A stretch of 53,485 nucleotides of DNA from a virus. Positions within the stretch are counted from its first letter, which is position 1. Each line of letters starts with the position of its first letter. The stretch covers positions 1 through 53,485 of IMG/VR virus record IMGVR_UViG_3300006076_000005. One strand, written 5' to 3'. The notes beneath the pieces are model-generated. The model saw only the letters and a list, made by a program, of their open reading frames with translations, was not told the origin of the DNA and did no database searches. Made by a program: the position numbers and the translations under genes. Below, in pieces: positions 1 through 53,485 of the stretch.

Positions 1-136
1 TACGGCACCGGCTCCCGGGGGATACCAGCTGGTTAGGCTGGTTCGGCCGCCCAAATCTTTATTTTAGGTGGCGATTTTATCCACCCCTGCCTGCGCAAAA
101 CCCTAGAAACCGGCAGGAAGTTTCTAGAGCTTCGTA
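1..136 (+). ncRNA. Unidentified GC-rich structured RNA (3' part)
   Basis: This block is over 50% GC in a genome of about 30% and has no convincing ORF. It folds into stacked elements. There is a hairpin ACCAGC (24-29) with GCTGGT (37-42), and another GGTGG (67-71) with CCACC (81-85). A stem CTAGAAAC (103-110) pairs with GTTTCTAG (120-127), and the GGCAGG in its loop (112-117) is complementary to CCTGCC (86-91), which makes a pseudoknot. TACG at 1-4 can pair with CGTA at 133-136, so the domain may be closed there or may continue to the left of the window. I cannot assign a family. Large phage RNAs such as GOLLD or ROOL are candidates, but no diagnostic motif was recognised. The strand is inferred from the downstream + gene. 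Confidence 0.5.
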
Positions 137-151
137 TTAATGATATATAAG

Positions 152-166
152 TGAAATTTTTTACAA
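152..166 (+). promoter_or_regulatory. Candidate phage promoter element, upstream of the gene at 231
   Basis: The 15-nt string TGAAATTTTTTACAA here is repeated exactly at 29779-29793, in the divergent intergenic region before another + strand gene. It resembles the TTGAAT..TTTTTTA element seen upstream of several minus-strand genes. It lies between the structured RNA and the first gene. AT-richness makes chance matches likely, so this is a candidate only. Confidence 0.3.
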
Positions 167-230
167 ATAATTTAACAACCTACTTCATACATTGAATCCT
201 GTAGAAAGAATAAAACAATAAGGAGTTATA

Positions 231-707
231 ATGGGTAAAAAAGAAAAAAAGTTAGTTATTAAGAACAATAACAACAATAAGAATAAAGAAGTGGTTAAGT
301 GGGATGATCTTATAGTAGTGCATGAAAATGCTGTTAATATTTTAAAAGAAACTGTAGATAGGCTAAAAGAGATGACGACTAAATATGCTAAATATATAAA
401 CAGTAATGAAAAATTAGGCAATGATTTAGTAGCTATTTCTAAGTCTATAGAACAATTTAAAAACGAACTAGATGAGATCAAATCTCTACATACAGTTAAA
501 AACAACAAAGGTGAAGTAGTATTTAGAACAGGTGAAGTGTCTACCGATGATGAAAAAATAATGATTTTATTTATTAACGCTAATTTAGCTTATGAAGGTT
601 TTATAGAAAAAATAACTAACTATTTGGATACAACTATTGTCACATTTGCAGGTAACTTAGCAGAAGAAGTTGAAAAAACTAAAAAAGGAGACAAAAATGG
701 AAAATAA
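231..707 (+). CDS. Hypothetical coiled-coil protein, phage operon leader
   Basis: A 158-residue protein that I do not recognise. It has a very basic, Asn-rich start (residues 1-20), then heptad-like helices (about 28-85) with LKETVDRLKEM and LGNDLVAISKSIEQFKNEL, a short beta-like stretch (KGEVVFRTGEV) and a final helix. It has no signal peptide or membrane segment. The start is the ATG at 231, preceded by AAGGAG. The next gene starts at 697, inside its last codons, so the two are translationally coupled. Its place immediately before a large, apparently frameshifted gene recalls small assembly-chaperone partners in tail operons, but that is inference from context only. Confidence 0.75.
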   Translation: MGKKEKKLVIKNNNNNKNKEVVKWDDLIVVHENAVNILKETVDRLKEMTTKYAKYINSNEKLGNDLVAISKSIEQFKNELDEIKSLHTVKNNKGEVVFRTGEVSTDDEKIMILFINANLAYEGFIEKITNYLDTTIVTFAGNLAEEVEKTKKGDKNGK

Positions 708-2136
708 TACTTCAGGGGGTTTATTTAACCCAGACCTTGTATTTAAGAATGTAGAAAAAGTTGATTTTAACAAAGTGGTTAACTATAGAGAAAAAAGATA
801 TGTTCCAACATCCACTAGAAAAGAAATAGATGAATTTATAAAAAATGTTGATAGCAAAGCTTTGAGTAAAGCTGATCAAGAGACACAATTTTCTTTTGCT
901 ATAGAAGAAGCAACTAGGGATATGGTTAACGAACATGATATCGGTTATAAAAAATTAGAGGATGTTACTAACGAAGTAAAAGATGAAGAGAATGTTAATT
1001 TAACTATAAGAGAACTTACGACAAGCAAAAGAGCTAGAACTGGTAAAGCGGCATTGTTAAAATTAGTAAAAGCTACAGGCGTAGGAGCTATAACACAAAT
1101 ACCATTGTATCATAGTGGGTTTTGGATAACAGTAAGACCTCTTAAAGACACAGAGATAATTAACTTAGGTTTAGATTTATCTAATGCTATCTCTGAACTC
1201 AACAAGTCTACTTTAGGTATAGTTAACACATTAGTTAATCTACCTTATGTAGAGAAGATAACTAACCTACTTAATGATATTATCATTAACACAACCCTTA
1301 AACTAGATGATGAAGATGATATTTTAGATTATATAAACATAAATGATCTTTATACTATAGCGTGGGGTATTGCTAAATCTATGTATCCTAAAGGCATGGA
1401 TATTATAGTCCCATGTAAAAATAATGCTGTAGTAGATGAAAATACAGGATTACCAAAATGTACTTATAAAGCAAGAGTTAAAGTTGATATAGATAAACTA
1501 TTCTGGGTAGATAAAACAAAATTTACAAAAGATCATATTTCACAAATGTCAAAAAGAAAACCTAACTCTGTTACCAAAGACGAAGTTAAAGAATACCAAG
1601 AAACATTAACTACAAATGAACCATTATCTTTTACTTTAGATAGCGAAGACGGAAGCAGAATAGATATAACATTACAGAGTTGTAGTGTTAATAGATATTT
1701 AGAGTTGGGTTATAACCTAGTGGAACAAATAGAAGAATATTTAGACAATGTTATAAACAAACTTAATGTTAAAGATGAAGATGCTAAAGAGAATGCTAAA
1801 GAAAGAATATTAAGAACATTCTATTTAAAATCATACACACATCTATTTAAAGAAATTAGGATAGATGATGCTAGATTAGAGTCTATAGAGGAGATCGTAG
1901 AAGCATTAGAAGTATTCGATAGTTCTATAGAATTCAGTAAGATTATTAAAGATAAACTTATAGAATTCTTAGATAGAAAATTATTAACAGTTATAGGTAT
2001 ACCTAATTTTACTTGTCCTAAATGTAGAGCAACACAATCAGAAGATGCTATTATTCCTATAGCGGTATACGAGTACTTTTTTTTGTTAGTAAATTCTCGT
2101 TACAATGTGATTATGGAAAAGCAGACGATAGCTTAA
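697..2136 (+). CDS. Putative baseplate/tail assembly protein, zero-frame part before T8 frameshift
   Basis: The in-frame ATG at 697 has AAAGGAG 7 nt upstream; an earlier TTG at 670 has no such site. The zero frame encodes 479 residues. A motif around IPLYHSGFWITVRPLKD (about residue 145) resembles a segment I associate with baseplate-hub-type proteins of large myoviruses. Near the end is a Zn-ribbon half, FTCPKCRATQSED. The frame ends in a nonsense-looking tail after an eight-T run at 2077-2084. A -1 shift there opens 195 further codons to 2669 (next feature), giving a product of about 657 residues. The family assignment is weak; the coding status is strong. Confidence 0.7.
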   Translation: MENNTSGGLFNPDLVFKNVEKVDFNKVVNYREKRYVPTSTRKEIDEFIKNVDSKALSKADQETQFSFAIEEATRDMVNEHDIGYKKLEDVTNEVKDEENVNLTIRELTTSKRARTGKAALLKLVKATGVGAITQIPLYHSGFWITVRPLKDTEIINLGLDLSNAISELNKSTLGIVNTLVNLPYVEKITNLLNDIIINTTLKLDDEDDILDYININDLYTIAWGIAKSMYPKGMDIIVPCKNNAVVDENTGLPKCTYKARVKVDIDKLFWVDKTKFTKDHISQMSKRKPNSVTKDEVKEYQETLTTNEPLSFTLDSEDGSRIDITLQSCSVNRYLELGYNLVEQIEEYLDNVINKLNVKDEDAKENAKERILRTFYLKSYTHLFKEIRIDDARLESIEEIVEALEVFDSSIEFSKIIKDKLIEFLDRKLLTVIGIPNFTCPKCRATQSEDAIIPIAVYEYFFLLVNSRYNVIMEKQTIA

Positions 2137-2669
2137 CACTTAAGACTAACAGGTTATTAGAAAACATTTGTAAGGAGAGATTTGAAGAGTATGGTAAATT
2201 AAAAGAACTTGATTTCTTTTATCAGTCCGCTAGTAATAACATTATAACTAATATAGAAAGATTTCTAGACATAGTTTTTAAACACATACCTCCTAAGAAG
2301 TATAGAGGTATAGAATTACAAATCATACGCAGGAAACTATATAGATTTCTATTAAACTTAAAAGTTAATTCTAAGAATAATATAGATGCTATAAAATATG
2401 AACCTGAAACTAACCCTAACTTTATATCAACGCTTTTTGATTCTATAGAAACATATGTTAAGTTAGATATATTTAAAACAACAGGTATATCTTATACAGA
2501 ATTTAAAAACTTGACAGTTCTTGAACAGATAGTATTATTAGAATATGTTAAACAGAAAAAGGATGAAGAAACAATAGTGTCAGAAATAATGTTTGATAAG
2601 ACAGAAGAGTTAGACAATAAACTAGACAATATGGATATAGGTAGTCTTTATAAAAGTAACGGATTTTAG
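2082..2669 (+). CDS. -1 frame extension of the gene at 697 (frameshift product)
   Basis: This is an open -1 frame of 195 codons with the same codon style as its neighbours and no start codon with a ribosome-binding site. It joins the upstream ORF at codons TTT TTT of the T8 run (2077-2084). It encodes helical, charged sequence (for example NRLLENICKERFEEYG and KYRGIELQIIRRKLYRFLL) and ends in TAG at 2667-2669, which is itself part of a terminator stem. There are three readings: programmed -1 frameshifting, as in tail-assembly genes; a genuine mutation splitting the gene; or one T missing from the assembly. It is clearly coding sequence and should be annotated with the gene at 697. Confidence 0.7.
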   Translation, partial: FVSKFSLQCDYGKADDSLTLKTNRLLENICKERFEEYGKLKELDFFYQSASNNIITNIERFLDIVFKHIPPKKYRGIELQIIRRKLYRFLLNLKVNSKNNIDAIKYEPETNPNFISTLFDSIETYVKLDIFKTTGISYTEFKNLTVLEQIVLLEYVKQKKDEETIVSEIMFDKTEELDNKLDNMDIGSLYKSNGF

Positions 2670-2695
2670 TCAGGTTCTATTATAAGAACCTGACT
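2668..2695 (+). terminator. Intrinsic terminator
   Basis: A perfect 10-bp stem AGTCAGGTTC / GAACCTGACT with an 8-nt loop, followed within 10 nt by a T7 run (ATTTTTTTAA). The TAG stop of the frameshifted gene forms the base of the stem. Confidence 0.8.
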
Positions 2696-2727
2696 GTTAC
2701 ATTTTTTTAAATAAAAAGGAGTTGATG

Positions 2728-3495
2728 ATGGAGAACATAGGTATAAAAATAGGAGACAATATTTATGTAGACCTTGAGTCTTTATTCGACATACGTTTTA
2801 GTGTATTAGAGAACTTTTTTCAAAATGTAAAATATAAAAACCTTAATTTTATCGATATGATAAAAAAAGATAAAGTTCTATATTATGGTAGAATGACTTT
2901 AGGTTTAGTTAATATACCTACAAGTTATTTTAGATATATTTATAATAAAATTCTTAACAATGAAAATAAATTCAAAAAGATACTTAAAAGAAGTAAATTA
3001 ACTAATGTTACTAATATAATAAATGCTGAAACAGTTCTATTAGAATCTAAAAAACTAACAGAAGATGAAGTGAAAGTTAAACTATATGTTAACACATTTC
3101 CTTATACATTAACAGAAAAAGAAAAAGAGACATTGAGGTTTATATTAACAACTGTTACTATATTAAGACATGATGATATAGAGATTGTAAAAGAAGACAA
3201 CACTACTTTAGTAAACAATATGAAATCTGGTAAATATGATGTTATGTTTATGTATAGAGGTTTTGAATGGATTATGGTTAATAAGTTCCTTTATAACATA
3301 AAAGTTCCAGAAGTTAAATTATATACTCCTGCTATATTTGAAAATGTTAATATAGATGTAGATAAACCAGAACAGATAGAAACTCTGTTTAATTCTTATA
3401 AAGAGATATTAGAACCTTATGTAGATTTAACGTTCTTGCCACATGAGGTTTTTTCATTATCCTTTCCTATATACGAAAAAATAAAAAATAGCTAG
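2728..3495 (+). CDS. Hypothetical phage protein
   Basis: About 255 residues, mixed alpha/beta, and not recognised. GGAG at 2718-2721 favours the ATG at 2728 (6-nt spacing) over the ATG at 2725 (3 nt). The N-terminus (IGIKIGDNIYVDLESLFDIR) looks like a short beta hairpin. The middle is Lys-rich and helical, and the C-terminus carries FLPHEVFSLSFPIYEK. It has no transmembrane segment or cofactor motif. It sits alone between two strong terminators and converges with the RNAP gene. Its own transcription would have to start between 2696 and 2720 or read through from upstream. Confidence 0.75.
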   Translation: MENIGIKIGDNIYVDLESLFDIRFSVLENFFQNVKYKNLNFIDMIKKDKVLYYGRMTLGLVNIPTSYFRYIYNKILNNENKFKKILKRSKLTNVTNIINAETVLLESKKLTEDEVKVKLYVNTFPYTLTEKEKETLRFILTTVTILRHDDIEIVKEDNTTLVNNMKSGKYDVMFMYRGFEWIMVNKFLYNIKVPEVKLYTPAIFENVNIDVDKPEQIETLFNSYKEILEPYVDLTFLPHEVFSLSFPIYEKIKNS

Positions 3496-3517
3496 AGTAG
3501 GTATAAACCTACTCTAG
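3492..3517. terminator. Bidirectional terminator containing both stop codons
   Basis: A perfect 10-bp stem CTAGAGTAGG / CCTACTCTAG with loop TATAAA between convergent genes. The TAG stops of the left gene (3493-3495) and the right gene (3514-3516, minus strand) both lie inside the stem. Confidence 0.8.
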
Positions 3518-3819
3518 TCTTTTATTTCCATATCTCCTAATACATTTTCTGCCAATTCGTTATCTTCAAATTTCTTACTTAATTTATTTTCTAGAGCATT
3601 TATGAAGTCTTGATCTTCTTTATCCAAAATAAATTTACCTGTTTTAAGATCTACTTTTACAAATGGATTAAATGTAAATCTAGGAGATGGATATTTTTTC
3701 CTAAGATTTAACATAGTTCCAAATACCAAGTCCTCGGCTCTTAATATTCTCGTATTTTTAGGTAAAGTGTTATTACTATTTTTATTAGAAGCGCGATGGA
3801 CGCCTATTGCCCTGTTTTG
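3514..3819 (-). CDS. RNA polymerase beta subunit, N-terminal part: exon 2
   Basis: This is the second exon of the split RNAP beta gene and encodes 101 residues beginning QNRAIGVHRASN. Joined in frame to exon 1 it gives ...TSILED-QNRAIGVHR..., which lines up with the rifampicin-pocket segment of bacterial beta (SQFMDQNNPLSEITHKR). The junction falls at the position of E. coli D516/Q517. The exon boundary is set by the intron terminal G at 3820 and by a P10 pairing of CAAA with UUUG in the intron guide. A GTG at 3831 would open this frame inside the intron but has no ribosome-binding site, so I do not treat this as a separate gene. The protein ends after a charged helical tail (FINALENKLSKKFEDNE). 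Confidence 0.8.
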   Translation of the reverse strand, partial: QNRAIGVHRASNKNSNNTLPKNTRILRAEDLVFGTMLNLRKKYPSPRFTFNPFVKVDLKTGKFILDKEDQDFINALENKLSKKFEDNELAENVLGDMEIKD

Positions 3820-4240
3820 CAATATCTTCACGTAGGGTCGCTACTCCTACGCCGCGGCTTTACCCGCTGCTCTAGGTTTCCCTAGACGACCAGGGTTTAC
3901 ACATCCTGGAAGGTTGTATACTATAGGGCTGTTAGTATACAACGTTGAGACTATATCTTCAGTAGCATAAAGCTACTGGGCGGCTTTACGAGGTCGCTTG
4001 ACCTCTCTCTTTAACAGAAGTCTTGGTCATTTAACTCCTGTTAAAATTTAGTCGTTGAACGTTCGCCATAGGTTTATAACCCTTAGGTGCTTCGCTGCGG
4101 ATCACCCATTATTGCATCCTTACACTTTTTACCATACCCTGTTGGTTAGACAGGCCCCCACATCTGTTTCCAGTGTGAGTTGGTATGCAAGGCTTTAGGG
4201 CTTTCCCGCAATTAACCGCCTTTAAAGAGAACCAAAGTTA
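3820..4240 (-). ncRNA. Group I self-splicing intron, 421 nt, no endonuclease ORF
   Basis: On the minus strand the core elements are all visible. P is TGCGGGAAAG (4210-4201) and Q is CCGCAGC (4100-4094), pairing as P4. R is GTTCAACGACTA (4060-4049) and S is AAGATATAGTC (3959-3949), pairing as P7. P1 forms between the exon end AGAGGAU and the guide GGUUCUCU, with the diagnostic U.G at the splice site. P10 pairs the exon 2 start CAAA with UUUG. The last intron base is G. Extra hairpins include a GTTGTATACTA stem and a CTAGG-GAAA-CCTAG tetraloop. The first intron codon is TAA, so unspliced mRNA would give a truncated protein. The intron is far richer in GC than its surroundings. Splicing restores an exact in-frame 583-residue protein. 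Confidence 0.93.
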
Positions 4241-5686
4241 ATCCTCTAGTATGCTTGTCATTTTCCAATAATAGTTATCACCACTATAATCGTTGTTAGG
4301 CATGACAGCAATATTAATCTGACCCGCTTTGATAAGGTTGAATATTTTCTTAGGTGTTATGTAATCTGTAAATATTCTAGCTGCCTCTTTTTCACTTAGT
4401 TTACCTTTAGCTGCTGTTCTTTGTAATTCTAAGAATGCTTTGTTAATACTTACAATAAAGTCGAATAGAATGTAATATAGAATCTCTATATATCTGTTAT
4501 TTATATCGGATAGATGAGATTCTAAAAACATAGTCAACTCGTTGAAGTGATCGACAGCGTAGAATAGTAGTTCGAAGAAATCCTCTACATAAATGTTTTT
4601 CTCTTCTAGTTTCTCTTTGATAATATTATCCAAATAACCATTTAAGATATTGATATGTTCTGTCATATCTTCTAATATCCTAATAGGTGTGTAGTTGTTA
4701 TTGAACACATATTTACCTAATAAGATAACCCAAAATCTAGTTTCGTCGTCCATATCCACTGGATCTAATTGTGTATTAGGTTCTTTCTTTTTACCTAACA
4801 CATCTTTTAGATTAAGTGTTACTGTTGGAAATATGTCAAATAGATAAATAAGCCCTGTTATGAGGCTCTCCATAGTGGAATTAACATCTTTTTTCTTAAC
4901 ATAAATTTTAACTTCATGTGGTATATAATTTAGATTTCTTAATATACCAATTCTAGGCTTCTGTCCTGTTGTTGTATATTCTATATAACCTTCTTTTCTG
5001 AGTCTTTCGCCTTCTTCTAATGCCTCTTTATCATTACCTATAAGGACTATAGGTTCTGTATTAAAATAGTGTTTAAACAACCCAAAGAACCCCCATTTGA
5101 TAAGTAGATATATCATAATAGGAGGATTTTTGTTAATGTTCTTATCATTTTGTAACTTAAATATATTACCATATATAATAGGTCTAATATGTTTTTCTCC
5201 GTTGATTAAAATAACTCTTTCCATTTTCTTAATGTTAAGTTTATCTCTCAATAGTCTAATAAATACTCCTCCTATTTCAGGTGCTATAGGATATTGAGAT
5301 AAAACAGGAACTATTAAGTAATCAGCACTTGATAATTGTAATGCTCCTCCTCTTTCTACAAATGGTAAACTAACAGTTTTTCTTATTTCTGAATTCTTAT
5401 ATCTGAATATGAACTCTATCTTAAACAGATAATTCTTTGTTATGTCTACTTCATTCTTACTATATGCTGTATTAATGTTTGTTTTAAAGTCTTCTTCAGG
5501 TGTTAGATGTCTATAACCTAGATATTCGAATTCTAAATCTTTATCTAATGTAACTAAAGCAGATTTTATTACATTATCTAAATAGGTTGTTATCTTCTCT
5601 AACATTTTAGTAGCTAATCCGTTCATTATGTTAGAATTGAATTTAGGTGTATTTCTATCTAATACGTTTCTTAGTATTGGGTTCAT
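4241..5686 (-). CDS. RNA polymerase beta subunit, N-terminal part: exon 1
   Basis: Exon 1 encodes 482 residues, and with exon 2 the protein is 583. It corresponds to the N-terminal half of bacterial beta, carried by phiKZ-like phages as a separate subunit. A recognisable stretch is residues 108-170 (PFVERGGALQLSSADYLIVP, then IGGVFIRLLRDKLN and RVILINGEKHI). The end (YYWKMTSILED) is the start of the rifampicin-pocket region, and the intron interrupts it directly after Asp482. The ATG at 5686 has AAAGGAG upstream. Position two genes downstream of the major capsid gene matches, from memory, phiKZ gp120-gp123, where gp123 is the non-virion RNAP beta N-part. The C-part of beta is at 18340-20556. 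Confidence 0.85.
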
Positions 5687-5759
5687 TGATACTCCTTTAA
5701 TAAAGTTTTTTATACACTCATTATCATGAGTCTCTAATAAAATAAATTAGAAAAAAGGA

Positions 5760-6896
5760 TTAGAAGTCTGGAACTGGTGATAATAGTTCCAGAGCTTCTT
5801 TTGTGGTTTTGATAAGTTCTTTATCTCTAGCAAATTCTTCTTTCTCTTTAGCAATAGCTTCTTTATCGGCTTGTATAGCAGATTGGGTTGCTTTATTACC
5901 AGAGAAGTTAGATTTAAATACATCGGTCATAATCTGCATTAATCTTTCAGTACTGAATAACTTGTTATAATCCACTTTTAGATCTTCATATCTACTTATG
6001 GCTTTTTTAAATGCATTTTCAATATCGTCATAAGTTTTAGCAACAACATCTATATCGAGTGTTTTATTCAACGTAGATATTCCTATATTAATCTCCAACT
6101 TATCTTTCTTATCTTCTCTAAATTTCTTTATTACATTATCTCCGTGCAATATCGACAGAATAAACTCATCTTTTTCACTTCTACTTGTGGGTTCTAATTC
6201 AAATTCTAGATTACAGAGATTAACATTTATGTTTTCATTATTAGTAGATCTATATTCTAATTTAACATAATAAGCATCTAAAACTTTCTTTCTCAATGTC
6301 TTAAGTTTATCTTTACCTTTCCTGTCCGTAAAATTGTTTGCATTCCAGTCTACATATATCTTTAAGTTAAGGAACTCATATACTTCTTCCTCTTTATTTA
6401 GCGGTATTTTAGCTATTATAAAGAATTTTATATCTATGTTATGTACACTAGCTTTAACAGTTTCTCTTATATTAATAAGTTTTGTTTTAATAGAATTATA
6501 AATAGGATCATCTATCATAGCTTCTAATGTCTTTAAATATAGGTTCTTATATCTAATGTTATTAAAATATATCTCCTTAACAGTAACAACACAAGGCTCT
6601 TTAAATATTAAATTTAAGTTATTGTTAAACATAATAGGCATAAAAACATTATCTTTCTCTATCATAGCGTCTATATAACTTTCATTCGTCATATACCATT
6701 CTTTAACACTATAATTTAGGTAATTGATAGATCTATCGACTACATCACCAGGTGATGGTTGAGGTAAAAATATAGGTGATTTATATTCATTAAACTCTAA
6801 TACAGTTACTTCTAGATCAGAAGTTAAATCAAATTTAACTTCTCCAGTATCATCAGTAAATTCTGGTATTAACGGATCGTCTAAATTTATAACCAT
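5760..6896 (-). CDS. Hypothetical protein with C-terminal coiled coil
   Basis: 378 residues, not recognised by family. It lies between the RNAP beta N-part gene and a capsid-linked gene. The N-terminal region is acidic (LDDPLIPEFTDDTGEV), the centre is beta-rich, and the last 70 residues form a strongly charged helix (AIQADKEAIAKEKEEFARDK). The ATG at 6896 has AAGGAG. In phiKZ the equivalent position holds conserved genes of unknown role; a virion or RNAP-associated function is possible, but the sequence shows neither. No terminator with a U-tract separates it from the RNAP gene downstream, so the two are probably co-transcribed. Confidence 0.75.
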   Translation of the reverse strand: MVINLDDPLIPEFTDDTGEVKFDLTSDLEVTVLEFNEYKSPIFLPQPSPGDVVDRSINYLNYSVKEWYMTNESYIDAMIEKDNVFMPIMFNNNLNLIFKEPCVVTVKEIYFNNIRYKNLYLKTLEAMIDDPIYNSIKTKLINIRETVKASVHNIDIKFFIIAKIPLNKEEEVYEFLNLKIYVDWNANNFTDRKGKDKLKTLRKKVLDAYYVKLEYRSTNNENINVNLCNLEFELEPTSRSEKDEFILSILHGDNVIKKFREDKKDKLEINIGISTLNKTLDIDVVAKTYDDIENAFKKAISRYEDLKVDYNKLFSTERLMQIMTDVFKSNFSGNKATQSAIQADKEAIAKEKEEFARDKELIKTTKEALELLSPVPDF

Positions 6897-6939
6897 AGCT
6901 ACTCCTTTTCATATTTTTTTACATATTAGTTATTTAAAG

Positions 6940-6965
6940 CTATAATAAAATAGAAATACAAGATA
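6940..6965 (-). promoter_or_regulatory. Candidate phage promoter element
   Basis: On the minus strand it reads TTGTATTTCTATTTTATTAT, directly after the terminator at 6961-6994 and 44-69 nt before the ATG at 6896. It matches the recurrent TTGT..TT..AT..TTTTATTAT pattern. It is one of six similar minus-strand copies. Confidence 0.3.
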
Positions 6966-6994
6966 GTAGTAGGTAATAACACCTACTACTATCT
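6961..6994 (-). terminator. Intrinsic terminator
   Basis: A perfect 14-bp stem AGATAGTAGTAGGT / ACCTACTACTATCT with a 6-nt loop. On the minus strand it is followed by TGTATTTCTATTTT. It ends the gene at 7004-7654. Confidence 0.75.
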
Positions 6995-7003
6995 ATCTTT
7001 AAT

Positions 7004-7654
7004 TTAAATGTTGAAGTATCTTTGTAAATTCCTTACGATGTTAGCCGGAACATAATCTCCGAATGTTTTAAAGTTAATTCTTTTTAGTTCTTTTCTTCTA
7101 TTTTTAGGTTCTTTTACAGCATCTATAAAAGTTATAATAAACCCATAAGCTGCTCTTGATCTTCCACCAAATTTCCAGAAATGATCATATTTAAGAACTG
7201 TTATAGGATTAAGAACATCGTTATGTCCTAATTTAAATAATTTAAGTAATGTTTCAAATCTAGTTTTAAATAATCCATAATCAGGAGTATCTAATTGGTC
7301 TACAATTAGTTTATAGAATCTGTAGTTAGCGTTAACATAATCATGCGGGTTAGGATTAGATCTTAAAGTGTTAACATAATTTTTTACACCTATAACGAGA
7401 TCTTTTACCTTACTATTATCTTTTAAGTTTTCCAAAGCACCATCTAGTGTTTTAGCATTGATTGTTTTAGGTTTTACCTGTTGTTTAGTTTTCTCTTCCT
7501 TAGGTTGCGAGCTCTCAGGTTGTTTATTAACGATAGTTTTATTAGTTTCTGTTGTAGTTGTCGTTTGTTTTTTTGTTTCTGGTTGCTGTTTTTGTTCTTG
7601 TTTAGTAGCTGTTTCTGCTTTGTTAGTTACTGGTCTTTTAGTAGTTTTACTCAT
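7004..7654 (-). CDS. Capsid-adjacent protein with low-complexity N-terminus
   Basis: 216 residues starting MSKTTKRPVTNK. The ATG at 7654 has AAAGGA upstream, whereas the longer reading to 7714 runs back toward the capsid terminator without a ribosome site. Residues 10-65 are a disordered Thr/Gln/Lys/Glu tract (KQEQKQQPETKK, TTTTTETNK). The rest is a compact alpha-helical domain with YDHFWKFGGRSRAAYGFIIT. Function is unknown. Its position directly downstream of the major capsid gene, behind a strong terminator, suggests a lower-abundance partner of head genes, but no homology supports this. Confidence 0.75.
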   Translation of the reverse strand: MSKTTKRPVTNKAETATKQEQKQQPETKKQTTTTTETNKTIVNKQPESSQPKEEKTKQQVKPKTINAKTLDGALENLKDNSKVKDLVIGVKNYVNTLRSNPNPHDYVNANYRFYKLIVDQLDTPDYGLFKTRFETLLKLFKLGHNDVLNPITVLKYDHFWKFGGRSRAAYGFIITFIDAVKEPKNRRKELKRINFKTFGDYVPANIVRNLQRYFNI

Positions 7655-7705
7655 TTTAAATCCTTTATTGTAAAATTTTAAAATTTTAATCAAAAAAAGA
7701 TAATA

Positions 7706-7733
7706 CCTAGGCATACCCTAAGGTATACCTAAG
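7706..7733 (-). terminator. Strong terminator after the capsid gene
   Basis: A 12-bp stem CTTAGGTATACC / GGTATGCCTAGG (two G.U pairs) with loop TTAG, followed on the minus strand by TATTATCTTTTTTT. This is a classic intrinsic terminator ending the highly expressed capsid message. Confidence 0.85.
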
Positions 7734-7743
7734 TTTGTTTAAA

Positions 7744-9912
7744 TTAGCTTAAAGACTCAACATAGATAGGAAGTTGTCTAACAGCTTCATCAAGATTGAT
7801 CACATTGGCTACTACAACAATTGGTAAGAATGGTTGATGTTTGAAGCTTAGGATAACATCATTTTGATCGTATTTAGCTTTGCCTTCTCTTACACCATAA
7901 CTAAGTACAAATTCATTTTTAACCCATGTTACACCAAAGCTTAATGGGTTAGCTGCTTTATTAATGTTAGCGTCAAGTTGTCTGTCGATACCGAAACTGA
8001 TGATCATTTTGTCATCCATGATGCTATATTTAGAACTAACTACAACATATCTGAATTTTTCATCTTCGAAAGATTTGAAGTATTGGTTAATCTTAGCACT
8101 AGTACCAATAATAACTACTGGTTTTTGTCCTGGATAGTAATGATCGAATGCAAATTTATAATTAGATTTAGTATACATATCCCAAGCAATAGTTTTGATA
8201 TAAAGTTCAAATGCTGCTTGAATATCTACTAATCTTTCTGAAGTTTTTAAGCTGTTAACAAGTCTTTTAACATCGATAACTAAGTTATCTTTATGATATT
8301 TGTTAATTAAGAAGTTAGCAACACCAAATGTTTTATAATCATTCGCCATATGTGGTAATGCTGCGATGTATTTAAATAGTGTTGTAAATCCATGCGCGTT
8401 CATAGCGTCTACACTATATCCAACTAAGCTATAAAGACCTTTAGGTTTTTTGTCGCTTCCAAGTTGGAACGCAGGTGTTTTTTCAGAAAGTTTAACTCTT
8501 GAAGGAACATTATAAACAAATGCATAACTAGAGATGTTAAGTCTTTTTCCTTCATATCTTCCCATTTCGTTGTTACCATAAGCTTCTATGTCATAAGCTG
8601 CTAATTTAGCTCCGCTAACAGCTGCAACTGCATCTGTATAATCATCAGGACTTAACTCATTTCCATTGTTGTCGTAAATACCTTTGAATTTACTGCTAAA
8701 TTGATTTACTAAGATGTTGGCAGTATCAACGTTAGCATCACCTTTGAAGTTAACTTCTAAGATCATATAGTAACCGTCTGTTAAATCTTGTAAAGCTTTA
8801 ATTTGTGTTGGTTTTCCACTAGCTGTAATAAATGGTGCTTTGAAAATGAATGATCTAGACTCGTTAAGTTGCATATCTTTATCATTACCATCTAGCGTAT
8901 ACAAGAATGAAATAGGTAATCCACCAACTTCTTTTCTATAAAGTTCTTTTACATCATTACCATCTTTGTCTTTACCAGTGATCCAGAAGTATACTGTTTC
9001 AATGTTTAATACTGGTAAAATAGTATCTAATTCGTTTAAGAACCCTTTTGCTAAAAGTGTGTCTGTTTGGCTAAGATTTAAGATATTTGTTTCAACACCA
9101 GCTTTGATAGCTGCAGTTGTGACTTTAACACCATCCATTAATTCAACTTCTTTTTTAGCACCCTCTTCGTTTAATAAATAATTAGTATTAACATACTCGC
9201 CATCTACTCTTAAGATAGGATAAAGTCTGTTTCCATCGATAACGTATCTGTTAAAGTCTTCGATATGCTTAATATATGGTTCTTTTTTGTAATCCACTGG
9301 TTTACCGTTAGGTAATCTTTTAAATGGTGTAATGTAATGGATAACATCAACTTCTACATAAATTTCTTGTGTGTCAATATCTAATTGTACTGTTGGGAAG
9401 AATGTTTCAATAACAGGATCTTGTTTTTTCTCAATGCTGTTAAATGCTACTGTAAAGAATACAGATTTTTTAATATCGATGCTGTTAACATCTTCATTAG
9501 CTGGAATTAACGAACTATAAAGATCTTCTGAGTTGTTTATGGCAGGCGAAAGATCTCTACTAACAGAAACAACTTCAATATTTTCATTAGCCGCTTTTAA
9601 TTCTTCTGCTAATCTACTTTGTCTTTTAGATAATTTTTCAAGTGTTTCAACAGGATTTAAAACACTTTTAACTAACCTAGTTGATTTTTCAACTAGATCT
9701 TCACTATCATCATCACTACCGATACTATCTTCATGCGCTATACCTGTTGTAAGCGCTGCTTGAATAGTATTTAAAAAGTTAACAGCTTCAGGTGTTGTAG
9801 TTCCAATATCTTCACCAGCTGCAACAAGTTTACCGATACTTTTTAGTTCATCTTGCGTATAATTATCAATTTTCTCTGCAAGATTATTTAAAATAGTTTC
9901 TATTTTACCCAT
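7744..9912 (-). CDS. Major capsid protein, phiKZ-like, with cleavable propeptide
   Basis: 722 residues, close to the roughly 750 of the phiKZ capsid protein. The N-terminal 140 residues are a helical, acidic propeptide or scaffold-like region. It contains several A-x-E sites of the kind used by phiKZ-type prohead proteases: KAANE-N at 110 and IPANE-D at 140. After residue 140 the sequence turns beta-rich and hydrophobic (KKSVFFTVAFNSIEKK), as expected for a HK97-fold shell protein. The C-terminus (PFLPIVVVANVINLDEAV) resembles the end of giant-phage capsid proteins. The ATG at 9912 has AAGGAG, and a very strong terminator follows. Base composition is slightly richer in GC than neighbours, as often seen for highly expressed phage genes. 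Assignment rests on length, propeptide and synteny with RNAP beta. Confidence 0.8.
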   Translation of the reverse strand: MGKIETILNNLAEKIDNYTQDELKSIGKLVAAGEDIGTTTPEAVNFLNTIQAALTTGIAHEDSIGSDDDSEDLVEKSTRLVKSVLNPVETLEKLSKRQSRLAEELKAANENIEVVSVSRDLSPAINNSEDLYSSLIPANEDVNSIDIKKSVFFTVAFNSIEKKQDPVIETFFPTVQLDIDTQEIYVEVDVIHYITPFKRLPNGKPVDYKKEPYIKHIEDFNRYVIDGNRLYPILRVDGEYVNTNYLLNEEGAKKEVELMDGVKVTTAAIKAGVETNILNLSQTDTLLAKGFLNELDTILPVLNIETVYFWITGKDKDGNDVKELYRKEVGGLPISFLYTLDGNDKDMQLNESRSFIFKAPFITASGKPTQIKALQDLTDGYYMILEVNFKGDANVDTANILVNQFSSKFKGIYDNNGNELSPDDYTDAVAAVSGAKLAAYDIEAYGNNEMGRYEGKRLNISSYAFVYNVPSRVKLSEKTPAFQLGSDKKPKGLYSLVGYSVDAMNAHGFTTLFKYIAALPHMANDYKTFGVANFLINKYHKDNLVIDVKRLVNSLKTSERLVDIQAAFELYIKTIAWDMYTKSNYKFAFDHYYPGQKPVVIIGTSAKINQYFKSFEDEKFRYVVVSSKYSIMDDKMIISFGIDRQLDANINKAANPLSFGVTWVKNEFVLSYGVREGKAKYDQNDVILSFKHQPFLPIVVVANVINLDEAVRQLPIYVESLS

Positions 9913-9978
9913 TTTTTTACTCCTTATAATGTTTGATTTATTAAATTCAATATATGATTTAGATAAGCTCTGTTAAAG

Positions 9979-10641
9979 TTAAATATTCATGATCATTTTT
10001 GTTTTAACATCGATATACAAAAACTCAGTAAGTTTCTTAACTTTTATATTTACTTCTTCTAAACCCCAAACTTTTTCATAATTTATAACAAAATCCAATA
10101 AAGCCATAAAATATTCTATAAAGATTTTTTTCTTATTTAAATCGTATTCTCTTAATGTAATGGCTTTTTCATAATCCAATCCTAGTAATACAAGATTAAA
10201 TGTTTCTAATATTACTGCGTCATTTCTAAGTGCATTTTCGTCTATAGTAGTATCTTTGGTTTCAGTTCTTACCATATTAGGTTCTTCTATGTTTAAAATC
10301 TTTAATAAATACTTTAAATTATAGTATAATGTTTTTATTTCTTTCATCTCTTTCTCAAGGCCCAGGTTTTTAAATCTTTCATATAGATCAAAACTACCAT
10401 CACCAATACTTAAACTAGATGTCAAAAACGTATCAAGTTGTCTAAGGTTTAATACTAACGGTAAAAGAATACGTTCTATATCCTCCATACTTAAGTTAAT
10501 CAATAAGTCATTAATTAATAATCTTGCTTGTAATTTATCGTTAAGCTTATTCTCTTTTAATTTAAAAAGAAAATTTTTTATAGAATTAAGGTTGCTTCTA
10601 TAATGTTCCAGTTCGTTCTTTGTTAGGAAAATAGGTATCAT
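9979..10641 (-). CDS. Hypothetical all-helical protein upstream of capsid gene
   Basis: 220 residues. The ATG at 10641 (MIPIFLTKNELEHY) has AAAAGGAG 5 nt upstream and is preferred over an upstream ATG at 10671, which has none. The protein is almost entirely alpha-helical and Leu/Lys/Glu-rich (FLFKLKENKLNDKLQARLLI) and shows no membrane segment or enzyme motif. Only 66 nt separate it from the capsid gene, so it may be co-transcribed with it. The function is not recognisable. Confidence 0.7.
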   Translation of the reverse strand: MIPIFLTKNELEHYRSNLNSIKNFLFKLKENKLNDKLQARLLINDLLINLSMEDIERILLPLVLNLRQLDTFLTSSLSIGDGSFDLYERFKNLGLEKEMKEIKTLYYNLKYLLKILNIEEPNMVRTETKDTTIDENALRNDAVILETFNLVLLGLDYEKAITLREYDLNKKKIFIEYFMALLDFVINYEKVWGLEEVNIKVKKLTEFLYIDVKTKMIMNI

Positions 10642-10740
10642 GATTACTCCTTTTATTTTTCTTATATGCATAAAAAATCATTGAAAAAGTTATTTGTAGC
10701 ACGTGATGAATTGATTCTATTTATAATTAAAGGAGCATAA

Positions 10741-12228
10741 ATGAACGAACTAGAAGTATTCTTAAAATCTCTCCTATTATTAGCGGCCGAATACAAACTA
10801 AAAGGAGGGATAGAGTCTAAAGAACTAGTTGAAGAAATATTAAAAGAAACAGAAAACAGAAACCAAGTTAAGGTTTATAAAGATAATACGGAATTAGTAG
10901 ATAAACTAAGAAAGATACTTTACGAGATTATAGAAGGGAAGGTGCAGCCAAAGGAAGATAACTTAATAGATATAGAAGTCTTATTAGTAGAACAACCTTA
11001 TTACATAAAGTTATTCGAAAAATATATTAACAAAGAAGTAACAGAAAATGTTCTAAGTAATCTTAAAAAGAGTTTATTATCAGAATTGAAGGCTGTTAAA
11101 GCTAAAAAAATAGGATTAGATTTTTTGGGTAGATTGAACAGAACCAAAAACATAGATGAACTTTTAGAAAAGGTTATAAATAATTTACAAAAAATAAAAG
11201 ATGAGAAAGAAGTTAAGATAGCAGGGTTGGTGGCCGAGGTTGATTTAATGTCTGAAGATAGTGTTAAATCTATAGCTAAAAGAGCTAAAGATTTAGCTGT
11301 TGGTGAAGGAGGATTTAGAACGGGTTGGCCGTGCATAAACGAAATGACCCAAGGAGGTTTTAGAAGAGGAGAGTTTATTACAGTTTCTGCTTTACAACAT
11401 AACTATAAATCAGGTTTTGTGAAATCTATATTTGCGCAAATGTTGAGACTCAATGAACCTAAACTAGAAGATCCTAGTAAAAAACCTATGGTTCTATTTA
11501 TAAGTCTAGAAGAAGAATTAGAGAACATATTTTTATTCCTTTATCAGTATTTGAAATTCTCTGTAGAAAATGTTGCTTTAACTAAATCAGAATTAAAAGA
11601 GATAGATCAAGAAGAGATGAGTAAATATGTAGCCAAACATTTAACTTCAAAAGGTTTTTATCCAAAACTTATGAGGTTCAATCCTTCTTATTTAACATAT
11701 GAGAAATTGTTTAAAATAGTAGAAGATTTTGAAGCATCAGGTTATGAAGTTCAAGCTGTTATAGTAGACTATGTTAAAAAGATGAATAGAGCAGGTTGTA
11801 ATAGTAGTGGACCACAAGGAACTGATCTATTAGATCTATTTTCAAGGATAAGGAACTTTATGAGTAGTAAGAAAATAACATTCATAACACCTCATCAGTT
11901 ATCTTCAGAAGCTAAGAGACTTATCAGAAATAGGATGCCTGTAGACGAGTTCGTTAAGTTTGTAGCTCATAAAGGTTATTACGCAGATAGTGCTCAATTA
12001 GACCAAGAGATAGATTTGGAGATATTCTTAGGTAAAGCTAAAATAAACAGAGAATGGTATCTAGCTGTTCAATTAGGTAAACATAGGATAGCAACAACAT
12101 TACCAGAAGAGAAAAAATTCACTATGTTAAAATTCCCTAGACAGATGGTTCCTATTCCAGAAGAAAATGAACATCACGATTTAGTTTGTACTGTAGCTAA
12201 TACAGAACAAGATGAATTTGATTTCTAA
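10741..12228 (+). CDS. DnaB-like replicative helicase (RecA fold) with degenerate P-loop
   Basis: 495 residues. An N-terminal helical half (1-180) is followed by a DnaB/gp41-type ATPase domain. The hallmark lead-in is FRTGWPCINEMTQGGFRRGE (192-211), then FITVSALQHNYKSGF in place of the Walker A loop. The loop has A and Y where GxxxxGKS has glycines, but Lys223 and Ser224 remain. Walker B is AVIVDYVKK, motif H4 reads ITPHQLSSEAKR, and KHRIATT provides the basic finger region. I recall a similar QH.YK(T/S)G loop in helicases of phiKZ relatives. It should unwind DNA 5'-3' at the phage fork. The C-terminus is an acidic-aromatic tip, EQDEFDF. The ATG at 10741 has AAAGGAG. Confidence 0.8.
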   Translation: MNELEVFLKSLLLLAAEYKLKGGIESKELVEEILKETENRNQVKVYKDNTELVDKLRKILYEIIEGKVQPKEDNLIDIEVLLVEQPYYIKLFEKYINKEVTENVLSNLKKSLLSELKAVKAKKIGLDFLGRLNRTKNIDELLEKVINNLQKIKDEKEVKIAGLVAEVDLMSEDSVKSIAKRAKDLAVGEGGFRTGWPCINEMTQGGFRRGEFITVSALQHNYKSGFVKSIFAQMLRLNEPKLEDPSKKPMVLFISLEEELENIFLFLYQYLKFSVENVALTKSELKEIDQEEMSKYVAKHLTSKGFYPKLMRFNPSYLTYEKLFKIVEDFEASGYEVQAVIVDYVKKMNRAGCNSSGPQGTDLLDLFSRIRNFMSSKKITFITPHQLSSEAKRLIRNRMPVDEFVKFVAHKGYYADSAQLDQEIDLEIFLGKAKINREWYLAVQLGKHRIATTLPEEKKFTMLKFPRQMVPIPEENEHHDLVCTVANTEQDEFDF

Positions 12229-12252
12229 TTAAAACTACAAAAGGAGGTTAGA

Positions 12253-12585
12253 ATGTCTGGTTTACTAGTATTGATTTTAACAACAGCATCGCTTATTTTT
12301 ACAATGGTAGGAATTATGATAATGGCAAACAAACTGGCTGAAAAACTTTATGAGAAATTTTTTTGTAAGCCCAACGATGTTCATAGATTTAATAAAACAT
12401 TTGCTATAGAAATTCTTATTTTAATCTTATTCGGATATCTTTTATCTTCTATTACTAAAGAACAAACCTATTATATTTTAAAACAAAATGGTGAATTAGT
12501 TAAACATGTTGAGATTAGTTTGTTGGGACATAAAATAGCTGAAGGCGATAAAGTTTTAAAATATAAAAAAGAAAACAACTACTAG
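12253..12585 (+). CDS. Small inner-membrane protein
   Basis: 110 residues with two hydrophobic segments: residues about 3-25 (LLVLILTTASLIFTMVGIMI) and 53-68 (IEILILILFGYLLSS). A short basic loop joins them and the C-terminal tail is hydrophilic and Lys-rich. The ATG at 12253 follows AAAGGAGG. It is 24 nt downstream of the helicase gene and presumably co-transcribed with it. The function is unknown. A helical hairpin with the C-terminus on the same side as the N-terminus is the likely topology. Its TAG stop lies inside the terminator hairpin. Confidence 0.75.
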   Translation: MSGLLVLILTTASLIFTMVGIMIMANKLAEKLYEKFFCKPNDVHRFNKTFAIEILILILFGYLLSSITKEQTYYILKQNGELVKHVEISLLGHKIAEGDKVLKYKKENNY

Positions 12586-12608
12586 TAGTCGTTAAGACTA
12601 CTAGTAGT
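12578..12608. terminator. Bidirectional terminator containing both stop codons
   Basis: A perfect 13-bp stem ACTACTAGTAGTC / GACTACTAGTAGT with loop GTTAA between convergent genes. The plus-gene TAG (12583-12585) and the minus-gene stop (12601-12603) both sit in the stem. Confidence 0.8.
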
Positions 12609-13533
12609 TCTGTATTCCTAATTTATAAGGTATAGAGCCTTTAGTGAAAATTATAGGTTGGTATTTAGTACCATTTTTTTCTCCATTTTTATACTCTATA
12701 TCAACACCTAGAATAAAACTATTTGTGTTAGCTTTTAATAAATCTTCTAGTGGAACTATAGCAGATGTTCCATTTACTTTTTTTTGCCAAAATAGTTCAG
12801 CATCGCCTATACCTGTTCTAAATAGTTTAAATGTTGTCTTTTTAAGATTTTCTATAGGTTTTATAGTTAGTGCAAGACCGTCTTCAACATCTGGGTTTTC
12901 CTCAGGGGTTTTTATAACAATTTCAGGAATAGGTTTAATATAAATAGGTTGTGTGGCAAACTCACTTACATCTCCACTTGATGCTCCGTGCGCTACTTTT
13001 ATAATATAAACTCTTCCTTCTTTTAAAATAATATTATCCATAAACTTACTTGTTAAATCATTTCTATCTTTAGGAAGCACAAAAACTGGTTTACCATCAC
13101 TTGTTTCAATTATCCAACTTGTGAATAAATGTTTAGCGTTACCAGAAGTTGAAATCTCGTTAGTTTTAATAGTGAATAATGTCGATGGAAAATTATCATA
13201 AGGAAAATCCAAATAAATAAAAGGTTTAGCCACCATAGATGGTATATCATATCTCTGAACTACTTTAGTATAATCTTTAGCCTTTATAATACTAACAGTA
13301 GCTTCGAAGATAGTTTTGTTAGTAATAACTCTTGCAAAACCATAATAAGTTTTATTAGGGTCTAGATCAACATCAAATACTATAGAAGTAAGATGTCTCT
13401 TATCTGCTTTTGATTCTACTATTACATTTTTACCTTTAGGATCTTCTGCTAATTTCCAATCAGTTGCTTCATGTTTCCAACCTAATGACTCTGGTAGGTC
13501 TGGTTTGTTGATACTTAATACTACTAATCCCAT
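12601..13533 (-). CDS. Beta-sandwich virion protein (FN3/Ig-like repeats)
   Basis: 310 residues, almost entirely beta-strand by composition. The N-terminal stretch TDWKLAEDPKGKNVIVES, then DKRHLTSIVFDVDLDP and YYGFARV, follows the pattern of fibronectin/Ig-like modules in phage fibre and decoration proteins (T.W..A.D......S..D...LTS......T.YY..AR). Two further modules appear, at about residues 100-200 and 210-310. It has no signal peptide. The ATG at 13533 has AAGGAG. It is probably exposed on the virion (head decoration, tail or fibre). The smaller protein at 51997-52404 has a similar composition. Confidence 0.65.
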   Translation of the reverse strand: MGLVVLSINKPDLPESLGWKHEATDWKLAEDPKGKNVIVESKADKRHLTSIVFDVDLDPNKTYYGFARVITNKTIFEATVSIIKAKDYTKVVQRYDIPSMVAKPFIYLDFPYDNFPSTLFTIKTNEISTSGNAKHLFTSWIIETSDGKPVFVLPKDRNDLTSKFMDNIILKEGRVYIIKVAHGASSGDVSEFATQPIYIKPIPEIVIKTPEENPDVEDGLALTIKPIENLKKTTFKLFRTGIGDAELFWQKKVNGTSAIVPLEDLLKANTNSFILGVDIEYKNGEKNGTKYQPIIFTKGSIPYKLGIQNY

Positions 13534-13594
13534 AATAACTCCTTGTTGACTGATTATTTATATTAAAGTTTATTCAGTAAAATTCAAGTAGCAA

Positions 13595-13622
13595 CAGTTA
13601 GGGCATGTGTTTACCCTAACTG
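13595..13622 (-). terminator. Intrinsic terminator
   Basis: A 9-bp stem CAGTTAGGG / CCCTAACTG with a 10-nt loop, 30 nt after the stop of the SF2 helicase gene on the minus strand. Confidence 0.6.
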
Positions 13623-13651
13623 CATACTATTATTTTTATAAGTATGGTTTA

Positions 13652-15208
13652 TTAAATTTGTTCACTATAACGTTTAAATTCTAATCCACTGACCCTATCT
13701 CTAAAGAATTCAACTCTATCTTTAGTATATCTTATATGCGAAGGTATATCTTCGGAATAGGTAAATACAAAGAACACATCGCCATCGTCTCTTTTTCTTA
13801 ATCTACCTTTAGTTTGTTCATTAGCCGCAAGAGATTGTATATTGATAGTCTGTATAACAGTTAATAGATTAGGAATATCTAGCGCAACACCAGCGCTTTG
13901 TAATGTACTAACTATAATATTGCTTGTTAAGATAATATCATAAGGATCTTCTTCAGTATACTTATTTATAATAAGATCAGAGTAATGTTCTCTTAAATAA
14001 TCTCTTATCACAGTACACATTTTAACAGTTCCAGCATAAATTAAACATTTATCATCGTCCTTTCTTTTCTTTTTAATGTAAAACTCATCAACTAGATTTT
14101 TAATAAATTTTAGATAGTTCTTTAAAACATTATTCCTACGCATGATAGATTTTTCAAATTTAGCTTGGTTATAACCTCTACTTGTTTTAAATGCTATCCT
14201 AGAAGGACTTTCAAATCTATAAGCAATACCATATGCTTTAATATATTTATCATAAGTAACAATATTAGATATGCGATGGTTATCGGGAATGATAGTTCTA
14301 TACATATTTTCAACATTCCTTTTATTAGATATTAATGTAGCAGTTAGTATTAACATAAATCTCACATTAGCAAATAAACTAGTTTTAACAACTTGATGAA
14401 AATGTTGATGTCCTTCATCGTTAAGTATAGTGTCCACTTTCATTTTTTCAAATATCATTTCAGGATGTATATCGCCATATCCTATAAAACCTCCAGATAG
14501 ATATGTCTTTATAAAAGTATTGATGCTAGGTAAGCTTATTATAAAACATTTGTATTTAACAAGATCTTTGTCTTCCATTTCTAATAATCTTAAAAAGCTA
14601 TTAGAACCTTGTAATATCATAATTTCATCTTCTTTTATGTTAGTTAGATATGTTATATCGTTCTTCCATTTTTCCATATATACAGGTAGGATCAATACAG
14701 CAAATCTTTTCTTAATCTTACTTAAAGCGTACATAGAGATAAAAGTTTTACCTTTACCTGTTTGTAGATCTACTAAAACATTATTTGTTTTGGCATTTAT
14801 AATTGCTTTAGCGTACTCTTCTTGATAATCTCTAGGTCTGAAATCTTTATTTATTTCAAATTCTACATCCTTACCTTTTATAGGTTCATGATGTTTTAAA
14901 ACAAAATCAAATCCATTGTGTTCCACATATTCTAACAATTCATCAAGCAAGGTTCTTGGTATTCTAAAACAATTATCACTTCTGCTTATACCTGGTATTT
15001 TTTCTTCTACAATGAAAAAATCGTGTTCCTTTGTTTTCTTAATAGTTAATCTTCTAGTTTTAGGATCTTTAACTTTAACATAATTAAATAAAGATAGTCT
15101 ATATAGAAAACTATTAAGCGATGTATACAACTGTGTGAAATTTTTACTTGTTATCTTAATGAATTGCCCATATACATCTATCTTTACTTGTAATGGCTTT
15201 TTCATCAT
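13652..15208 (-). CDS. Superfamily 2 DNA/RNA helicase (UvsW-like)
   Basis: 518 residues with the full SF2 motif set. A Q-type lead-in FRPRDYQEEY (about 123-132) is followed by Walker A LQTGKGKT (148-155), the DExH box NDEGHQHF (263-270) and motif III ILTAT (287-291). Motif V is IVSTLQSAGVALDIP and motif VI is EQTKGRLRKRDDG. The roughly 120-residue N-terminal extension and overall size match T4 UvsW-type recombination helicases and similar phage proteins. Its probable role is branch migration, fork remodelling or restart. The ATG at 15208 is preceded by AAAGGAG; a second ATG follows immediately. It is the last gene of the RNAP-containing minus block. Confidence 0.85.
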   Translation of the reverse strand: MMKKPLQVKIDVYGQFIKITSKNFTQLYTSLNSFLYRLSLFNYVKVKDPKTRRLTIKKTKEHDFFIVEEKIPGISRSDNCFRIPRTLLDELLEYVEHNGFDFVLKHHEPIKGKDVEFEINKDFRPRDYQEEYAKAIINAKTNNVLVDLQTGKGKTFISMYALSKIKKRFAVLILPVYMEKWKNDITYLTNIKEDEIMILQGSNSFLRLLEMEDKDLVKYKCFIISLPSINTFIKTYLSGGFIGYGDIHPEMIFEKMKVDTILNDEGHQHFHQVVKTSLFANVRFMLILTATLISNKRNVENMYRTIIPDNHRISNIVTYDKYIKAYGIAYRFESPSRIAFKTSRGYNQAKFEKSIMRRNNVLKNYLKFIKNLVDEFYIKKKRKDDDKCLIYAGTVKMCTVIRDYLREHYSDLIINKYTEEDPYDIILTSNIIVSTLQSAGVALDIPNLLTVIQTINIQSLAANEQTKGRLRKRDDGDVFFVFTYSEDIPSHIRYTKDRVEFFRDRVSGLEFKRYSEQI

Positions 15209-15246
15209 GATTACTCCTTTAAATAGTTATCTTTCAGTTTAGTTAT

Positions 15247-15276
15247 GTGGGTATAAAAAAGTATAGAAACAAAAGA
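15247..15276 (-). promoter_or_regulatory. Candidate phage promoter element
   Basis: On the minus strand it reads TTGTTTCTATACTTTTTTAT, starting just after the terminator at 15281-15307 and 39-68 nt upstream of the SF2 helicase start. It is close to the copy before the RNAP beta C-part gene (TTGTTTCAATATTTTTTTAT). Confidence 0.35.
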
Positions 15277-15280
15277 AGAA

Positions 15281-15307
15281 GGTTAGTGGTAATAGATACC
15301 ACTAACC
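15281..15307 (-). terminator. Intrinsic terminator
   Basis: A perfect 11-bp stem GGTTAGTGGTA / TACCACTAACC downstream of the small membrane-protein gene, followed on the minus strand by TTCTTCTTTTGTTTC. Confidence 0.75.
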
Positions 15308-15312
15308 TTATT

Positions 15313-15786
15313 TTATATAACGTAAGGAACTCCTTTTCTCTTAAAAATGAGTCTTTTAACAATATAAGTTCTGGGGAGACTCAGTTCTTTCGATAATCTT
15401 GTTATAAAAACTTTACTAGTTTTTATCATATCCTCTACATCTTTCTTAAAGGATAATTCTTCTATTAGACTACTTATTAATTTAGCCGCATGTTTGAATG
15501 TTAAATATTTGTTAAAACTTATAATAAAGAAAAATCCTGTTATAATAATAGCTATACCACTAAATGTTGATAATAAGACTAAAACATTGTTAACGGACAA
15601 TTTCTTATCACCGACTTCAAAAAACAGAAGTGTTATTAACTCCACGGGTAATAAGATTAGAAGAATCAAAGTTAAAATAGCGTATTGCCTTTTTTTCTTG
15701 TTAAAAAATTCTCTTAAAGTTTTTAACCTTAAGATATACTCATCCATTCCTTTATTAGTAATAAAACTCTTTAATTCTTGTAACAT
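15313..15786 (-). CDS. Small membrane protein, two transmembrane helices
   Basis: 157 residues. After a basic amphipathic N-terminus come two hydrophobic helices, about 35-58 (AILTLILLILLPVELITLLF) and 72-92 (LSTFSGIAIIITGFFFIISF). A cytoplasmic-looking C-terminal domain (ISSLIEELSFKKDVEDM) ends basic (RLIFKRKGVPYVI). The start overlaps the previous gene by 16 nt, so translation is coupled. The function is unknown. It forms a pair with the membrane protein upstream, in the same block as the RNAP genes. Confidence 0.7.
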   Translation of the reverse strand: MLQELKSFITNKGMDEYILRLKTLREFFNKKKRQYAILTLILLILLPVELITLLFFEVGDKKLSVNNVLVLLSTFSGIAIIITGFFFIISFNKYLTFKHAAKLISSLIEELSFKKDVEDMIKTSKVFITRLSKELSLPRTYIVKRLIFKRKGVPYVI

Positions 15787-16175
15787 GTCGGATCCTTATC
15801 CTTTTTTTCTTTGGAACATATACTGTCTTCATTAAGTTCCATTTTTCTACTAAAAATGCATATATTTGCAACCATAACAATGATCTTCATCAATGTTATT
15901 ATTCTACAGTCATTGCTATCGCTATTACAAAATTTAGTAATGAGATCGTCTACCTCATCTACGTTTTTCATATGTGTATATAAAACATATGTTAGGGTTG
16001 AAGCTATAAAAATAGAACTTATCAACGCTAGATAGATTTTAATACCTACAATAAAACCTTCTACAAAGATAAGAGATAATACAGCAGTGATTAATAAGAA
16101 AGAAACTAAAAAAGATAGAATAAAAAAATAAACAGATATTTTTTTTAAGATAACAACTTTATCTTCTAGAACCAT
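15771..16175 (-). CDS. Small membrane protein with Cys-rich C-terminus
   Basis: 134 residues from the ATG at 16175, which has AAAGGA 6 nt upstream; an ATG at 16181 is too close to that site. Two hydrophobic helices lie at about residues 14-35 (FFILSFLVSFLLITAVLSLI) and 43-62 (IKIYLALISSIFIASTLTYV). The tail has five cysteines (CNSDSNDC, NICIF, DSICSKEK, DPTCYKN). The cysteine pattern may bind metal or form disulfides. It overlaps the next membrane-protein gene. The function is unknown. Confidence 0.7.
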   Translation of the reverse strand: MVLEDKVVILKKISVYFFILSFLVSFLLITAVLSLIFVEGFIVGIKIYLALISSIFIASTLTYVLYTHMKNVDEVDDLITKFCNSDSNDCRIITLMKIIVMVANICIFSRKMELNEDSICSKEKKDKDPTCYKN

Positions 16176-16221
16176 GATCATTCCTTTACTATTATACTAT
16201 TTAAAAATTGGTATCAAAAGT

Positions 16222-16247
16222 TTAGTACTAAATTATTCAAGACAAAC
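16222..16247 (-). promoter_or_regulatory. Candidate phage promoter element
   Basis: Minus strand TTGTCTTGAATAATTTAGTA, 47-72 nt before the membrane-protein pair. It shares TTGTCTTGAAT exactly with the copy at 37884-37910. Confidence 0.35.
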
Positions 16248-16275
16248 TTTTTTAAAACATATATACAAGGGAGAA

Positions 16276-18321
16276 CTATTGTTCCCCCTCATACATGATA
16301 ACTTCATTTGGTTTCAAAAAGGTATCCATAGGTGTGGATGGTTTGTGTTCTTTCTTATAGAGTAATGGATGAAGAATTTTGTTTTGTAAATCATCCCAGT
16401 CATAACTAGCTCCTATACTTCTACCATCTATAACTTCTTTAAATCCTCCTAGGTTTTTGATACTACTGTTTCTACCTAGATCATAATCTAATTCATTTGG
16501 ATTTTGAATAGTTAAAGCATAAACAATAACTTCTATCAATGCTAGGTTGATGTTAAGTTTAGTATTAATTAATCTAAACAATTTCTCTACTAAAACATGA
16601 GGCGCATATTCGCTTCTATAAACATCGTCTACTTTAATAAACTTCCTACTCTTAATAAGGTCTTTGAATTCTTTATTCAACGCACTGAAGTCAAACTCTT
16701 TTTCTTCATACATGAAAATACTACTTTTAGCAGGATAATTTGTTATATCTATAAAATATGTTTTTTCATCAGGAGTTTCATATCCTTTTTCCATAACATA
16801 TCCGATAAAAGGAATAGTTAGATAAGCATATCTGTTTTTAGATTTTAAAGGTAGTGTGACTTCATCTTTAACTTCACCTGTTTTCTCATTAACAAATATA
16901 AGATCTACGGACTCTAGTCTAGAAATTTTGTTTACGGTAATGTTTCTGATATTTTTCATCTGTATAGCCGATTTCAATCCCCAAGCTTCATTTTGATTTA
17001 TTCTAAGATAAACTTTTGTTCCTTTTCTATTAACCGTTGAAGCTCTAGGATAAAGTTTCTCTTTTCTTACAATAAAGAATTTAGTTACTATATCTTCTAA
17101 TTCTAAAGGAGTAGTGGTGGCTGATTTTAATAAATGTTTTGCACTTAATAGAGATTGTGATTTTTTAGCGTTTACAAATGCCGAAACAACATTACCAAGA
17201 TTCTCTCTATTAAGTATTGAATGTGATATATCACCTATACATTTACTACATATTGCTTTTTTATCAGAGCAACTACAATATACAGCCGATCTTATTTTAA
17301 TAATTTTTCCTATAAGATGTTTTTCATTACCTTCTATAACTTTTTCTTCACCTGTAATAGGATCTAAATAATATTTACCTACTAGGTTCTTTAAATCTCC
17401 TCCGTGTATAAGTTTTCCATTGTCGTTATATTCAGGAGGTCTTATTAAAAATTCTACATATGTAGGATGATCACAAGGTTCTCTTTGTATTCTTTCTATA
17501 ACCATAGTTAAAAGTTGTATCTCTCTATTTGCATATTCGGAGTCCTGAATGGCTTTAGTAGAAAGATATTGTGCTTTAGCTCCGGCTCTACTTTCTATAG
17601 CCGCATCATACATATTTTTAAAACCTAGCGTGAAACTATTAGTCATAGGCTCTTTAAATAGTTTACTATCTAATTCCGTTAGATAACCTCTAGAACCTAA
17701 TAATTGTTTTATTTGGTCTTTACTAACAGCTCCTGATAGATATAGCATAGTCATAAGGTTATGGTTATATCTTCTACTATGGAAAATATTGTCAAGAACT
17801 TTATAAGTATTTTCTATAGATTCTTGATTTTTGTTCATATTAGCATTAGCAATAGCTTGTAATAATTCTTCGTCGAATTGTATTTCTAAAATATCTTGTA
17901 TTTCTACATCTATAGCATACTCGATGATATCTCTCACTAAGTCTTTATTAACTTTATGAACTGTATCGTACATAGCCTTAAATAAAGCTCTTAATGTCTC
18001 ACTGTTGTCTTTAGTAGGATCTAAATTCTCTTTAAAAAATTTCTTATAAATTACAGCATAAAGATCTATATAAGTAGAAGATGCGAAATAACCTTCTACG
18101 TAATAGTTAGGTATCCATAACTCACTTGTTAAGGATATTTGAAACTTAGTTAAAAAGTCTAAGAAATATCTAAATAAGATAACATCTTTATAATATGCAT
18201 TTTCTATAACAACATTGTCTTCGAACTGTAAATTAAGGTTAGTTCTAAGTTGTAATATTCTTTCAGCTGGAAGCATAAAGAGCTTCCTAACAGGAATGAT
18301 ATGTTTGTTTTTACTTTTCAT
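16276..18321 (-). CDS. RNA polymerase beta-prime subunit, C-terminal part
   Basis: 681 residues corresponding to the C-terminal half of bacterial beta-prime. The bridge-helix/trigger-loop entry reads SGAVSKDQIKQLLGSRGYL (about 196-214), aligning with SGARGN..Q..QL.GMRG. It is followed by EPMTNSFTLGFKNMYDAAIE and SRAGAKAQYLSTKAIQDSEY, which align with the trigger-loop region. A second-Zn-site-like cluster CSCSDKKAICSKCIGD (349-364) is followed by LGNVVSAFVNAKKSQSLLSA, matching the V..A.....SQ..L region. The subunit is part of the phage multisubunit RNAP (phiKZ gp74-like, from memory). The N-part carrying NADFDGD is not in this window. It lies 18 nt downstream of the beta C-part gene, with AGGAGG before the ATG, and is surely co-transcribed with it. 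Confidence 0.88.
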   Translation of the reverse strand: MKSKNKHIIPVRKLFMLPAERILQLRTNLNLQFEDNVVIENAYYKDVILFRYFLDFLTKFQISLTSELWIPNYYVEGYFASSTYIDLYAVIYKKFFKENLDPTKDNSETLRALFKAMYDTVHKVNKDLVRDIIEYAIDVEIQDILEIQFDEELLQAIANANMNKNQESIENTYKVLDNIFHSRRYNHNLMTMLYLSGAVSKDQIKQLLGSRGYLTELDSKLFKEPMTNSFTLGFKNMYDAAIESRAGAKAQYLSTKAIQDSEYANREIQLLTMVIERIQREPCDHPTYVEFLIRPPEYNDNGKLIHGGDLKNLVGKYYLDPITGEEKVIEGNEKHLIGKIIKIRSAVYCSCSDKKAICSKCIGDISHSILNRENLGNVVSAFVNAKKSQSLLSAKHLLKSATTTPLELEDIVTKFFIVRKEKLYPRASTVNRKGTKVYLRINQNEAWGLKSAIQMKNIRNITVNKISRLESVDLIFVNEKTGEVKDEVTLPLKSKNRYAYLTIPFIGYVMEKGYETPDEKTYFIDITNYPAKSSIFMYEEKEFDFSALNKEFKDLIKSRKFIKVDDVYRSEYAPHVLVEKLFRLINTKLNINLALIEVIVYALTIQNPNELDYDLGRNSSIKNLGGFKEVIDGRSIGASYDWDDLQNKILHPLLYKKEHKPSTPMDTFLKPNEVIMYEGEQ

Positions 18322-18339
18322 AAACGCCTCCTTTATTTA

Positions 18340-20556
18340 TTAATCATCATTTTCTGTTACATCTTCTATGTCGGTTGCTGCCGTTATCTTTTCTTCTAAG
18401 ATCTTGCTTGGATCATATGCAATGTGTTCTCTTTCATCTTTAACATATTCTAGTTCAAATCCTATCGTCTTAGTAACAGAGTTGAAGATAGTAGTAGGTC
18501 TATCTTTTCCATATTGTATTTTATTCCTATCTACTAACATATCAACATTGGTAGGTTTTTCGTTAAGAATAAGATTTCTATAAACTTCAGCGTGAGTTTC
18601 TAAGCTTGTTGCTCTATCTCTTAGTTCTGCTAAAAGATATCTTCCTCCATATGCTACAATGATCCTTGTTTCAGATTCTCCTAATGCTCTTACTGGATTT
18701 CTTCTATATGGTAGTCTATGTTTATCATGTTTGGACATAACTATTGGTATACCAAAATAGTTGGTTTTAGCAGAAGCACAAGTTAATCCGCTATCACCTA
18801 TTTTGTTCAGTAATACGGTATAAATAGGAGCTATCATGATAGGTCTTTTACTGATTTTAGTTCTACCGTCATACTTAAAAGTTACTTTATCGTATGTGGG
18901 TTTGAACCTACTATTCATTAGGTCATAAACAATTTTCCATTTTCTTTTCTTAGTATCTAGTCTTAGGAATAGATAGAAATGGTCTTTTACTATTTCTTCG
19001 ATAATAGTTCTTATATTTTCAAAATCTTTATTCTCTAAAACTTGACGATATGCTTCATATTGTTCGTTCTCTATGTAAGATAAGAACTCTACTACAACAT
19101 TCATAGCTTCTAATAACTTATTAGCATCTTCTAAATCTTTATCTGTTTTAACAATATCTCTAACTATTCTCTCTAATTTAAGCATAGACGCTTTAGTATA
19201 TCTTTCATAAAGCAATCCGATATTTAACCTATTATTAATAGATCTTGGATCTATGATAATATCTGCTCTATTACCATCTTTATCCACGGGCATATCGTCA
19301 TCTTTCCATACTTGTACTATTGTTCCTTTGTTACCATGGAAGTTAGAGAGTTTGTTTTTAACACCTATACCCATGTCATACATAACGGTAAATTCTATTC
19401 TATAAAGTTCTAATTCTGTCTTTTTAAATGTTTTCTTAAGTCTACTGTTTTCTTTGTCTGACTCTATCATGCCTATAGTTTCTACTATAAGCGTGTTGAA
19501 CTTATTACTTAAAGGTAATTCATTACCTATTGACTCTGCTTCTCTTTTAAGTCTTTTATATACAGAATAGATCTGATTGTAGAATGCTAACAATGCGTCT
19601 TTGTAGTTTTCTAGTAATTGAAATGTTCCTGTTGGTAATTCTCTTTTCTTTTTAGCATTTCTATATACTTTTATATCTACAACAGTTCCTCCAGGCTTTC
19701 TGGCATATAGTGCTTTATCGAATATAGGGTTAAATTCTCTAACACTTTCTCTGTCTATTAAAACAGGTGTTAAGAATGTATCATAATCTTTAGACTCTAA
19801 TTCCCTAACTACTGCTATAACGCCTTTTTCGTTTATTTTCTCACCTATCTCTGGAAAAGGTTTGTAGTTATTTTCATCCCCATAAATGTTAAGCAGTAAG
19901 CTATCTTTACTAACATCTAGAGAATAAGTCTCAAATATCTGGTAGTTAAATTTCTTACAGAAACTTTCACTAACTACAAAACCGTCTTCATCAACTGCCG
20001 GAATAGTCATAAAAGCCACATTAGCATTAACACCGAAACCATAATCTCCATTATCTTTTAAAGTCGGTGGTTTAGCTAGTATCTCACCTGGATTAAGTAT
20101 ATCTCCTGGTTTAAGATAATTGACTTTAGGATTTAATTCATATTTGAAACCGAAATAAGGATGATACCTATTAAACATAGGTATATTGATGTAATCGATT
20201 TCACCTGTTTCAAGATTTTTATAGATAATATAATATTCTACAGGCGCGTCTACTTTAAGTGTTTTATATCTAGTAATTACTGCTTTTACTTCTGCTGGAA
20301 CTTCTACCATTTTAGAAATCACATATTTTCCAAATTCGTGTTCTAGACCTGTTTGGATAGTATTAACCTCAGGATTTAATGGAACAATAATTTGCGATAA
20401 ATGAGAACTCATCATCAAACCCCTCGGAGAGCTATTATGCTCCACGAAGGGGTTCAATGCTGCTGATGAGAAATACTTAACATTAAGTTTTAATGGACTA
20501 TCCTCAGGCTCCACAAAGTGTTGTTCATATTTTTCGATGATGTTCTTTTTAGACAT
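18340..20556 (-). CDS. RNA polymerase beta subunit, C-terminal part
   Basis: 738 residues matching the C-terminal half of beta. ANxLxGxxMxRQAVPL is represented by SSPRGLMMSSHLSQIIVPLN (42-61), and QTGLEHEFG follows. GVNANVAFMTIPAVDEDGF (175-193) matches G.N..VA...W.GYN.ED. The catalytic-core motif is LSNFHGNKGTIVQVW (403-417), then DMPVDKDG and RLNIG (443-447). The C-terminal RALGESETR with AELRDRATSLETHAE corresponds to the RFGEME clamp region. This gives a complete beta with the intron-split N-part at 3514-5686. As I recall, phiKZ splits beta the same way, and its C-part gene is also intron-interrupted. The start ATG at 20556 follows AAGGAGG. A long hairpin lies within its 5' coding region (20408-20470). 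Confidence 0.9.
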   Translation of the reverse strand: MSKKNIIEKYEQHFVEPEDSPLKLNVKYFSSAALNPFVEHNSSPRGLMMSSHLSQIIVPLNPEVNTIQTGLEHEFGKYVISKMVEVPAEVKAVITRYKTLKVDAPVEYYIIYKNLETGEIDYINIPMFNRYHPYFGFKYELNPKVNYLKPGDILNPGEILAKPPTLKDNGDYGFGVNANVAFMTIPAVDEDGFVVSESFCKKFNYQIFETYSLDVSKDSLLLNIYGDENNYKPFPEIGEKINEKGVIAVVRELESKDYDTFLTPVLIDRESVREFNPIFDKALYARKPGGTVVDIKVYRNAKKKRELPTGTFQLLENYKDALLAFYNQIYSVYKRLKREAESIGNELPLSNKFNTLIVETIGMIESDKENSRLKKTFKKTELELYRIEFTVMYDMGIGVKNKLSNFHGNKGTIVQVWKDDDMPVDKDGNRADIIIDPRSINNRLNIGLLYERYTKASMLKLERIVRDIVKTDKDLEDANKLLEAMNVVVEFLSYIENEQYEAYRQVLENKDFENIRTIIEEIVKDHFYLFLRLDTKKRKWKIVYDLMNSRFKPTYDKVTFKYDGRTKISKRPIMIAPIYTVLLNKIGDSGLTCASAKTNYFGIPIVMSKHDKHRLPYRRNPVRALGESETRIIVAYGGRYLLAELRDRATSLETHAEVYRNLILNEKPTNVDMLVDRNKIQYGKDRPTTIFNSVTKTIGFELEYVKDEREHIAYDPSKILEEKITAATDIEDVTENDD
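20408..20470 (-). other. Long imperfect hairpin inside the beta C-part coding region
   Basis: Codons 29-50 of the RNAP gene contain nested inverted repeats. The outer pair is CTCATCA / TGATGAG (20408-20414 / 20464-20470). The inner pair is AACCCCT with AGGGGTT, flanking a GGAGC / GCTCC core. The local GC content is unusually high for this genome. It may regulate translation near the start of the gene, or may simply reflect codon choice. Confidence 0.4.
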
Positions 20557-20615
20557 AGATCCTCCTTAATTCGTTGTTAATTTCAGAGATCATCACACTG
20601 ATCTCATATGAGTGA

Positions 20616-20646
20616 TATGATAATAAAAAAATATTGAAACAAAAAG
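20616..20646 (-). promoter_or_regulatory. Candidate promoter for the RNAP beta-C / beta-prime-C operon
   Basis: Minus strand TTGTTTCAATATTTTTTTAT followed by TATC, 60-90 nt before the RNAP beta C-part ATG, in a divergent intergenic region. It is the best example of the recurrent element. A 21-nt near-palindrome (GAGATCATCACACTGATCTC) lies between it and the gene and could be an operator. Confidence 0.4.
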
Positions 20647-20689
20647 TTTTCAACGTGTAGTTTTTAATTAAATCAGTAAAGGATTAACA

Positions 20690-21388
20690 ATGCATTTTGA
20701 CGGCACTATCACTTGGGAATTTATAGGAACTATAGTTTTTTCTATCTTATCTGTCGTAGGTGCTTATTTTAATCTTAAAAATAAGATAGAAATATCGTCT
20801 ACCACACTAGAAGAATTAGAATCTACTAATGAAACCATCAATAACGAATTAGGTAAGCTTAAAGAAGATTTACAGGTAAAGTATAATCTAAATAAATCTA
20901 CAATACACGATGAGATAAAAACAGAGATAGAAGAACTTAATAAAAAACATCTAGTGTTAGAAAATAATATTAAGAAAGATATAGAAAAACTTAAAGGTGA
21001 AGTTGTTGACATTATGAAGAATATGGCTGCTGTGTATGAAGAAAAACTAACTAATATACAGAATATAGCAGAAGAAAGATTAAGTAATATTAAAAGAGAA
21101 TCTAGCGACAAAATAACTAAATTAGATAGCTCTATGGAAAAAGAGTTAGAGGCTATAAAGAACCTATTCTTTAGAAAGCTAGATGAAGCTAATACTAATA
21201 TAACAACTATAAGAAAGAATTTATCTAACCTAGAGATAAAGTTAGAAAAGTATAACGCCAATAGTATATCTAATGCCGAAAATCTTAAGTATGTAACTAA
21301 AATAGTAGAAAAGAATGAAAACGATGTTAAACTTCTTATGGAAAGATTACTATTTAAAAATGTTAAAAATGATCTTAATAATAACTAA
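20690..21388 (+). CDS. Membrane-anchored coiled-coil protein
   Basis: 232 residues. The N-terminus has one hydrophobic helix (residues 9-27, WEFIGTIVFSILSVVGAYF). The rest, 30-225, is a nearly continuous coiled coil with long heptad runs (LEELESTNETINNELGKLKE, then EKLTNIQNIAEERLSNIKRE). No catalytic motif is seen. Such single-pass rods occur as phage spanins, membrane tethers or scaffolds. There is no Cys/lipobox and no lysis neighbour, so a spanin role is unsupported. The ATG at 20690 follows AAAGGA. Confidence 0.7.
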   Translation: MHFDGTITWEFIGTIVFSILSVVGAYFNLKNKIEISSTTLEELESTNETINNELGKLKEDLQVKYNLNKSTIHDEIKTEIEELNKKHLVLENNIKKDIEKLKGEVVDIMKNMAAVYEEKLTNIQNIAEERLSNIKRESSDKITKLDSSMEKELEAIKNLFFRKLDEANTNITTIRKNLSNLEIKLEKYNANSISNAENLKYVTKIVEKNENDVKLLMERLLFKNVKNDLNNN

Positions 21389-21425
21389 TTAATTAATGGT
21401 TAAATAAAAAGTTATATTTAAGTGA

Positions 21426-21446
21426 TGTAGGTAACTATAACCTACA
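21426..21446 (+). terminator. Short hairpin, weak terminator or leader element
   Basis: A 7-bp stem TGTAGGT / ACCTACA with a 7-nt loop, without a U-tract. It lies between the coiled-coil gene and the basic-protein cassette. Confidence 0.3.
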
Positions 21447-21469
21447 GAACAAATAAGAAAGGATAGGTT

Positions 21470-21637
21470 ATGGCTAAAAAAGTTGTAAAAAGAAAAGCGA
21501 CTAAAAAAGTTACTAAAAAACCTGCAATGAAACCTAGAAAAGCTACTTCTAGAAAAAAACCTGTTAAAAGAGTTGGTGGTAAAAAAACTACTAAAAAAAA
21601 GTCAGTAAAAAAAGCAACTCGCAAAAAAAGAAGATAA
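21470..21637 (+). CDS. Lysine-rich histone-tail-like protein (zero frame)
   Basis: 55 residues, of which about half are Lys or Arg, with Ala/Thr/Val/Pro between (KKVTKKPAMKPRKATSRKK). The composition resembles the C-terminal tail of histone H1 or bacterial Hc1-like proteins that condense DNA. The ATG at 21470 has AAAGGA upstream. The frame stops at TAA 21635-21637, seven bases after an A7 run (21623-21629). A -1 shift at that run joins it to the next ORF, giving a 120-residue protein with a basic tail followed by a small domain. It probably binds phage DNA or RNA non-specifically. Confidence 0.7.
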   Translation: MAKKVVKRKATKKVTKKPAMKPRKATSRKKPVKRVGGKKTTKKKSVKKATRKKRR

Positions 21638-21831
21638 ATTGGGCTAAAAAGGCAGTTAAGCATCCTGGAGCATTTAAAAGCTGGTGTCAAAGACAAGGCT
21701 ATAGTAAAGTTAATACAAGATGCATAAATAAAGGTAAAAAAGCGTCAGATCCTTTAGTTAGAAAAAGAGCAGTACTAGCAGACAACTTTAGAAAAATGAG
21801 AGCTAAACGTAAAAAGAAGGTTAAAAAATGA
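21628..21831 (+). CDS. -1 frame extension: small basic domain fused to the Lys-rich tail
   Basis: A 67-codon open frame with no usable start codon of its own; an in-frame TAA lies upstream and there is no ATG/GTG/TTG with a ribosome site. It continues the Lys-rich ORF if translation slips -1 on the A7 run. It encodes NWAKKAVKHPGAFKSWCQRQ, then GYSKVNTRCINKG and RKRAVLADNFRKM. That pattern (PGAFKSWC...GYSKV...CI.KG...RKRAVLA) resembles small basic proteins that I recall from large phages and giant viruses. The alternatives are a missing A in the assembly, or a pseudogene. The stop TGA overlaps the next ATG. Confidence 0.65.
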   Translation, partial: KKINWAKKAVKHPGAFKSWCQRQGYSKVNTRCINKGKKASDPLVRKRAVLADNFRKMRAKRKKKVKK

Positions 21832-21971
21832 GGCGCAATGTTACAAGGCCTAAATACAGAACACAAAGAAGAAAATTAAGAAGAGTATCAAGAAACCCAA
21901 ATTGCACTAGGGCTAGAAACAATAAACCAAGATTATATAAAAATAGAAGAAGAATAATTATTTCGAGATAG
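21828..21971 (+). CDS. Arginine-rich protamine-like mini-protein
   Basis: 47 residues, nearly 40% Arg or Lys (MRRNVTRPKYRTQRRKLRRV, ending KNRRRIIISR). The ATG overlaps the TGA of the preceding frame (ATGA), so the cassette is translationally coupled. A GAAGG lies upstream. The TAG stop is inside the following terminator. The composition is typical of nucleic-acid-condensing peptides such as protamines or phage minor core proteins. It is too short for family assignment. Confidence 0.6.
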   Translation: MRRNVTRPKYRTQRRKLRRVSRNPNCTRARNNKPRLYKNRRRIIISR

Positions 21972-21997
21972 AGGAGTTCCGTATGGAACTCCTCTAT
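21968..21997. terminator. Bidirectional terminator between convergent units
   Basis: A perfect 13-bp stem ATAGAGGAGTTCC / GGAACTCCTCTAT with loop GTAT, followed by TTTTAATATTCTTT. The TAG of the Arg-rich gene (21969-21971) is inside the stem. Confidence 0.85.
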
Positions 21998-21998
21998 T

Positions 21999-22325
21999 TT
22001 AATATTCTTTCTCTTCTATCAGATCTATTATCTTTTTAGCTACTTCGGGTTTAAGTATCTTTATCTGTTTCTCGCCGTTATAATCAGTAGGATGATAATA
22101 GCCATTTATTAATAAATGTATGAAAAATACAGACTCCGGCAACTTAAATTCTTGTTTAAGTAACCCATAGAAGTCTCCTATATAACTATAACTAACACTT
22201 CCTGTTATATTCTCTACCACATAATCATCTCCTTCTTTTAAATCAGAAGACAACGTTATAACAAACTCTGCTATCCTTTTATAATTTAAATCGTTGTTCT
22301 TACTCATAAATTTTTCTACAGTCAT
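21999..22325 (-). CDS. Hypothetical small protein
   Basis: 108 residues from the ATG at 22325 (MTVEKFMSKNNDLNYKRIAE), which has AAGGAG upstream. Longer readings into the neighbouring gene are not supported. Mixed alpha/beta: LPESVFFIHLLINGYYHP in the centre and an amphipathic C-terminal helix (EVAKKIIDLIEEKEY). No motif is recognised. It is the last gene of the minus block and converges with the basic-protein cassette. Confidence 0.7.
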   Translation of the reverse strand: MTVEKFMSKNNDLNYKRIAEFVITLSSDLKEGDDYVVENITGSVSYSYIGDFYGLLKQEFKLPESVFFIHLLINGYYHPTDYNGEKQIKILKPEVAKKIIDLIEEKEY

Positions 22326-22352
22326 CTTCGACTCCTTAAAAAAAATAAAAAA

Positions 22353-22376
22353 GACCCAGAGGATCTCATCTGAATC
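22353..22376 (-). terminator. Intrinsic terminator overlapping a stop codon
   Basis: On the minus strand the 8-bp stem GATTCAGA / TCTGGGTC (two G.U pairs) has an 8-nt loop and is followed by TTTTTTATTTTTTTT. It overlaps the end of the gene at 22366-23763. Confidence 0.7.
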
Positions 22377-23763
22377 CCCTAGGTACATAAGTCCTTGTTC
22401 TTGTTGTTGTAACAGGAGTCCTGCTTCCAACTTTAACAAAACCTGGATTACTGCCTGTCGACACTGGTCTAGGCATACGAACTCTTGATCCAAAATTAGA
22501 AACAGTATTAACTCTACCTCCAAAACCTGTAGATGCAACTGGTTTACCATAACCCATACCCGTATTACTAACACCTACCGGTCTACTATAGGTGTTGGTT
22601 ACAGGTGTAGGATTATTATAAACATTACCGTTTATCCCTACTGGTTTAGGTCTATTGTCTAAGCCAAATTTCTCTCTCATCCTACTCCAAAAATCGCCTC
22701 CATTATTACTTTGTTGTGTTGGTTGGTTAACTGGCTGCTTTGTTATAGTCTGTGTTGTATTAGGAGGAGTTATTTTATTAACTGTTGATTTTTTAGTTAG
22801 TTCATCTTCTCTAGGTATAGTTCTAACAGTAGAAGCGACTTCTTCTACAAAATCCGATAAATTAGCAATGTCTACAGGTAGAGGTTTTATAGTTAGTTTT
22901 TCTATAACATCTTCTTCTGGATCATGTTTTATTATAGATGTTATAATAGGTTTTACTTTCTTATAGAAGAAATCATATGCCTCCATAAGACTTATGAATG
23001 CTGGAGCTATTTCGTTTATACTACCAAACATAAAACCTTCGTCTAATTTTTCAACACTTTCCTCATAAACGAATTCATAAAGGCTTAGAAAATCGTGCTT
23101 ATCTTTCTTTCTAATTTTCACTCCCATGAATTTTTCTTTATTAGGATTGATATTTGTCAACTCTTCTAAAAACGGAAAAGATAATATAGTAATTTTATTA
23201 TACTTAACATCATTAACTTTACCACCATTCTTTATCATAAGTTTGTTATAAATAAAAGCTTGTTTATATTCTTTAAGAATAACTTCATAAAGTTTAACCC
23301 AGTTCTCTATTGTTTTTTCATCAACTTGTGATTTCATACCAGGAGATTTGTACCTTCCCAGTAACGCTGCGAATGTCACAAGTTTTACATCAGTTGTTAC
23401 ATCTCTCTTTGTATCGGATATTAGATAAAATAGACTTTCACCTAACTGATAAAACACACCCAACATTTTAAGTTCAATGATTTCTCTTAGTCTACTTAAA
23501 GAACTAGAAGTTCCTTTTATAGGATCTTCATTAATAGGGTTAAATAGAACTTTACTAACTTTTATAGTTCCATTGCTAACATCTACAGCAGTTCTTATAT
23601 TCTCCTGTGTTGGTAGAAATACAGGAACTTTGTTAATAGTAAGAGGAGTCAGTTGACTCCCTTTTACAAATACTTGACCATTTTCATCTACAACCATATC
23701 CAACATCTCTAACAGTTCTTTATAAAATTTTATTAGTTTGTCTTGTTTGTTTTGTTTAAACAT
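22366..23763 (-). CDS. Virion-type protein with disordered Arg/Gly/Pro-rich C-terminus
   Basis: 465 residues. Residues 1-310 form an ordered helical domain (REIIELKMLGVFYQLGESLF). From about 320 the protein becomes low complexity: a Thr/Asn/Gln/Pro linker (TQTITKQPVNQPTQQSNNGG), an FWSRMREKFG patch, then a long Gly/Arg/Pro/Val/Ser tail ending TTTRTRTYVPRGFR. Such tails bind nucleic acid or drive condensate and matrix formation; here that is only inference. The ATG at 23763 has AAGGAG. It ends in TGA within a terminator. It neighbours the structural-type gene at 23784. Confidence 0.7.
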   Translation of the reverse strand: MFKQNKQDKLIKFYKELLEMLDMVVDENGQVFVKGSQLTPLTINKVPVFLPTQENIRTAVDVSNGTIKVSKVLFNPINEDPIKGTSSSLSRLREIIELKMLGVFYQLGESLFYLISDTKRDVTTDVKLVTFAALLGRYKSPGMKSQVDEKTIENWVKLYEVILKEYKQAFIYNKLMIKNGGKVNDVKYNKITILSFPFLEELTNINPNKEKFMGVKIRKKDKHDFLSLYEFVYEESVEKLDEGFMFGSINEIAPAFISLMEAYDFFYKKVKPIITSIIKHDPEEDVIEKLTIKPLPVDIANLSDFVEEVASTVRTIPREDELTKKSTVNKITPPNTTQTITKQPVNQPTQQSNNGGDFWSRMREKFGLDNRPKPVGINGNVYNNPTPVTNTYSRPVGVSNTGMGYGKPVASTGFGGRVNTVSNFGSRVRMPRPVSTGSNPGFVKVGSRTPVTTTRTRTYVPRGFR

Positions 23764-23783
23764 TTTTTACTCCTTTTTGTGTA

Positions 23784-25322
23784 TTAAAATATGTTATCCA
23801 TATGCAAAGCATTTGGATTTGTTATTAAACCGTATGTTCTCTGTTTAGCTTCGCTTGCTTCAGTTATAACAACATCTAACATATTTTGGTAATCAGATGT
23901 TAACCTATTTAAATTACCTTCATCCATAACAAGATGGTTAAATTTAGCATTAGCAAATGTTGGGAATTTATAAACAACTTCAGATCCACCGTCTACACTA
24001 ATTCCAACTATAGTATCACCTTCTAAGATAGACATAACATTAAGCTCTATTTGTAATTCGTCATTATGAGATATTGTAGGCCATACTAGATTAGTAAATA
24101 GTGTTTTAAATTTCTCAAATAGTGGAATAGGGTTCATACCTGTTATTACAGGATTTAATGTATTAGGAGTTATTATTAATTCTCCACTAATGTTGGTAGC
24201 ACTGAATGCTACTTGTCCTAAGAAAGTTTTAGACATAATATCAGAAATAGTTTCTTGGATAAGATACGCTGCTCTGGTTTCGTAGCTTGTATCATGAGTA
24301 TCGGCACTATCGTTTATGTTATAAATAGCTATTTGTTGTGGGCCACTAGCTAAAGTAACAGTTGTCTTAGCCGGTACACTGGGATCTAGTCTTTTGAGAT
24401 CCTCTATTGAAAACATAAACAGTCTTCTAGGATCACTAACTGCCTCTTTTAAATTCTTAATATGTTTAAATAATTTTACCTTATCGAATTCATTTCCTAT
24501 TACATTGGATAGAATGTCTAAATAGATATCTTCGTCATATCCAACATCATCCACTAGATCCATGGTTTCCATGGTTTTCTTAATGAGTTTAGCCACATAG
24601 AGAATTGGTATGTTGATATCTTTCTCGATAAGAGTTATGTCGTTAAACGAAGGTATATTAGAAATATGTTGTATACCTAAATCTATACTTTTTGTTTGTT
24701 TTATCTTTTCTATAACAGCATCAGGTTTAGCTACTTTAAGATGGTTAAATACACCTGTTTCATCAAAGGTTATTTTAAAATTACCTAATATGGTCGGAAC
24801 ATAAGATTGTAATCTTTTGTTAAAAGTTTTCTTAACAGATAAGATAGAATTTGGTATAAACAACATTTTTTCATCTAGTATACCCTCACTACCTTTTTGA
24901 ACATAACCAAAATAATTAGTATATCCTTGCACATATTCTATGTAGCTAATATTGCTGTTAGGAACTTTATACTCTATTTCTAGCGCAAATTTAAATCTTT
25001 TAGTATCCCAACCATTAGCTATAGGCGCCTCTGCTATGATCCTCTCAGATGGTGTCATAAGTTGTGGAGAATTTTTAATTATTTCTGCTTCTATCCCTCC
25101 TGTCTTTATGTCGCCCTCTACTCTTCTACTAACAGCGTCTTTTATTACACTTAAATCTCTCATAGTTGTTTGTGTTGTAATAGGTCTAACGAACTGTTTT
25201 TTGTAAGTAGAGGTTTCTCCTAAAATCAACTTGTTGATACTTACGATAAAGTTCTCTCTAATTCTAACTCCTCCGTTTGTTGGAAAACCATTGTTTTGGT
25301 TCATGCTTACTAATTTTGCCAT
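23784..25322 (-). CDS. Putative virion structural protein
   Basis: 512 residues from the ATG at 25322 (MAKLVSMNQNNGF). The GTG at 25328 that would extend it lies inside the ribosome-binding region. It is beta-rich with long ordered regions and no enzymatic motif. Segments such as FKFALEIEYKVPNSNISYIE and TKTFLGQ-type stretches, with the MNPIPLFEKFKTLFTNLVWP block, look like a tail or head structural protein of the large-myovirus kind. I cannot name the family. It has its own terminator-flanked unit together with the gene at 22366. Confidence 0.65.
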   Translation of the reverse strand: MAKLVSMNQNNGFPTNGGVRIRENFIVSINKLILGETSTYKKQFVRPITTQTTMRDLSVIKDAVSRRVEGDIKTGGIEAEIIKNSPQLMTPSERIIAEAPIANGWDTKRFKFALEIEYKVPNSNISYIEYVQGYTNYFGYVQKGSEGILDEKMLFIPNSILSVKKTFNKRLQSYVPTILGNFKITFDETGVFNHLKVAKPDAVIEKIKQTKSIDLGIQHISNIPSFNDITLIEKDINIPILYVAKLIKKTMETMDLVDDVGYDEDIYLDILSNVIGNEFDKVKLFKHIKNLKEAVSDPRRLFMFSIEDLKRLDPSVPAKTTVTLASGPQQIAIYNINDSADTHDTSYETRAAYLIQETISDIMSKTFLGQVAFSATNISGELIITPNTLNPVITGMNPIPLFEKFKTLFTNLVWPTISHNDELQIELNVMSILEGDTIVGISVDGGSEVVYKFPTFANAKFNHLVMDEGNLNRLTSDYQNMLDVVITEASEAKQRTYGLITNPNALHMDNIF

Positions 25323-25350
25323 CGACACTCCTTTAAAATAAAAATGTTTA

Positions 25351-25376
25351 GGATAGGTTATATGTATAACCTATCC
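25351..25376 (-). terminator. Intrinsic terminator
   Basis: An inverted repeat GGATAGGTTATA / TATAACCTATCC 20 nt after the stop of the gene at 25398 on the minus strand, followed by TAAACATTTTTATTTT. Confidence 0.75.
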
Positions 25377-25397
25377 AAATTAATGATATGGTTTCAA

Positions 25398-26948
25398 TTA
25401 TTTTTTGGATTCAATTATTCTCAGTAACATCCTAATAAGATCGTTCTTAATATCTTCATGGATGCTTATATCTTTAATTACTTTACCATAAGCTTTAATA
25501 ATATCTTCGTTAAACGCTATAGTTCTTAGACTATACTCTTGAAGATTCTGTATCATCCTACCAAGTGTTTCTTCTACATAATCTTTTTCTACTAAATTTT
25601 TACCAGATTTAATAAGTCTTTTATATGGAAAGTATTGGTTAAGTCTCTCTTTAAGTTCAGGATCTATTTTGTTTTTAACTGTTGATGATAACTTAATCAC
25701 ACTAACACCATCTATTCTTATATCATAACTAGCTAATATTATTGCTAGCTTATGAAAATTATTTTTCATTAACCAAATATAGGCTATCGACATTAGATTA
25801 AATAGTTCATCCTTTTTAAGATACATTATACCTCTTGGATCCATAATGTTCTTAAATATATAGGAAGTGATATAAATATTTTCTTTTAAAGGCTTAAAGG
25901 TGGTATGCGTCGCAAACATATCTTTATACTTCTGGAATTCCTCCATAGTGGTGTCTAATCTTAAATCTCTTATCAGTATTTCGGGTTGTTGGACATATGC
26001 TCTAAATTCTTCTATATTACCAACTGTAACATTAGAAGGAGTTCTGAATGACTCTAAGTTAGATTCTGACTCATTGTCGCCTTCACCATTATTAAAATGT
26101 CTTATCTTTATGTCCGATACATTAGATTTGAACTTCAACTGGTTACTACAATAGTTGTAAATTTTCGTTATCGTAGATTTCATATTGCTATCTTCTAGTT
26201 CATTGTTAGTGAATATTTTTTCTACGATAACTTTAGCTAAAAGATAATCTGTTAGAGAAGCTTTACTAACATTCTTTTCTAAAATCCTTATAGTAATTTT
26301 GGCTTCATCGTTTTCTAGTCTATTAACTAATTTCTCTATAGACTCTTTAACTTTAACGAAAGGTTTGGTTTGTGCTATAGGGTGTGTAATGATGAGTTGC
26401 AGATAGATTACTTCTCTATACGGATTATTAGTCAATACTCCACTTTTTAAATGTGCGAATTTACCTATAAGTGGGAATATTGCTTTAAGTATTGTAACTA
26501 ATGCTATAAGCCCTATGTAATCTTCTTTAAGATAAGTTTGTACTCTAGAACCTCTTTCATCTCTTTCTATTCTTTCGTCGAATACATCTCCTAGTTTGCT
26601 AGGAGGTGTGATTATTTTTGTTTTCTTAATAAAATCTATAACATCTTCTAGACTAAAACTATCTAAAATTCTATGGAATATTTCTACAGGTAAAGGTTCT
26701 AAATCTTTCTTTAAAGAGTACTCTAATAGTTCATCATCTGACTTCTCATATTTAGCAAATAGTTCATCTTGAAATTTTCTACCTTTATAATCTAAATAAC
26801 TATTAAGTATAAAGAATAGTTTATCAGGATCAATAGGATCTCTGAGCCTCCTGTTAATTAAAGAATTAACAGGAAACTCTAATTCAGTATTATTATGTTC
26901 TACAATAACTTTAGCATCATATTTACTATTATCTAATTTAAACTTCAT
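25398..26948 (-). CDS. Hypothetical large helical phage protein
   Basis: 516 residues, Lys/Glu/Ile/Leu-rich and mostly helical. No membrane segment or catalytic motif is seen. A charged, probably flexible insertion (NNGEGDNESESNLESF) at about residue 285 divides two helical halves. The C-terminal half contains KDELFNLMSIAYIWLMKNNF. The ATG at 26948 has AAAGGAG. It is followed by a terminator and preceded by the SSB-like gene with a 22-nt gap, so those two are likely co-transcribed. It may be a replication partner by context, but nothing in the sequence proves it. Confidence 0.7.
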   Translation of the reverse strand: MKFKLDNSKYDAKVIVEHNNTELEFPVNSLINRRLRDPIDPDKLFFILNSYLDYKGRKFQDELFAKYEKSDDELLEYSLKKDLEPLPVEIFHRILDSFSLEDVIDFIKKTKIITPPSKLGDVFDERIERDERGSRVQTYLKEDYIGLIALVTILKAIFPLIGKFAHLKSGVLTNNPYREVIYLQLIITHPIAQTKPFVKVKESIEKLVNRLENDEAKITIRILEKNVSKASLTDYLLAKVIVEKIFTNNELEDSNMKSTITKIYNYCSNQLKFKSNVSDIKIRHFNNGEGDNESESNLESFRTPSNVTVGNIEEFRAYVQQPEILIRDLRLDTTMEEFQKYKDMFATHTTFKPLKENIYITSYIFKNIMDPRGIMYLKKDELFNLMSIAYIWLMKNNFHKLAIILASYDIRIDGVSVIKLSSTVKNKIDPELKERLNQYFPYKRLIKSGKNLVEKDYVEETLGRMIQNLQEYSLRTIAFNEDIIKAYGKVIKDISIHEDIKNDLIRMLLRIIESKK

Positions 26949-26970
26949 AACGATCTCCTTTAGTTAGTTT

Positions 26971-27624
26971 TTAAAATATATCATCTACATCTAGATCTTG
27001 GTTACTAGATTTGTTTTCTTTATTAGTGGAAGTTGTATTATCATTTTTAGGTTTATTATCCAGATTAGGTGTTTGTAATTCTAAAAATGAAGCCACGACA
27101 TCTTCTAATAGCCTTTTATAGCTTTCTAATTTTAATTTACTTATTAAAGTTTTATCGGTAACTCTTTCTCCATTTATGAAAAACTCTTCATAAGGTGTCT
27201 TTAAGAAAGGGAACACATATCTTGTTTCTGCTTTCGATTTTATAAACAGAAAATTAATAACTTCATTGTTTTCATTCTTAACTTTACCAACACCAAAAGA
27301 GCCTATATAGTCTTTTTCATCTACTAGTGGTTTGTTATTGTTATCCCACTTTAATCCGTATATAGCAATTTCAAATTCATACTTGTTATCTTTAAGTTCT
27401 CTTCTATCTAAGTTTTCCATCTCTGCTAAAAGTATCCTTACCTTATCAGATGGTATAGACATTGTAAATAGCAATTTATTTTTCTTTCTATCTTTAGACA
27501 TTTCCTTAACATACAACCTTAATGAATTGTTATATATGCCTAAACTCAACACTCTCAACTTTTCACCATTATCCCTGAATAAAGCAACTTTGCCTAACAT
27601 GTTGTTAATGATTTTCGGATCCAT
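26971..27624 (-). CDS. Single-stranded DNA-binding-like protein with acidic tip
   Basis: 217 residues arranged like an SSB. A beta-rich N-terminal domain (residues 10-140; KVALFRDNGEKLRVLSLGIY, FEIAIYGLKWDNN) is followed by a helix, then a disordered Asn/Lys/Ser/Thr linker (185-208) ending in the acidic-hydrophobic tip DLDVDDIF. Such tips recruit helicases, polymerases and nucleases in bacterial and phage SSBs. Family membership is inferred from architecture rather than a recognised motif. The ATG at 27624 has AAAAGGAG. The SbcD-like nuclease and another gene lie just upstream. Confidence 0.5.
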   Translation of the reverse strand: MDPKIINNMLGKVALFRDNGEKLRVLSLGIYNNSLRLYVKEMSKDRKKNKLLFTMSIPSDKVRILLAEMENLDRRELKDNKYEFEIAIYGLKWDNNNKPLVDEKDYIGSFGVGKVKNENNEVINFLFIKSKAETRYVFPFLKTPYEEFFINGERVTDKTLISKLKLESYKRLLEDVVASFLELQTPNLDNKPKNDNTTSTNKENKSSNQDLDVDDIF

Positions 27625-27664
27625 TTATACTCCTTTTAATTAATATTGATTTACTTCAAATTAG

Positions 27665-27698
27665 TATTACGATACTAAAAAAATATTGAATTCCAACG
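27665..27698 (-). promoter_or_regulatory. Candidate phage promoter element
   Basis: Minus strand GAATTCAATATTTTTTTAGT, 41-74 nt before the SSB-like gene, immediately after the terminator at 27696-27731. It shares CAATATTTTTTTA exactly with the copy before the RNAP beta C-part gene. Confidence 0.4.
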
Positions 27699-27731
27699 AT
27701 AGTTCCCTTATAACTTAATGGGAACTATCGT
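27696..27731 (-). terminator. Intrinsic terminator
   Basis: A perfect 12-bp stem ACGATAGTTCCC / GGGAACTATCGT with a 12-nt loop, directly after the gene at 27735-28583. Confidence 0.7.
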
Positions 27732-27734
27732 ATG

Positions 27735-28583
27735 TTAATAAATAGGTTTTATTGTTTTAGTTATCTCTAAATACAAAGACTGATCTTCTTGCTTTATGGA
27801 TCTTAAAACATCTTCATTACTCATATCGTAATACCAATGCTTTCTTAAAGCTAATTTATAAATGTATTTTCTTAACGCAATGGTTTCATGTTTAACATAC
27901 CAACTATCTCCAAAGATCCTGTAAATGATTTCGTTATAAGGTAGTATAGATAAATCATTTTTACCTAATTTATGTAATTTAGTATACCATTTATCTTTCT
28001 TCTTAAATTCACCGGTATGAGACTCAACGACTACAGCATTGTTATATTTAGTATAGTTTAATAAATCTAAACCTAAATGTGTTATAACAAATACATTATT
28101 AGTATGTATGAATTTATAGTCTGTTAATTTAAACAAACCAGGAACAACCGATTGTAAGGATTTGACAGCTTTACGTTGGGTTTTAGTTATTAGAGATTTT
28201 AGAGGATTAAGTTCATTTTCATCTAGCCAATTATGGAACTTTTTCATAGGAGTTTCGTAAGTTGGATAAAACACCCTAATATTAAATCCTGCTTCTTCTA
28301 AAGCTTGTAGAAAGGTTAAACTATCTTCTATAAATAGTTTTATTATCCTAACTTTACCCAAATCATTTTTAAGTAATCTTATCTTATCGTTGGTATTGCC
28401 TTCTAAACAACCTACTAAATTCCTATATAAGGTATAACCATTTATAAATATGGTATCTATTTTACTTATCTTATCTTTAGGATTAGTTTCTTTGTATTGT
28501 TGTATAGACTCTAATATTATACCTGTAGCTATGTTACAGCCTATACTACTGATAGCTTCACTATCTAATCTAACAGGGGTCAT
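27735..28583 (-). CDS. Hypothetical protein between nuclease and SSB-like genes
   Basis: 282 residues, not recognised. It starts with a small-residue helix (SEAISSIGCNIATGIILESI), then alternating strand/helix (IDTIFINGYTLYRNLVGCLE, VRIIKLFIEDSLTFLQALEE, GFNIRVFYP), giving a Rossmann-like or toprim-like impression. Later come VVVESHTGEFKKKDKWYTKL and a basic C-terminus. The D/E residues after strands could be catalytic, but no family signature is certain. The ATG at 28583 follows AAAGGAG, 42 nt after the nuclease gene. Context suggests DNA metabolism. Confidence 0.65.
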   Translation of the reverse strand: MTPVRLDSEAISSIGCNIATGIILESIQQYKETNPKDKISKIDTIFINGYTLYRNLVGCLEGNTNDKIRLLKNDLGKVRIIKLFIEDSLTFLQALEEAGFNIRVFYPTYETPMKKFHNWLDENELNPLKSLITKTQRKAVKSLQSVVPGLFKLTDYKFIHTNNVFVITHLGLDLLNYTKYNNAVVVESHTGEFKKKDKWYTKLHKLGKNDLSILPYNEIIYRIFGDSWYVKHETIALRKYIYKLALRKHWYYDMSNEDVLRSIKQEDQSLYLEITKTIKPIY

Positions 28584-28624
28584 AGTTTCTCCTTTTTCTA
28601 TTTTTCTACATTAGTTATCTATCG

Positions 28625-29758
28625 TTATATGTCGTTAGAGTTCAAGTTTTCAGTCACTATGTCGAATTCATCTAGAATAAGATTAAGTCTATCGATATCA
28701 TTAACTTTATTTTTTATATAATCTTTAATAGTTTTATCATCTAGCTTTATATCAGATATTCCGTTATTAGTTAATTTTAATTTAGAAATATTGTCTTTTT
28801 CCTTATCTTTTTTAACTTTTATTTTAAATTTTATTTCTGGAAACAGATTAGCTATATCTTGTAAGTTTTCATTAAGCTTATCTTCTGGGTTAACTAATAG
28901 AGCAATGTTACCTTTCTTTATTTTTGTTTTCTTTATATCTTCTATTATGTCTTTTAGAGTTTTGCCTCTAACATCTAGGGTTTTAAAAACCATAGCGTAT
29001 TTATTATCTAAAAACTTGAACATAAATCTATAGTTAATTTTATCATAAGTTATAAAACAACCTCCTTTATCTTCACCTTCATCGTTAAATGTTAGTCTAT
29101 CAAAACTTCCAGGAACTATAATGTTTTTATATTTACTTCTTGTATGTATGTGGCCTGATATAATAGGTCCTCCATATGTTAGGTTGGAGTATAGTTCCTC
29201 ATCGTGACAAACTTCAACCATCTCTGGTAGTTGATATTTAAAAGCTCCATGCATTGCCACTAAATCTACTTTTTCTAAATTATGTTTTTTTAGTTCATTT
29301 ACAACATCTTTATAAACATCTTCAGGTTTAGGTTTCCATTCGTCAGGTATATAAAGTATATCTATATCGAATTTATCTAAATGTTCTATAGATAGTTCTG
29401 TAACGTGTTTATAATCTATTTTAAGGTTCAATTCTTTAATAATGTTGTATAAAGCATTCATCTGTTTCATATCGTGACTCGGAGTTCCTTCTAATGTTCT
29501 TACAACTATATTAAGTTCTTCACATAGTTTTAAAAATTTAGTCAAGAACTTCTGTATTTCTATATAGTCTAGACTATTAGTAGATAATAATCTGTCATAA
29601 ATATCTCCTGGTATTATAACCATATCAGATTTCTGTAAATATGACATGTGTTTATTTAAGAATAATGTTAAATTATTTATAATGTTGGTTGCTTTATTTA
29701 TGTGGTGTCCTAAATGTATGTCTGATATAACAAACATAGTTATTTTACTTTTTGTCAT
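28625..29758 (-). CDS. SbcD/Mre11-like metallophosphoesterase nuclease
   Basis: 377 residues with the calcineurin-type phosphoesterase motif series: SDIHLGHH (12-19), PGDIYDR (50-56), LEGTPSHD (89-96, in place of GNHD), AMHGAF (168-173) and SGHIHTRS (201-208). These provide the Asp/His/Asn-type ligands for two Mn ions. The size and motif spacing match phage SbcD/Mre11-like exonucleases (compare T4 gp47). The usual partner is an SMC-like SbcC/gp46 ATPase, not seen in this window. The C-terminal 120 residues are Lys/Asp-rich and helical. Its expected role is DNA end processing for recombination-dependent replication or host DNA breakdown. Confidence 0.85.
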   Translation of the reverse strand: MTKSKITMFVISDIHLGHHINKATNIINNLTLFLNKHMSYLQKSDMVIIPGDIYDRLLSTNSLDYIEIQKFLTKFLKLCEELNIVVRTLEGTPSHDMKQMNALYNIIKELNLKIDYKHVTELSIEHLDKFDIDILYIPDEWKPKPEDVYKDVVNELKKHNLEKVDLVAMHGAFKYQLPEMVEVCHDEELYSNLTYGGPIISGHIHTRSKYKNIIVPGSFDRLTFNDEGEDKGGCFITYDKINYRFMFKFLDNKYAMVFKTLDVRGKTLKDIIEDIKKTKIKKGNIALLVNPEDKLNENLQDIANLFPEIKFKIKVKKDKEKDNISKLKLTNNGISDIKLDDKTIKDYIKNKVNDIDRLNLILDEFDIVTENLNSNDI

Positions 29759-29777
29759 AAGCGATCCTTTCGATAAA

Positions 29778-29793
29778 TTGAAATTTTTTACAA
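29778..29793 (+). promoter_or_regulatory. Candidate phage promoter element
   Basis: TTGAAATTTTTTACAA in the 48-nt divergent gap between the nuclease gene and the gene at 29807. It shares 15 identical bases with 152-166. Confidence 0.35.
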
Positions 29794-29806
29794 CAAGGAG
29801 TTGTCT

Positions 29807-30241
29807 ATGGAAAAAATATCTATACCTACTTTAACAGATAGAAAATTTGATACCGATATTAATAATATTCTATTAAAAATATACCAGTATTATGTAACTT
29901 CAGATTATGGTCAGACTTTAAGTTATTATGGGTATGTTAAATCATTAAGAGCTTCTCTTAAGAAAGCTGATTATAAACCAGAAAGTGTTAAGGAGACTAT
30001 ATATGAAGATCTTTCAGATATACTGTATAACTATTTTGGTAATAATGCCGAAGTCGAAGTCGATGTAAAAGAAACAAAAAAAGATAATAGAATCTACTAT
30101 ATTGTTTACATTAATTTAACAGTTAATGTGGACGGTAAAACATATATACTTAATAATAAAATAGAAAGTTCTGATCTTAAAGACCTAACATTTAATGATT
30201 ATTTAGATTATTTATTACAAGGAGGACCTGATGAAAACTAA
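29807..30241 (+). CDS. Possible baseplate wedge protein (gp25-like)
   Basis: 144 residues from the ATG at 29807, with AAGGAG 6 nt upstream; the in-frame TTG at 29801 is too close. The pattern LSYYGYVKSLRASLKKADYK, then SVKETIYEDLSDILYNYFG, then VEVDVKET and RIYYIVYINLTVNVDGKTYI (helix-helix-strand-strand) is reminiscent of the small gp25/lysozyme-like wedge proteins of contractile tails, but the key signature is not strong. It overlaps the next gene by 11 nt. It sits opposite the large tail block, in keeping with a tail role. Confidence 0.4.
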   Translation: MEKISIPTLTDRKFDTDINNILLKIYQYYVTSDYGQTLSYYGYVKSLRASLKKADYKPESVKETIYEDLSDILYNYFGNNAEVEVDVKETKKDNRIYYIVYINLTVNVDGKTYILNNKIESSDLKDLTFNDYLDYLLQGGPDEN

Positions 30242-30851
30242 CAAAGAAGTAAAAAGCTTAAAGGATGTTGTTAAAATCAAACGTAATGAGGAACTAAAAG
30301 AGCTGGAAAATTTATCTCAAGATTTAGATAAAATTGCGCATAGTCCTAGTAGAATAACATTAGAAGAATTCGAGACTTATTTTTTACCATATATCATAAA
30401 CGAAGTTGAGAAAGATGAAACCAACAATTTTATTTTTGTTAATAACTTCTTAGAGAAAACAAATCGTAGTTGGTTTAGAGAAATAGAAGTAGTTGATCCA
30501 AAAGGAAATGTGTTGTTTATTTTACCGCCTTTAGCAGTAGATGTTGATATAAAAGAAAATAGTGATGTTGTTGTAAATAAAATAGTTACTAAGTATTACA
30601 ACATGATAAAAAATGGTTATTATAATTCTGAAAAAGAATTAGCTGAAGGTTTAGCAAATATTCTCTCTAATTTAAAAGTAGATGAAGAGAAGTATAAGAA
30701 GTATATAGTAGAATACAATAAAATATTTATAAGCTATAAAGATAGATTTTTAAAAGCTTATAAAAGAAGAAAAGGTATACCTTTAGAAAAAGAAACTAGT
30801 AATAAAAAACCGAACACAATAACAGAAGAAGACGATATTTTTGATTATTAA
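30231..30851 (+). CDS. Hypothetical protein with acidic-aromatic tail
   Basis: 206 residues, starting inside the previous gene with AGGAGG upstream. It is helical and charged, with a central strand region (SWFREIEVVDPKGNVLFILP). The Lys/Arg-rich stretch KAYKRRKGIPLEKETSNKK is followed by an acidic end, TEEDDIFDY. That end resembles the tips of the SSB-like protein (DVDDIF) and the helicase (DEFDF). It may be a second subunit of the gene before it. Function unknown. Confidence 0.65.
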   Translation: MKTNKEVKSLKDVVKIKRNEELKELENLSQDLDKIAHSPSRITLEEFETYFLPYIINEVEKDETNNFIFVNNFLEKTNRSWFREIEVVDPKGNVLFILPPLAVDVDIKENSDVVVNKIVTKYYNMIKNGYYNSEKELAEGLANILSNLKVDEEKYKKYIVEYNKIFISYKDRFLKAYKRRKGIPLEKETSNKKPNTITEEDDIFDY

Positions 30852-30856
30852 AAAAT

Positions 30857-30890
30857 ACCTATAGAGAGGTCTATAAGCCTCTCTATAGGT
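30857..30890. terminator. Bidirectional terminator
   Basis: A perfect 13-bp stem ACCTATAGAGAGG / CCTCTCTATAGGT with an 8-nt loop between convergent genes. On the minus strand it covers the last codons of the gene at 30883. Confidence 0.8.
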
Positions 30891-31251
30891 TGTTAATAAA
30901 TTTTGTATTATAGAGATACTCAACCATTGTAAGTCTGTCTATGCTATATCCAGATGGTAATTTATTATCCTCTATTTTAGTTATAAGATAGTAAAATGTT
31001 TCATTGTTTAAATTTACTTTAAACATATAAGGGGCATTAGTTTCTATCTTATCATCAAGTTGTTTTATAAATTCTGATAGTAGGATCTCTTTTAAAATAG
31101 CGTGGAAAGTTATTGTATTTTGTGCTAATGATATTTTATCGTCTATATCATAGCTCCTTATTTGTTTTATAATATTATTAATGTGTTCTGTTAATAATCT
31201 TTCATTAATCTTTACTTTTATTTCATTGCTTTCTAGATTAAAAATTATCAT
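30883..31251 (-). CDS. Small tail-block protein, function unknown
   Basis: 122 residues that start with a beta-like segment (MIIFNLESNEIKVKINERLL), then helices (EHINNIIKQIRSYDIDDKIS), then a YLITKIED strand. Its ATG overlaps the TGA of the preceding hub-like gene (ATGA), implying coupled synthesis and perhaps a small partner of that protein. No family is recognised. Confidence 0.65.
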   Translation of the reverse strand: MIIFNLESNEIKVKINERLLTEHINNIIKQIRSYDIDDKISLAQNTITFHAILKEILLSEFIKQLDDKIETNAPYMFKVNLNNETFYYLITKIEDNKLPSGYSIDRLTMVEYLYNTKFINNL

Positions 31252-32609
31252 TGTCTTACTCCTATTAAAATGTCTGTTGATACTACTTTTTTCTGCACCA
31301 TATATGAAAAGCTAACATTATGAACTACACCAGTATAAGTTATAGGTCTATTGTTATCAACCGTTATATATTTAACAGGCATACCTGGATATAAAAATAT
31401 GGGATTAGTATTGACTAGATGCATATGAAAAAATTTAGTTTGGTATTTTTGAAACCTAGCTAAATGTCTTAATATGTTGGAATCAAAATCGACATTCTCT
31501 ATATTAATAAAGTTTCTAAGTTGTTCGTCTAACCTAAACTTTTCGTTATAATTGGAAGTGTCTATAGATGTTCTTACAAATCTTTCTGTATCTACTCTAT
31601 AACCGCCCAACATGTTTTCTGATAATGCAACATCTATACCTGTTATGGTATTATATTTTTCTCTTTCTAACTTAAGTATTTTTTCAGAATTCGTAACTAT
31701 TATTTTATATAAACCATCTTTATAATAAGCTTCTATATCATTTTTAGACATATCTGGATTAGTGGGTTCTAATATAACAAGTTTGGGCATAATAGTTTCG
31801 TTATTAAATCTCTCTTTATCAAATACAGGATATATGTATATACCGTAGTGATTAGGATCAGTTCCAGAAACATGTAAATTAGTGAAATAAACATTAAGTC
31901 CACCATTGTATACACCAAACATATCTTCTTGCATTATCACTGGCAAGGCTATAAGTTTGGTTCCTGATTTTATTAAAATATTATCATAAAGTTTTTCATT
32001 ATCTGGTTTATAAACGAATAGGTCATAATCTAAAGGTTGCGAGAATACAGTTAAGTTTTTTAGATGTTTATGGAAAATAGAAGTTAGGAACTCTTCTATT
32101 GTTATCTTATCATAATCACTATCGTTACCTTTTTCTTTAAATTTTCTATATATCCCGTTTATATAAATTGTTTTTAAAATTAAAAATAGTGGAGATATAC
32201 ATTGTCCTTTAACCTCTTGTAATTCATGTTTATTAAGATCTTCTGCATCAACGCTACCTAATTGTCCTCCTAGTTCTTCCTTATCTATATCTGGTATAAA
32301 CTTGTATCTATTTATTAAAGGTTTTCTTTTACCTTTATATTTTAAAATTATAGTCATTTCTAAGTTATCTCTATCCTTTAATATCCATTCTTTGTAATAA
32401 CCTTTAGGTAATAGAAAACTAACCATTATTTTATCTGTTATATTATCTGTATAGTTTCTTTCTACGTGGAATTGAAAGAAATGTTCTATATAAAGATCTA
32501 TATTCTTATTATGTAAATATACTTTAAATTCAGGAAATTCGAATTTTTTAGATTTCCCTATAACAGATAATGCTTCAGCGTCTATAGCTGTGTTTCTCTT
32601 AAATACCAT
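31248..32609 (-). CDS. Baseplate hub-like protein (gp27/gpD type)
   Basis: 453 residues. The C-terminal segment NPIFLYPGMPVKYITVDNNR (about 400-420), followed by YTGVVHNVSFSYMV, has the pGmpvky...GvV.....y pattern of tail-hub proteins that form the cup under the spike. The centre is beta-rich, with VIMQEDMFGVYNGGLNVYFT. The Gly/Asp-rich stretch EELGGQLGSVDAEDLNKHEL may be a flexible loop. The ATG at 32609 has AAGGAG. It lies in a run of structural genes. The assignment is tentative and rests on the C-terminal pattern and context. Confidence 0.45.
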   Translation of the reverse strand: MVFKRNTAIDAEALSVIGKSKKFEFPEFKVYLHNKNIDLYIEHFFQFHVERNYTDNITDKIMVSFLLPKGYYKEWILKDRDNLEMTIILKYKGKRKPLINRYKFIPDIDKEELGGQLGSVDAEDLNKHELQEVKGQCISPLFLILKTIYINGIYRKFKEKGNDSDYDKITIEEFLTSIFHKHLKNLTVFSQPLDYDLFVYKPDNEKLYDNILIKSGTKLIALPVIMQEDMFGVYNGGLNVYFTNLHVSGTDPNHYGIYIYPVFDKERFNNETIMPKLVILEPTNPDMSKNDIEAYYKDGLYKIIVTNSEKILKLEREKYNTITGIDVALSENMLGGYRVDTERFVRTSIDTSNYNEKFRLDEQLRNFINIENVDFDSNILRHLARFQKYQTKFFHMHLVNTNPIFLYPGMPVKYITVDNNRPITYTGVVHNVSFSYMVQKKVVSTDILIGVRQ

Positions 32610-32618
32610 TTTTACTCC

Positions 32619-33182
32619 TTAAAATTCTAAATCGTCTAGGCTGCCTATATTAATAATTTTACCATCTGATCTATGTATAGTTACGCCATTAGGAGGTGTT
32701 ACATCATTAGTTAATAATCTATTCTGCAAAGCCAAAATAGAACCAGATTCTTCTAATTTTTTTCTGTTCTCTATTTCAAATAGTTCTTCTATCTCTTTTT
32801 CTCTACCCTCTATTATAGCATTATAGAAATCTTCTATTAATTCAAAAATTTGTTCATTCTCAGGTGTTATCATAGGTTCTAGTTCATCCAGTAATTTGCT
32901 AACATTTTCTACAACTACTTTTAAACCTTTACGCGTAGGAACTTTTACAGTATAACCTTGGTTATAGATTTGTATAACCATAGATAAAGGTAAATAAACC
33001 TGTGTATATTTAAACAAGCTTTTCTTAATAGGTTCTCCGTCTTTGTAATCATATGGTACGCCATCTTGCTCCAATTCAGCTTCTGTAAGCAATGCGATCC
33101 TTGGAACCTTTACTGTAATATAGATATTGTCAAACTTACTTACAACTCTTTTGAGCATTGCGAATGATACTCTTCTTCTCAT
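32619..33182 (-). CDS. Hypothetical tail-block protein
   Basis: 187 residues from the ATG at 33182 (MRRRVSFAMLKRVVSKF). GGAG lies 6 nt upstream and the TTG at 33188 is too close to it. A beta-rich first half (NIYITVKVPRIALL, YTQVYLPLSMVIQIYNQGYT) is followed by an acidic helical segment (ELIEDFYNAIIEGREKEIEE) and an acidic end (GSLDDLEF). No family is recognised. It is followed 9 nt later by the hub-like gene and is probably a virion or assembly protein. Confidence 0.65.
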   Translation of the reverse strand: MRRRVSFAMLKRVVSKFDNIYITVKVPRIALLTEAELEQDGVPYDYKDGEPIKKSLFKYTQVYLPLSMVIQIYNQGYTVKVPTRKGLKVVVENVSKLLDELEPMITPENEQIFELIEDFYNAIIEGREKEIEELFEIENRKKLEESGSILALQNRLLTNDVTPPNGVTIHRSDGKIINIGSLDDLEF

Positions 33183-33211
33183 AACCAACTCCTTGTAAAT
33201 AAATAATCATA

Positions 33212-33241
33212 GGATAGTTCGTGTTTGAACACGAACTATCC
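33212..33241 (-). terminator. Intrinsic terminator
   Basis: A perfect 14-bp stem GGATAGTTCGTGTT / AACACGAACTATCC with a 2-nt centre, directly after the gene at 33248 on the minus strand. Confidence 0.8.
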
Positions 33242-33247
33242 TGTTTA

Positions 33248-34492
33248 TTAAACAAATGGTACAGTAAAAGTAGTAACATAGAATTTGTGTAATAATAGGA
33301 GTATGGGTAAATAATAGAATAGGTGCTCCTCATTGAGTAAATGTAGATTTTCGTATAGTTCCGTTAAATCATCAAATTCTATAGGTTCTCTTAATATCAT
33401 GCTTAATACAAGTTGCTCGAATAGTGTTAAATTCTCAGTATCTATCTCATCGTCTCTCTTTATTACATCATATATCTCTTTTCTAAAGATATATCTACCG
33501 TCAGGTAAGTATGGGTACAATTCATTTATTATACCATTGTCTTTATAATCGCCAGATCCTTTAAGTTCTAATATATAATCTATACAACTATAAGACAATG
33601 ATGAAAGATAAGGATTAATAGGAAATCTAGCCGGTTTGTTTTCAACACAGAACTCTTTTATTCTACCAGTAGGTTGGTTAGAGTCTATTAGATAATCTAA
33701 AATAGATAAACTCTCTGATTTTAAACCCACTATATTAAGTTCAACAGACAGATTACTATAACCTATAACTTTATCTATAAAATTCTCCATTTCAGGATCA
33801 TAGATTATGTTATTATGTTCATTTTCATATGTTAAGTAGAATTCATGATCAGGGATTATAAAGGTTTCTTGGAAAAGATTAACCATTTTTTCTATACGTC
33901 TAAATATCTCTTCTCTTTCTACAAAATCTTCTTTTTTATATAAAGGTTGCGTATGTGTTTGTCTATATTCATCATTGTAGATAAGTTCTTCTGTAGTAGA
34001 CTCTAATAGTTTCTTAATAAGAGGATCTTCTAAATTTTCATATTCTCCATAAAGCATAAAACTTATTTTAAACATATTGTCGTTATTATAATTAAATCTT
34101 TCAACACTTTCTATAGTAAATATAACGTTTTTACCATCTATTAACTTAGCTATAAAGAGATCATTTGGATTAGGTATAAAATCTATATCTATAATAGCTT
34201 CGCCTTTTAGATCATCTCCTATACCCTCTGGTAAGGGTTCTTGTAGGTATAATGTTAGATTGTCTATTCTGATATAGTCTTGCAATGTAGGATCTAAATT
34301 AGGATCATACTCGGTTACTTGAACCATTTCATTTATAAGTCTATGAAAATAGGTTACTTTCCATTTGTGACCTTGAATAAAAGCTCTAACAGGTTCATCA
34401 ACTACCTCACTTCTAAACAATGGCACAAGTGATCTATCTTCTTTCTCTTTGATCTCTGCTTCTAACTCTTTTTTTAAACCATATATAGGCAT
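33248..34492 (-). CDS. Tail/baseplate structural protein
   Basis: 414 residues. The segments HKWKVTYFHRLINEMVQVTE with YDPNLDPTLQDYIRI (about 42-75), and FIPNPNDLFIAKLIDGKNVI with FTIESVERFNYN (about 105-135), follow a pattern common to structural proteins of large myoviruses (TEYD......Y..I.....; P..GD.F.......G....VT....). There is no signal peptide or TM, though the C-terminus is hydrophobic (FYYLPILLLLHKFYVTTFTV), possibly buried in assembly. The ATG at 34492 follows AAAGGAG. It is in an operon with the 34508 gene (15-nt gap). Confidence 0.55.
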   Translation of the reverse strand: MPIYGLKKELEAEIKEKEDRSLVPLFRSEVVDEPVRAFIQGHKWKVTYFHRLINEMVQVTEYDPNLDPTLQDYIRIDNLTLYLQEPLPEGIGDDLKGEAIIDIDFIPNPNDLFIAKLIDGKNVIFTIESVERFNYNNDNMFKISFMLYGEYENLEDPLIKKLLESTTEELIYNDEYRQTHTQPLYKKEDFVEREEIFRRIEKMVNLFQETFIIPDHEFYLTYENEHNNIIYDPEMENFIDKVIGYSNLSVELNIVGLKSESLSILDYLIDSNQPTGRIKEFCVENKPARFPINPYLSSLSYSCIDYILELKGSGDYKDNGIINELYPYLPDGRYIFRKEIYDVIKRDDEIDTENLTLFEQLVLSMILREPIEFDDLTELYENLHLLNEEHLFYYLPILLLLHKFYVTTFTVPFV

Positions 34493-34507
34493 TATAACTC
34501 CTTTCTA

Positions 34508-35887
34508 TCAGTCTTTATTAACACCATACTTATGCAGTAATAATTCACTATTACTCGTTATGATGTTTATGTTAAGTTCTTTAAATAGTTTTTTTGTATC
34601 GTTTATGACATCTTCTTCTTTTTTATCTATATAACTTAAGTCTATAATAAACTTAAATATGATATGGTAAACTTTTGTTATATTCATAGGTTCTTTAGTT
34701 CTTACATTGTTATTTTCATCCACATAGAGACCAAGATCTTTTATATTGTTACCCTCATATAGTTCTAATAACACGCCTGTCTTACCTAGTCTTGTTATAT
34801 TAGAACCTCTTCTTTTCATATATTCTACAAGGTTATCAGGTAGTCCTATATATTTTAAATCATCAAGATTAAACAATAAATCTGGTTGGTCTTTATCTAC
34901 TTCTATAAGTAATGATAGGAAATTAATATTCCATATTTTTTTATTAGGATCAGGCATTAGAGCAAAGTTGTCATAATTAGGTACTTTGAATATAATGTCT
35001 TCTTCATTTTTCATACCTAAGGAATACTCTACTAACCAAGATCTTAATAATAAAGTAAAATCTATATTAGGAGTAACTTTAGCAAAAGTTTCTTCACCCA
35101 ACCATACTTTACTAAGGGGTTTGTTATTAATTAATATAGGATATTGAACAAACAAACTAATAGGATTATCAAATGTTACTCTATAATCAAATTCAAATAT
35201 GTATTCAGGTACATCATTTCTTGTTATTTCTATATTTTCAGGATTAGTTTTAAAACTACCATATCTATTCATTTGTTTACCTCTATAAACTGGTATCTTA
35301 TATTCACTACCTCTTTTTACAGCAGCATCTAGTTCTTTAATAGCTATACTATTAAGGTAATCTATAACATCTATATCTAAACCTTTCAATGTCTTTATTT
35401 CATTAGCTAAAACTATTACATTATACGGGAATAGAAAGCTATATTCAAGGTTATGACTACATACATAATTAGTAGTGTAATAGAAATTAAGTAGTTTAGA
35501 TTTTAAGTTTAATAGTTCTTGTTTGGATTGTGATCTAAATCTATAATGTAAATTAATTTCAGTCTGTCTAAATAATGGTCTTATAGAAAATCCATTATCT
35601 TTATCTAAAACAATAGGAACTGTTCTATAACGTATATAAGAAGTGGTTATAGCTAATTCTTCGGTTGGTTTTATTTCATATTCTATATCTAAAGTCGGTC
35701 CTCCTAAAGTATTGTCATAAACATAATCTGGAAATTCAACATTTTCTCTATCGTACTTAGTTTTAAGATATAGGAATGCGTTAAAATCCTTAATAAATCT
35801 GGACATAATATCATTAGTTATCTGTTTTATAATTTTATTATAAACAGTTATTTCTTGTCCTTCTATATTAGCTATTTTTGTTATCAT
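34508..35887 (-). CDS. Tail/baseplate structural protein
   Basis: 459 residues, beta-rich. The stretch INLHYRFRSQSKQELLNLKS (about 115-135) and FDYRVTFDNPISLFVQYPIL (about 230-250) look like repeated beta-sandwich halves of a virion protein. No enzyme motif is visible. The ATG at 35887 follows AAGGAG. It precedes the gene at 33248 in the same transcription unit, behind a strong terminator, which indicates co-expressed tail components. The exact role is unknown. Confidence 0.55.
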   Translation of the reverse strand: MITKIANIEGQEITVYNKIIKQITNDIMSRFIKDFNAFLYLKTKYDRENVEFPDYVYDNTLGGPTLDIEYEIKPTEELAITTSYIRYRTVPIVLDKDNGFSIRPLFRQTEINLHYRFRSQSKQELLNLKSKLLNFYYTTNYVCSHNLEYSFLFPYNVIVLANEIKTLKGLDIDVIDYLNSIAIKELDAAVKRGSEYKIPVYRGKQMNRYGSFKTNPENIEITRNDVPEYIFEFDYRVTFDNPISLFVQYPILINNKPLSKVWLGEETFAKVTPNIDFTLLLRSWLVEYSLGMKNEEDIIFKVPNYDNFALMPDPNKKIWNINFLSLLIEVDKDQPDLLFNLDDLKYIGLPDNLVEYMKRRGSNITRLGKTGVLLELYEGNNIKDLGLYVDENNNVRTKEPMNITKVYHIIFKFIIDLSYIDKKEEDVINDTKKLFKELNINIITSNSELLLHKYGVNKD

Positions 35888-35914
35888 AATTACTCCTTAA
35901 AGAGATTTTTTCAT

Positions 35915-35952
35915 AGCAAGTAGGGCGTTGGTTTTACGACGCCCTACTTGCT
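35915..35952 (-). terminator. Intrinsic terminator overlapping gene end
   Basis: A perfect 14-bp stem AGCAAGTAGGGCGT / ACGCCCTACTTGCT with a 10-nt loop. On the minus strand it includes the last codons of the gene at 35934 and is followed by ATGAAAAAATCTCTTT. Confidence 0.75.
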
Positions 35953-36443
35953 TCTACATTAAAGTAATTCTTATAAAAATCTTCAATTCTATAGATCAAT
36001 TTTTTAATATCTAAATCAGGTCTTTGTAATTCTAACATAATAATAATTTTAGATAAAGCATATAAGAGATTAGCTGGTTTATGTTCTAGAACAGATAATC
36101 TAGTTTCTATATCAGTTAGGACTGTATCTTTTCCGCCTATAGGCGAAACTGACCTATCGTTTATAATTACTTCTAGATTATATGTGGTCTCAGTTGTTAT
36201 AATAGTATCTATTGTCTCCATTAGATTTAACATATCCTTTATGCCAAATAACTCATAGACTCTTCCATCAACATTATCTGTTTTTTCTTTTGTAAGTTTT
36301 TTTATATCCTTAGCTATCTCATACATAGGTCTATCTAGAAATCTTAAAACATTATTATCTAAGTTTACCAGATGACCTATATTGTTCTGTCTATTGAATT
36401 TTGTTTTATTTTTCCCTAAACGCAAATTAACTGGTAACAACAT
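35934..36443 (-). CDS. Hypothetical virion-block protein
   Basis: 169 residues, not recognised. The N-terminus is basic (LRLGKNKTKFNRQNNIGHLV). A helical centre (YEIAKDIKKLTKEKTDN; ELFGIKDMLNLMETIDTI) and an acidic helix near the end follow. It starts directly after the AQEGI-family gene at 36445 (one-nucleotide gap), with AAAAGGAG inside that gene's end, so it is co-translated with it. It may be a partner of that family. Confidence 0.65.
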   Translation of the reverse strand: MLLPVNLRLGKNKTKFNRQNNIGHLVNLDNNVLRFLDRPMYEIAKDIKKLTKEKTDNVDGRVYELFGIKDMLNLMETIDTIITTETTYNLEVIINDRSVSPIGGKDTVLTDIETRLSVLEHKPANLLYALSKIIIMLELQRPDLDIKKLIYRIEDFYKNYFNVEASRAS

Positions 36444-36444
36444 A

Positions 36445-37863
36445 TTAACTCCTTTTAATATAGTTTTTTACAAAATTATTTATAGCTTCTTCCGCTACTT
36501 TTTTCTTTTCTTTTTCCTCTTTTTCTTTTAACTTCTTAATCTCTATAACTGCCGCATTGTTAATGTCTAGTAAAACACTATAAAGTTCATTAGCAAAGTT
36601 TCCATATGTAGTTATAATAGTTATAATGCTCTTAATAGAATTAGTATAAACTACTAATATATTTTTAACTTCTCCAAACACTTTTTTATATTTTTCATCA
36701 ACACTTTCGACTTTTATTCCGTTAATATCGTTACCTATCTTTGTACACTCGTTCCCTAAATCGCTTATAGTATCGGTAAATTTGTTATAGATATTATCAA
36801 AACTAGTTTTATTAACTTCTTTAATATCTGTATCTTTATCTATCATAACGCTATTAGCTTCTATATTAACACCAATGTTCTTTTCAGTATTTTTTATTTG
36901 TTTAGTTTTATTGCCCTCTAAACTATATGATTCCACAGTAGCTTTTTCTTCTTTAAAGTTTAGTCCTATTTTAGTAGCAAAACTATTTTTAGGTATTTCG
37001 GTAAGAACTTCTTTATTAAAGATAGAGTCTTCTATAAATCTTATAAACTTATTGTTAATCTTTACAACATGAAATGGATCTTTAAGACTATTTAAAAAGA
37101 AATTAGTAAAAGCTAAACTACCATCTACAAACTTATCTTCTCCTTTAGCTATAGATGTTAACACATCAACAGGTGTGACATTATTTTTTAAATCATCTTT
37201 TAATTTCTTAATAACATCTGTTAAATTTAATAGGATTTTATTAACGAATTCTTCAGCTGTATCTAAAGATTTAGTTATATAAACATACAAGATATTGTTT
37301 TCTAGATAGAACATATTTTCTACTTTAACGTTTTTATCTAGTAGAATAGCAACTTTAATTAGCTTATCTAATAGCTTTTTAGCCTCATCGTTAGGTATAG
37401 CTAAAGGATCTTTTAACTTAGGAAAATCTTTTATCTCTTTAATAGTGGAGTTGATACTATCACATTTATCTTTGTTAGATTTTGTTTTAGATTTAAATAA
37501 ACTTTTAAACCAATCCGCTATCTTACCTAATAGTTCTCCTATCTTTTCAAATATCTTACCTATAAATTCAAATATTTTATCAAAGATATCTTTTATAGCA
37601 TCTCCTATACCTTCCTGTGCTATAATTGTCATAGGGTATCTTATTGTTTCATGTTTAATGTTTAATTCCTCGCAAGTTATTGTTAGATACTTGTTTATTA
37701 TTTTTAATTCTGTATCAGTAAGAGTTATGTTCTCATTAGCGCTTACAATATTGTCTGCTTTTTCTAAATAAGTTATCGCTTTGTTAATCTTTAGAGATTC
37801 ATTAACTATCTGGTTAAATTCGTTTTCAATATTGATGATGTCTACTAAAATAGCTTCTGCCAT
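36445..37863 (-). CDS. AQEGI-family protein D (inner-body-like, processed)
   Basis: 472 residues, one of four related neighbours. An N-terminal propeptide-like region (1-80, with SANENITLTD) ends in the site TIIAQE-GIGDAI (80-90). It is followed by an amphipathic/hydrophobic helix of about 45 residues (KDIFDKIFEFIGKIFEKIGE, LLGKIADWFKSLF). The remainder is helical and Lys-rich, ending in a coiled coil (EIKKLKEKEEKEKKKVAEEA). A-Q-E fits the A/S-x-E consensus reported for the phiKZ prohead protease, which trims inner-body and capsid proteins. It is therefore probably packaged in the head and cleaved on maturation. Confidence 0.6.
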   Translation of the reverse strand: MAEAILVDIINIENEFNQIVNESLKINKAITYLEKADNIVSANENITLTDTELKIINKYLTITCEELNIKHETIRYPMTIIAQEGIGDAIKDIFDKIFEFIGKIFEKIGELLGKIADWFKSLFKSKTKSNKDKCDSINSTIKEIKDFPKLKDPLAIPNDEAKKLLDKLIKVAILLDKNVKVENMFYLENNILYVYITKSLDTAEEFVNKILLNLTDVIKKLKDDLKNNVTPVDVLTSIAKGEDKFVDGSLAFTNFFLNSLKDPFHVVKINNKFIRFIEDSIFNKEVLTEIPKNSFATKIGLNFKEEKATVESYSLEGNKTKQIKNTEKNIGVNIEANSVMIDKDTDIKEVNKTSFDNIYNKFTDTISDLGNECTKIGNDINGIKVESVDEKYKKVFGEVKNILVVYTNSIKSIITIITTYGNFANELYSVLLDINNAAVIEIKKLKEKEEKEKKKVAEEAINNFVKNYIKRS

Positions 37864-37883
37864 TATTTACTCCTTGTATGTTT

Positions 37884-37910
37884 TTTATTAAAAAATAATT
37901 CAAGACAAGA
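37884..37910 (-). promoter_or_regulatory. Candidate phage promoter element
   Basis: Minus strand TTGTCTTGAATTATTTTTTA, 21-47 nt before the ATG at 37863 and overlapping the end of the preceding terminator. It shares TTGTCTTGAAT with the copy at 16222-16247. Confidence 0.35.
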
Positions 37911-37934
37911 CGGAGTCTTAAGACTCCGTCTTGT
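37905..37934 (-). terminator. Intrinsic terminator
   Basis: A perfect 13-bp stem ACAAGACGGAGTC / GACTCCGTCTTGT with loop TTAA, after the gene at 37938 on the minus strand. It is followed by CTTGAATTATTTTTT. Confidence 0.85.
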
Positions 37935-37937
37935 TTG

Positions 37938-39521
37938 TTAACGTTCATAATATTGTTTAGTACCAGCGTTTACTAAATTAGTAACAAACGCATCATAATC
38001 ATATATGATTTTAATTAAAGTTCTAATATTTGTCAATGCGTAAAGATTAACATAAAGTTCAAATTTCACTATGTTAGCAACAGATCTAGTAAAATATTTG
38101 ATCAATTCTATTTTGTTAGTGTAGTTTTTATCTTTTTTATTTGCAATTTTCTTACGTTCTTCCTCCATGTATTCTATTACTTCATTCGCATAACTGTCAA
38201 ATTTTTTCTCCGCCTTTTCTAAATTTTTAACTTTTTTACCTAGTATTTTGTTAGTTTTACCCATATCGTTCATTAATTTTTCTGTTAATATCTTATTTCT
38301 TAGAATAAAATCTTTTAAAGCTTTATCAAAATCTTCAATACTTTTGGTTTTTGTAATAATATCTATAAATTCATCTATTAACTTGTCTGTATGAGTTGTT
38401 TTTATGTTGTCCTTTGAGAACTCTAAAGTTGATTCATTTACTTTTATTTCAGCAAAACTTTTAACAACATTATTTTCAATGTTTTTTTGTCTAACTAAAG
38501 TAGCATTATTTATAGGTATTTTAAATGCTTCTTTTTCTCTATAAATACTTATTTTGTAAATACCTGAAATTACATCTTCACCATCAGTCGGTTTGTATGC
38601 TTTGCCATAATAGAGCTCATCCTTAAATACTGATAGGATTGTTTCTGTGTTAAGATTTTTTACAATTTCTAAAGTTTTTCCTATTTTCTTTTCAATTTGG
38701 TTATTAAGTTCGTTAATATAAGTCTTTAATGCCGCTTTACCGGTTTTATCGAAAGCATTACCTCTATCTTCAGGTATTAAATCTTTACCTTTTATAGTTG
38801 TTTTCTTAATATTTTCCAATTCCGCTTTTAAATCAGATATAAGTTTTGCAGTATCTATTTTTTCATATACACCCAGTTTAGAAAATACAGCACTAAAATC
38901 CTTTGTATTAATACCTTTTACTACGTGATTAACATAAAAATCCGCCATTAAACTTATATTAGATGTTCTGTAAGAATTAAGTTTAGATATATAAACATCT
39001 TTGTTTTCTATAACTAATTTTAATGTGTTATTTTTTATTTGTTTTATCATAGTTTCTGCAGAAACATGTCTCCCTGAACTTTCGCCAGAACTACTTTCAA
39101 AAAAACTTTTTATAAATTCTACAAACTTTTTAATAAGGTTAATAATAAACTCAAATAGCTTTTTGATACTTTCAAAAATAGCTTTAAATACACTACCTAT
39201 AGCATCAAGTATACCTTCCTGCGCAACCATAGTATTTTCATCTAGTTGTAGATCTAAATTAAGGTCTTCGTTAACAGCTTTAATGTTGGCTATAGCTAAT
39301 AACCTAGTAGCTTCATCTAGTTCTTCATTACTGGTTATAAGTTCTTGTGTTCTATTTAACTTCTCCAGATTTTTATCAAGTATGCCTGAAATAATTAATT
39401 CTTTCCAAACTTCTTCAGCTGTTTGGATCTCTTCCATAGCGTTGTCTAACTGTCTGTATAGATCATTTTGATATAATGCTACAGAAGCACTATGACTTTG
39501 TTTTAAAGGTACAGTAACCAT
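37938..39521 (-). CDS. AQEGI-family protein C (inner-body-like, processed)
   Basis: 527 residues. The propeptide-like region (1-101) is helical and acidic and contains KAVNEDLNLDLQ (81-92). The processing-type site is TMVAQE-GILDAI (97-108). It is followed by the hydrophobic amphipathic helix VFKAIFESIKKLFEFIINLI, then KKFVEFIKSFF (about 111-141) and a Ser/Gly linker (ESSSGESSG). The body is helical and Lys-rich. It is the closest match to protein D in the site and helix. It has its own terminator and promoter-like upstream region, so the four genes are separate units rather than one operon. Function is inferred as a head-internal, ejected or membrane-interacting protein. Confidence 0.6.
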   Translation of the reverse strand: MVTVPLKQSHSASVALYQNDLYRQLDNAMEEIQTAEEVWKELIISGILDKNLEKLNRTQELITSNEELDEATRLLAIANIKAVNEDLNLDLQLDENTMVAQEGILDAIGSVFKAIFESIKKLFEFIINLIKKFVEFIKSFFESSSGESSGRHVSAETMIKQIKNNTLKLVIENKDVYISKLNSYRTSNISLMADFYVNHVVKGINTKDFSAVFSKLGVYEKIDTAKLISDLKAELENIKKTTIKGKDLIPEDRGNAFDKTGKAALKTYINELNNQIEKKIGKTLEIVKNLNTETILSVFKDELYYGKAYKPTDGEDVISGIYKISIYREKEAFKIPINNATLVRQKNIENNVVKSFAEIKVNESTLEFSKDNIKTTHTDKLIDEFIDIITKTKSIEDFDKALKDFILRNKILTEKLMNDMGKTNKILGKKVKNLEKAEKKFDSYANEVIEYMEEERKKIANKKDKNYTNKIELIKYFTRSVANIVKFELYVNLYALTNIRTLIKIIYDYDAFVTNLVNAGTKQYYER

Positions 39522-39567
39522 GTTAACTCCTTACTTACTTAATGTTTTAATCAAAGAAAAAAAGTTC

Positions 39568-39596
39568 ATAGAGAGTTCCTTAATGGAACTCTCTAT
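39568..39596 (-). terminator. Intrinsic terminator
   Basis: A perfect 12-bp stem ATAGAGAGTTCC / GGAACTCTCTAT with a 5-nt loop, after the gene at 39605. It is followed on the minus strand by GAACTTTTTTTC. Confidence 0.85.
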
Positions 39597-39604
39597 AGTT
39601 TATA

Positions 39605-41095
39605 TTAAACTTTTTTGTAAAGTCTAGCAGACTCTTTATAAACATCACCTATAGTTGATCTTGCTAAACTCATATATGTTTCTGCAAACCCTCTAGCTTC
39701 TTCTTTAGCTTTGCTAGTAAGAAGACTAAAGATCTTTCTAATAACATTCGCTACATCGGAATTAGATTTATATTTTTCACTTTTAAGAGTTTTGTCTATA
39801 GATTTCTCCATATCTTTAGCAGCTTTATCTACCATCTTTTTATATTTATCCGCGTTTTTGTTCGCTTTTTTAGCTTTATCTTCAAGATTATTAACAAATG
39901 TTTCTAATTCGCCGAAAGTTAACGGTTTAATATTTTCATAATCATCTATTAAATCATCTGTTTTAGGACTAACGATTGTTAATTCATAGTGTACGTTAGA
40001 AACAAATTTATTTAAATCTTCGTATGTCATATCGGTTTTATCTATATGGTCGAATCCGTCATCTTTAATACCTATAGTCGCAATAGCAACTTTGGTAGGT
40101 GTTAATGAAATAACCTTTTGATAACAAGCTGCGTATTTGTCGGCGATAGCTGAAATTTCACCGTCTACTGCATCGAAGATGTTTTTATAGTCGTTCTCCT
40201 TTATTCTTTCAACTTTTTTCTCAACATTACTAATGCTGTCTAATCCAGTTAATTCAACAAGTAATGCAATAGCTGATTCTCTAGGCGTTGTTTTGTTAAG
40301 AATGTTGTAACTGCCTTCAGTCTTACCATCCTCTTTGATTTTACCATCATCACCATCCTTTTTGATTTTACCATCATCTTCGTGCGCCACAACAAGACTT
40401 TCTTGAACAACTGTTGGGATTATATTATCTTTAGTTAAAAGATCTTTAACAGTATCATACTGCTCATTCACAAATTCGACATATTCATTACCTGTTAGTT
40501 TTTTATTTCCTTTTTCTAGCATAACAACAGTAACTTTACTTACTAATCTTTTAGCAGTTGCTTCTGGAAATTCGTCTACACTAAGATCTGTCTTTTTCTC
40601 TTTTTTAAGCTTTTTAACTAAGTCAGCAAGTTCCTGATAAGTCGCGCCCTCTTTACCGAAAATACCTTTAACAAAGTCAACTACTTTCATAATTAGGTTT
40701 CTAATAAATTCCCAAGCTTTCTTAGCGTATTCTTTAATTTTATCCCAAACATTTTTCATAGTGTCTTTAATACCTTCTTCAGCAACTGTAATATCTTCAT
40801 TAGCAGGAACTAATTCACCAGCAAGATGATCTTGATTAATATTGCTTAATGCAATAGCAGCCATTTCTTGCGCCACAACAGAACCCAAACTTCTATCTTT
40901 CTGAGCTACTGCTTTTGAAAATTCAGCAGCTTCTTCAAGTTCTCTAGCTGTTTTATCTAATGCAGCTAACGCTAAACCAGCAGCATTAAGGTCTTCATTA
41001 GCAATTCTTACCTCATCCGCTAAAGTTAAAAGATCAGTTTCACTATTAGCCGATCTCATTGATCTACCAGTTTCTTTAAGATTAATTGTTAACAT
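39605..41095 (-). CDS. AQEGI-family protein B (inner-body-like, processed)
   Basis: 496 residues. The N-terminal 105 residues are unusually Ala/Glu-rich, with several A-x-E sites: IANE-D (34), VAQE-M (77), PANE-D (100) and VAEE-GIKDTM (104-112). The last corresponds to the AQEGI site of the relatives. It is followed by a more polar amphipathic helix (WDKIKEYAKKAWEFIRNLIM, KVVDFVKGIF). A short charged repeat, DGKIKKDGDDGKIKEDGK, occurs at about 240 (27-nt tandem repeat in DNA). The C-terminus is helical. Base composition is a little richer in GC, as for the capsid gene, suggesting high expression. Probable head-internal protein. Confidence 0.6.
   Translation of the reverse strand: MLTINLKETGRSMRSANSETDLLTLADEVRIANEDLNAAGLALAALDKTARELEEAAEFSKAVAQKDRSLGSVVAQEMAAIALSNINQDHLAGELVPANEDITVAEEGIKDTMKNVWDKIKEYAKKAWEFIRNLIMKVVDFVKGIFGKEGATYQELADLVKKLKKEKKTDLSVDEFPEATAKRLVSKVTVVMLEKGNKKLTGNEYVEFVNEQYDTVKDLLTKDNIIPTVVQESLVVAHEDDGKIKKDGDDGKIKEDGKTEGSYNILNKTTPRESAIALLVELTGLDSISNVEKKVERIKENDYKNIFDAVDGEISAIADKYAACYQKVISLTPTKVAIATIGIKDDGFDHIDKTDMTYEDLNKFVSNVHYELTIVSPKTDDLIDDYENIKPLTFGELETFVNNLEDKAKKANKNADKYKKMVDKAAKDMEKSIDKTLKSEKYKSNSDVANVIRKIFSLLTSKAKEEARGFAETYMSLARSTIGDVYKESARLYKKV
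40326..40379 (-). repeat. Two-copy 27-nt in-frame tandem repeat
   Basis: Units 40326-40352 and 40353-40379 differ at two positions. They encode the acidic/basic repeat DDGKIKKDG / DDGKIKEDG within AQEGI-family protein B, and are probably a slipped-strand duplication in a linker. Confidence 0.7.
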
Positions 41096-41159
41096 TATCT
41101 TCTCCTTATGTAGTTTTTTTAATAATTCAAAATATGTTTATACTATGTAAACACATTCA

Positions 41160-43499
41160 CTATATGTTTTTCTCTTTCTTATCTATAGAATTTTTTATTT
41201 CATCAAACATTTCATCAACCACTTTTTCTGCTTCTTTTAAATCCTTAGCTATCCCTTCTTTAAATTTCTTATGGTCATCACTTATACCATAATAGTCTAA
41301 ATAAACTCTATAAAAGATCCTATTGCCTGTAACTTCAACATTACCTACTTTATCAGAGTACTCCATAAATACTCTAGTAAGATTTAAAATAAGTCTTAGA
41401 TCCAATAACAAAAACTTCTTAACGAATAAGATTTGTTCTTTTAATAATAACGATTTAACATATTGTAAATAATCTAAAGAAAAAGCCGCCACACTATCGA
41501 TATCAACATTATTAACTATAGATTTAATTAAATTTATTACTTTATCATCTGTTATATTTTTTATACTACTTATTTCTACTAGAATATTCTTAAATGCGTC
41601 TAATTTTTCAGTTTTACCATCTGTATTTAATTCAGTTTTTATGTTATCATCAGCTCTATCCATTTTACCTTTTAGTTTTTCAATAACTTTATTCAGATTT
41701 AATATATCTTTTTTGTATGCGCTTGTTACAGGAACATATTTATTTAAATAAAAATTATTTAGAAGTTTTTCTTCTCTTTCATTTCTTAAAAACGAGAAGT
41801 TCAGTTTCTTGTTAATAACAGCTTTATTACTATTATAACGTTTTATGTTTAAATCCGGATTAAACTTATTATTTAATTCTTTAAAGCTATTCAATAAGCT
41901 ATCCTTATTATATACGAAAATATTATAAACTTCAGATATCACTACCATTGTTATAATATTAATCATAACTTTTCTATCTACAGTCATACCGCCTTCTAGA
42001 TTTAACTTTCCACTATTATGAAGTTTAAAAAGTTCTACCATTCTGCTAGCTAGTTTATTATAATATTTTATAGAACTTGTTAATAAATTATAAAAATCTT
42101 GATCTATACTTTCGGCTTTTAATTTTAAGACTGTGTCTTCTATATCTATGTTTTTAGCAAAAGCTATAAAATCCAGAACTAACATAATTCTACTATCGTC
42201 AGGTATACCCTCATTGTTCATGGTTTTATCTATAAGTTGTGAAAGTTTATCCCAATCCACTTTTTCTTTGTTTATAAGTTTTTCAATACTTTCCTTTTTA
42301 GATAAAAATGATCTATTAATGAAGTTAGATGTCCTAATAGAACTCAATCCTAAGAAGTTTTCATCACTATTTAATTTTGATAATTTTATTAATTCTACTA
42401 ATGTTGTTTCCTCAAAATCGTTAAATAAATCTACGCTAAACCCGCCTGTCGTTAATTTTTCTTGCAATTGCATTAACCCCTTATCTATATTATCTAGAAA
42501 TTTATATAAACCATCTACTATACCATTTTCATAATTTAGAAAAGGATAAACAATAGCATCTTTTTTCTCATTTAGAGATTCTATTACTGACTCTAAACTT
42601 TTTGTAGTATTGTTAATATACTTAAACACATTCTCTATATATTTAGCGTTAAAGAAATCACCTATAGTTAAGGCAACTTCGCAATTTGCAACATTACCCA
42701 TATAACAACCTTCGAATACAGGTGCTAACGAGTATATCTTTAATTCAGAACCTTCAGTAACAATATTGTCATCACCATTTTTAGGTATAGCATGTGTGTA
42801 TATTTTATTAATTCCAATAATGTGTCTAACATAGTCTTCAGCATAGTCTCTCATTATTTTTATAACTATATCGAAAATAGTTTTATAAGTTATGTTATTT
42901 TCTTTTTTAAATTTGTTTTTAATTTCCGTTAGAACTCTTTCTTTAACTTCATCTACTTTATCTTTAGCTTTTTTTACGGCTTTTTTAACAGTAGTAGAAT
43001 AGCTTCCCCCACTACTACTTCCACCACCACTTGAACTACCACCTCCAAATAGTCCTAATATAAAATTTATAACGGCTTTTATAATACCTATAACAAACTT
43101 AATAAGACTAGCGATTATGTTAATAATGGTTCTGAAGACAAACATAATACCTTTACCTATAGCAGAAAATATGCCTTCTTCACCTACAGATAATTCTACT
43201 AATATAGAATCTTTGCTTTCACCAGTTATATTTTGTATTGTATCTGCTATTATCGGTACAAAATTTTCTTTAGCTACACCTAATTTGCTAGTATTATATA
43301 ATGTTTCTAATTTCTTAAGATTAACTTCCTGTAAGACCAATTGTCTTTCTTGTTCTAAGAAATTATTATAGTATTCATTAGCTTTTAAAATATCATCGGT
43401 TAAATTAGTTTCTAACTCTTTAACGATCTCTTTCGTAACGTTTAATGTTTCTTTGGTTATATTTAGTTTTTCTTTTAACGATACTGTAACAGTAGACAT
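41160..43499 (-). CDS. AQEGI-family protein A (largest; inner-body-like)
   Basis: 779 residues, the largest of the family. The propeptide-like region (1-107) is helical with heptads (LNITKETLNVTKEIVKELE). The site reads LSVGEE-GIFSAI (103-114). The segment after it is truly hydrophobic for 40 residues (MFVFRTIINIIASLIKFVIG, IIKAVINFILGLFGG) and would pass as two membrane helices. It is joined by a Gly/Ser linker (GGGSSSGGGSSSGG, 152-165) to a long helical body. Maturation at the site would leave the hydrophobic helix near the new N-terminus, a layout suited to membrane insertion. The ATG at 43499 has AAGGAG. Confidence 0.6.
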   Translation of the reverse strand: MSTVTVSLKEKLNITKETLNVTKEIVKELETNLTDDILKANEYYNNFLEQERQLVLQEVNLKKLETLYNTSKLGVAKENFVPIIADTIQNITGESKDSILVELSVGEEGIFSAIGKGIMFVFRTIINIIASLIKFVIGIIKAVINFILGLFGGGSSSGGGSSSGGSYSTTVKKAVKKAKDKVDEVKERVLTEIKNKFKKENNITYKTIFDIVIKIMRDYAEDYVRHIIGINKIYTHAIPKNGDDNIVTEGSELKIYSLAPVFEGCYMGNVANCEVALTIGDFFNAKYIENVFKYINNTTKSLESVIESLNEKKDAIVYPFLNYENGIVDGLYKFLDNIDKGLMQLQEKLTTGGFSVDLFNDFEETTLVELIKLSKLNSDENFLGLSSIRTSNFINRSFLSKKESIEKLINKEKVDWDKLSQLIDKTMNNEGIPDDSRIMLVLDFIAFAKNIDIEDTVLKLKAESIDQDFYNLLTSSIKYYNKLASRMVELFKLHNSGKLNLEGGMTVDRKVMINIITMVVISEVYNIFVYNKDSLLNSFKELNNKFNPDLNIKRYNSNKAVINKKLNFSFLRNEREEKLLNNFYLNKYVPVTSAYKKDILNLNKVIEKLKGKMDRADDNIKTELNTDGKTEKLDAFKNILVEISSIKNITDDKVINLIKSIVNNVDIDSVAAFSLDYLQYVKSLLLKEQILFVKKFLLLDLRLILNLTRVFMEYSDKVGNVEVTGNRIFYRVYLDYYGISDDHKKFKEGIAKDLKEAEKVVDEMFDEIKNSIDKKEKNI

Positions 43500-43560
43500 T
43501 TAACACTCCTTATCATAAATTTAATTCATCAAATTTGGACGTATAAGATAAATAAGGAAA

Positions 43561-43585
43561 TGAGGGTTAATTTACTACACCCTCA
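43561..43585 (-). terminator. Weak hairpin at gene end
   Basis: A 7-bp stem TGAGGGT / ACCCTCA around an 11-nt loop, overlapping the stop of the gene at 43575 on the minus strand. The U-tract is poor. Confidence 0.4.
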
Positions 43586-44600
43586 CTTCCATATATTTTT
43601 TAATCTTCATATCCAGTTTATTAAGTTTCTCTTCATAGAACTCTATCTGTTTTCTGAGTTTCTCATTATTGATATCTCCAGATTGTCTAGATTTAAGTTC
43701 TAGTAGTTTAAGTTCTAATAATCTTTTTTTCTCTTTAAGATTTTCTAATCTCATTAATGAAAGATCTACCAGGAACAATCTTAAATGGTAAATAGGATTA
43801 CCTATGAAATTAGTTGCTATTCCTATATCTTCTTTTATCATAACTTTATTATGGTTACGAGAATGTTTACGAGAGTGTTTGGTATTTGATTTAAATGTCA
43901 CAAGATCTAAAAGCTTACCAACAAATGATTTTGTAAATAGATCTTTGAAATTGAATTTCTTACTTAAAAAATCCATAACTACAATCTCGGATGGTATATC
44001 CGAAATTTTCTCCATTTTAAGAGTAGTTATAGTTGGTATGTTACCTATAGCATCAACAACTGCTTTTAAATCCGCTTTGTGCATTTCAGGTATTAAATTA
44101 AAAAAAGTAACTGTCTTACCTGCTATAGAGGATTTGATTTCCTGATCCAATTTACTTTTCTCTTTTATATAGAATCTATTTATAATATTAGTTATAATAA
44201 GTGGAGTATTTTCTAAAAAGAAAGCTCCTTCACTCACTAATGCTAAAATAAGTCTTTTATTAAGATCTGACGTATTAGAAGCTAAAGTGTCTTCCACAAC
44301 ATCATCTATCTTATCTTTTAATGTTGGTAAAATGCTTCTATATTTTTCTAATGCTTTTAGGGTTACCTTAAATATATCTTCATCTGTCTTTATAGAGGCA
44401 ACTTTTTTAAAATTGATAGCCAGAACACTTTCTGTAATATTGTTCTTGTCTTTTGTTTCTTTTATTAAATCAGTTATAGCAGGTAATATTGTTTTACCAA
44501 ACTCTTTATCTATATTGTCTAAAATATTTAACAACTCTTCTTTTTGGAACACATAATGCTCCATAGTCACTTTTCTTCTTCTGTATGGTTTGTTATGCAT
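43575..44600 (-). CDS. Virion-block protein with C-terminal coiled coil
   Basis: 341 residues from the ATG at 44600 (6 nt after GGAG); an ATG at 44603 is only 3 nt away. The N-terminus is basic (MHNKPYRRRKVT). A His/Arg-rich loop HSRKHSRNHNK lies at about 250. It is followed by IGNPIYHLRLFLVDLSLMRL and a strong coiled coil to the end (NLKEKKRLLELKLLELKS). The NP.YH...LVDL...R......KRLLELKLLELK pattern occurs, as I recall, in conserved proteins of several large phages, but no function is known to me. It is paired with the 44621 gene. Confidence 0.65.
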   Translation of the reverse strand: MHNKPYRRRKVTMEHYVFQKEELLNILDNIDKEFGKTILPAITDLIKETKDKNNITESVLAINFKKVASIKTDEDIFKVTLKALEKYRSILPTLKDKIDDVVEDTLASNTSDLNKRLILALVSEGAFFLENTPLIITNIINRFYIKEKSKLDQEIKSSIAGKTVTFFNLIPEMHKADLKAVVDAIGNIPTITTLKMEKISDIPSEIVVMDFLSKKFNFKDLFTKSFVGKLLDLVTFKSNTKHSRKHSRNHNKVMIKEDIGIATNFIGNPIYHLRLFLVDLSLMRLENLKEKKRLLELKLLELKSRQSGDINNEKLRKQIEFYEEKLNKLDMKIKKYMEVRV

Positions 44601-44620
44601 CATCTACTCCTTATATATTT

Positions 44621-45802
44621 TTAAAATGGTTGATTATTTTTTAAGAATTCTTTAACTACTTTTTCAACGTCAGATTCTTTACCTTTTTCTAACATTTTGA
44701 AATTAAGAATGCTAAATCCAGGTATACTTTTAATAAATACAGTAACTTGTTCTTTTTCTAAATCCACAAATGTTAAATCAAACCCCATAAACTTATCCAA
44801 CACTTTATCTTTATATCTATCTTTTAATAAGCTTCCTCTTATGTTAGATTCTATAAGTGCTTGTTTGTCTTGGTTAAAAATATAAATATTATAGTTTTTA
44901 GCAAAAGAGTTAGTTCCGTTAATAAGGTCTTTAACCATAGTAACTTTGTCAACTTTGTTTAAGTAGTTAGCTATATCAGATTCGTTACTCAATTTTCTTT
45001 TTCTATATTTTTCTACTAAATCAGATGCTAAAATAAGGTCTGCTAAACTTATAGCTCCTGCTCTCCAATCCCAAAATCTTGATAGGAATTTTTTATCGTG
45101 ATCATTTTCTAACATATTGTTAATAAAGTTTTCAGCGTTAATAAATTTAATATTAGGATAAACTATTAACGGTACCGAAATAGTCATTTGTTTAACATCT
45201 TTTTTACCATTAGGTAAAGTTATGGAATTATAAATATTGAATTGTAAATCAACAGTATTTATGAATGCTTTCGTATCTTTAAGCTTATTAAATTCAGCAT
45301 TACTCATATGGTAATCAAGTGGTTCTCTTACTAAACTTCTCATATACTTAGCCTCTTGTGCTATAGTTAATGTTCCTTCTTCTTTTACTACATCTGTAAC
45401 AAAATCTGTTGTTAAAGATTCTTCCGCTATAAGTGATCTTAATCTCTCTAACTCATCTATACCAACATTTCTAGTATTAAGTAACGCGACAGTATCTGCC
45501 ACTCTGTAACCATATAGTTCTATTAATGTTCTATAAGCAGTAGCTAAGAACCCTATAAACAATTTAACTTCTGTTTGTACAAGTTTTTTATAATCGTTAG
45601 GATCCATGTATTTAAGACTTTCGTCTACAAATATAAATGGTGTAACAACGAAGTTACCTACTAACTTTGTGATATCCCCTTTAGCAATGATATCCCTTCT
45701 CTTCATAAGGTTTTGCAAAACTTTGTCATCTTCATGATCTCCAATAGATTTAAAGATATTAGCTAAAATCAAAAACGACTTAGTAAACGCCTTACCTATC
45801 AT
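44621..45802 (-). CDS. Putative virion protein with A-x-E sites
   Basis: 393 residues. The first 110 are helical; residues 125-160 hold RSLIAEESL, VVKEEGTL and TIAQE-AKYM, which resemble the A-x-E sites of the neighbouring family, though without the following hydrophobic helix. Later segments include LQFNIYNSITLPNGKKDVKQ and SRFWDWRAGAISLADLILAS. No enzyme motif is seen. The ATG at 45802 has AAAGGAG. It starts the minus-strand block divergently from the structural gene at 45897. Probably a protein processed with the head proteins. Confidence 0.55.
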   Translation of the reverse strand: MIGKAFTKSFLILANIFKSIGDHEDDKVLQNLMKRRDIIAKGDITKLVGNFVVTPFIFVDESLKYMDPNDYKKLVQTEVKLFIGFLATAYRTLIELYGYRVADTVALLNTRNVGIDELERLRSLIAEESLTTDFVTDVVKEEGTLTIAQEAKYMRSLVREPLDYHMSNAEFNKLKDTKAFINTVDLQFNIYNSITLPNGKKDVKQMTISVPLIVYPNIKFINAENFINNMLENDHDKKFLSRFWDWRAGAISLADLILASDLVEKYRKRKLSNESDIANYLNKVDKVTMVKDLINGTNSFAKNYNIYIFNQDKQALIESNIRGSLLKDRYKDKVLDKFMGFDLTFVDLEKEQVTVFIKSIPGFSILNFKMLEKGKESDVEKVVKEFLKNNQPF

Positions 45803-45896
45803 AATTACTCCTTTACATAATTTGTTACCTTAGGCAAAAATCAAACAAAACAAAATAGGCGTTGGTTTGATTAAAATTGCAATACAAGGAGTTGTT

Positions 45897-47075
45897 ATGG
45901 AAAAATTTATAGGAAGAACAGAGATGGGTGATTTTAGTAGGATGGTAAGTGAAAATCTTTATGGTATAAATATATTAAGGGAATTACCTCCTATATTACC
46001 TAATAAAGATCATCACGGATTTACATTCTTTACGAGACCACAACTTAACTTATCTACAATTAACATAAGTAATGTTAGATACTTTTTACAATTATTAACT
46101 AACAAAGAATTAAGTATACCAAGATTTGTAAGAGCGACATTAGATCCAAGATTACAAAGAGGCATAGTAGAAATGCCTGGTACTAACTTTTACAATAATG
46201 AAAAGAAAGATTGTCCCCTAGTTGATAAGTATAATCCTTTTATACCTATATTAAGCAATCTTTTAACTAACATAAGCGGTTGGCCTGATATGGTTTCACC
46301 TACATATACATCTAATTCAGGTATGAGAAAAGAACAGTTCTCTATGATAGATGGAACATTTGAGATATTTGATGTTTATGATCTTAATTGTACTTTTAAA
46401 AACATAATAAACGAACCTTTGACATTATTATTCCAAGTATGGGTTCAATACGCTTCATTAGTATTTGAAGGTAAAATACATCCTTATTTAGATTTTATAG
46501 TAGAAAACGAATTTGATTATAATACTAGGATATATAGGTTCATAACAGATCCTAGTGGTAGATACATAACTAAAGCCGCTTGTACAGGCGCTGCGTTTCC
46601 TACTAACTTACCTTTTGGTAAATTTTTCGATTACTCTAAAGATATACCATACTCAGACCAGACAAAAGAGATAAACATAACATTCAAGTGCATGGGAGCT
46701 TTGTATAACGATGTTAAGATTTTTGTAGCTTACAATAGAGTTTGGAGCTATTTTAATCCAGAAGTAAGGGCTTATTTAAAACAAGAAGCCTGTAATTTAG
46801 AGGTAGTACCATACGATTTATTACCATTACTTAATTATAGATCATATCCTATTATTGATATATCTAAAAATGAATTTGTTTGGCTTATTAATAAAGATGA
46901 CCCTGTTTATAAGAAAATAATGGAAGAAGCTAAAAAAGGAGAAACAGATAAATATTTGGAAAAAACTGATGAAACAACCGAAGAATTAAATTCTGAAGAC
47001 ATAATAGATCTTTCAAATACTGCCTTTATGCCTAATCCGGCAGACGACACACAAACATCAAATTTATATATGTAA
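45897..47075 (+). CDS. Conserved virion structural protein
   Basis: 392 residues from the ATG at 45897 (AAGGAG upstream); a TTG at 45867 has no site. The pattern PNKDHHGFTFFTRPQLNLS (about 34-52), then PFIPILSNLLTNISGWPDMV, ENEFDYNTRIYRFITDPSGR, AAFPTNLPFGKFFDYSKD and YNDVKIFVAYNRVW is one I associate with a conserved structural protein of large contractile-tailed phages, often found next to baseplate wedge genes. Here the next gene is wedge-like. The last 60 residues are acidic and disordered (KTDETTEELNSEDII). Its role is probably in the tail or baseplate. Confidence 0.6.
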   Translation: MEKFIGRTEMGDFSRMVSENLYGINILRELPPILPNKDHHGFTFFTRPQLNLSTINISNVRYFLQLLTNKELSIPRFVRATLDPRLQRGIVEMPGTNFYNNEKKDCPLVDKYNPFIPILSNLLTNISGWPDMVSPTYTSNSGMRKEQFSMIDGTFEIFDVYDLNCTFKNIINEPLTLLFQVWVQYASLVFEGKIHPYLDFIVENEFDYNTRIYRFITDPSGRYITKAACTGAAFPTNLPFGKFFDYSKDIPYSDQTKEINITFKCMGALYNDVKIFVAYNRVWSYFNPEVRAYLKQEACNLEVVPYDLLPLLNYRSYPIIDISKNEFVWLINKDDPVYKKIMEEAKKGETDKYLEKTDETTEELNSEDIIDLSNTAFMPNPADDTQTSNLYM

Positions 47076-47086
47076 AGGAGTAAAAT

Positions 47087-49921
47087 ATGGATATTAAAAA
47101 TTATTTATTAGATCCTAATCTAATACAAAAAACAAGTTTAGACAATTTAGAAAAAGCTTTAGATGGTAATTTAGATATAACAGACCCCACTAACCCATTT
47201 ATGTTTCTATTAGAAAATAGTGCTAATGTGGCGGCTTCAACTCTACAAGGGTATATGGCTTTATTAAGAAGAGTTTATCCTAACCTAGCTAAAGAACCCG
47301 AAGATCTTTTCCCGCACTTTAACTCTTCTGCGTTAGCTAATATTTATAGTTCTCCTAGTAACGCTATATTTAACCTTATTATAAATATTGAAAACTTTAT
47401 AAATAATTCTACACAAGGTAAAGGTTATTATCTAGCGATTATACCAAAATATAGTTATATTAAAGTAAACAATGAATACACATTTACCTTACTTAACAAC
47501 GTAGTTATTAAATATTATCCTAATTCTAAAAAGATAATATGTAAAATAGAAGGCAATAGCGAAATAGAAATATCTGAAAAAGAAAACGAATATTTAGAGT
47601 CTAGTATATTTAAAGATAACAACGGTAAAGACTGGATGATTTTAAGAATACCTATGAAACAATTAACTAGATTTAAAATAAGCGATAACTTTATATCCAC
47701 TATGGCTTATAAAAAGACTTTTAAGATAGAAGACTATTTTAACTACATCGTAGTGAAAACTCTTAATCCATTAACCAACAAAGAAATAAAGCTTAATATA
47801 ACGCATGATGATTATAATATAAACCCTAATATACCGACTATGATAGTCAAAGCACTACAACAAGAAGTAACACTAGAATTACCTGTTATTTATAATCTAA
47901 AAGGAGTTGTTAGCGATAGGTTCGATATTGAATTATTTACTACTAAAGGAGCGTTAGAAGTACCTATAACTAAATATGATACTGACAGATTTGTTTTAAC
48001 CATAGTTAATGAAGAAGATTTACCCGACGTATTTAAAATAAGCGACATCAATCATTTTGTGACCGCTTATACGGACATAACAGGTGGTAAAAATGAGATA
48101 GACTTTATGGAACTGAAAAATAGAATCATAGACTATACTACAGGTGATAATAAAATACCTTTAACGTTAGAAGAGATAAAGGAGAAAGCAAGTAGGTATG
48201 GTTACAGGTTTAGATATGTATTAGATACTATATTTAAAAGAGAGTTCCTTATTAATAAACCTATTATAAACATAAATCCCAATATAGTAATAGATACTAA
48301 CGATTATCAAGATTTTATTAGATTTACTAAACCAGAAGTTGCAGACACAAAAATCAAATTCGTTAATGAAGATAAATCTGTCATTATAGAACCTTACCAA
48401 ATGTTTGAGTTTAAAGATGGTAGACTCACTATACTTAAAGAAAAAGAAATGGAATATATAAGAAATTTACCTAAAAGCAATATAGACGAATATAATAATA
48501 GAAAGATATTCTTTAACTTCTTTAAATATATTTTAGACAATGATGAGAAATTAGAATATAGGATATATGATGTTTCAGAACCTAAAATAGTTTCAACGGC
48601 TACAGAGTATAACAATGATGATCTAAATACTATAGTAGTTATAAAATCAAGATCAGTTATACGATATGACAATAAATATATTGTAAAATATGTTATAGAT
48701 GGTAATACCAATATTTTAGAATTAGATGTAGAAGAACTATACGGAGAATTGTCAGTAACATTAGACAATAACGAAGAGATAAAATTTAATACTAAAGCTT
48801 ATTTAGATAATACAGATCTAATATTTGAGTTCACTATACCTTATGATCCTTATATAACAAAAAACGACCTTATGCAAATATTTAGTAATTATGGAGAAAT
48901 CAATACTGCTTATATAGGTAATAGCAATAAAGCTAAATTTAGACTATATACTAAAGACCCTCAAGCAGCCCCCGGTCATAATTTTAGAGTTGACGATATA
49001 AGCGACACTAATGTTGTGGCTGTTATATACGAGGATGAGTCTACTTTAGATTTTCTAACAAGGATAGATACTTTATTTTCTAATTATTATATAGATTATA
49101 CGGAGAGAAAATTTAAGACTTACGACAAGGATGTTTATTTAACGTATAGTGAAGATGTGTATGAACTAGATGATGATGGTTTACCTAAACTTTACCCTAT
49201 CTATGATGAAAATGGTAACATCGTAGATTATGAAGTTAAAGTTTTACATAAAAAAGGCGACGTAGTTAAAAACGAAAATGGTGATCCTATTGTAAAACAT
49301 AAAAAAGGTGATATTATATTAGATAAAAATGGTAATCCTATTATAGATAATGAAGTAGGCGTTATACACAACATCAATATACATCTTATGGAAGATATCT
49401 ATTTAAGAACTTCTAATTTAGATTATGTAGCCTATATATTAGATTACCATAAAAGACTTAGAAATATATTAAGAAAAGAGATCCTTGAATTTAATAAACA
49501 ATTATTAGAAAATACTAAGTTTAAATATATATCCGATTTCAACTTAGGTAAGGTTATACTTAACTATAACTATAGTTATCTAATTTTTGATAATTTCTTA
49601 AAACCTACTATAACCTTATATGTAGATAAAGATAGCATAAATTTCTCATTAACAGACGAACAAAGATTACAAATAGTTGGCATAATAGAGAAGTACTTAG
49701 TAGACAACTTTAAGATCAATGATTTAGAAAAAGAGATAGAGGAGTTTTTAGGAAATGAAGTTAAAAGTATTAAAATCGATCTCTTACCTAATAATGATAT
49801 ACGATATATAGACTATTCTGAAAAATCTACAAAATTTATTATAGGTAAAAGATTAAAATTTAACGATAATGGCGATACTTATGTAGATGCCGATGTTAAT
49901 ATAGTAACAATAAAAATATAA
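47087..49921 (+). CDS. Large baseplate wedge-like protein (gp6/gpJ type)
   Basis: 944 residues, 11 nt after the previous gene. The N-terminal region LEKALDGNLDITDPTNPFMF, LLRRVYPNLAKEPEDLFPHF and SPSNAIFNLIINIENFI resembles wedge proteins of large phages. At about 331-375 GGKNEIDFMELKNRIIDYTT, then PLTLEEIKEKASRYGYRFRY with VLDTIFKREFLI, matches the baseplate-J/gp6 layout (GG...F.ELR....PIT...L....GY...D...R.Y). An internal imperfect repeat of KKGDVV.NENGDP occurs near residue 725. The protein would form the wedge ring of the baseplate. No transmembrane segment. Confidence 0.6.
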   Translation: MDIKNYLLDPNLIQKTSLDNLEKALDGNLDITDPTNPFMFLLENSANVAASTLQGYMALLRRVYPNLAKEPEDLFPHFNSSALANIYSSPSNAIFNLIINIENFINNSTQGKGYYLAIIPKYSYIKVNNEYTFTLLNNVVIKYYPNSKKIICKIEGNSEIEISEKENEYLESSIFKDNNGKDWMILRIPMKQLTRFKISDNFISTMAYKKTFKIEDYFNYIVVKTLNPLTNKEIKLNITHDDYNINPNIPTMIVKALQQEVTLELPVIYNLKGVVSDRFDIELFTTKGALEVPITKYDTDRFVLTIVNEEDLPDVFKISDINHFVTAYTDITGGKNEIDFMELKNRIIDYTTGDNKIPLTLEEIKEKASRYGYRFRYVLDTIFKREFLINKPIININPNIVIDTNDYQDFIRFTKPEVADTKIKFVNEDKSVIIEPYQMFEFKDGRLTILKEKEMEYIRNLPKSNIDEYNNRKIFFNFFKYILDNDEKLEYRIYDVSEPKIVSTATEYNNDDLNTIVVIKSRSVIRYDNKYIVKYVIDGNTNILELDVEELYGELSVTLDNNEEIKFNTKAYLDNTDLIFEFTIPYDPYITKNDLMQIFSNYGEINTAYIGNSNKAKFRLYTKDPQAAPGHNFRVDDISDTNVVAVIYEDESTLDFLTRIDTLFSNYYIDYTERKFKTYDKDVYLTYSEDVYELDDDGLPKLYPIYDENGNIVDYEVKVLHKKGDVVKNENGDPIVKHKKGDIILDKNGNPIIDNEVGVIHNINIHLMEDIYLRTSNLDYVAYILDYHKRLRNILRKEILEFNKQLLENTKFKYISDFNLGKVILNYNYSYLIFDNFLKPTITLYVDKDSINFSLTDEQRLQIVGIIEKYLVDNFKINDLEKEIEEFLGNEVKSIKIDLLPNNDIRYIDYSEKSTKFIIGKRLKFNDNGDTYVDADVNIVTIKI

Positions 49922-49951
49922 CAGTAGATAGGGTTATTCCCTATCTACTGT
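49921..49951. terminator. Bidirectional terminator
   Basis: A perfect 13-bp stem ACAGTAGATAGGG / CCCTATCTACTGT with a 5-nt loop between convergent genes, starting at the last base of the wedge-gene stop codon. It is followed by TGTTAAAATT on the plus side. Confidence 0.85.
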
Positions 49952-49953
49952 TG

Positions 49954-50487
49954 TTAAAATTCAACTTTATCATTAATTATTATGTCTATGATTTCTTCTA
50001 CATTGTAGAACTCACTAAGAACTTTTAAAACTAATGAGTTTGATATTAATTCAAAACCAAATGATTTTAAAATATCCGGTCTAGATTTTACTATCGCAGG
50101 TATGCTATAAATACCTCTGTCATCTATTAACATAGACGCTACATCTCTAGCTAACTTTTTATAATTGATGTTGAAATCAGGCAAGTACGATAAAGTGTTA
50201 TTAAATGTTATACTAGCAGTAGCTAAAACATAAGCTAAATCTTGTCTAAATTTTTCACTCTTATAATAACTTAAAGGAGCTTCGTCATCTAGCGTAACAG
50301 GACCACGATTATTTTTAATATCGTCCAGGACATCTAAAAGATATGATATAAAAATGTTTTTCTTTTCACCATTATGTAGTACTAAGAAATTAGGATATTT
50401 AAGTTTAAAACTTTTAGCCCTAGTCTCAAACGCTTCCACAAGTTCGTCAAAATCTGTTGGTAAATCTGTTATTTTATATTCTACCAT
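49954..50487 (-). CDS. Hypothetical protein downstream of the metallopeptidase
   Basis: 177 residues, helical, not recognised. It contains KSEKFRQDLAYVLATASITF and SMLIDDRGIYSIPAIVKSRP, with a C-terminal Ile/Asp-rich helix (NVEEIIDIIINDKVEF). The ATG at 50487 has AAGGAG and lies 10 nt after the peptidase gene, so the two form an operon. It could be a partner or regulator of the peptidase, by position only. Confidence 0.7.
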   Translation of the reverse strand: MVEYKITDLPTDFDELVEAFETRAKSFKLKYPNFLVLHNGEKKNIFISYLLDVLDDIKNNRGPVTLDDEAPLSYYKSEKFRQDLAYVLATASITFNNTLSYLPDFNINYKKLARDVASMLIDDRGIYSIPAIVKSRPDILKSFGFELISNSLVLKVLSEFYNVEEIIDIIINDKVEF

Positions 50488-50497
50488 AATATTCTCC

Positions 50498-51931
50498 TTA
50501 GCTGTTTAATTTATTAAATCGATTCTTGAATACATGAAGTTCATTATCTTCAAGAAGTTCTATCATTTCATTAATGAGTTCTCTATTATCTGTTGTGTTT
50601 AAATTGTCTGTGCTATATCCATACTTTTTAAGTATAGAGAATCTCTCTTTAATTAATTTCATTGTGTTGTCTATAGACTCTATCTGTTCTAATATAATAG
50701 ATGATCCTATACCATCTTTAGGATCAAGTTTTCTTAATTCTCTAACTAACTCTGTTCTTATTTTCCTTAAACGTTTAAATAAATCATCATAGTGTTGGTT
50801 CTGTTCTTTAGATCCAAATATTGCTTTAAGCATATTGAGAATGATGTTTGCTATAAAACCTAATATAAATGTTAATAACTTAATACCTAATATAAAGCCT
50901 AATATAAGTATACCAAAAATATTGAATACTATCAAAGTTAATAAAGTCGTTATAAGTATAATAAATATCTTTATAGTTTTTATAAAAGGATTAATTGGTT
51001 TTATTTCTGTTGTTTTTGTGTCATTAGTTTCTATAGTTCCTAAACTTGCTAACTTAACTAACCCTGAAGCTAAACTATCCCCCATACCTAATTTAGTAGC
51101 AAACTGATCTGCTAACCTTTCAAAGTCTATGTTCATTATACCTTTTTTAGTATCTAGCTTATAAGTTTTAATAACGAATATATCTAAAGCTTGCAATATA
51201 CCTATAGCTGATTTACTATCCACTTTAATACCAGTATCTTCTAAAGCTATAGTTATAGACTCTATATCCGATTTGTTTTTAGTAAATTTTTCATACATAA
51301 AATTCTCTAATAACACTAATGTATTTTTAGTAGTAGTGAACATGTATTCTACATATGTAAATGCGTGTCCTACTTCATGTAACATTATAGCTACTAACTC
51401 AGTAGGAGTAACGTTCTTTACTATAGCTTCCATAAAGTTTATATAAATCGGAAATTCTACATTATCTAAACCTTTAACATATAACTTATTAGGATATACT
51501 TTTAACTTATTCTGTTTTAAAGCATCAGTTATGTTTTTCATAACTTCATACATTCTCTTTTCATTCTGAGAAGCTAATGTTTCCCATAGGATAGATATAG
51601 ATTGTTTTTTAGGAAATAATGCATCCAAATTATCTATAGCTAAACTTACAGTTTTATAATCTAATGGAGGAGTTATTATATAAAAACTACCTTTCATTGT
51701 GTTATAAACGGCGTAGTTAATACCGAACCTGTTCTTAAGGGTTCTATTTATGTTCTCTAGACTCTTAGTTATTACACTATCTTTAAACATAGATTTTAAT
51801 TTATCAGATCTATAATAATTCATAGATCTCTCATTGAACGACACACTAGCGTCATCAAGAACAGTATTAAGTACTTCGTATATCTTCTCTACTTCTTTAA
51901 CTATTAAATTAATGAAATCATTATTGTTCAT
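50498..51931 (-). CDS. Membrane-anchored zinc metallopeptidase-like protein (HExxH...ExxAD)
   Basis: 477 residues. MLHEVGHAFTY (183-193) gives the HExxH zinc motif, His185 and His189 with Glu186 as base. About 82 residues later FERLADQFATKLG (270-282) supplies the E-x-x-A-D signature typical of gluzincins such as M48, with Glu271 as the third ligand. Downstream are strongly hydrophobic helices (about 318-372; FIILITTLLTLIVFNIFGIL, ILGFILGIKLLTFILGFIAN), then a cytosolic-type charged tail. The catalytic domain is N-terminal to the membrane segment. Its substrate is unknown. It is unlikely to be the prohead protease, since the phiKZ-type one is, as I recall, a serine protease and soluble. Confidence 0.7.
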   Translation of the reverse strand: MNNNDFINLIVKEVEKIYEVLNTVLDDASVSFNERSMNYYRSDKLKSMFKDSVITKSLENINRTLKNRFGINYAVYNTMKGSFYIITPPLDYKTVSLAIDNLDALFPKKQSISILWETLASQNEKRMYEVMKNITDALKQNKLKVYPNKLYVKGLDNVEFPIYINFMEAIVKNVTPTELVAIMLHEVGHAFTYVEYMFTTTKNTLVLLENFMYEKFTKNKSDIESITIALEDTGIKVDSKSAIGILQALDIFVIKTYKLDTKKGIMNIDFERLADQFATKLGMGDSLASGLVKLASLGTIETNDTKTTEIKPINPFIKTIKIFIILITTLLTLIVFNIFGILILGFILGIKLLTFILGFIANIILNMLKAIFGSKEQNQHYDDLFKRLRKIRTELVRELRKLDPKDGIGSSIILEQIESIDNTMKLIKERFSILKKYGYSTDNLNTTDNRELINEMIELLEDNELHVFKNRFNKLNS

Positions 51932-51996
51932 AGATGCTCCTTTTATTGTGGTGTTTTAGTGAAGATTCATCACAAGCACAAAGATAAGGAGTTATT

Positions 51997-52404
51997 ATGG
52001 CATTAATTTATTTAGACGATTACATAGATCTTAACAATTATGGGGATATAGTAGGAGTAAGTTATCAAGTAGCATTAGATAAGGATTTTAAAAGCATAAT
52101 CTATCAAGATTTTATGGATAAGGAACATATACATACAAAAAGATTACCTATCTATATAGAGTTTTACAACACACCTAATGAATACATACTTGATGGTGAA
52201 TTATTTGTAAGATGTAAAATTTATTATAAAGGTGGAAGTGATGGTGCTATAAATGAGAGTAAATGGTTTATGATAGAAGAGGATATTAAAAAGCGTTATA
52301 TAAGTCCTGTAAAATTTGAAGGTATTATAGTTGGCTATACTTTTTATAACCCTGATAAAAAAGATAAAGATGTCATGGTTCTTAATGAAAAAATCGACAC
52401 ATAG
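51997..52404 (+). CDS. Small beta-rich structural protein (fibre/FN3-like)
   Basis: 135 residues, nearly all beta. VSYQVALDKDFKSIIYQD, then PIYIEFYNTPNEYILDGELF with VRCKIYYKG and ESKWFMIEED, follow the Y.VA.D..F..II.D.....P.........Y..DGELFVR...Y....SEW pattern of FN3-like modules in phage fibre or decoration proteins. It resembles the first module of the protein at 12601-13533. It is a lone gene with AAGGAG before the ATG and a perfect terminator whose stem includes the stop codon. Probably virion-exposed. Confidence 0.6.
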   Translation: MALIYLDDYIDLNNYGDIVGVSYQVALDKDFKSIIYQDFMDKEHIHTKRLPIYIEFYNTPNEYILDGELFVRCKIYYKGGSDGAINESKWFMIEEDIKKRYISPVKFEGIIVGYTFYNPDKKDKDVMVLNEKIDT

Positions 52405-52432
52405 ACATAGTCTTCTTAAGAAGACTATGTCT
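52403..52432. terminator. Bidirectional terminator, perfect palindrome
   Basis: The 15-nt half AGACATAGTCTTCTT is followed by its exact complement AAGAAGACTATGTCT, then GTTCTTTT. It lies between convergent genes and contains the end of one TAG stop (52402-52404) and the whole of the other (52425-52427, minus strand). Confidence 0.85.
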
Positions 52433-52901
52433 GTTCTTTTATAATTAAAATATTATCTTCTATACCTGTCTCTTTGTCTAGTTTTGTGTAATTAACAAAT
52501 AAAATATCCGTCTTTTCTAGATTCTCTTTTATTAGTTTATCAGGTTCAGATTTATTCTCTACTATAATAGGTTCTTCTATATAGTAAACAAAACTATCGA
52601 ATTCTTCGCTATATGTTACTTTTTTTAGCGGTAGCATAAAGTTGATCCCTATTTCAACATCTTGTTCTTCTTCCAAATTAAAAAGCGTATTCTTTATGTT
52701 TCTATTAAATTCCTCATCTTTTAATATTCTTACTATTTGTAAGTTAGTAATATCTAAATTACATTTTTTCAACAACATAGTTAGCCTAAAAATTAAAACT
52801 TCCCCTACACGCATGAGATCAGATTTTTTATATATCTTTGGTATAGTAACTAACTCTAATACAGCATTTGTTCTTAAACAATCGATTAATGACTTTTCCA
52901 T
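52425..52901 (-). CDS. Hypothetical protein
   Basis: 158 residues from the ATG at 52901 (MEKSLIDCLRTNAVLELV), which has AAAGG upstream and avoids overlapping the gene before it; a longer reading to 52937 would overlap. An alpha/beta protein (EVLIFRLTMLLKKCNLDITN; EIGINFMLPLKKVTYSEEFD), with no recognised motif. It directly follows the polymerase-like gene and may be co-transcribed with it. Confidence 0.65.
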   Translation of the reverse strand: MEKSLIDCLRTNAVLELVTIPKIYKKSDLMRVGEVLIFRLTMLLKKCNLDITNLQIVRILKDEEFNRNIKNTLFNLEEEQDVEIGINFMLPLKKVTYSEEFDSFVYYIEEPIIVENKSEPDKLIKENLEKTDILFVNYTKLDKETGIEDNILIIKEQT

Positions 52902-52917
52902 ATTATAACCTTTCTGT

Positions 52918-53485
52918 TTAATTTTCATTAACATCATAATGTATACCTAACATATCATGCAACGTCTCGCCTTCTTTAATATAGAAACCTATAGACTCTA
53001 AAACAATATACAACACTTTACAATTATCCAGAATAATTCTTTTAACATCAAGTATAGGCATAACCTCTTCAGGTAAACCTTTAGCATAAGTTATAATTAA
53101 AGGAAATTTATAAGTTTTAATAGCTTCTTTTTTGGTTTTGGCTAAGAAATTAGTAAACTTGTTTCTAAAATCTTCTGGTAGTGAATTTATGTAATTTTGC
53201 ATATCTGTTTTAGAATTAATGATAGTTGGAACTTTGATAGCCATGTAAGTTGGTTCAGGAGCATCTCCATATTTATCTGCAAATATTTCTTGCCATACTA
53301 GATATTGAAAATATGGAGAACTATACTCATCTGCTTTATAGGCTTTAGCTTCTTTTATTTTTTCTAATTTCAAAATTTCTGGAGAGCCTGTTTTAACTTT
53401 ATTAATAATAAGTTTTTCAGCATCTAGAACCATATCTATGTATTTTTTAAGAGAAAGTTTTTTATTACTATTAACAGTCCAGATG
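52918..53485 (-). CDS. Probable family B-type DNA polymerase, C-terminal end (5' truncated by window)
   Basis: The frame is open to the window edge; the internal ATG at 53433 has no ribosome site, so the gene starts beyond 53485. At least 188 residues are present: TVNSNKKLSLKKYIDMVLDA, then PYFQYLVWQEIFADKYGDAP, MAIKVPTIINSK, FLAKTKKEAIKTYKFPLIIT, then YAKGLPEEVMPILDVKRIIL and DNCKVLYIVLESIGFY. The order (YG, then IKVPT, then FP, then G.PEE..P..D..RI..D..K..Y.ILES.G) resembles the thumb/C-terminal end of large-phage family B polymerases as I remember them. Palm motifs (DxxSLYPS, DTDS) would lie outside the window. Confidence 0.5.
   Translation of the reverse strand, partial: IWTVNSNKKLSLKKYIDMVLDAEKLIINKVKTGSPEILKLEKIKEAKAYKADEYSSPYFQYLVWQEIFADKYGDAPEPTYMAIKVPTIINSKTDMQNYINSLPEDFRNKFTNFLAKTKKEAIKTYKFPLIITYAKGLPEEVMPILDVKRIILDNCKVLYIVLESIGFYIKEGETLHDMLGIHYDVNEN

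Follow-up and report, generated by a model that had tools for sequence, protein, structure and literature searches.

A predicted cleavage site and adjoining helix shared by four candidate internal head proteins of a diverged phiKZ-type phage

Four neighboring genes of a diverged, probably nucleus-forming phage of the phiKZ type encode proteins of 779, 496, 527, and 472 amino acids (aa) with a common N-terminal module, a predicted head protease site of the A/G-x-E type followed by a helix of about 40 residues. These proteins belong, or are closely related, to "paralog family A" (Pfam family PF12699, phiKZ_IP) and, by analogy with studied homologues, are very probably processed, located inside the head, and injected. 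Computational analysis finds the module conserved and its genes syntenic with those of phiKZ, places the 496-aa protein in the Pfam family, and sets the 779-aa class apart by the hydrophobicity of its helix. A membrane role of that class is a fair hypothesis suggested by its sequence.

The DNA analyzed here (the window) is a virus fragment of 53,485 bases with a G+C content of 28%. It encodes a match to the phiKZ major capsid protein (MCP; E=9e-69), other phiKZ-family proteins (non-virion RNA polymerase subunits and a DnaB-like helicase), and homologues of gp87, gp88, gp89, gp90, gp98, gp99, and gp101. Identity to named phages is low, about 21 to 24% for a gp68 homologue. The gene order, gp87-gp88-gp89-gp90-[IPs]-gp98-gp99-gp101, is in exact synteny with phiKZ. 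All four open reading frames (ORFs) are present with the lengths and positions given in an earlier note on this DNA, between the gp90 and gp98 homologues. This is the inner-body slot (between gp90/gp91 and gp98 homologues), whose phiKZ counterpart, gp91-gp97, consists mostly of proteins with an internal head or virion structural annotation. Neither an S80 head protease gene nor a chimallin gene was found within the 53-kb fragment. The features of the slot and its flanks, and a site in the MCP, are as follows (KD19, Kyte-Doolittle 19-residue mean).

43575..45802, minus strand: gp90 (342 aa) and gp89 (393 aa) homologues, one edge of the slot (synteny).
41160..43499, minus strand: 779-aa putative internal head protein of class II, adjacent to the gp90 homologue (slot of phiKZ gp92-gp97).
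43176..43184, minus strand: its predicted maturation site, G106-E-E108/G, reading SVGEE108/GIFSAI.
43047..43175, minus strand: its post-site hydrophobic helix, residues 109-151 (maximal KD19, 2.22).
42999..43046, minus strand: its Gly/Ser linker after the helix (sequence).
39605..41095, minus strand: 496-aa putative internal head protein, class I (PF12699, above cut-off).
40775..40783, minus strand: its predicted maturation site, A105-E-E107/G, reading TVAEE107/GIKDTM.
40796..40804, minus strand: its predicted second site, A98-N-E100/D, seven residues upstream (in a loop of the model).
40655..40774, minus strand: its post-site amphipathic helix, residues 108-147 (periodicity; model helix 102-146).
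37938..39521, minus strand: 527-aa putative internal head protein (PF12699, below cut-off).
39216..39224, minus strand: its predicted maturation site, A100-Q-E102/G, reading MVAQE102/GILDAI.
39090..39215, minus strand: its post-site amphipathic/hydrophobic helix, residues 103-144 (periodicity).
36445..37863, minus strand: 472-aa putative internal head protein (PF12699, below cut-off).
37612..37620, minus strand: its predicted maturation site, A82-Q-E84/G, reading IIAQE84/GIGDAI.
37492..37611, minus strand: its post-site amphipathic helix, residues 85-124 (periodicity).
33248..35887, minus strand: gp98 (459 aa) and gp99 (414 aa) homologues, past the opposite slot edge (synteny).
9493..9501, minus strand: predicted MCP site A138-N-E140/D (MCP gene, 7744-9912).

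As the earlier note had described, each of the four proteins contains the site, ending at E84, E102, E107, or E108, and next to it a periodic helix of about 40 residues. The helix-like stretch spans 36 to 45 residues and shows a hydrophobic periodicity of 98 to 100 degrees (p<0.001 versus shuffles, with the hydrophobic moment computed on the 36 residues following each site). The motif with its helix is absent from the 38 other ORFs of the window. A/S/G-x-E sites are enriched in the propeptides, where their odds are 4.6-fold higher than in the mature parts (p=2e-5). The 472- and 527-aa proteins share 43% identity over 68 aa (E=9e-9), limited to the module, and the profiles of the two protein classes defined below align over 79 columns of the module (E=4.7e-8). 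As similarity among the four is restricted to the module, their bodies differ at the sequence level, as the earlier note had stated; that claim does not extend to family assignment, since the body of the 496-aa protein is covered by the internal head family as well (Pfam coverage, 44-480). The MCP site (PANE-140), which closely precedes the first conserved strand of the capsid fold, is likely to be a maturation site of the same A-x-E type.

A scan of IMG/VR with the gp88 homologue yielded 35 loci, six of which (L007 to L012) are close relatives with 48 to 58% identity in the gp88 homologue. Slot genes of the 35 loci were scored for an A/S/G-x-E site with an amphipathic helix free of proline directly after it, and flanking genes were scored identically, with thresholds picked during this analysis and not in advance. 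Site and helix are found together in 69 of the 120 slot genes (the remaining 51 fall short of the threshold) versus 2 of 114 flanking genes (Fisher p=2e-23). At a looser threshold (0.50), the numbers are 86 and 12, respectively. Slot genes of the close relatives form two classes, class I, similar to the 496-aa protein, and class II, similar to the 779-aa protein. Orthologues of the 472- and 527-aa proteins were not detected in the close-relative loci. Protein-based IMG/VR scans with the 496- and 527-aa proteins and a tblastn search of annotated phages with the 472-aa protein gave no match.

Class I proteins often contain two sites seven residues apart, TAGTE/S..TAGVE/S, with the window version being PANE/DITVAEE/G, and E107 is invariant in 9 sequences. 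Copy number differs among the loci, with three class I copies in L008, in agreement with the two to seven copies reported for the paralog family (PMC5694885). Class II orthologues share only 16 to 19% identity with the 779-aa protein of the window. Nonetheless, of 8 residues invariant in 7 class II sequences, 5 belong to the site (G106 and E108) or the helix (F122, I125, and F146). Ser/Gly-rich linkers are also present in the class II orthologues from L007 and L010. An N-terminal propeptide with an S/A/G-x-E site is recognizable in sequence, and the orthologues conserve the site. The contig of L009 encodes the S80 head protease (Peptidase_S80, E=7e-47). A divergent chimallin is encoded in all six close relatives (E from 3e-11 to 6e-29 with a PHROG profile); a search using the phiKZ protein alone found nothing. 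Since the clade has this chimallin, an infection vesicle is likely: the close relatives are probably nucleus-forming phages and, if PMC12908238 is taken as a guide, would also form an early infection vesicle.

Comparison with PF12699 places the 496-aa protein in the family, with 27.3 bits against a cut-off of 27 over residues 44-480. The 472- and 527-aa proteins score 23.3 and 20.7 bits, respectively, which is under the cut-off, and match in the propeptide and helix region only; the 779-aa protein itself gives no match. PF12699 matches 7 of 9 members of class I, and 3 of 7 members of class II match it at E<=0.1 (best, 4.4e-4). Class I also matches the phiKZ gp93-family profile over propeptide and helix (E=3e-7). 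The 779-aa protein appears from its sequence to work like the members of PF12699 and is not a proven member.

The structure model of the 496-aa protein (pTM 0.69) contains a single helix, residues 102-146, which begins at the site. In BFVD, this model matches 39 viral models at E<=0.001, with the named ones coming from phiKZ-like phages. The top matches are phiKZ-like, include an "Internal head protein," and extend over the full length, with E values down to 8e-8 and TM scores of about 0.3 to 0.6. Thus, the structural check proposed in the earlier note shows, for the 496-aa protein, a fold matching that of phiKZ-like internal head proteins. In this model, the site region lies at a loop-helix junction and not within a strand. 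This location agrees with cleavage, without proving it. A fold search of the PDB with the same model retrieved no solved structure at E<=0.001, and phiKZ gp93 of 8y6v was likewise missed. That search gave chance-level matches only, among them alpha pore-forming toxins at E>1. The model of the 779-aa protein is poor (pTM 0.24) and shows a helix at 107-151 with low confidence.

Synteny with phiKZ gp92-97, the PF12699 matches, and the fold matches support the assignment of these proteins to the inner body of the head. Their cleavage by a phiKZ-type head protease, also proposed in the earlier note, is supported by retention of the site in relatives and by the sites mapped by mass spectrometry (MS) in SPN3US homologues. 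The motif of the phiKZ protease is reported to be S/A/G-x-E, with LSxE enriched (PMC10449902). In SPN3US, two proteins from this paralog family, gp53 and gp54, are cut at AQE-125 and ARE-137, producing the mature peptides GWKETLKDLFER and SLWDDIK, respectively, as identified by MS (PMC10052503); both peptides are the first residues of amphipathic helices. Ejection with the DNA finds support in homology, as phiKZ gp93, gp94, gp95, gp97, and gp163 enter the host cell by injection (PMC10449902). Processing and injection, demonstrated by others for homologues, are therefore well supported, by analogy, as properties that the four proteins would share.

These data suggest the following pathway. A propeptide of 84 to 108 residues would bring each protein into the prohead, where a gp175-type protease (Peptidase_S80) would cut the propeptide at several A/G/S-x-E sites. 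The last cut would produce a mature protein starting with the 40-residue helix. The mature proteins would be packed alongside the DNA and then injected into the cell. In the least certain step, the helix of the 472-, 496-, and 527-aa proteins might pack mainly inside the protein and the inner body; that of the 779-aa class, separated by its Gly/Ser linker, might bind to or insert into a membrane, either the inner membrane of the host or that of the early infection vesicle.

The earlier note had proposed a membrane-active helix for all four proteins. At a threshold for transmembrane-grade hydrophobicity of KD19>=1.6, the 779-aa protein (2.22) differs from the 472-, 527-, and 496-aa proteins (0.79, 1.09, and 0.87, respectively). 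Class II orthologues range from 1.15 to 2.01, with values of at least 1.6 in 5 of 7 members, the window protein included; the lowest value belongs to the L010 member, which has an amphipathic helix only. Values of 1.6 or more are absent from all 101 slot proteins that come from more distant relatives, and the phiKZ helices have KD19 of at most 1.3. Most members have ordinary amphipathic helices, and the proposal appears plausible only for the 779-aa class, for which hydrophobicity points, tentatively, to a membrane step.

The helix might instead be an assembly element only, one that packs, after its release by cleavage, in its own protein, in the inner body, or in the interior of the capsid shell, with the hydrophobicity of the 779-aa class serving oligomer packing. 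We give this explanation an even chance of being correct and rate packing inside the head no lower than a membrane role of that class. Amphipathic periodicity is seen family-wide, including the phiKZ members of low hydrophobicity, and the helix of the 496-aa model forms part of a fold with full-length matches to other internal head proteins. In addition, phiKZ gp93, gp162, and the vertex-binding gp86, which has an SQE/helix module of its own, are found together in the solved structure 8y6v. However, 5 of 7 orthologues in the 779-aa class have a helix above the usual transmembrane threshold, and several have a Ser/Gly-rich linker after it. The helix is also where conservation is highest in this class, the rest of the protein being unconserved.

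According to the competing explanation, the helix of the 779-aa class is a membrane anchor or shaping element that is delivered with the DNA and contributes to forming or holding the early infection vesicle. It is consistent with the membrane-grade hydrophobicity directly at the mature N terminus, the divergent chimallin of this clade, and the finding of injected virion proteins inside such vesicles (PMC12908238). SPN3US gp47 offers a precedent: this head protein is essential, is ejected, and has a predicted transmembrane helix after ALE-111. However, gp47 has no detectable relation to class II, and the L010 member, with its purely amphipathic helix, does not fit well. A vesicle role for the 779-aa class thus appears possible but rather doubtful. 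In its broadest form, which we consider unlikely, the proposal is that in a clade of nucleus-forming phages, the helix that follows the cleavage site has become a membrane-inserting segment in one inner-body class. Maturation of the head would then prime a cargo protein which, when injected, attaches to the inner membrane and takes part in building or tethering the early infection vesicle.

One objection to the cleavage site itself is that the A/G-x-E triplets occur by chance and the four proteins are not processed, as is the case for some homologues of processed proteins in other giant phages, which remain uncut (PMC5694885). However, only 1.5 to 7.7% of shuffles per protein are expected to contain [AGS]xEG[IVLF] within their first 150 residues, giving a joint chance of about 1e-6, and its combination with an amphipathic helix appeared in 0 of 20,000 shuffles per protein. 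The 779-aa protein itself narrowly misses the amphipathic-helix threshold used for the shuffles because its helix is hydrophobic on more faces. With P3 and P1 conserved among orthologues and MS-mapped sites at the same place in the SPN3US homologues, chance is a very improbable explanation. Identity as tape-measure or other tail proteins, suggested by weak PHROG tape-measure matches (best E=4e-5), is hardly credible and was rejected, as most of these matches center on the helical stretch only, and synteny, PF12699, and the fold search indicate internal head proteins.

Although the earlier note knew of no description of such a module, its parts have been published, namely the S/A/G-x-E or A-x-E sites of the paralog family and a transmembrane helix after the site in SPN3US gp47 (PMC5694885). 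Given the published processing, injection, and gp47 helix, the reading in the earlier note mostly arrives independently, in a distant phage, at biology that was already known. The literature searched contained no statement of site plus helix as a family signature, although an earlier statement may exist, and linked no virion protein having a clear membrane segment to the infection vesicle. The separation of the 779-aa class from other helix classes by hydrophobicity may be new. This class would provide a concrete, conserved candidate, with a defined exposed N terminus, for making the vesicle in which the injected DNA of giant phages is sheltered. The combination of an A/S/G-x-E site and a 40-residue helix after it could serve as a signature for recognizing head proteins that are processed and ejected in phiKZ-like phages too distant for BLAST.

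Among known systems, the T4 internal proteins and Alt, with their capsid-targeting sequence, show the same succession of propeptide-directed packaging, removal by the prohead protease, and ejection (PMC5694885). However, T4 propeptides have only 10 to 20 residues, and the likeness is one of function, with no homology claimed. SPN3US gp53 and gp54, two high-abundance ejection proteins, have MS-mapped A-x-E sites and propeptides of 125 and 137 residues with several cuts; they align in register with class I at the site, though the direct match is not significant (E=0.08). In the essential SPN3US ejection protein gp47, the predicted transmembrane helix comes right after ALE-111 and has been proposed to meet the host membrane (PMC5694885). 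Unlike the 779-aa class, gp47 holds the position of phiKZ gp86; homology between the two was considered and rejected, none being detectable. The phiKZ inner-body proteins of paralog family A, gp92-gp97 and gp162/163, share the gene slot of the four window proteins. Like the latter, gp93 (VISLE/DLKEKLKEAG...), gp94, gp95, and gp96 have an S/A-x-E site with an amphipathic helix immediately behind it. Copy number of the phiKZ inner-body proteins varies, and several of them are injected. The P3 residue is A or G in the window and mostly S in phiKZ, and the predicted mature parts have 388 to 671 residues, compared to about 280 in phiKZ gp93 if it is cut at SLE-156. The 779-aa class is much more hydrophobic than the phiKZ inner-body proteins.

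The module, an A/S/G-x-E maturation site followed by a helix of about 40 residues, has a counterpart of the same kind in phiKZ itself:

phiKZ locus, 27677-28945: gp86, the vertex-binding protein, with the module and a weak match to phiKZ_IP (Pfam ID PF12699).

Its site reads TISQE116, followed by the cut and AVMATIINTLKTWFEKLMELF, and the phiKZ_IP match covers residues 25-150. Together, these two features of gp86 suggest that the module also serves shell-associated proteins. Among the class I internal head proteins, which resemble the 496-aa protein of the window, the family has expanded in one close relative, where the three copies have diverged from one another:

L008, 812-5779, minus strand: three class I proteins in tandem.

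A divergent chimallin of ~605-623 aa is encoded in all six close relatives (contigs G001-G006). It is detectable only by a PHROG profile, the phiKZ chimallin finding no match in these contigs as the query, and, judged by its sequence, represents a distant lineage of this nuclear shell protein. A chimallin match in a further related contig reads through a stop codon, which may reflect a sequencing error, an interruption, or recoding:

G008, 47509-49356, minus strand: chimallin match with one in-frame TGA.

Three other proteins of the window deserve mention:

20690-21388, plus strand: 232-aa protein that weakly matches an Rz-like spanin and contains an apolipoprotein-like helical stretch.
50498-51931, minus strand: 477-aa protein with a zinc-peptidase-like HEVGH motif and a weak Peptidase_M48 match (E=0.007).
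18340-20556, minus strand: 738-aa RNA polymerase subunit, with PHROG matches.

The 477-aa protein, encoded close to the structural genes, has the top hydrophobic stretch of all window ORFs (19-residue Kyte-Doolittle mean of 2.78 around residue 330) and is predicted to be a membrane-bound metalloprotease-like protein. The single polymerase ORF covers two PHROGs, each matching one half separately, whereas in the phiKZ record its counterpart is divided into gp71 and gp73, with gp72 in between.
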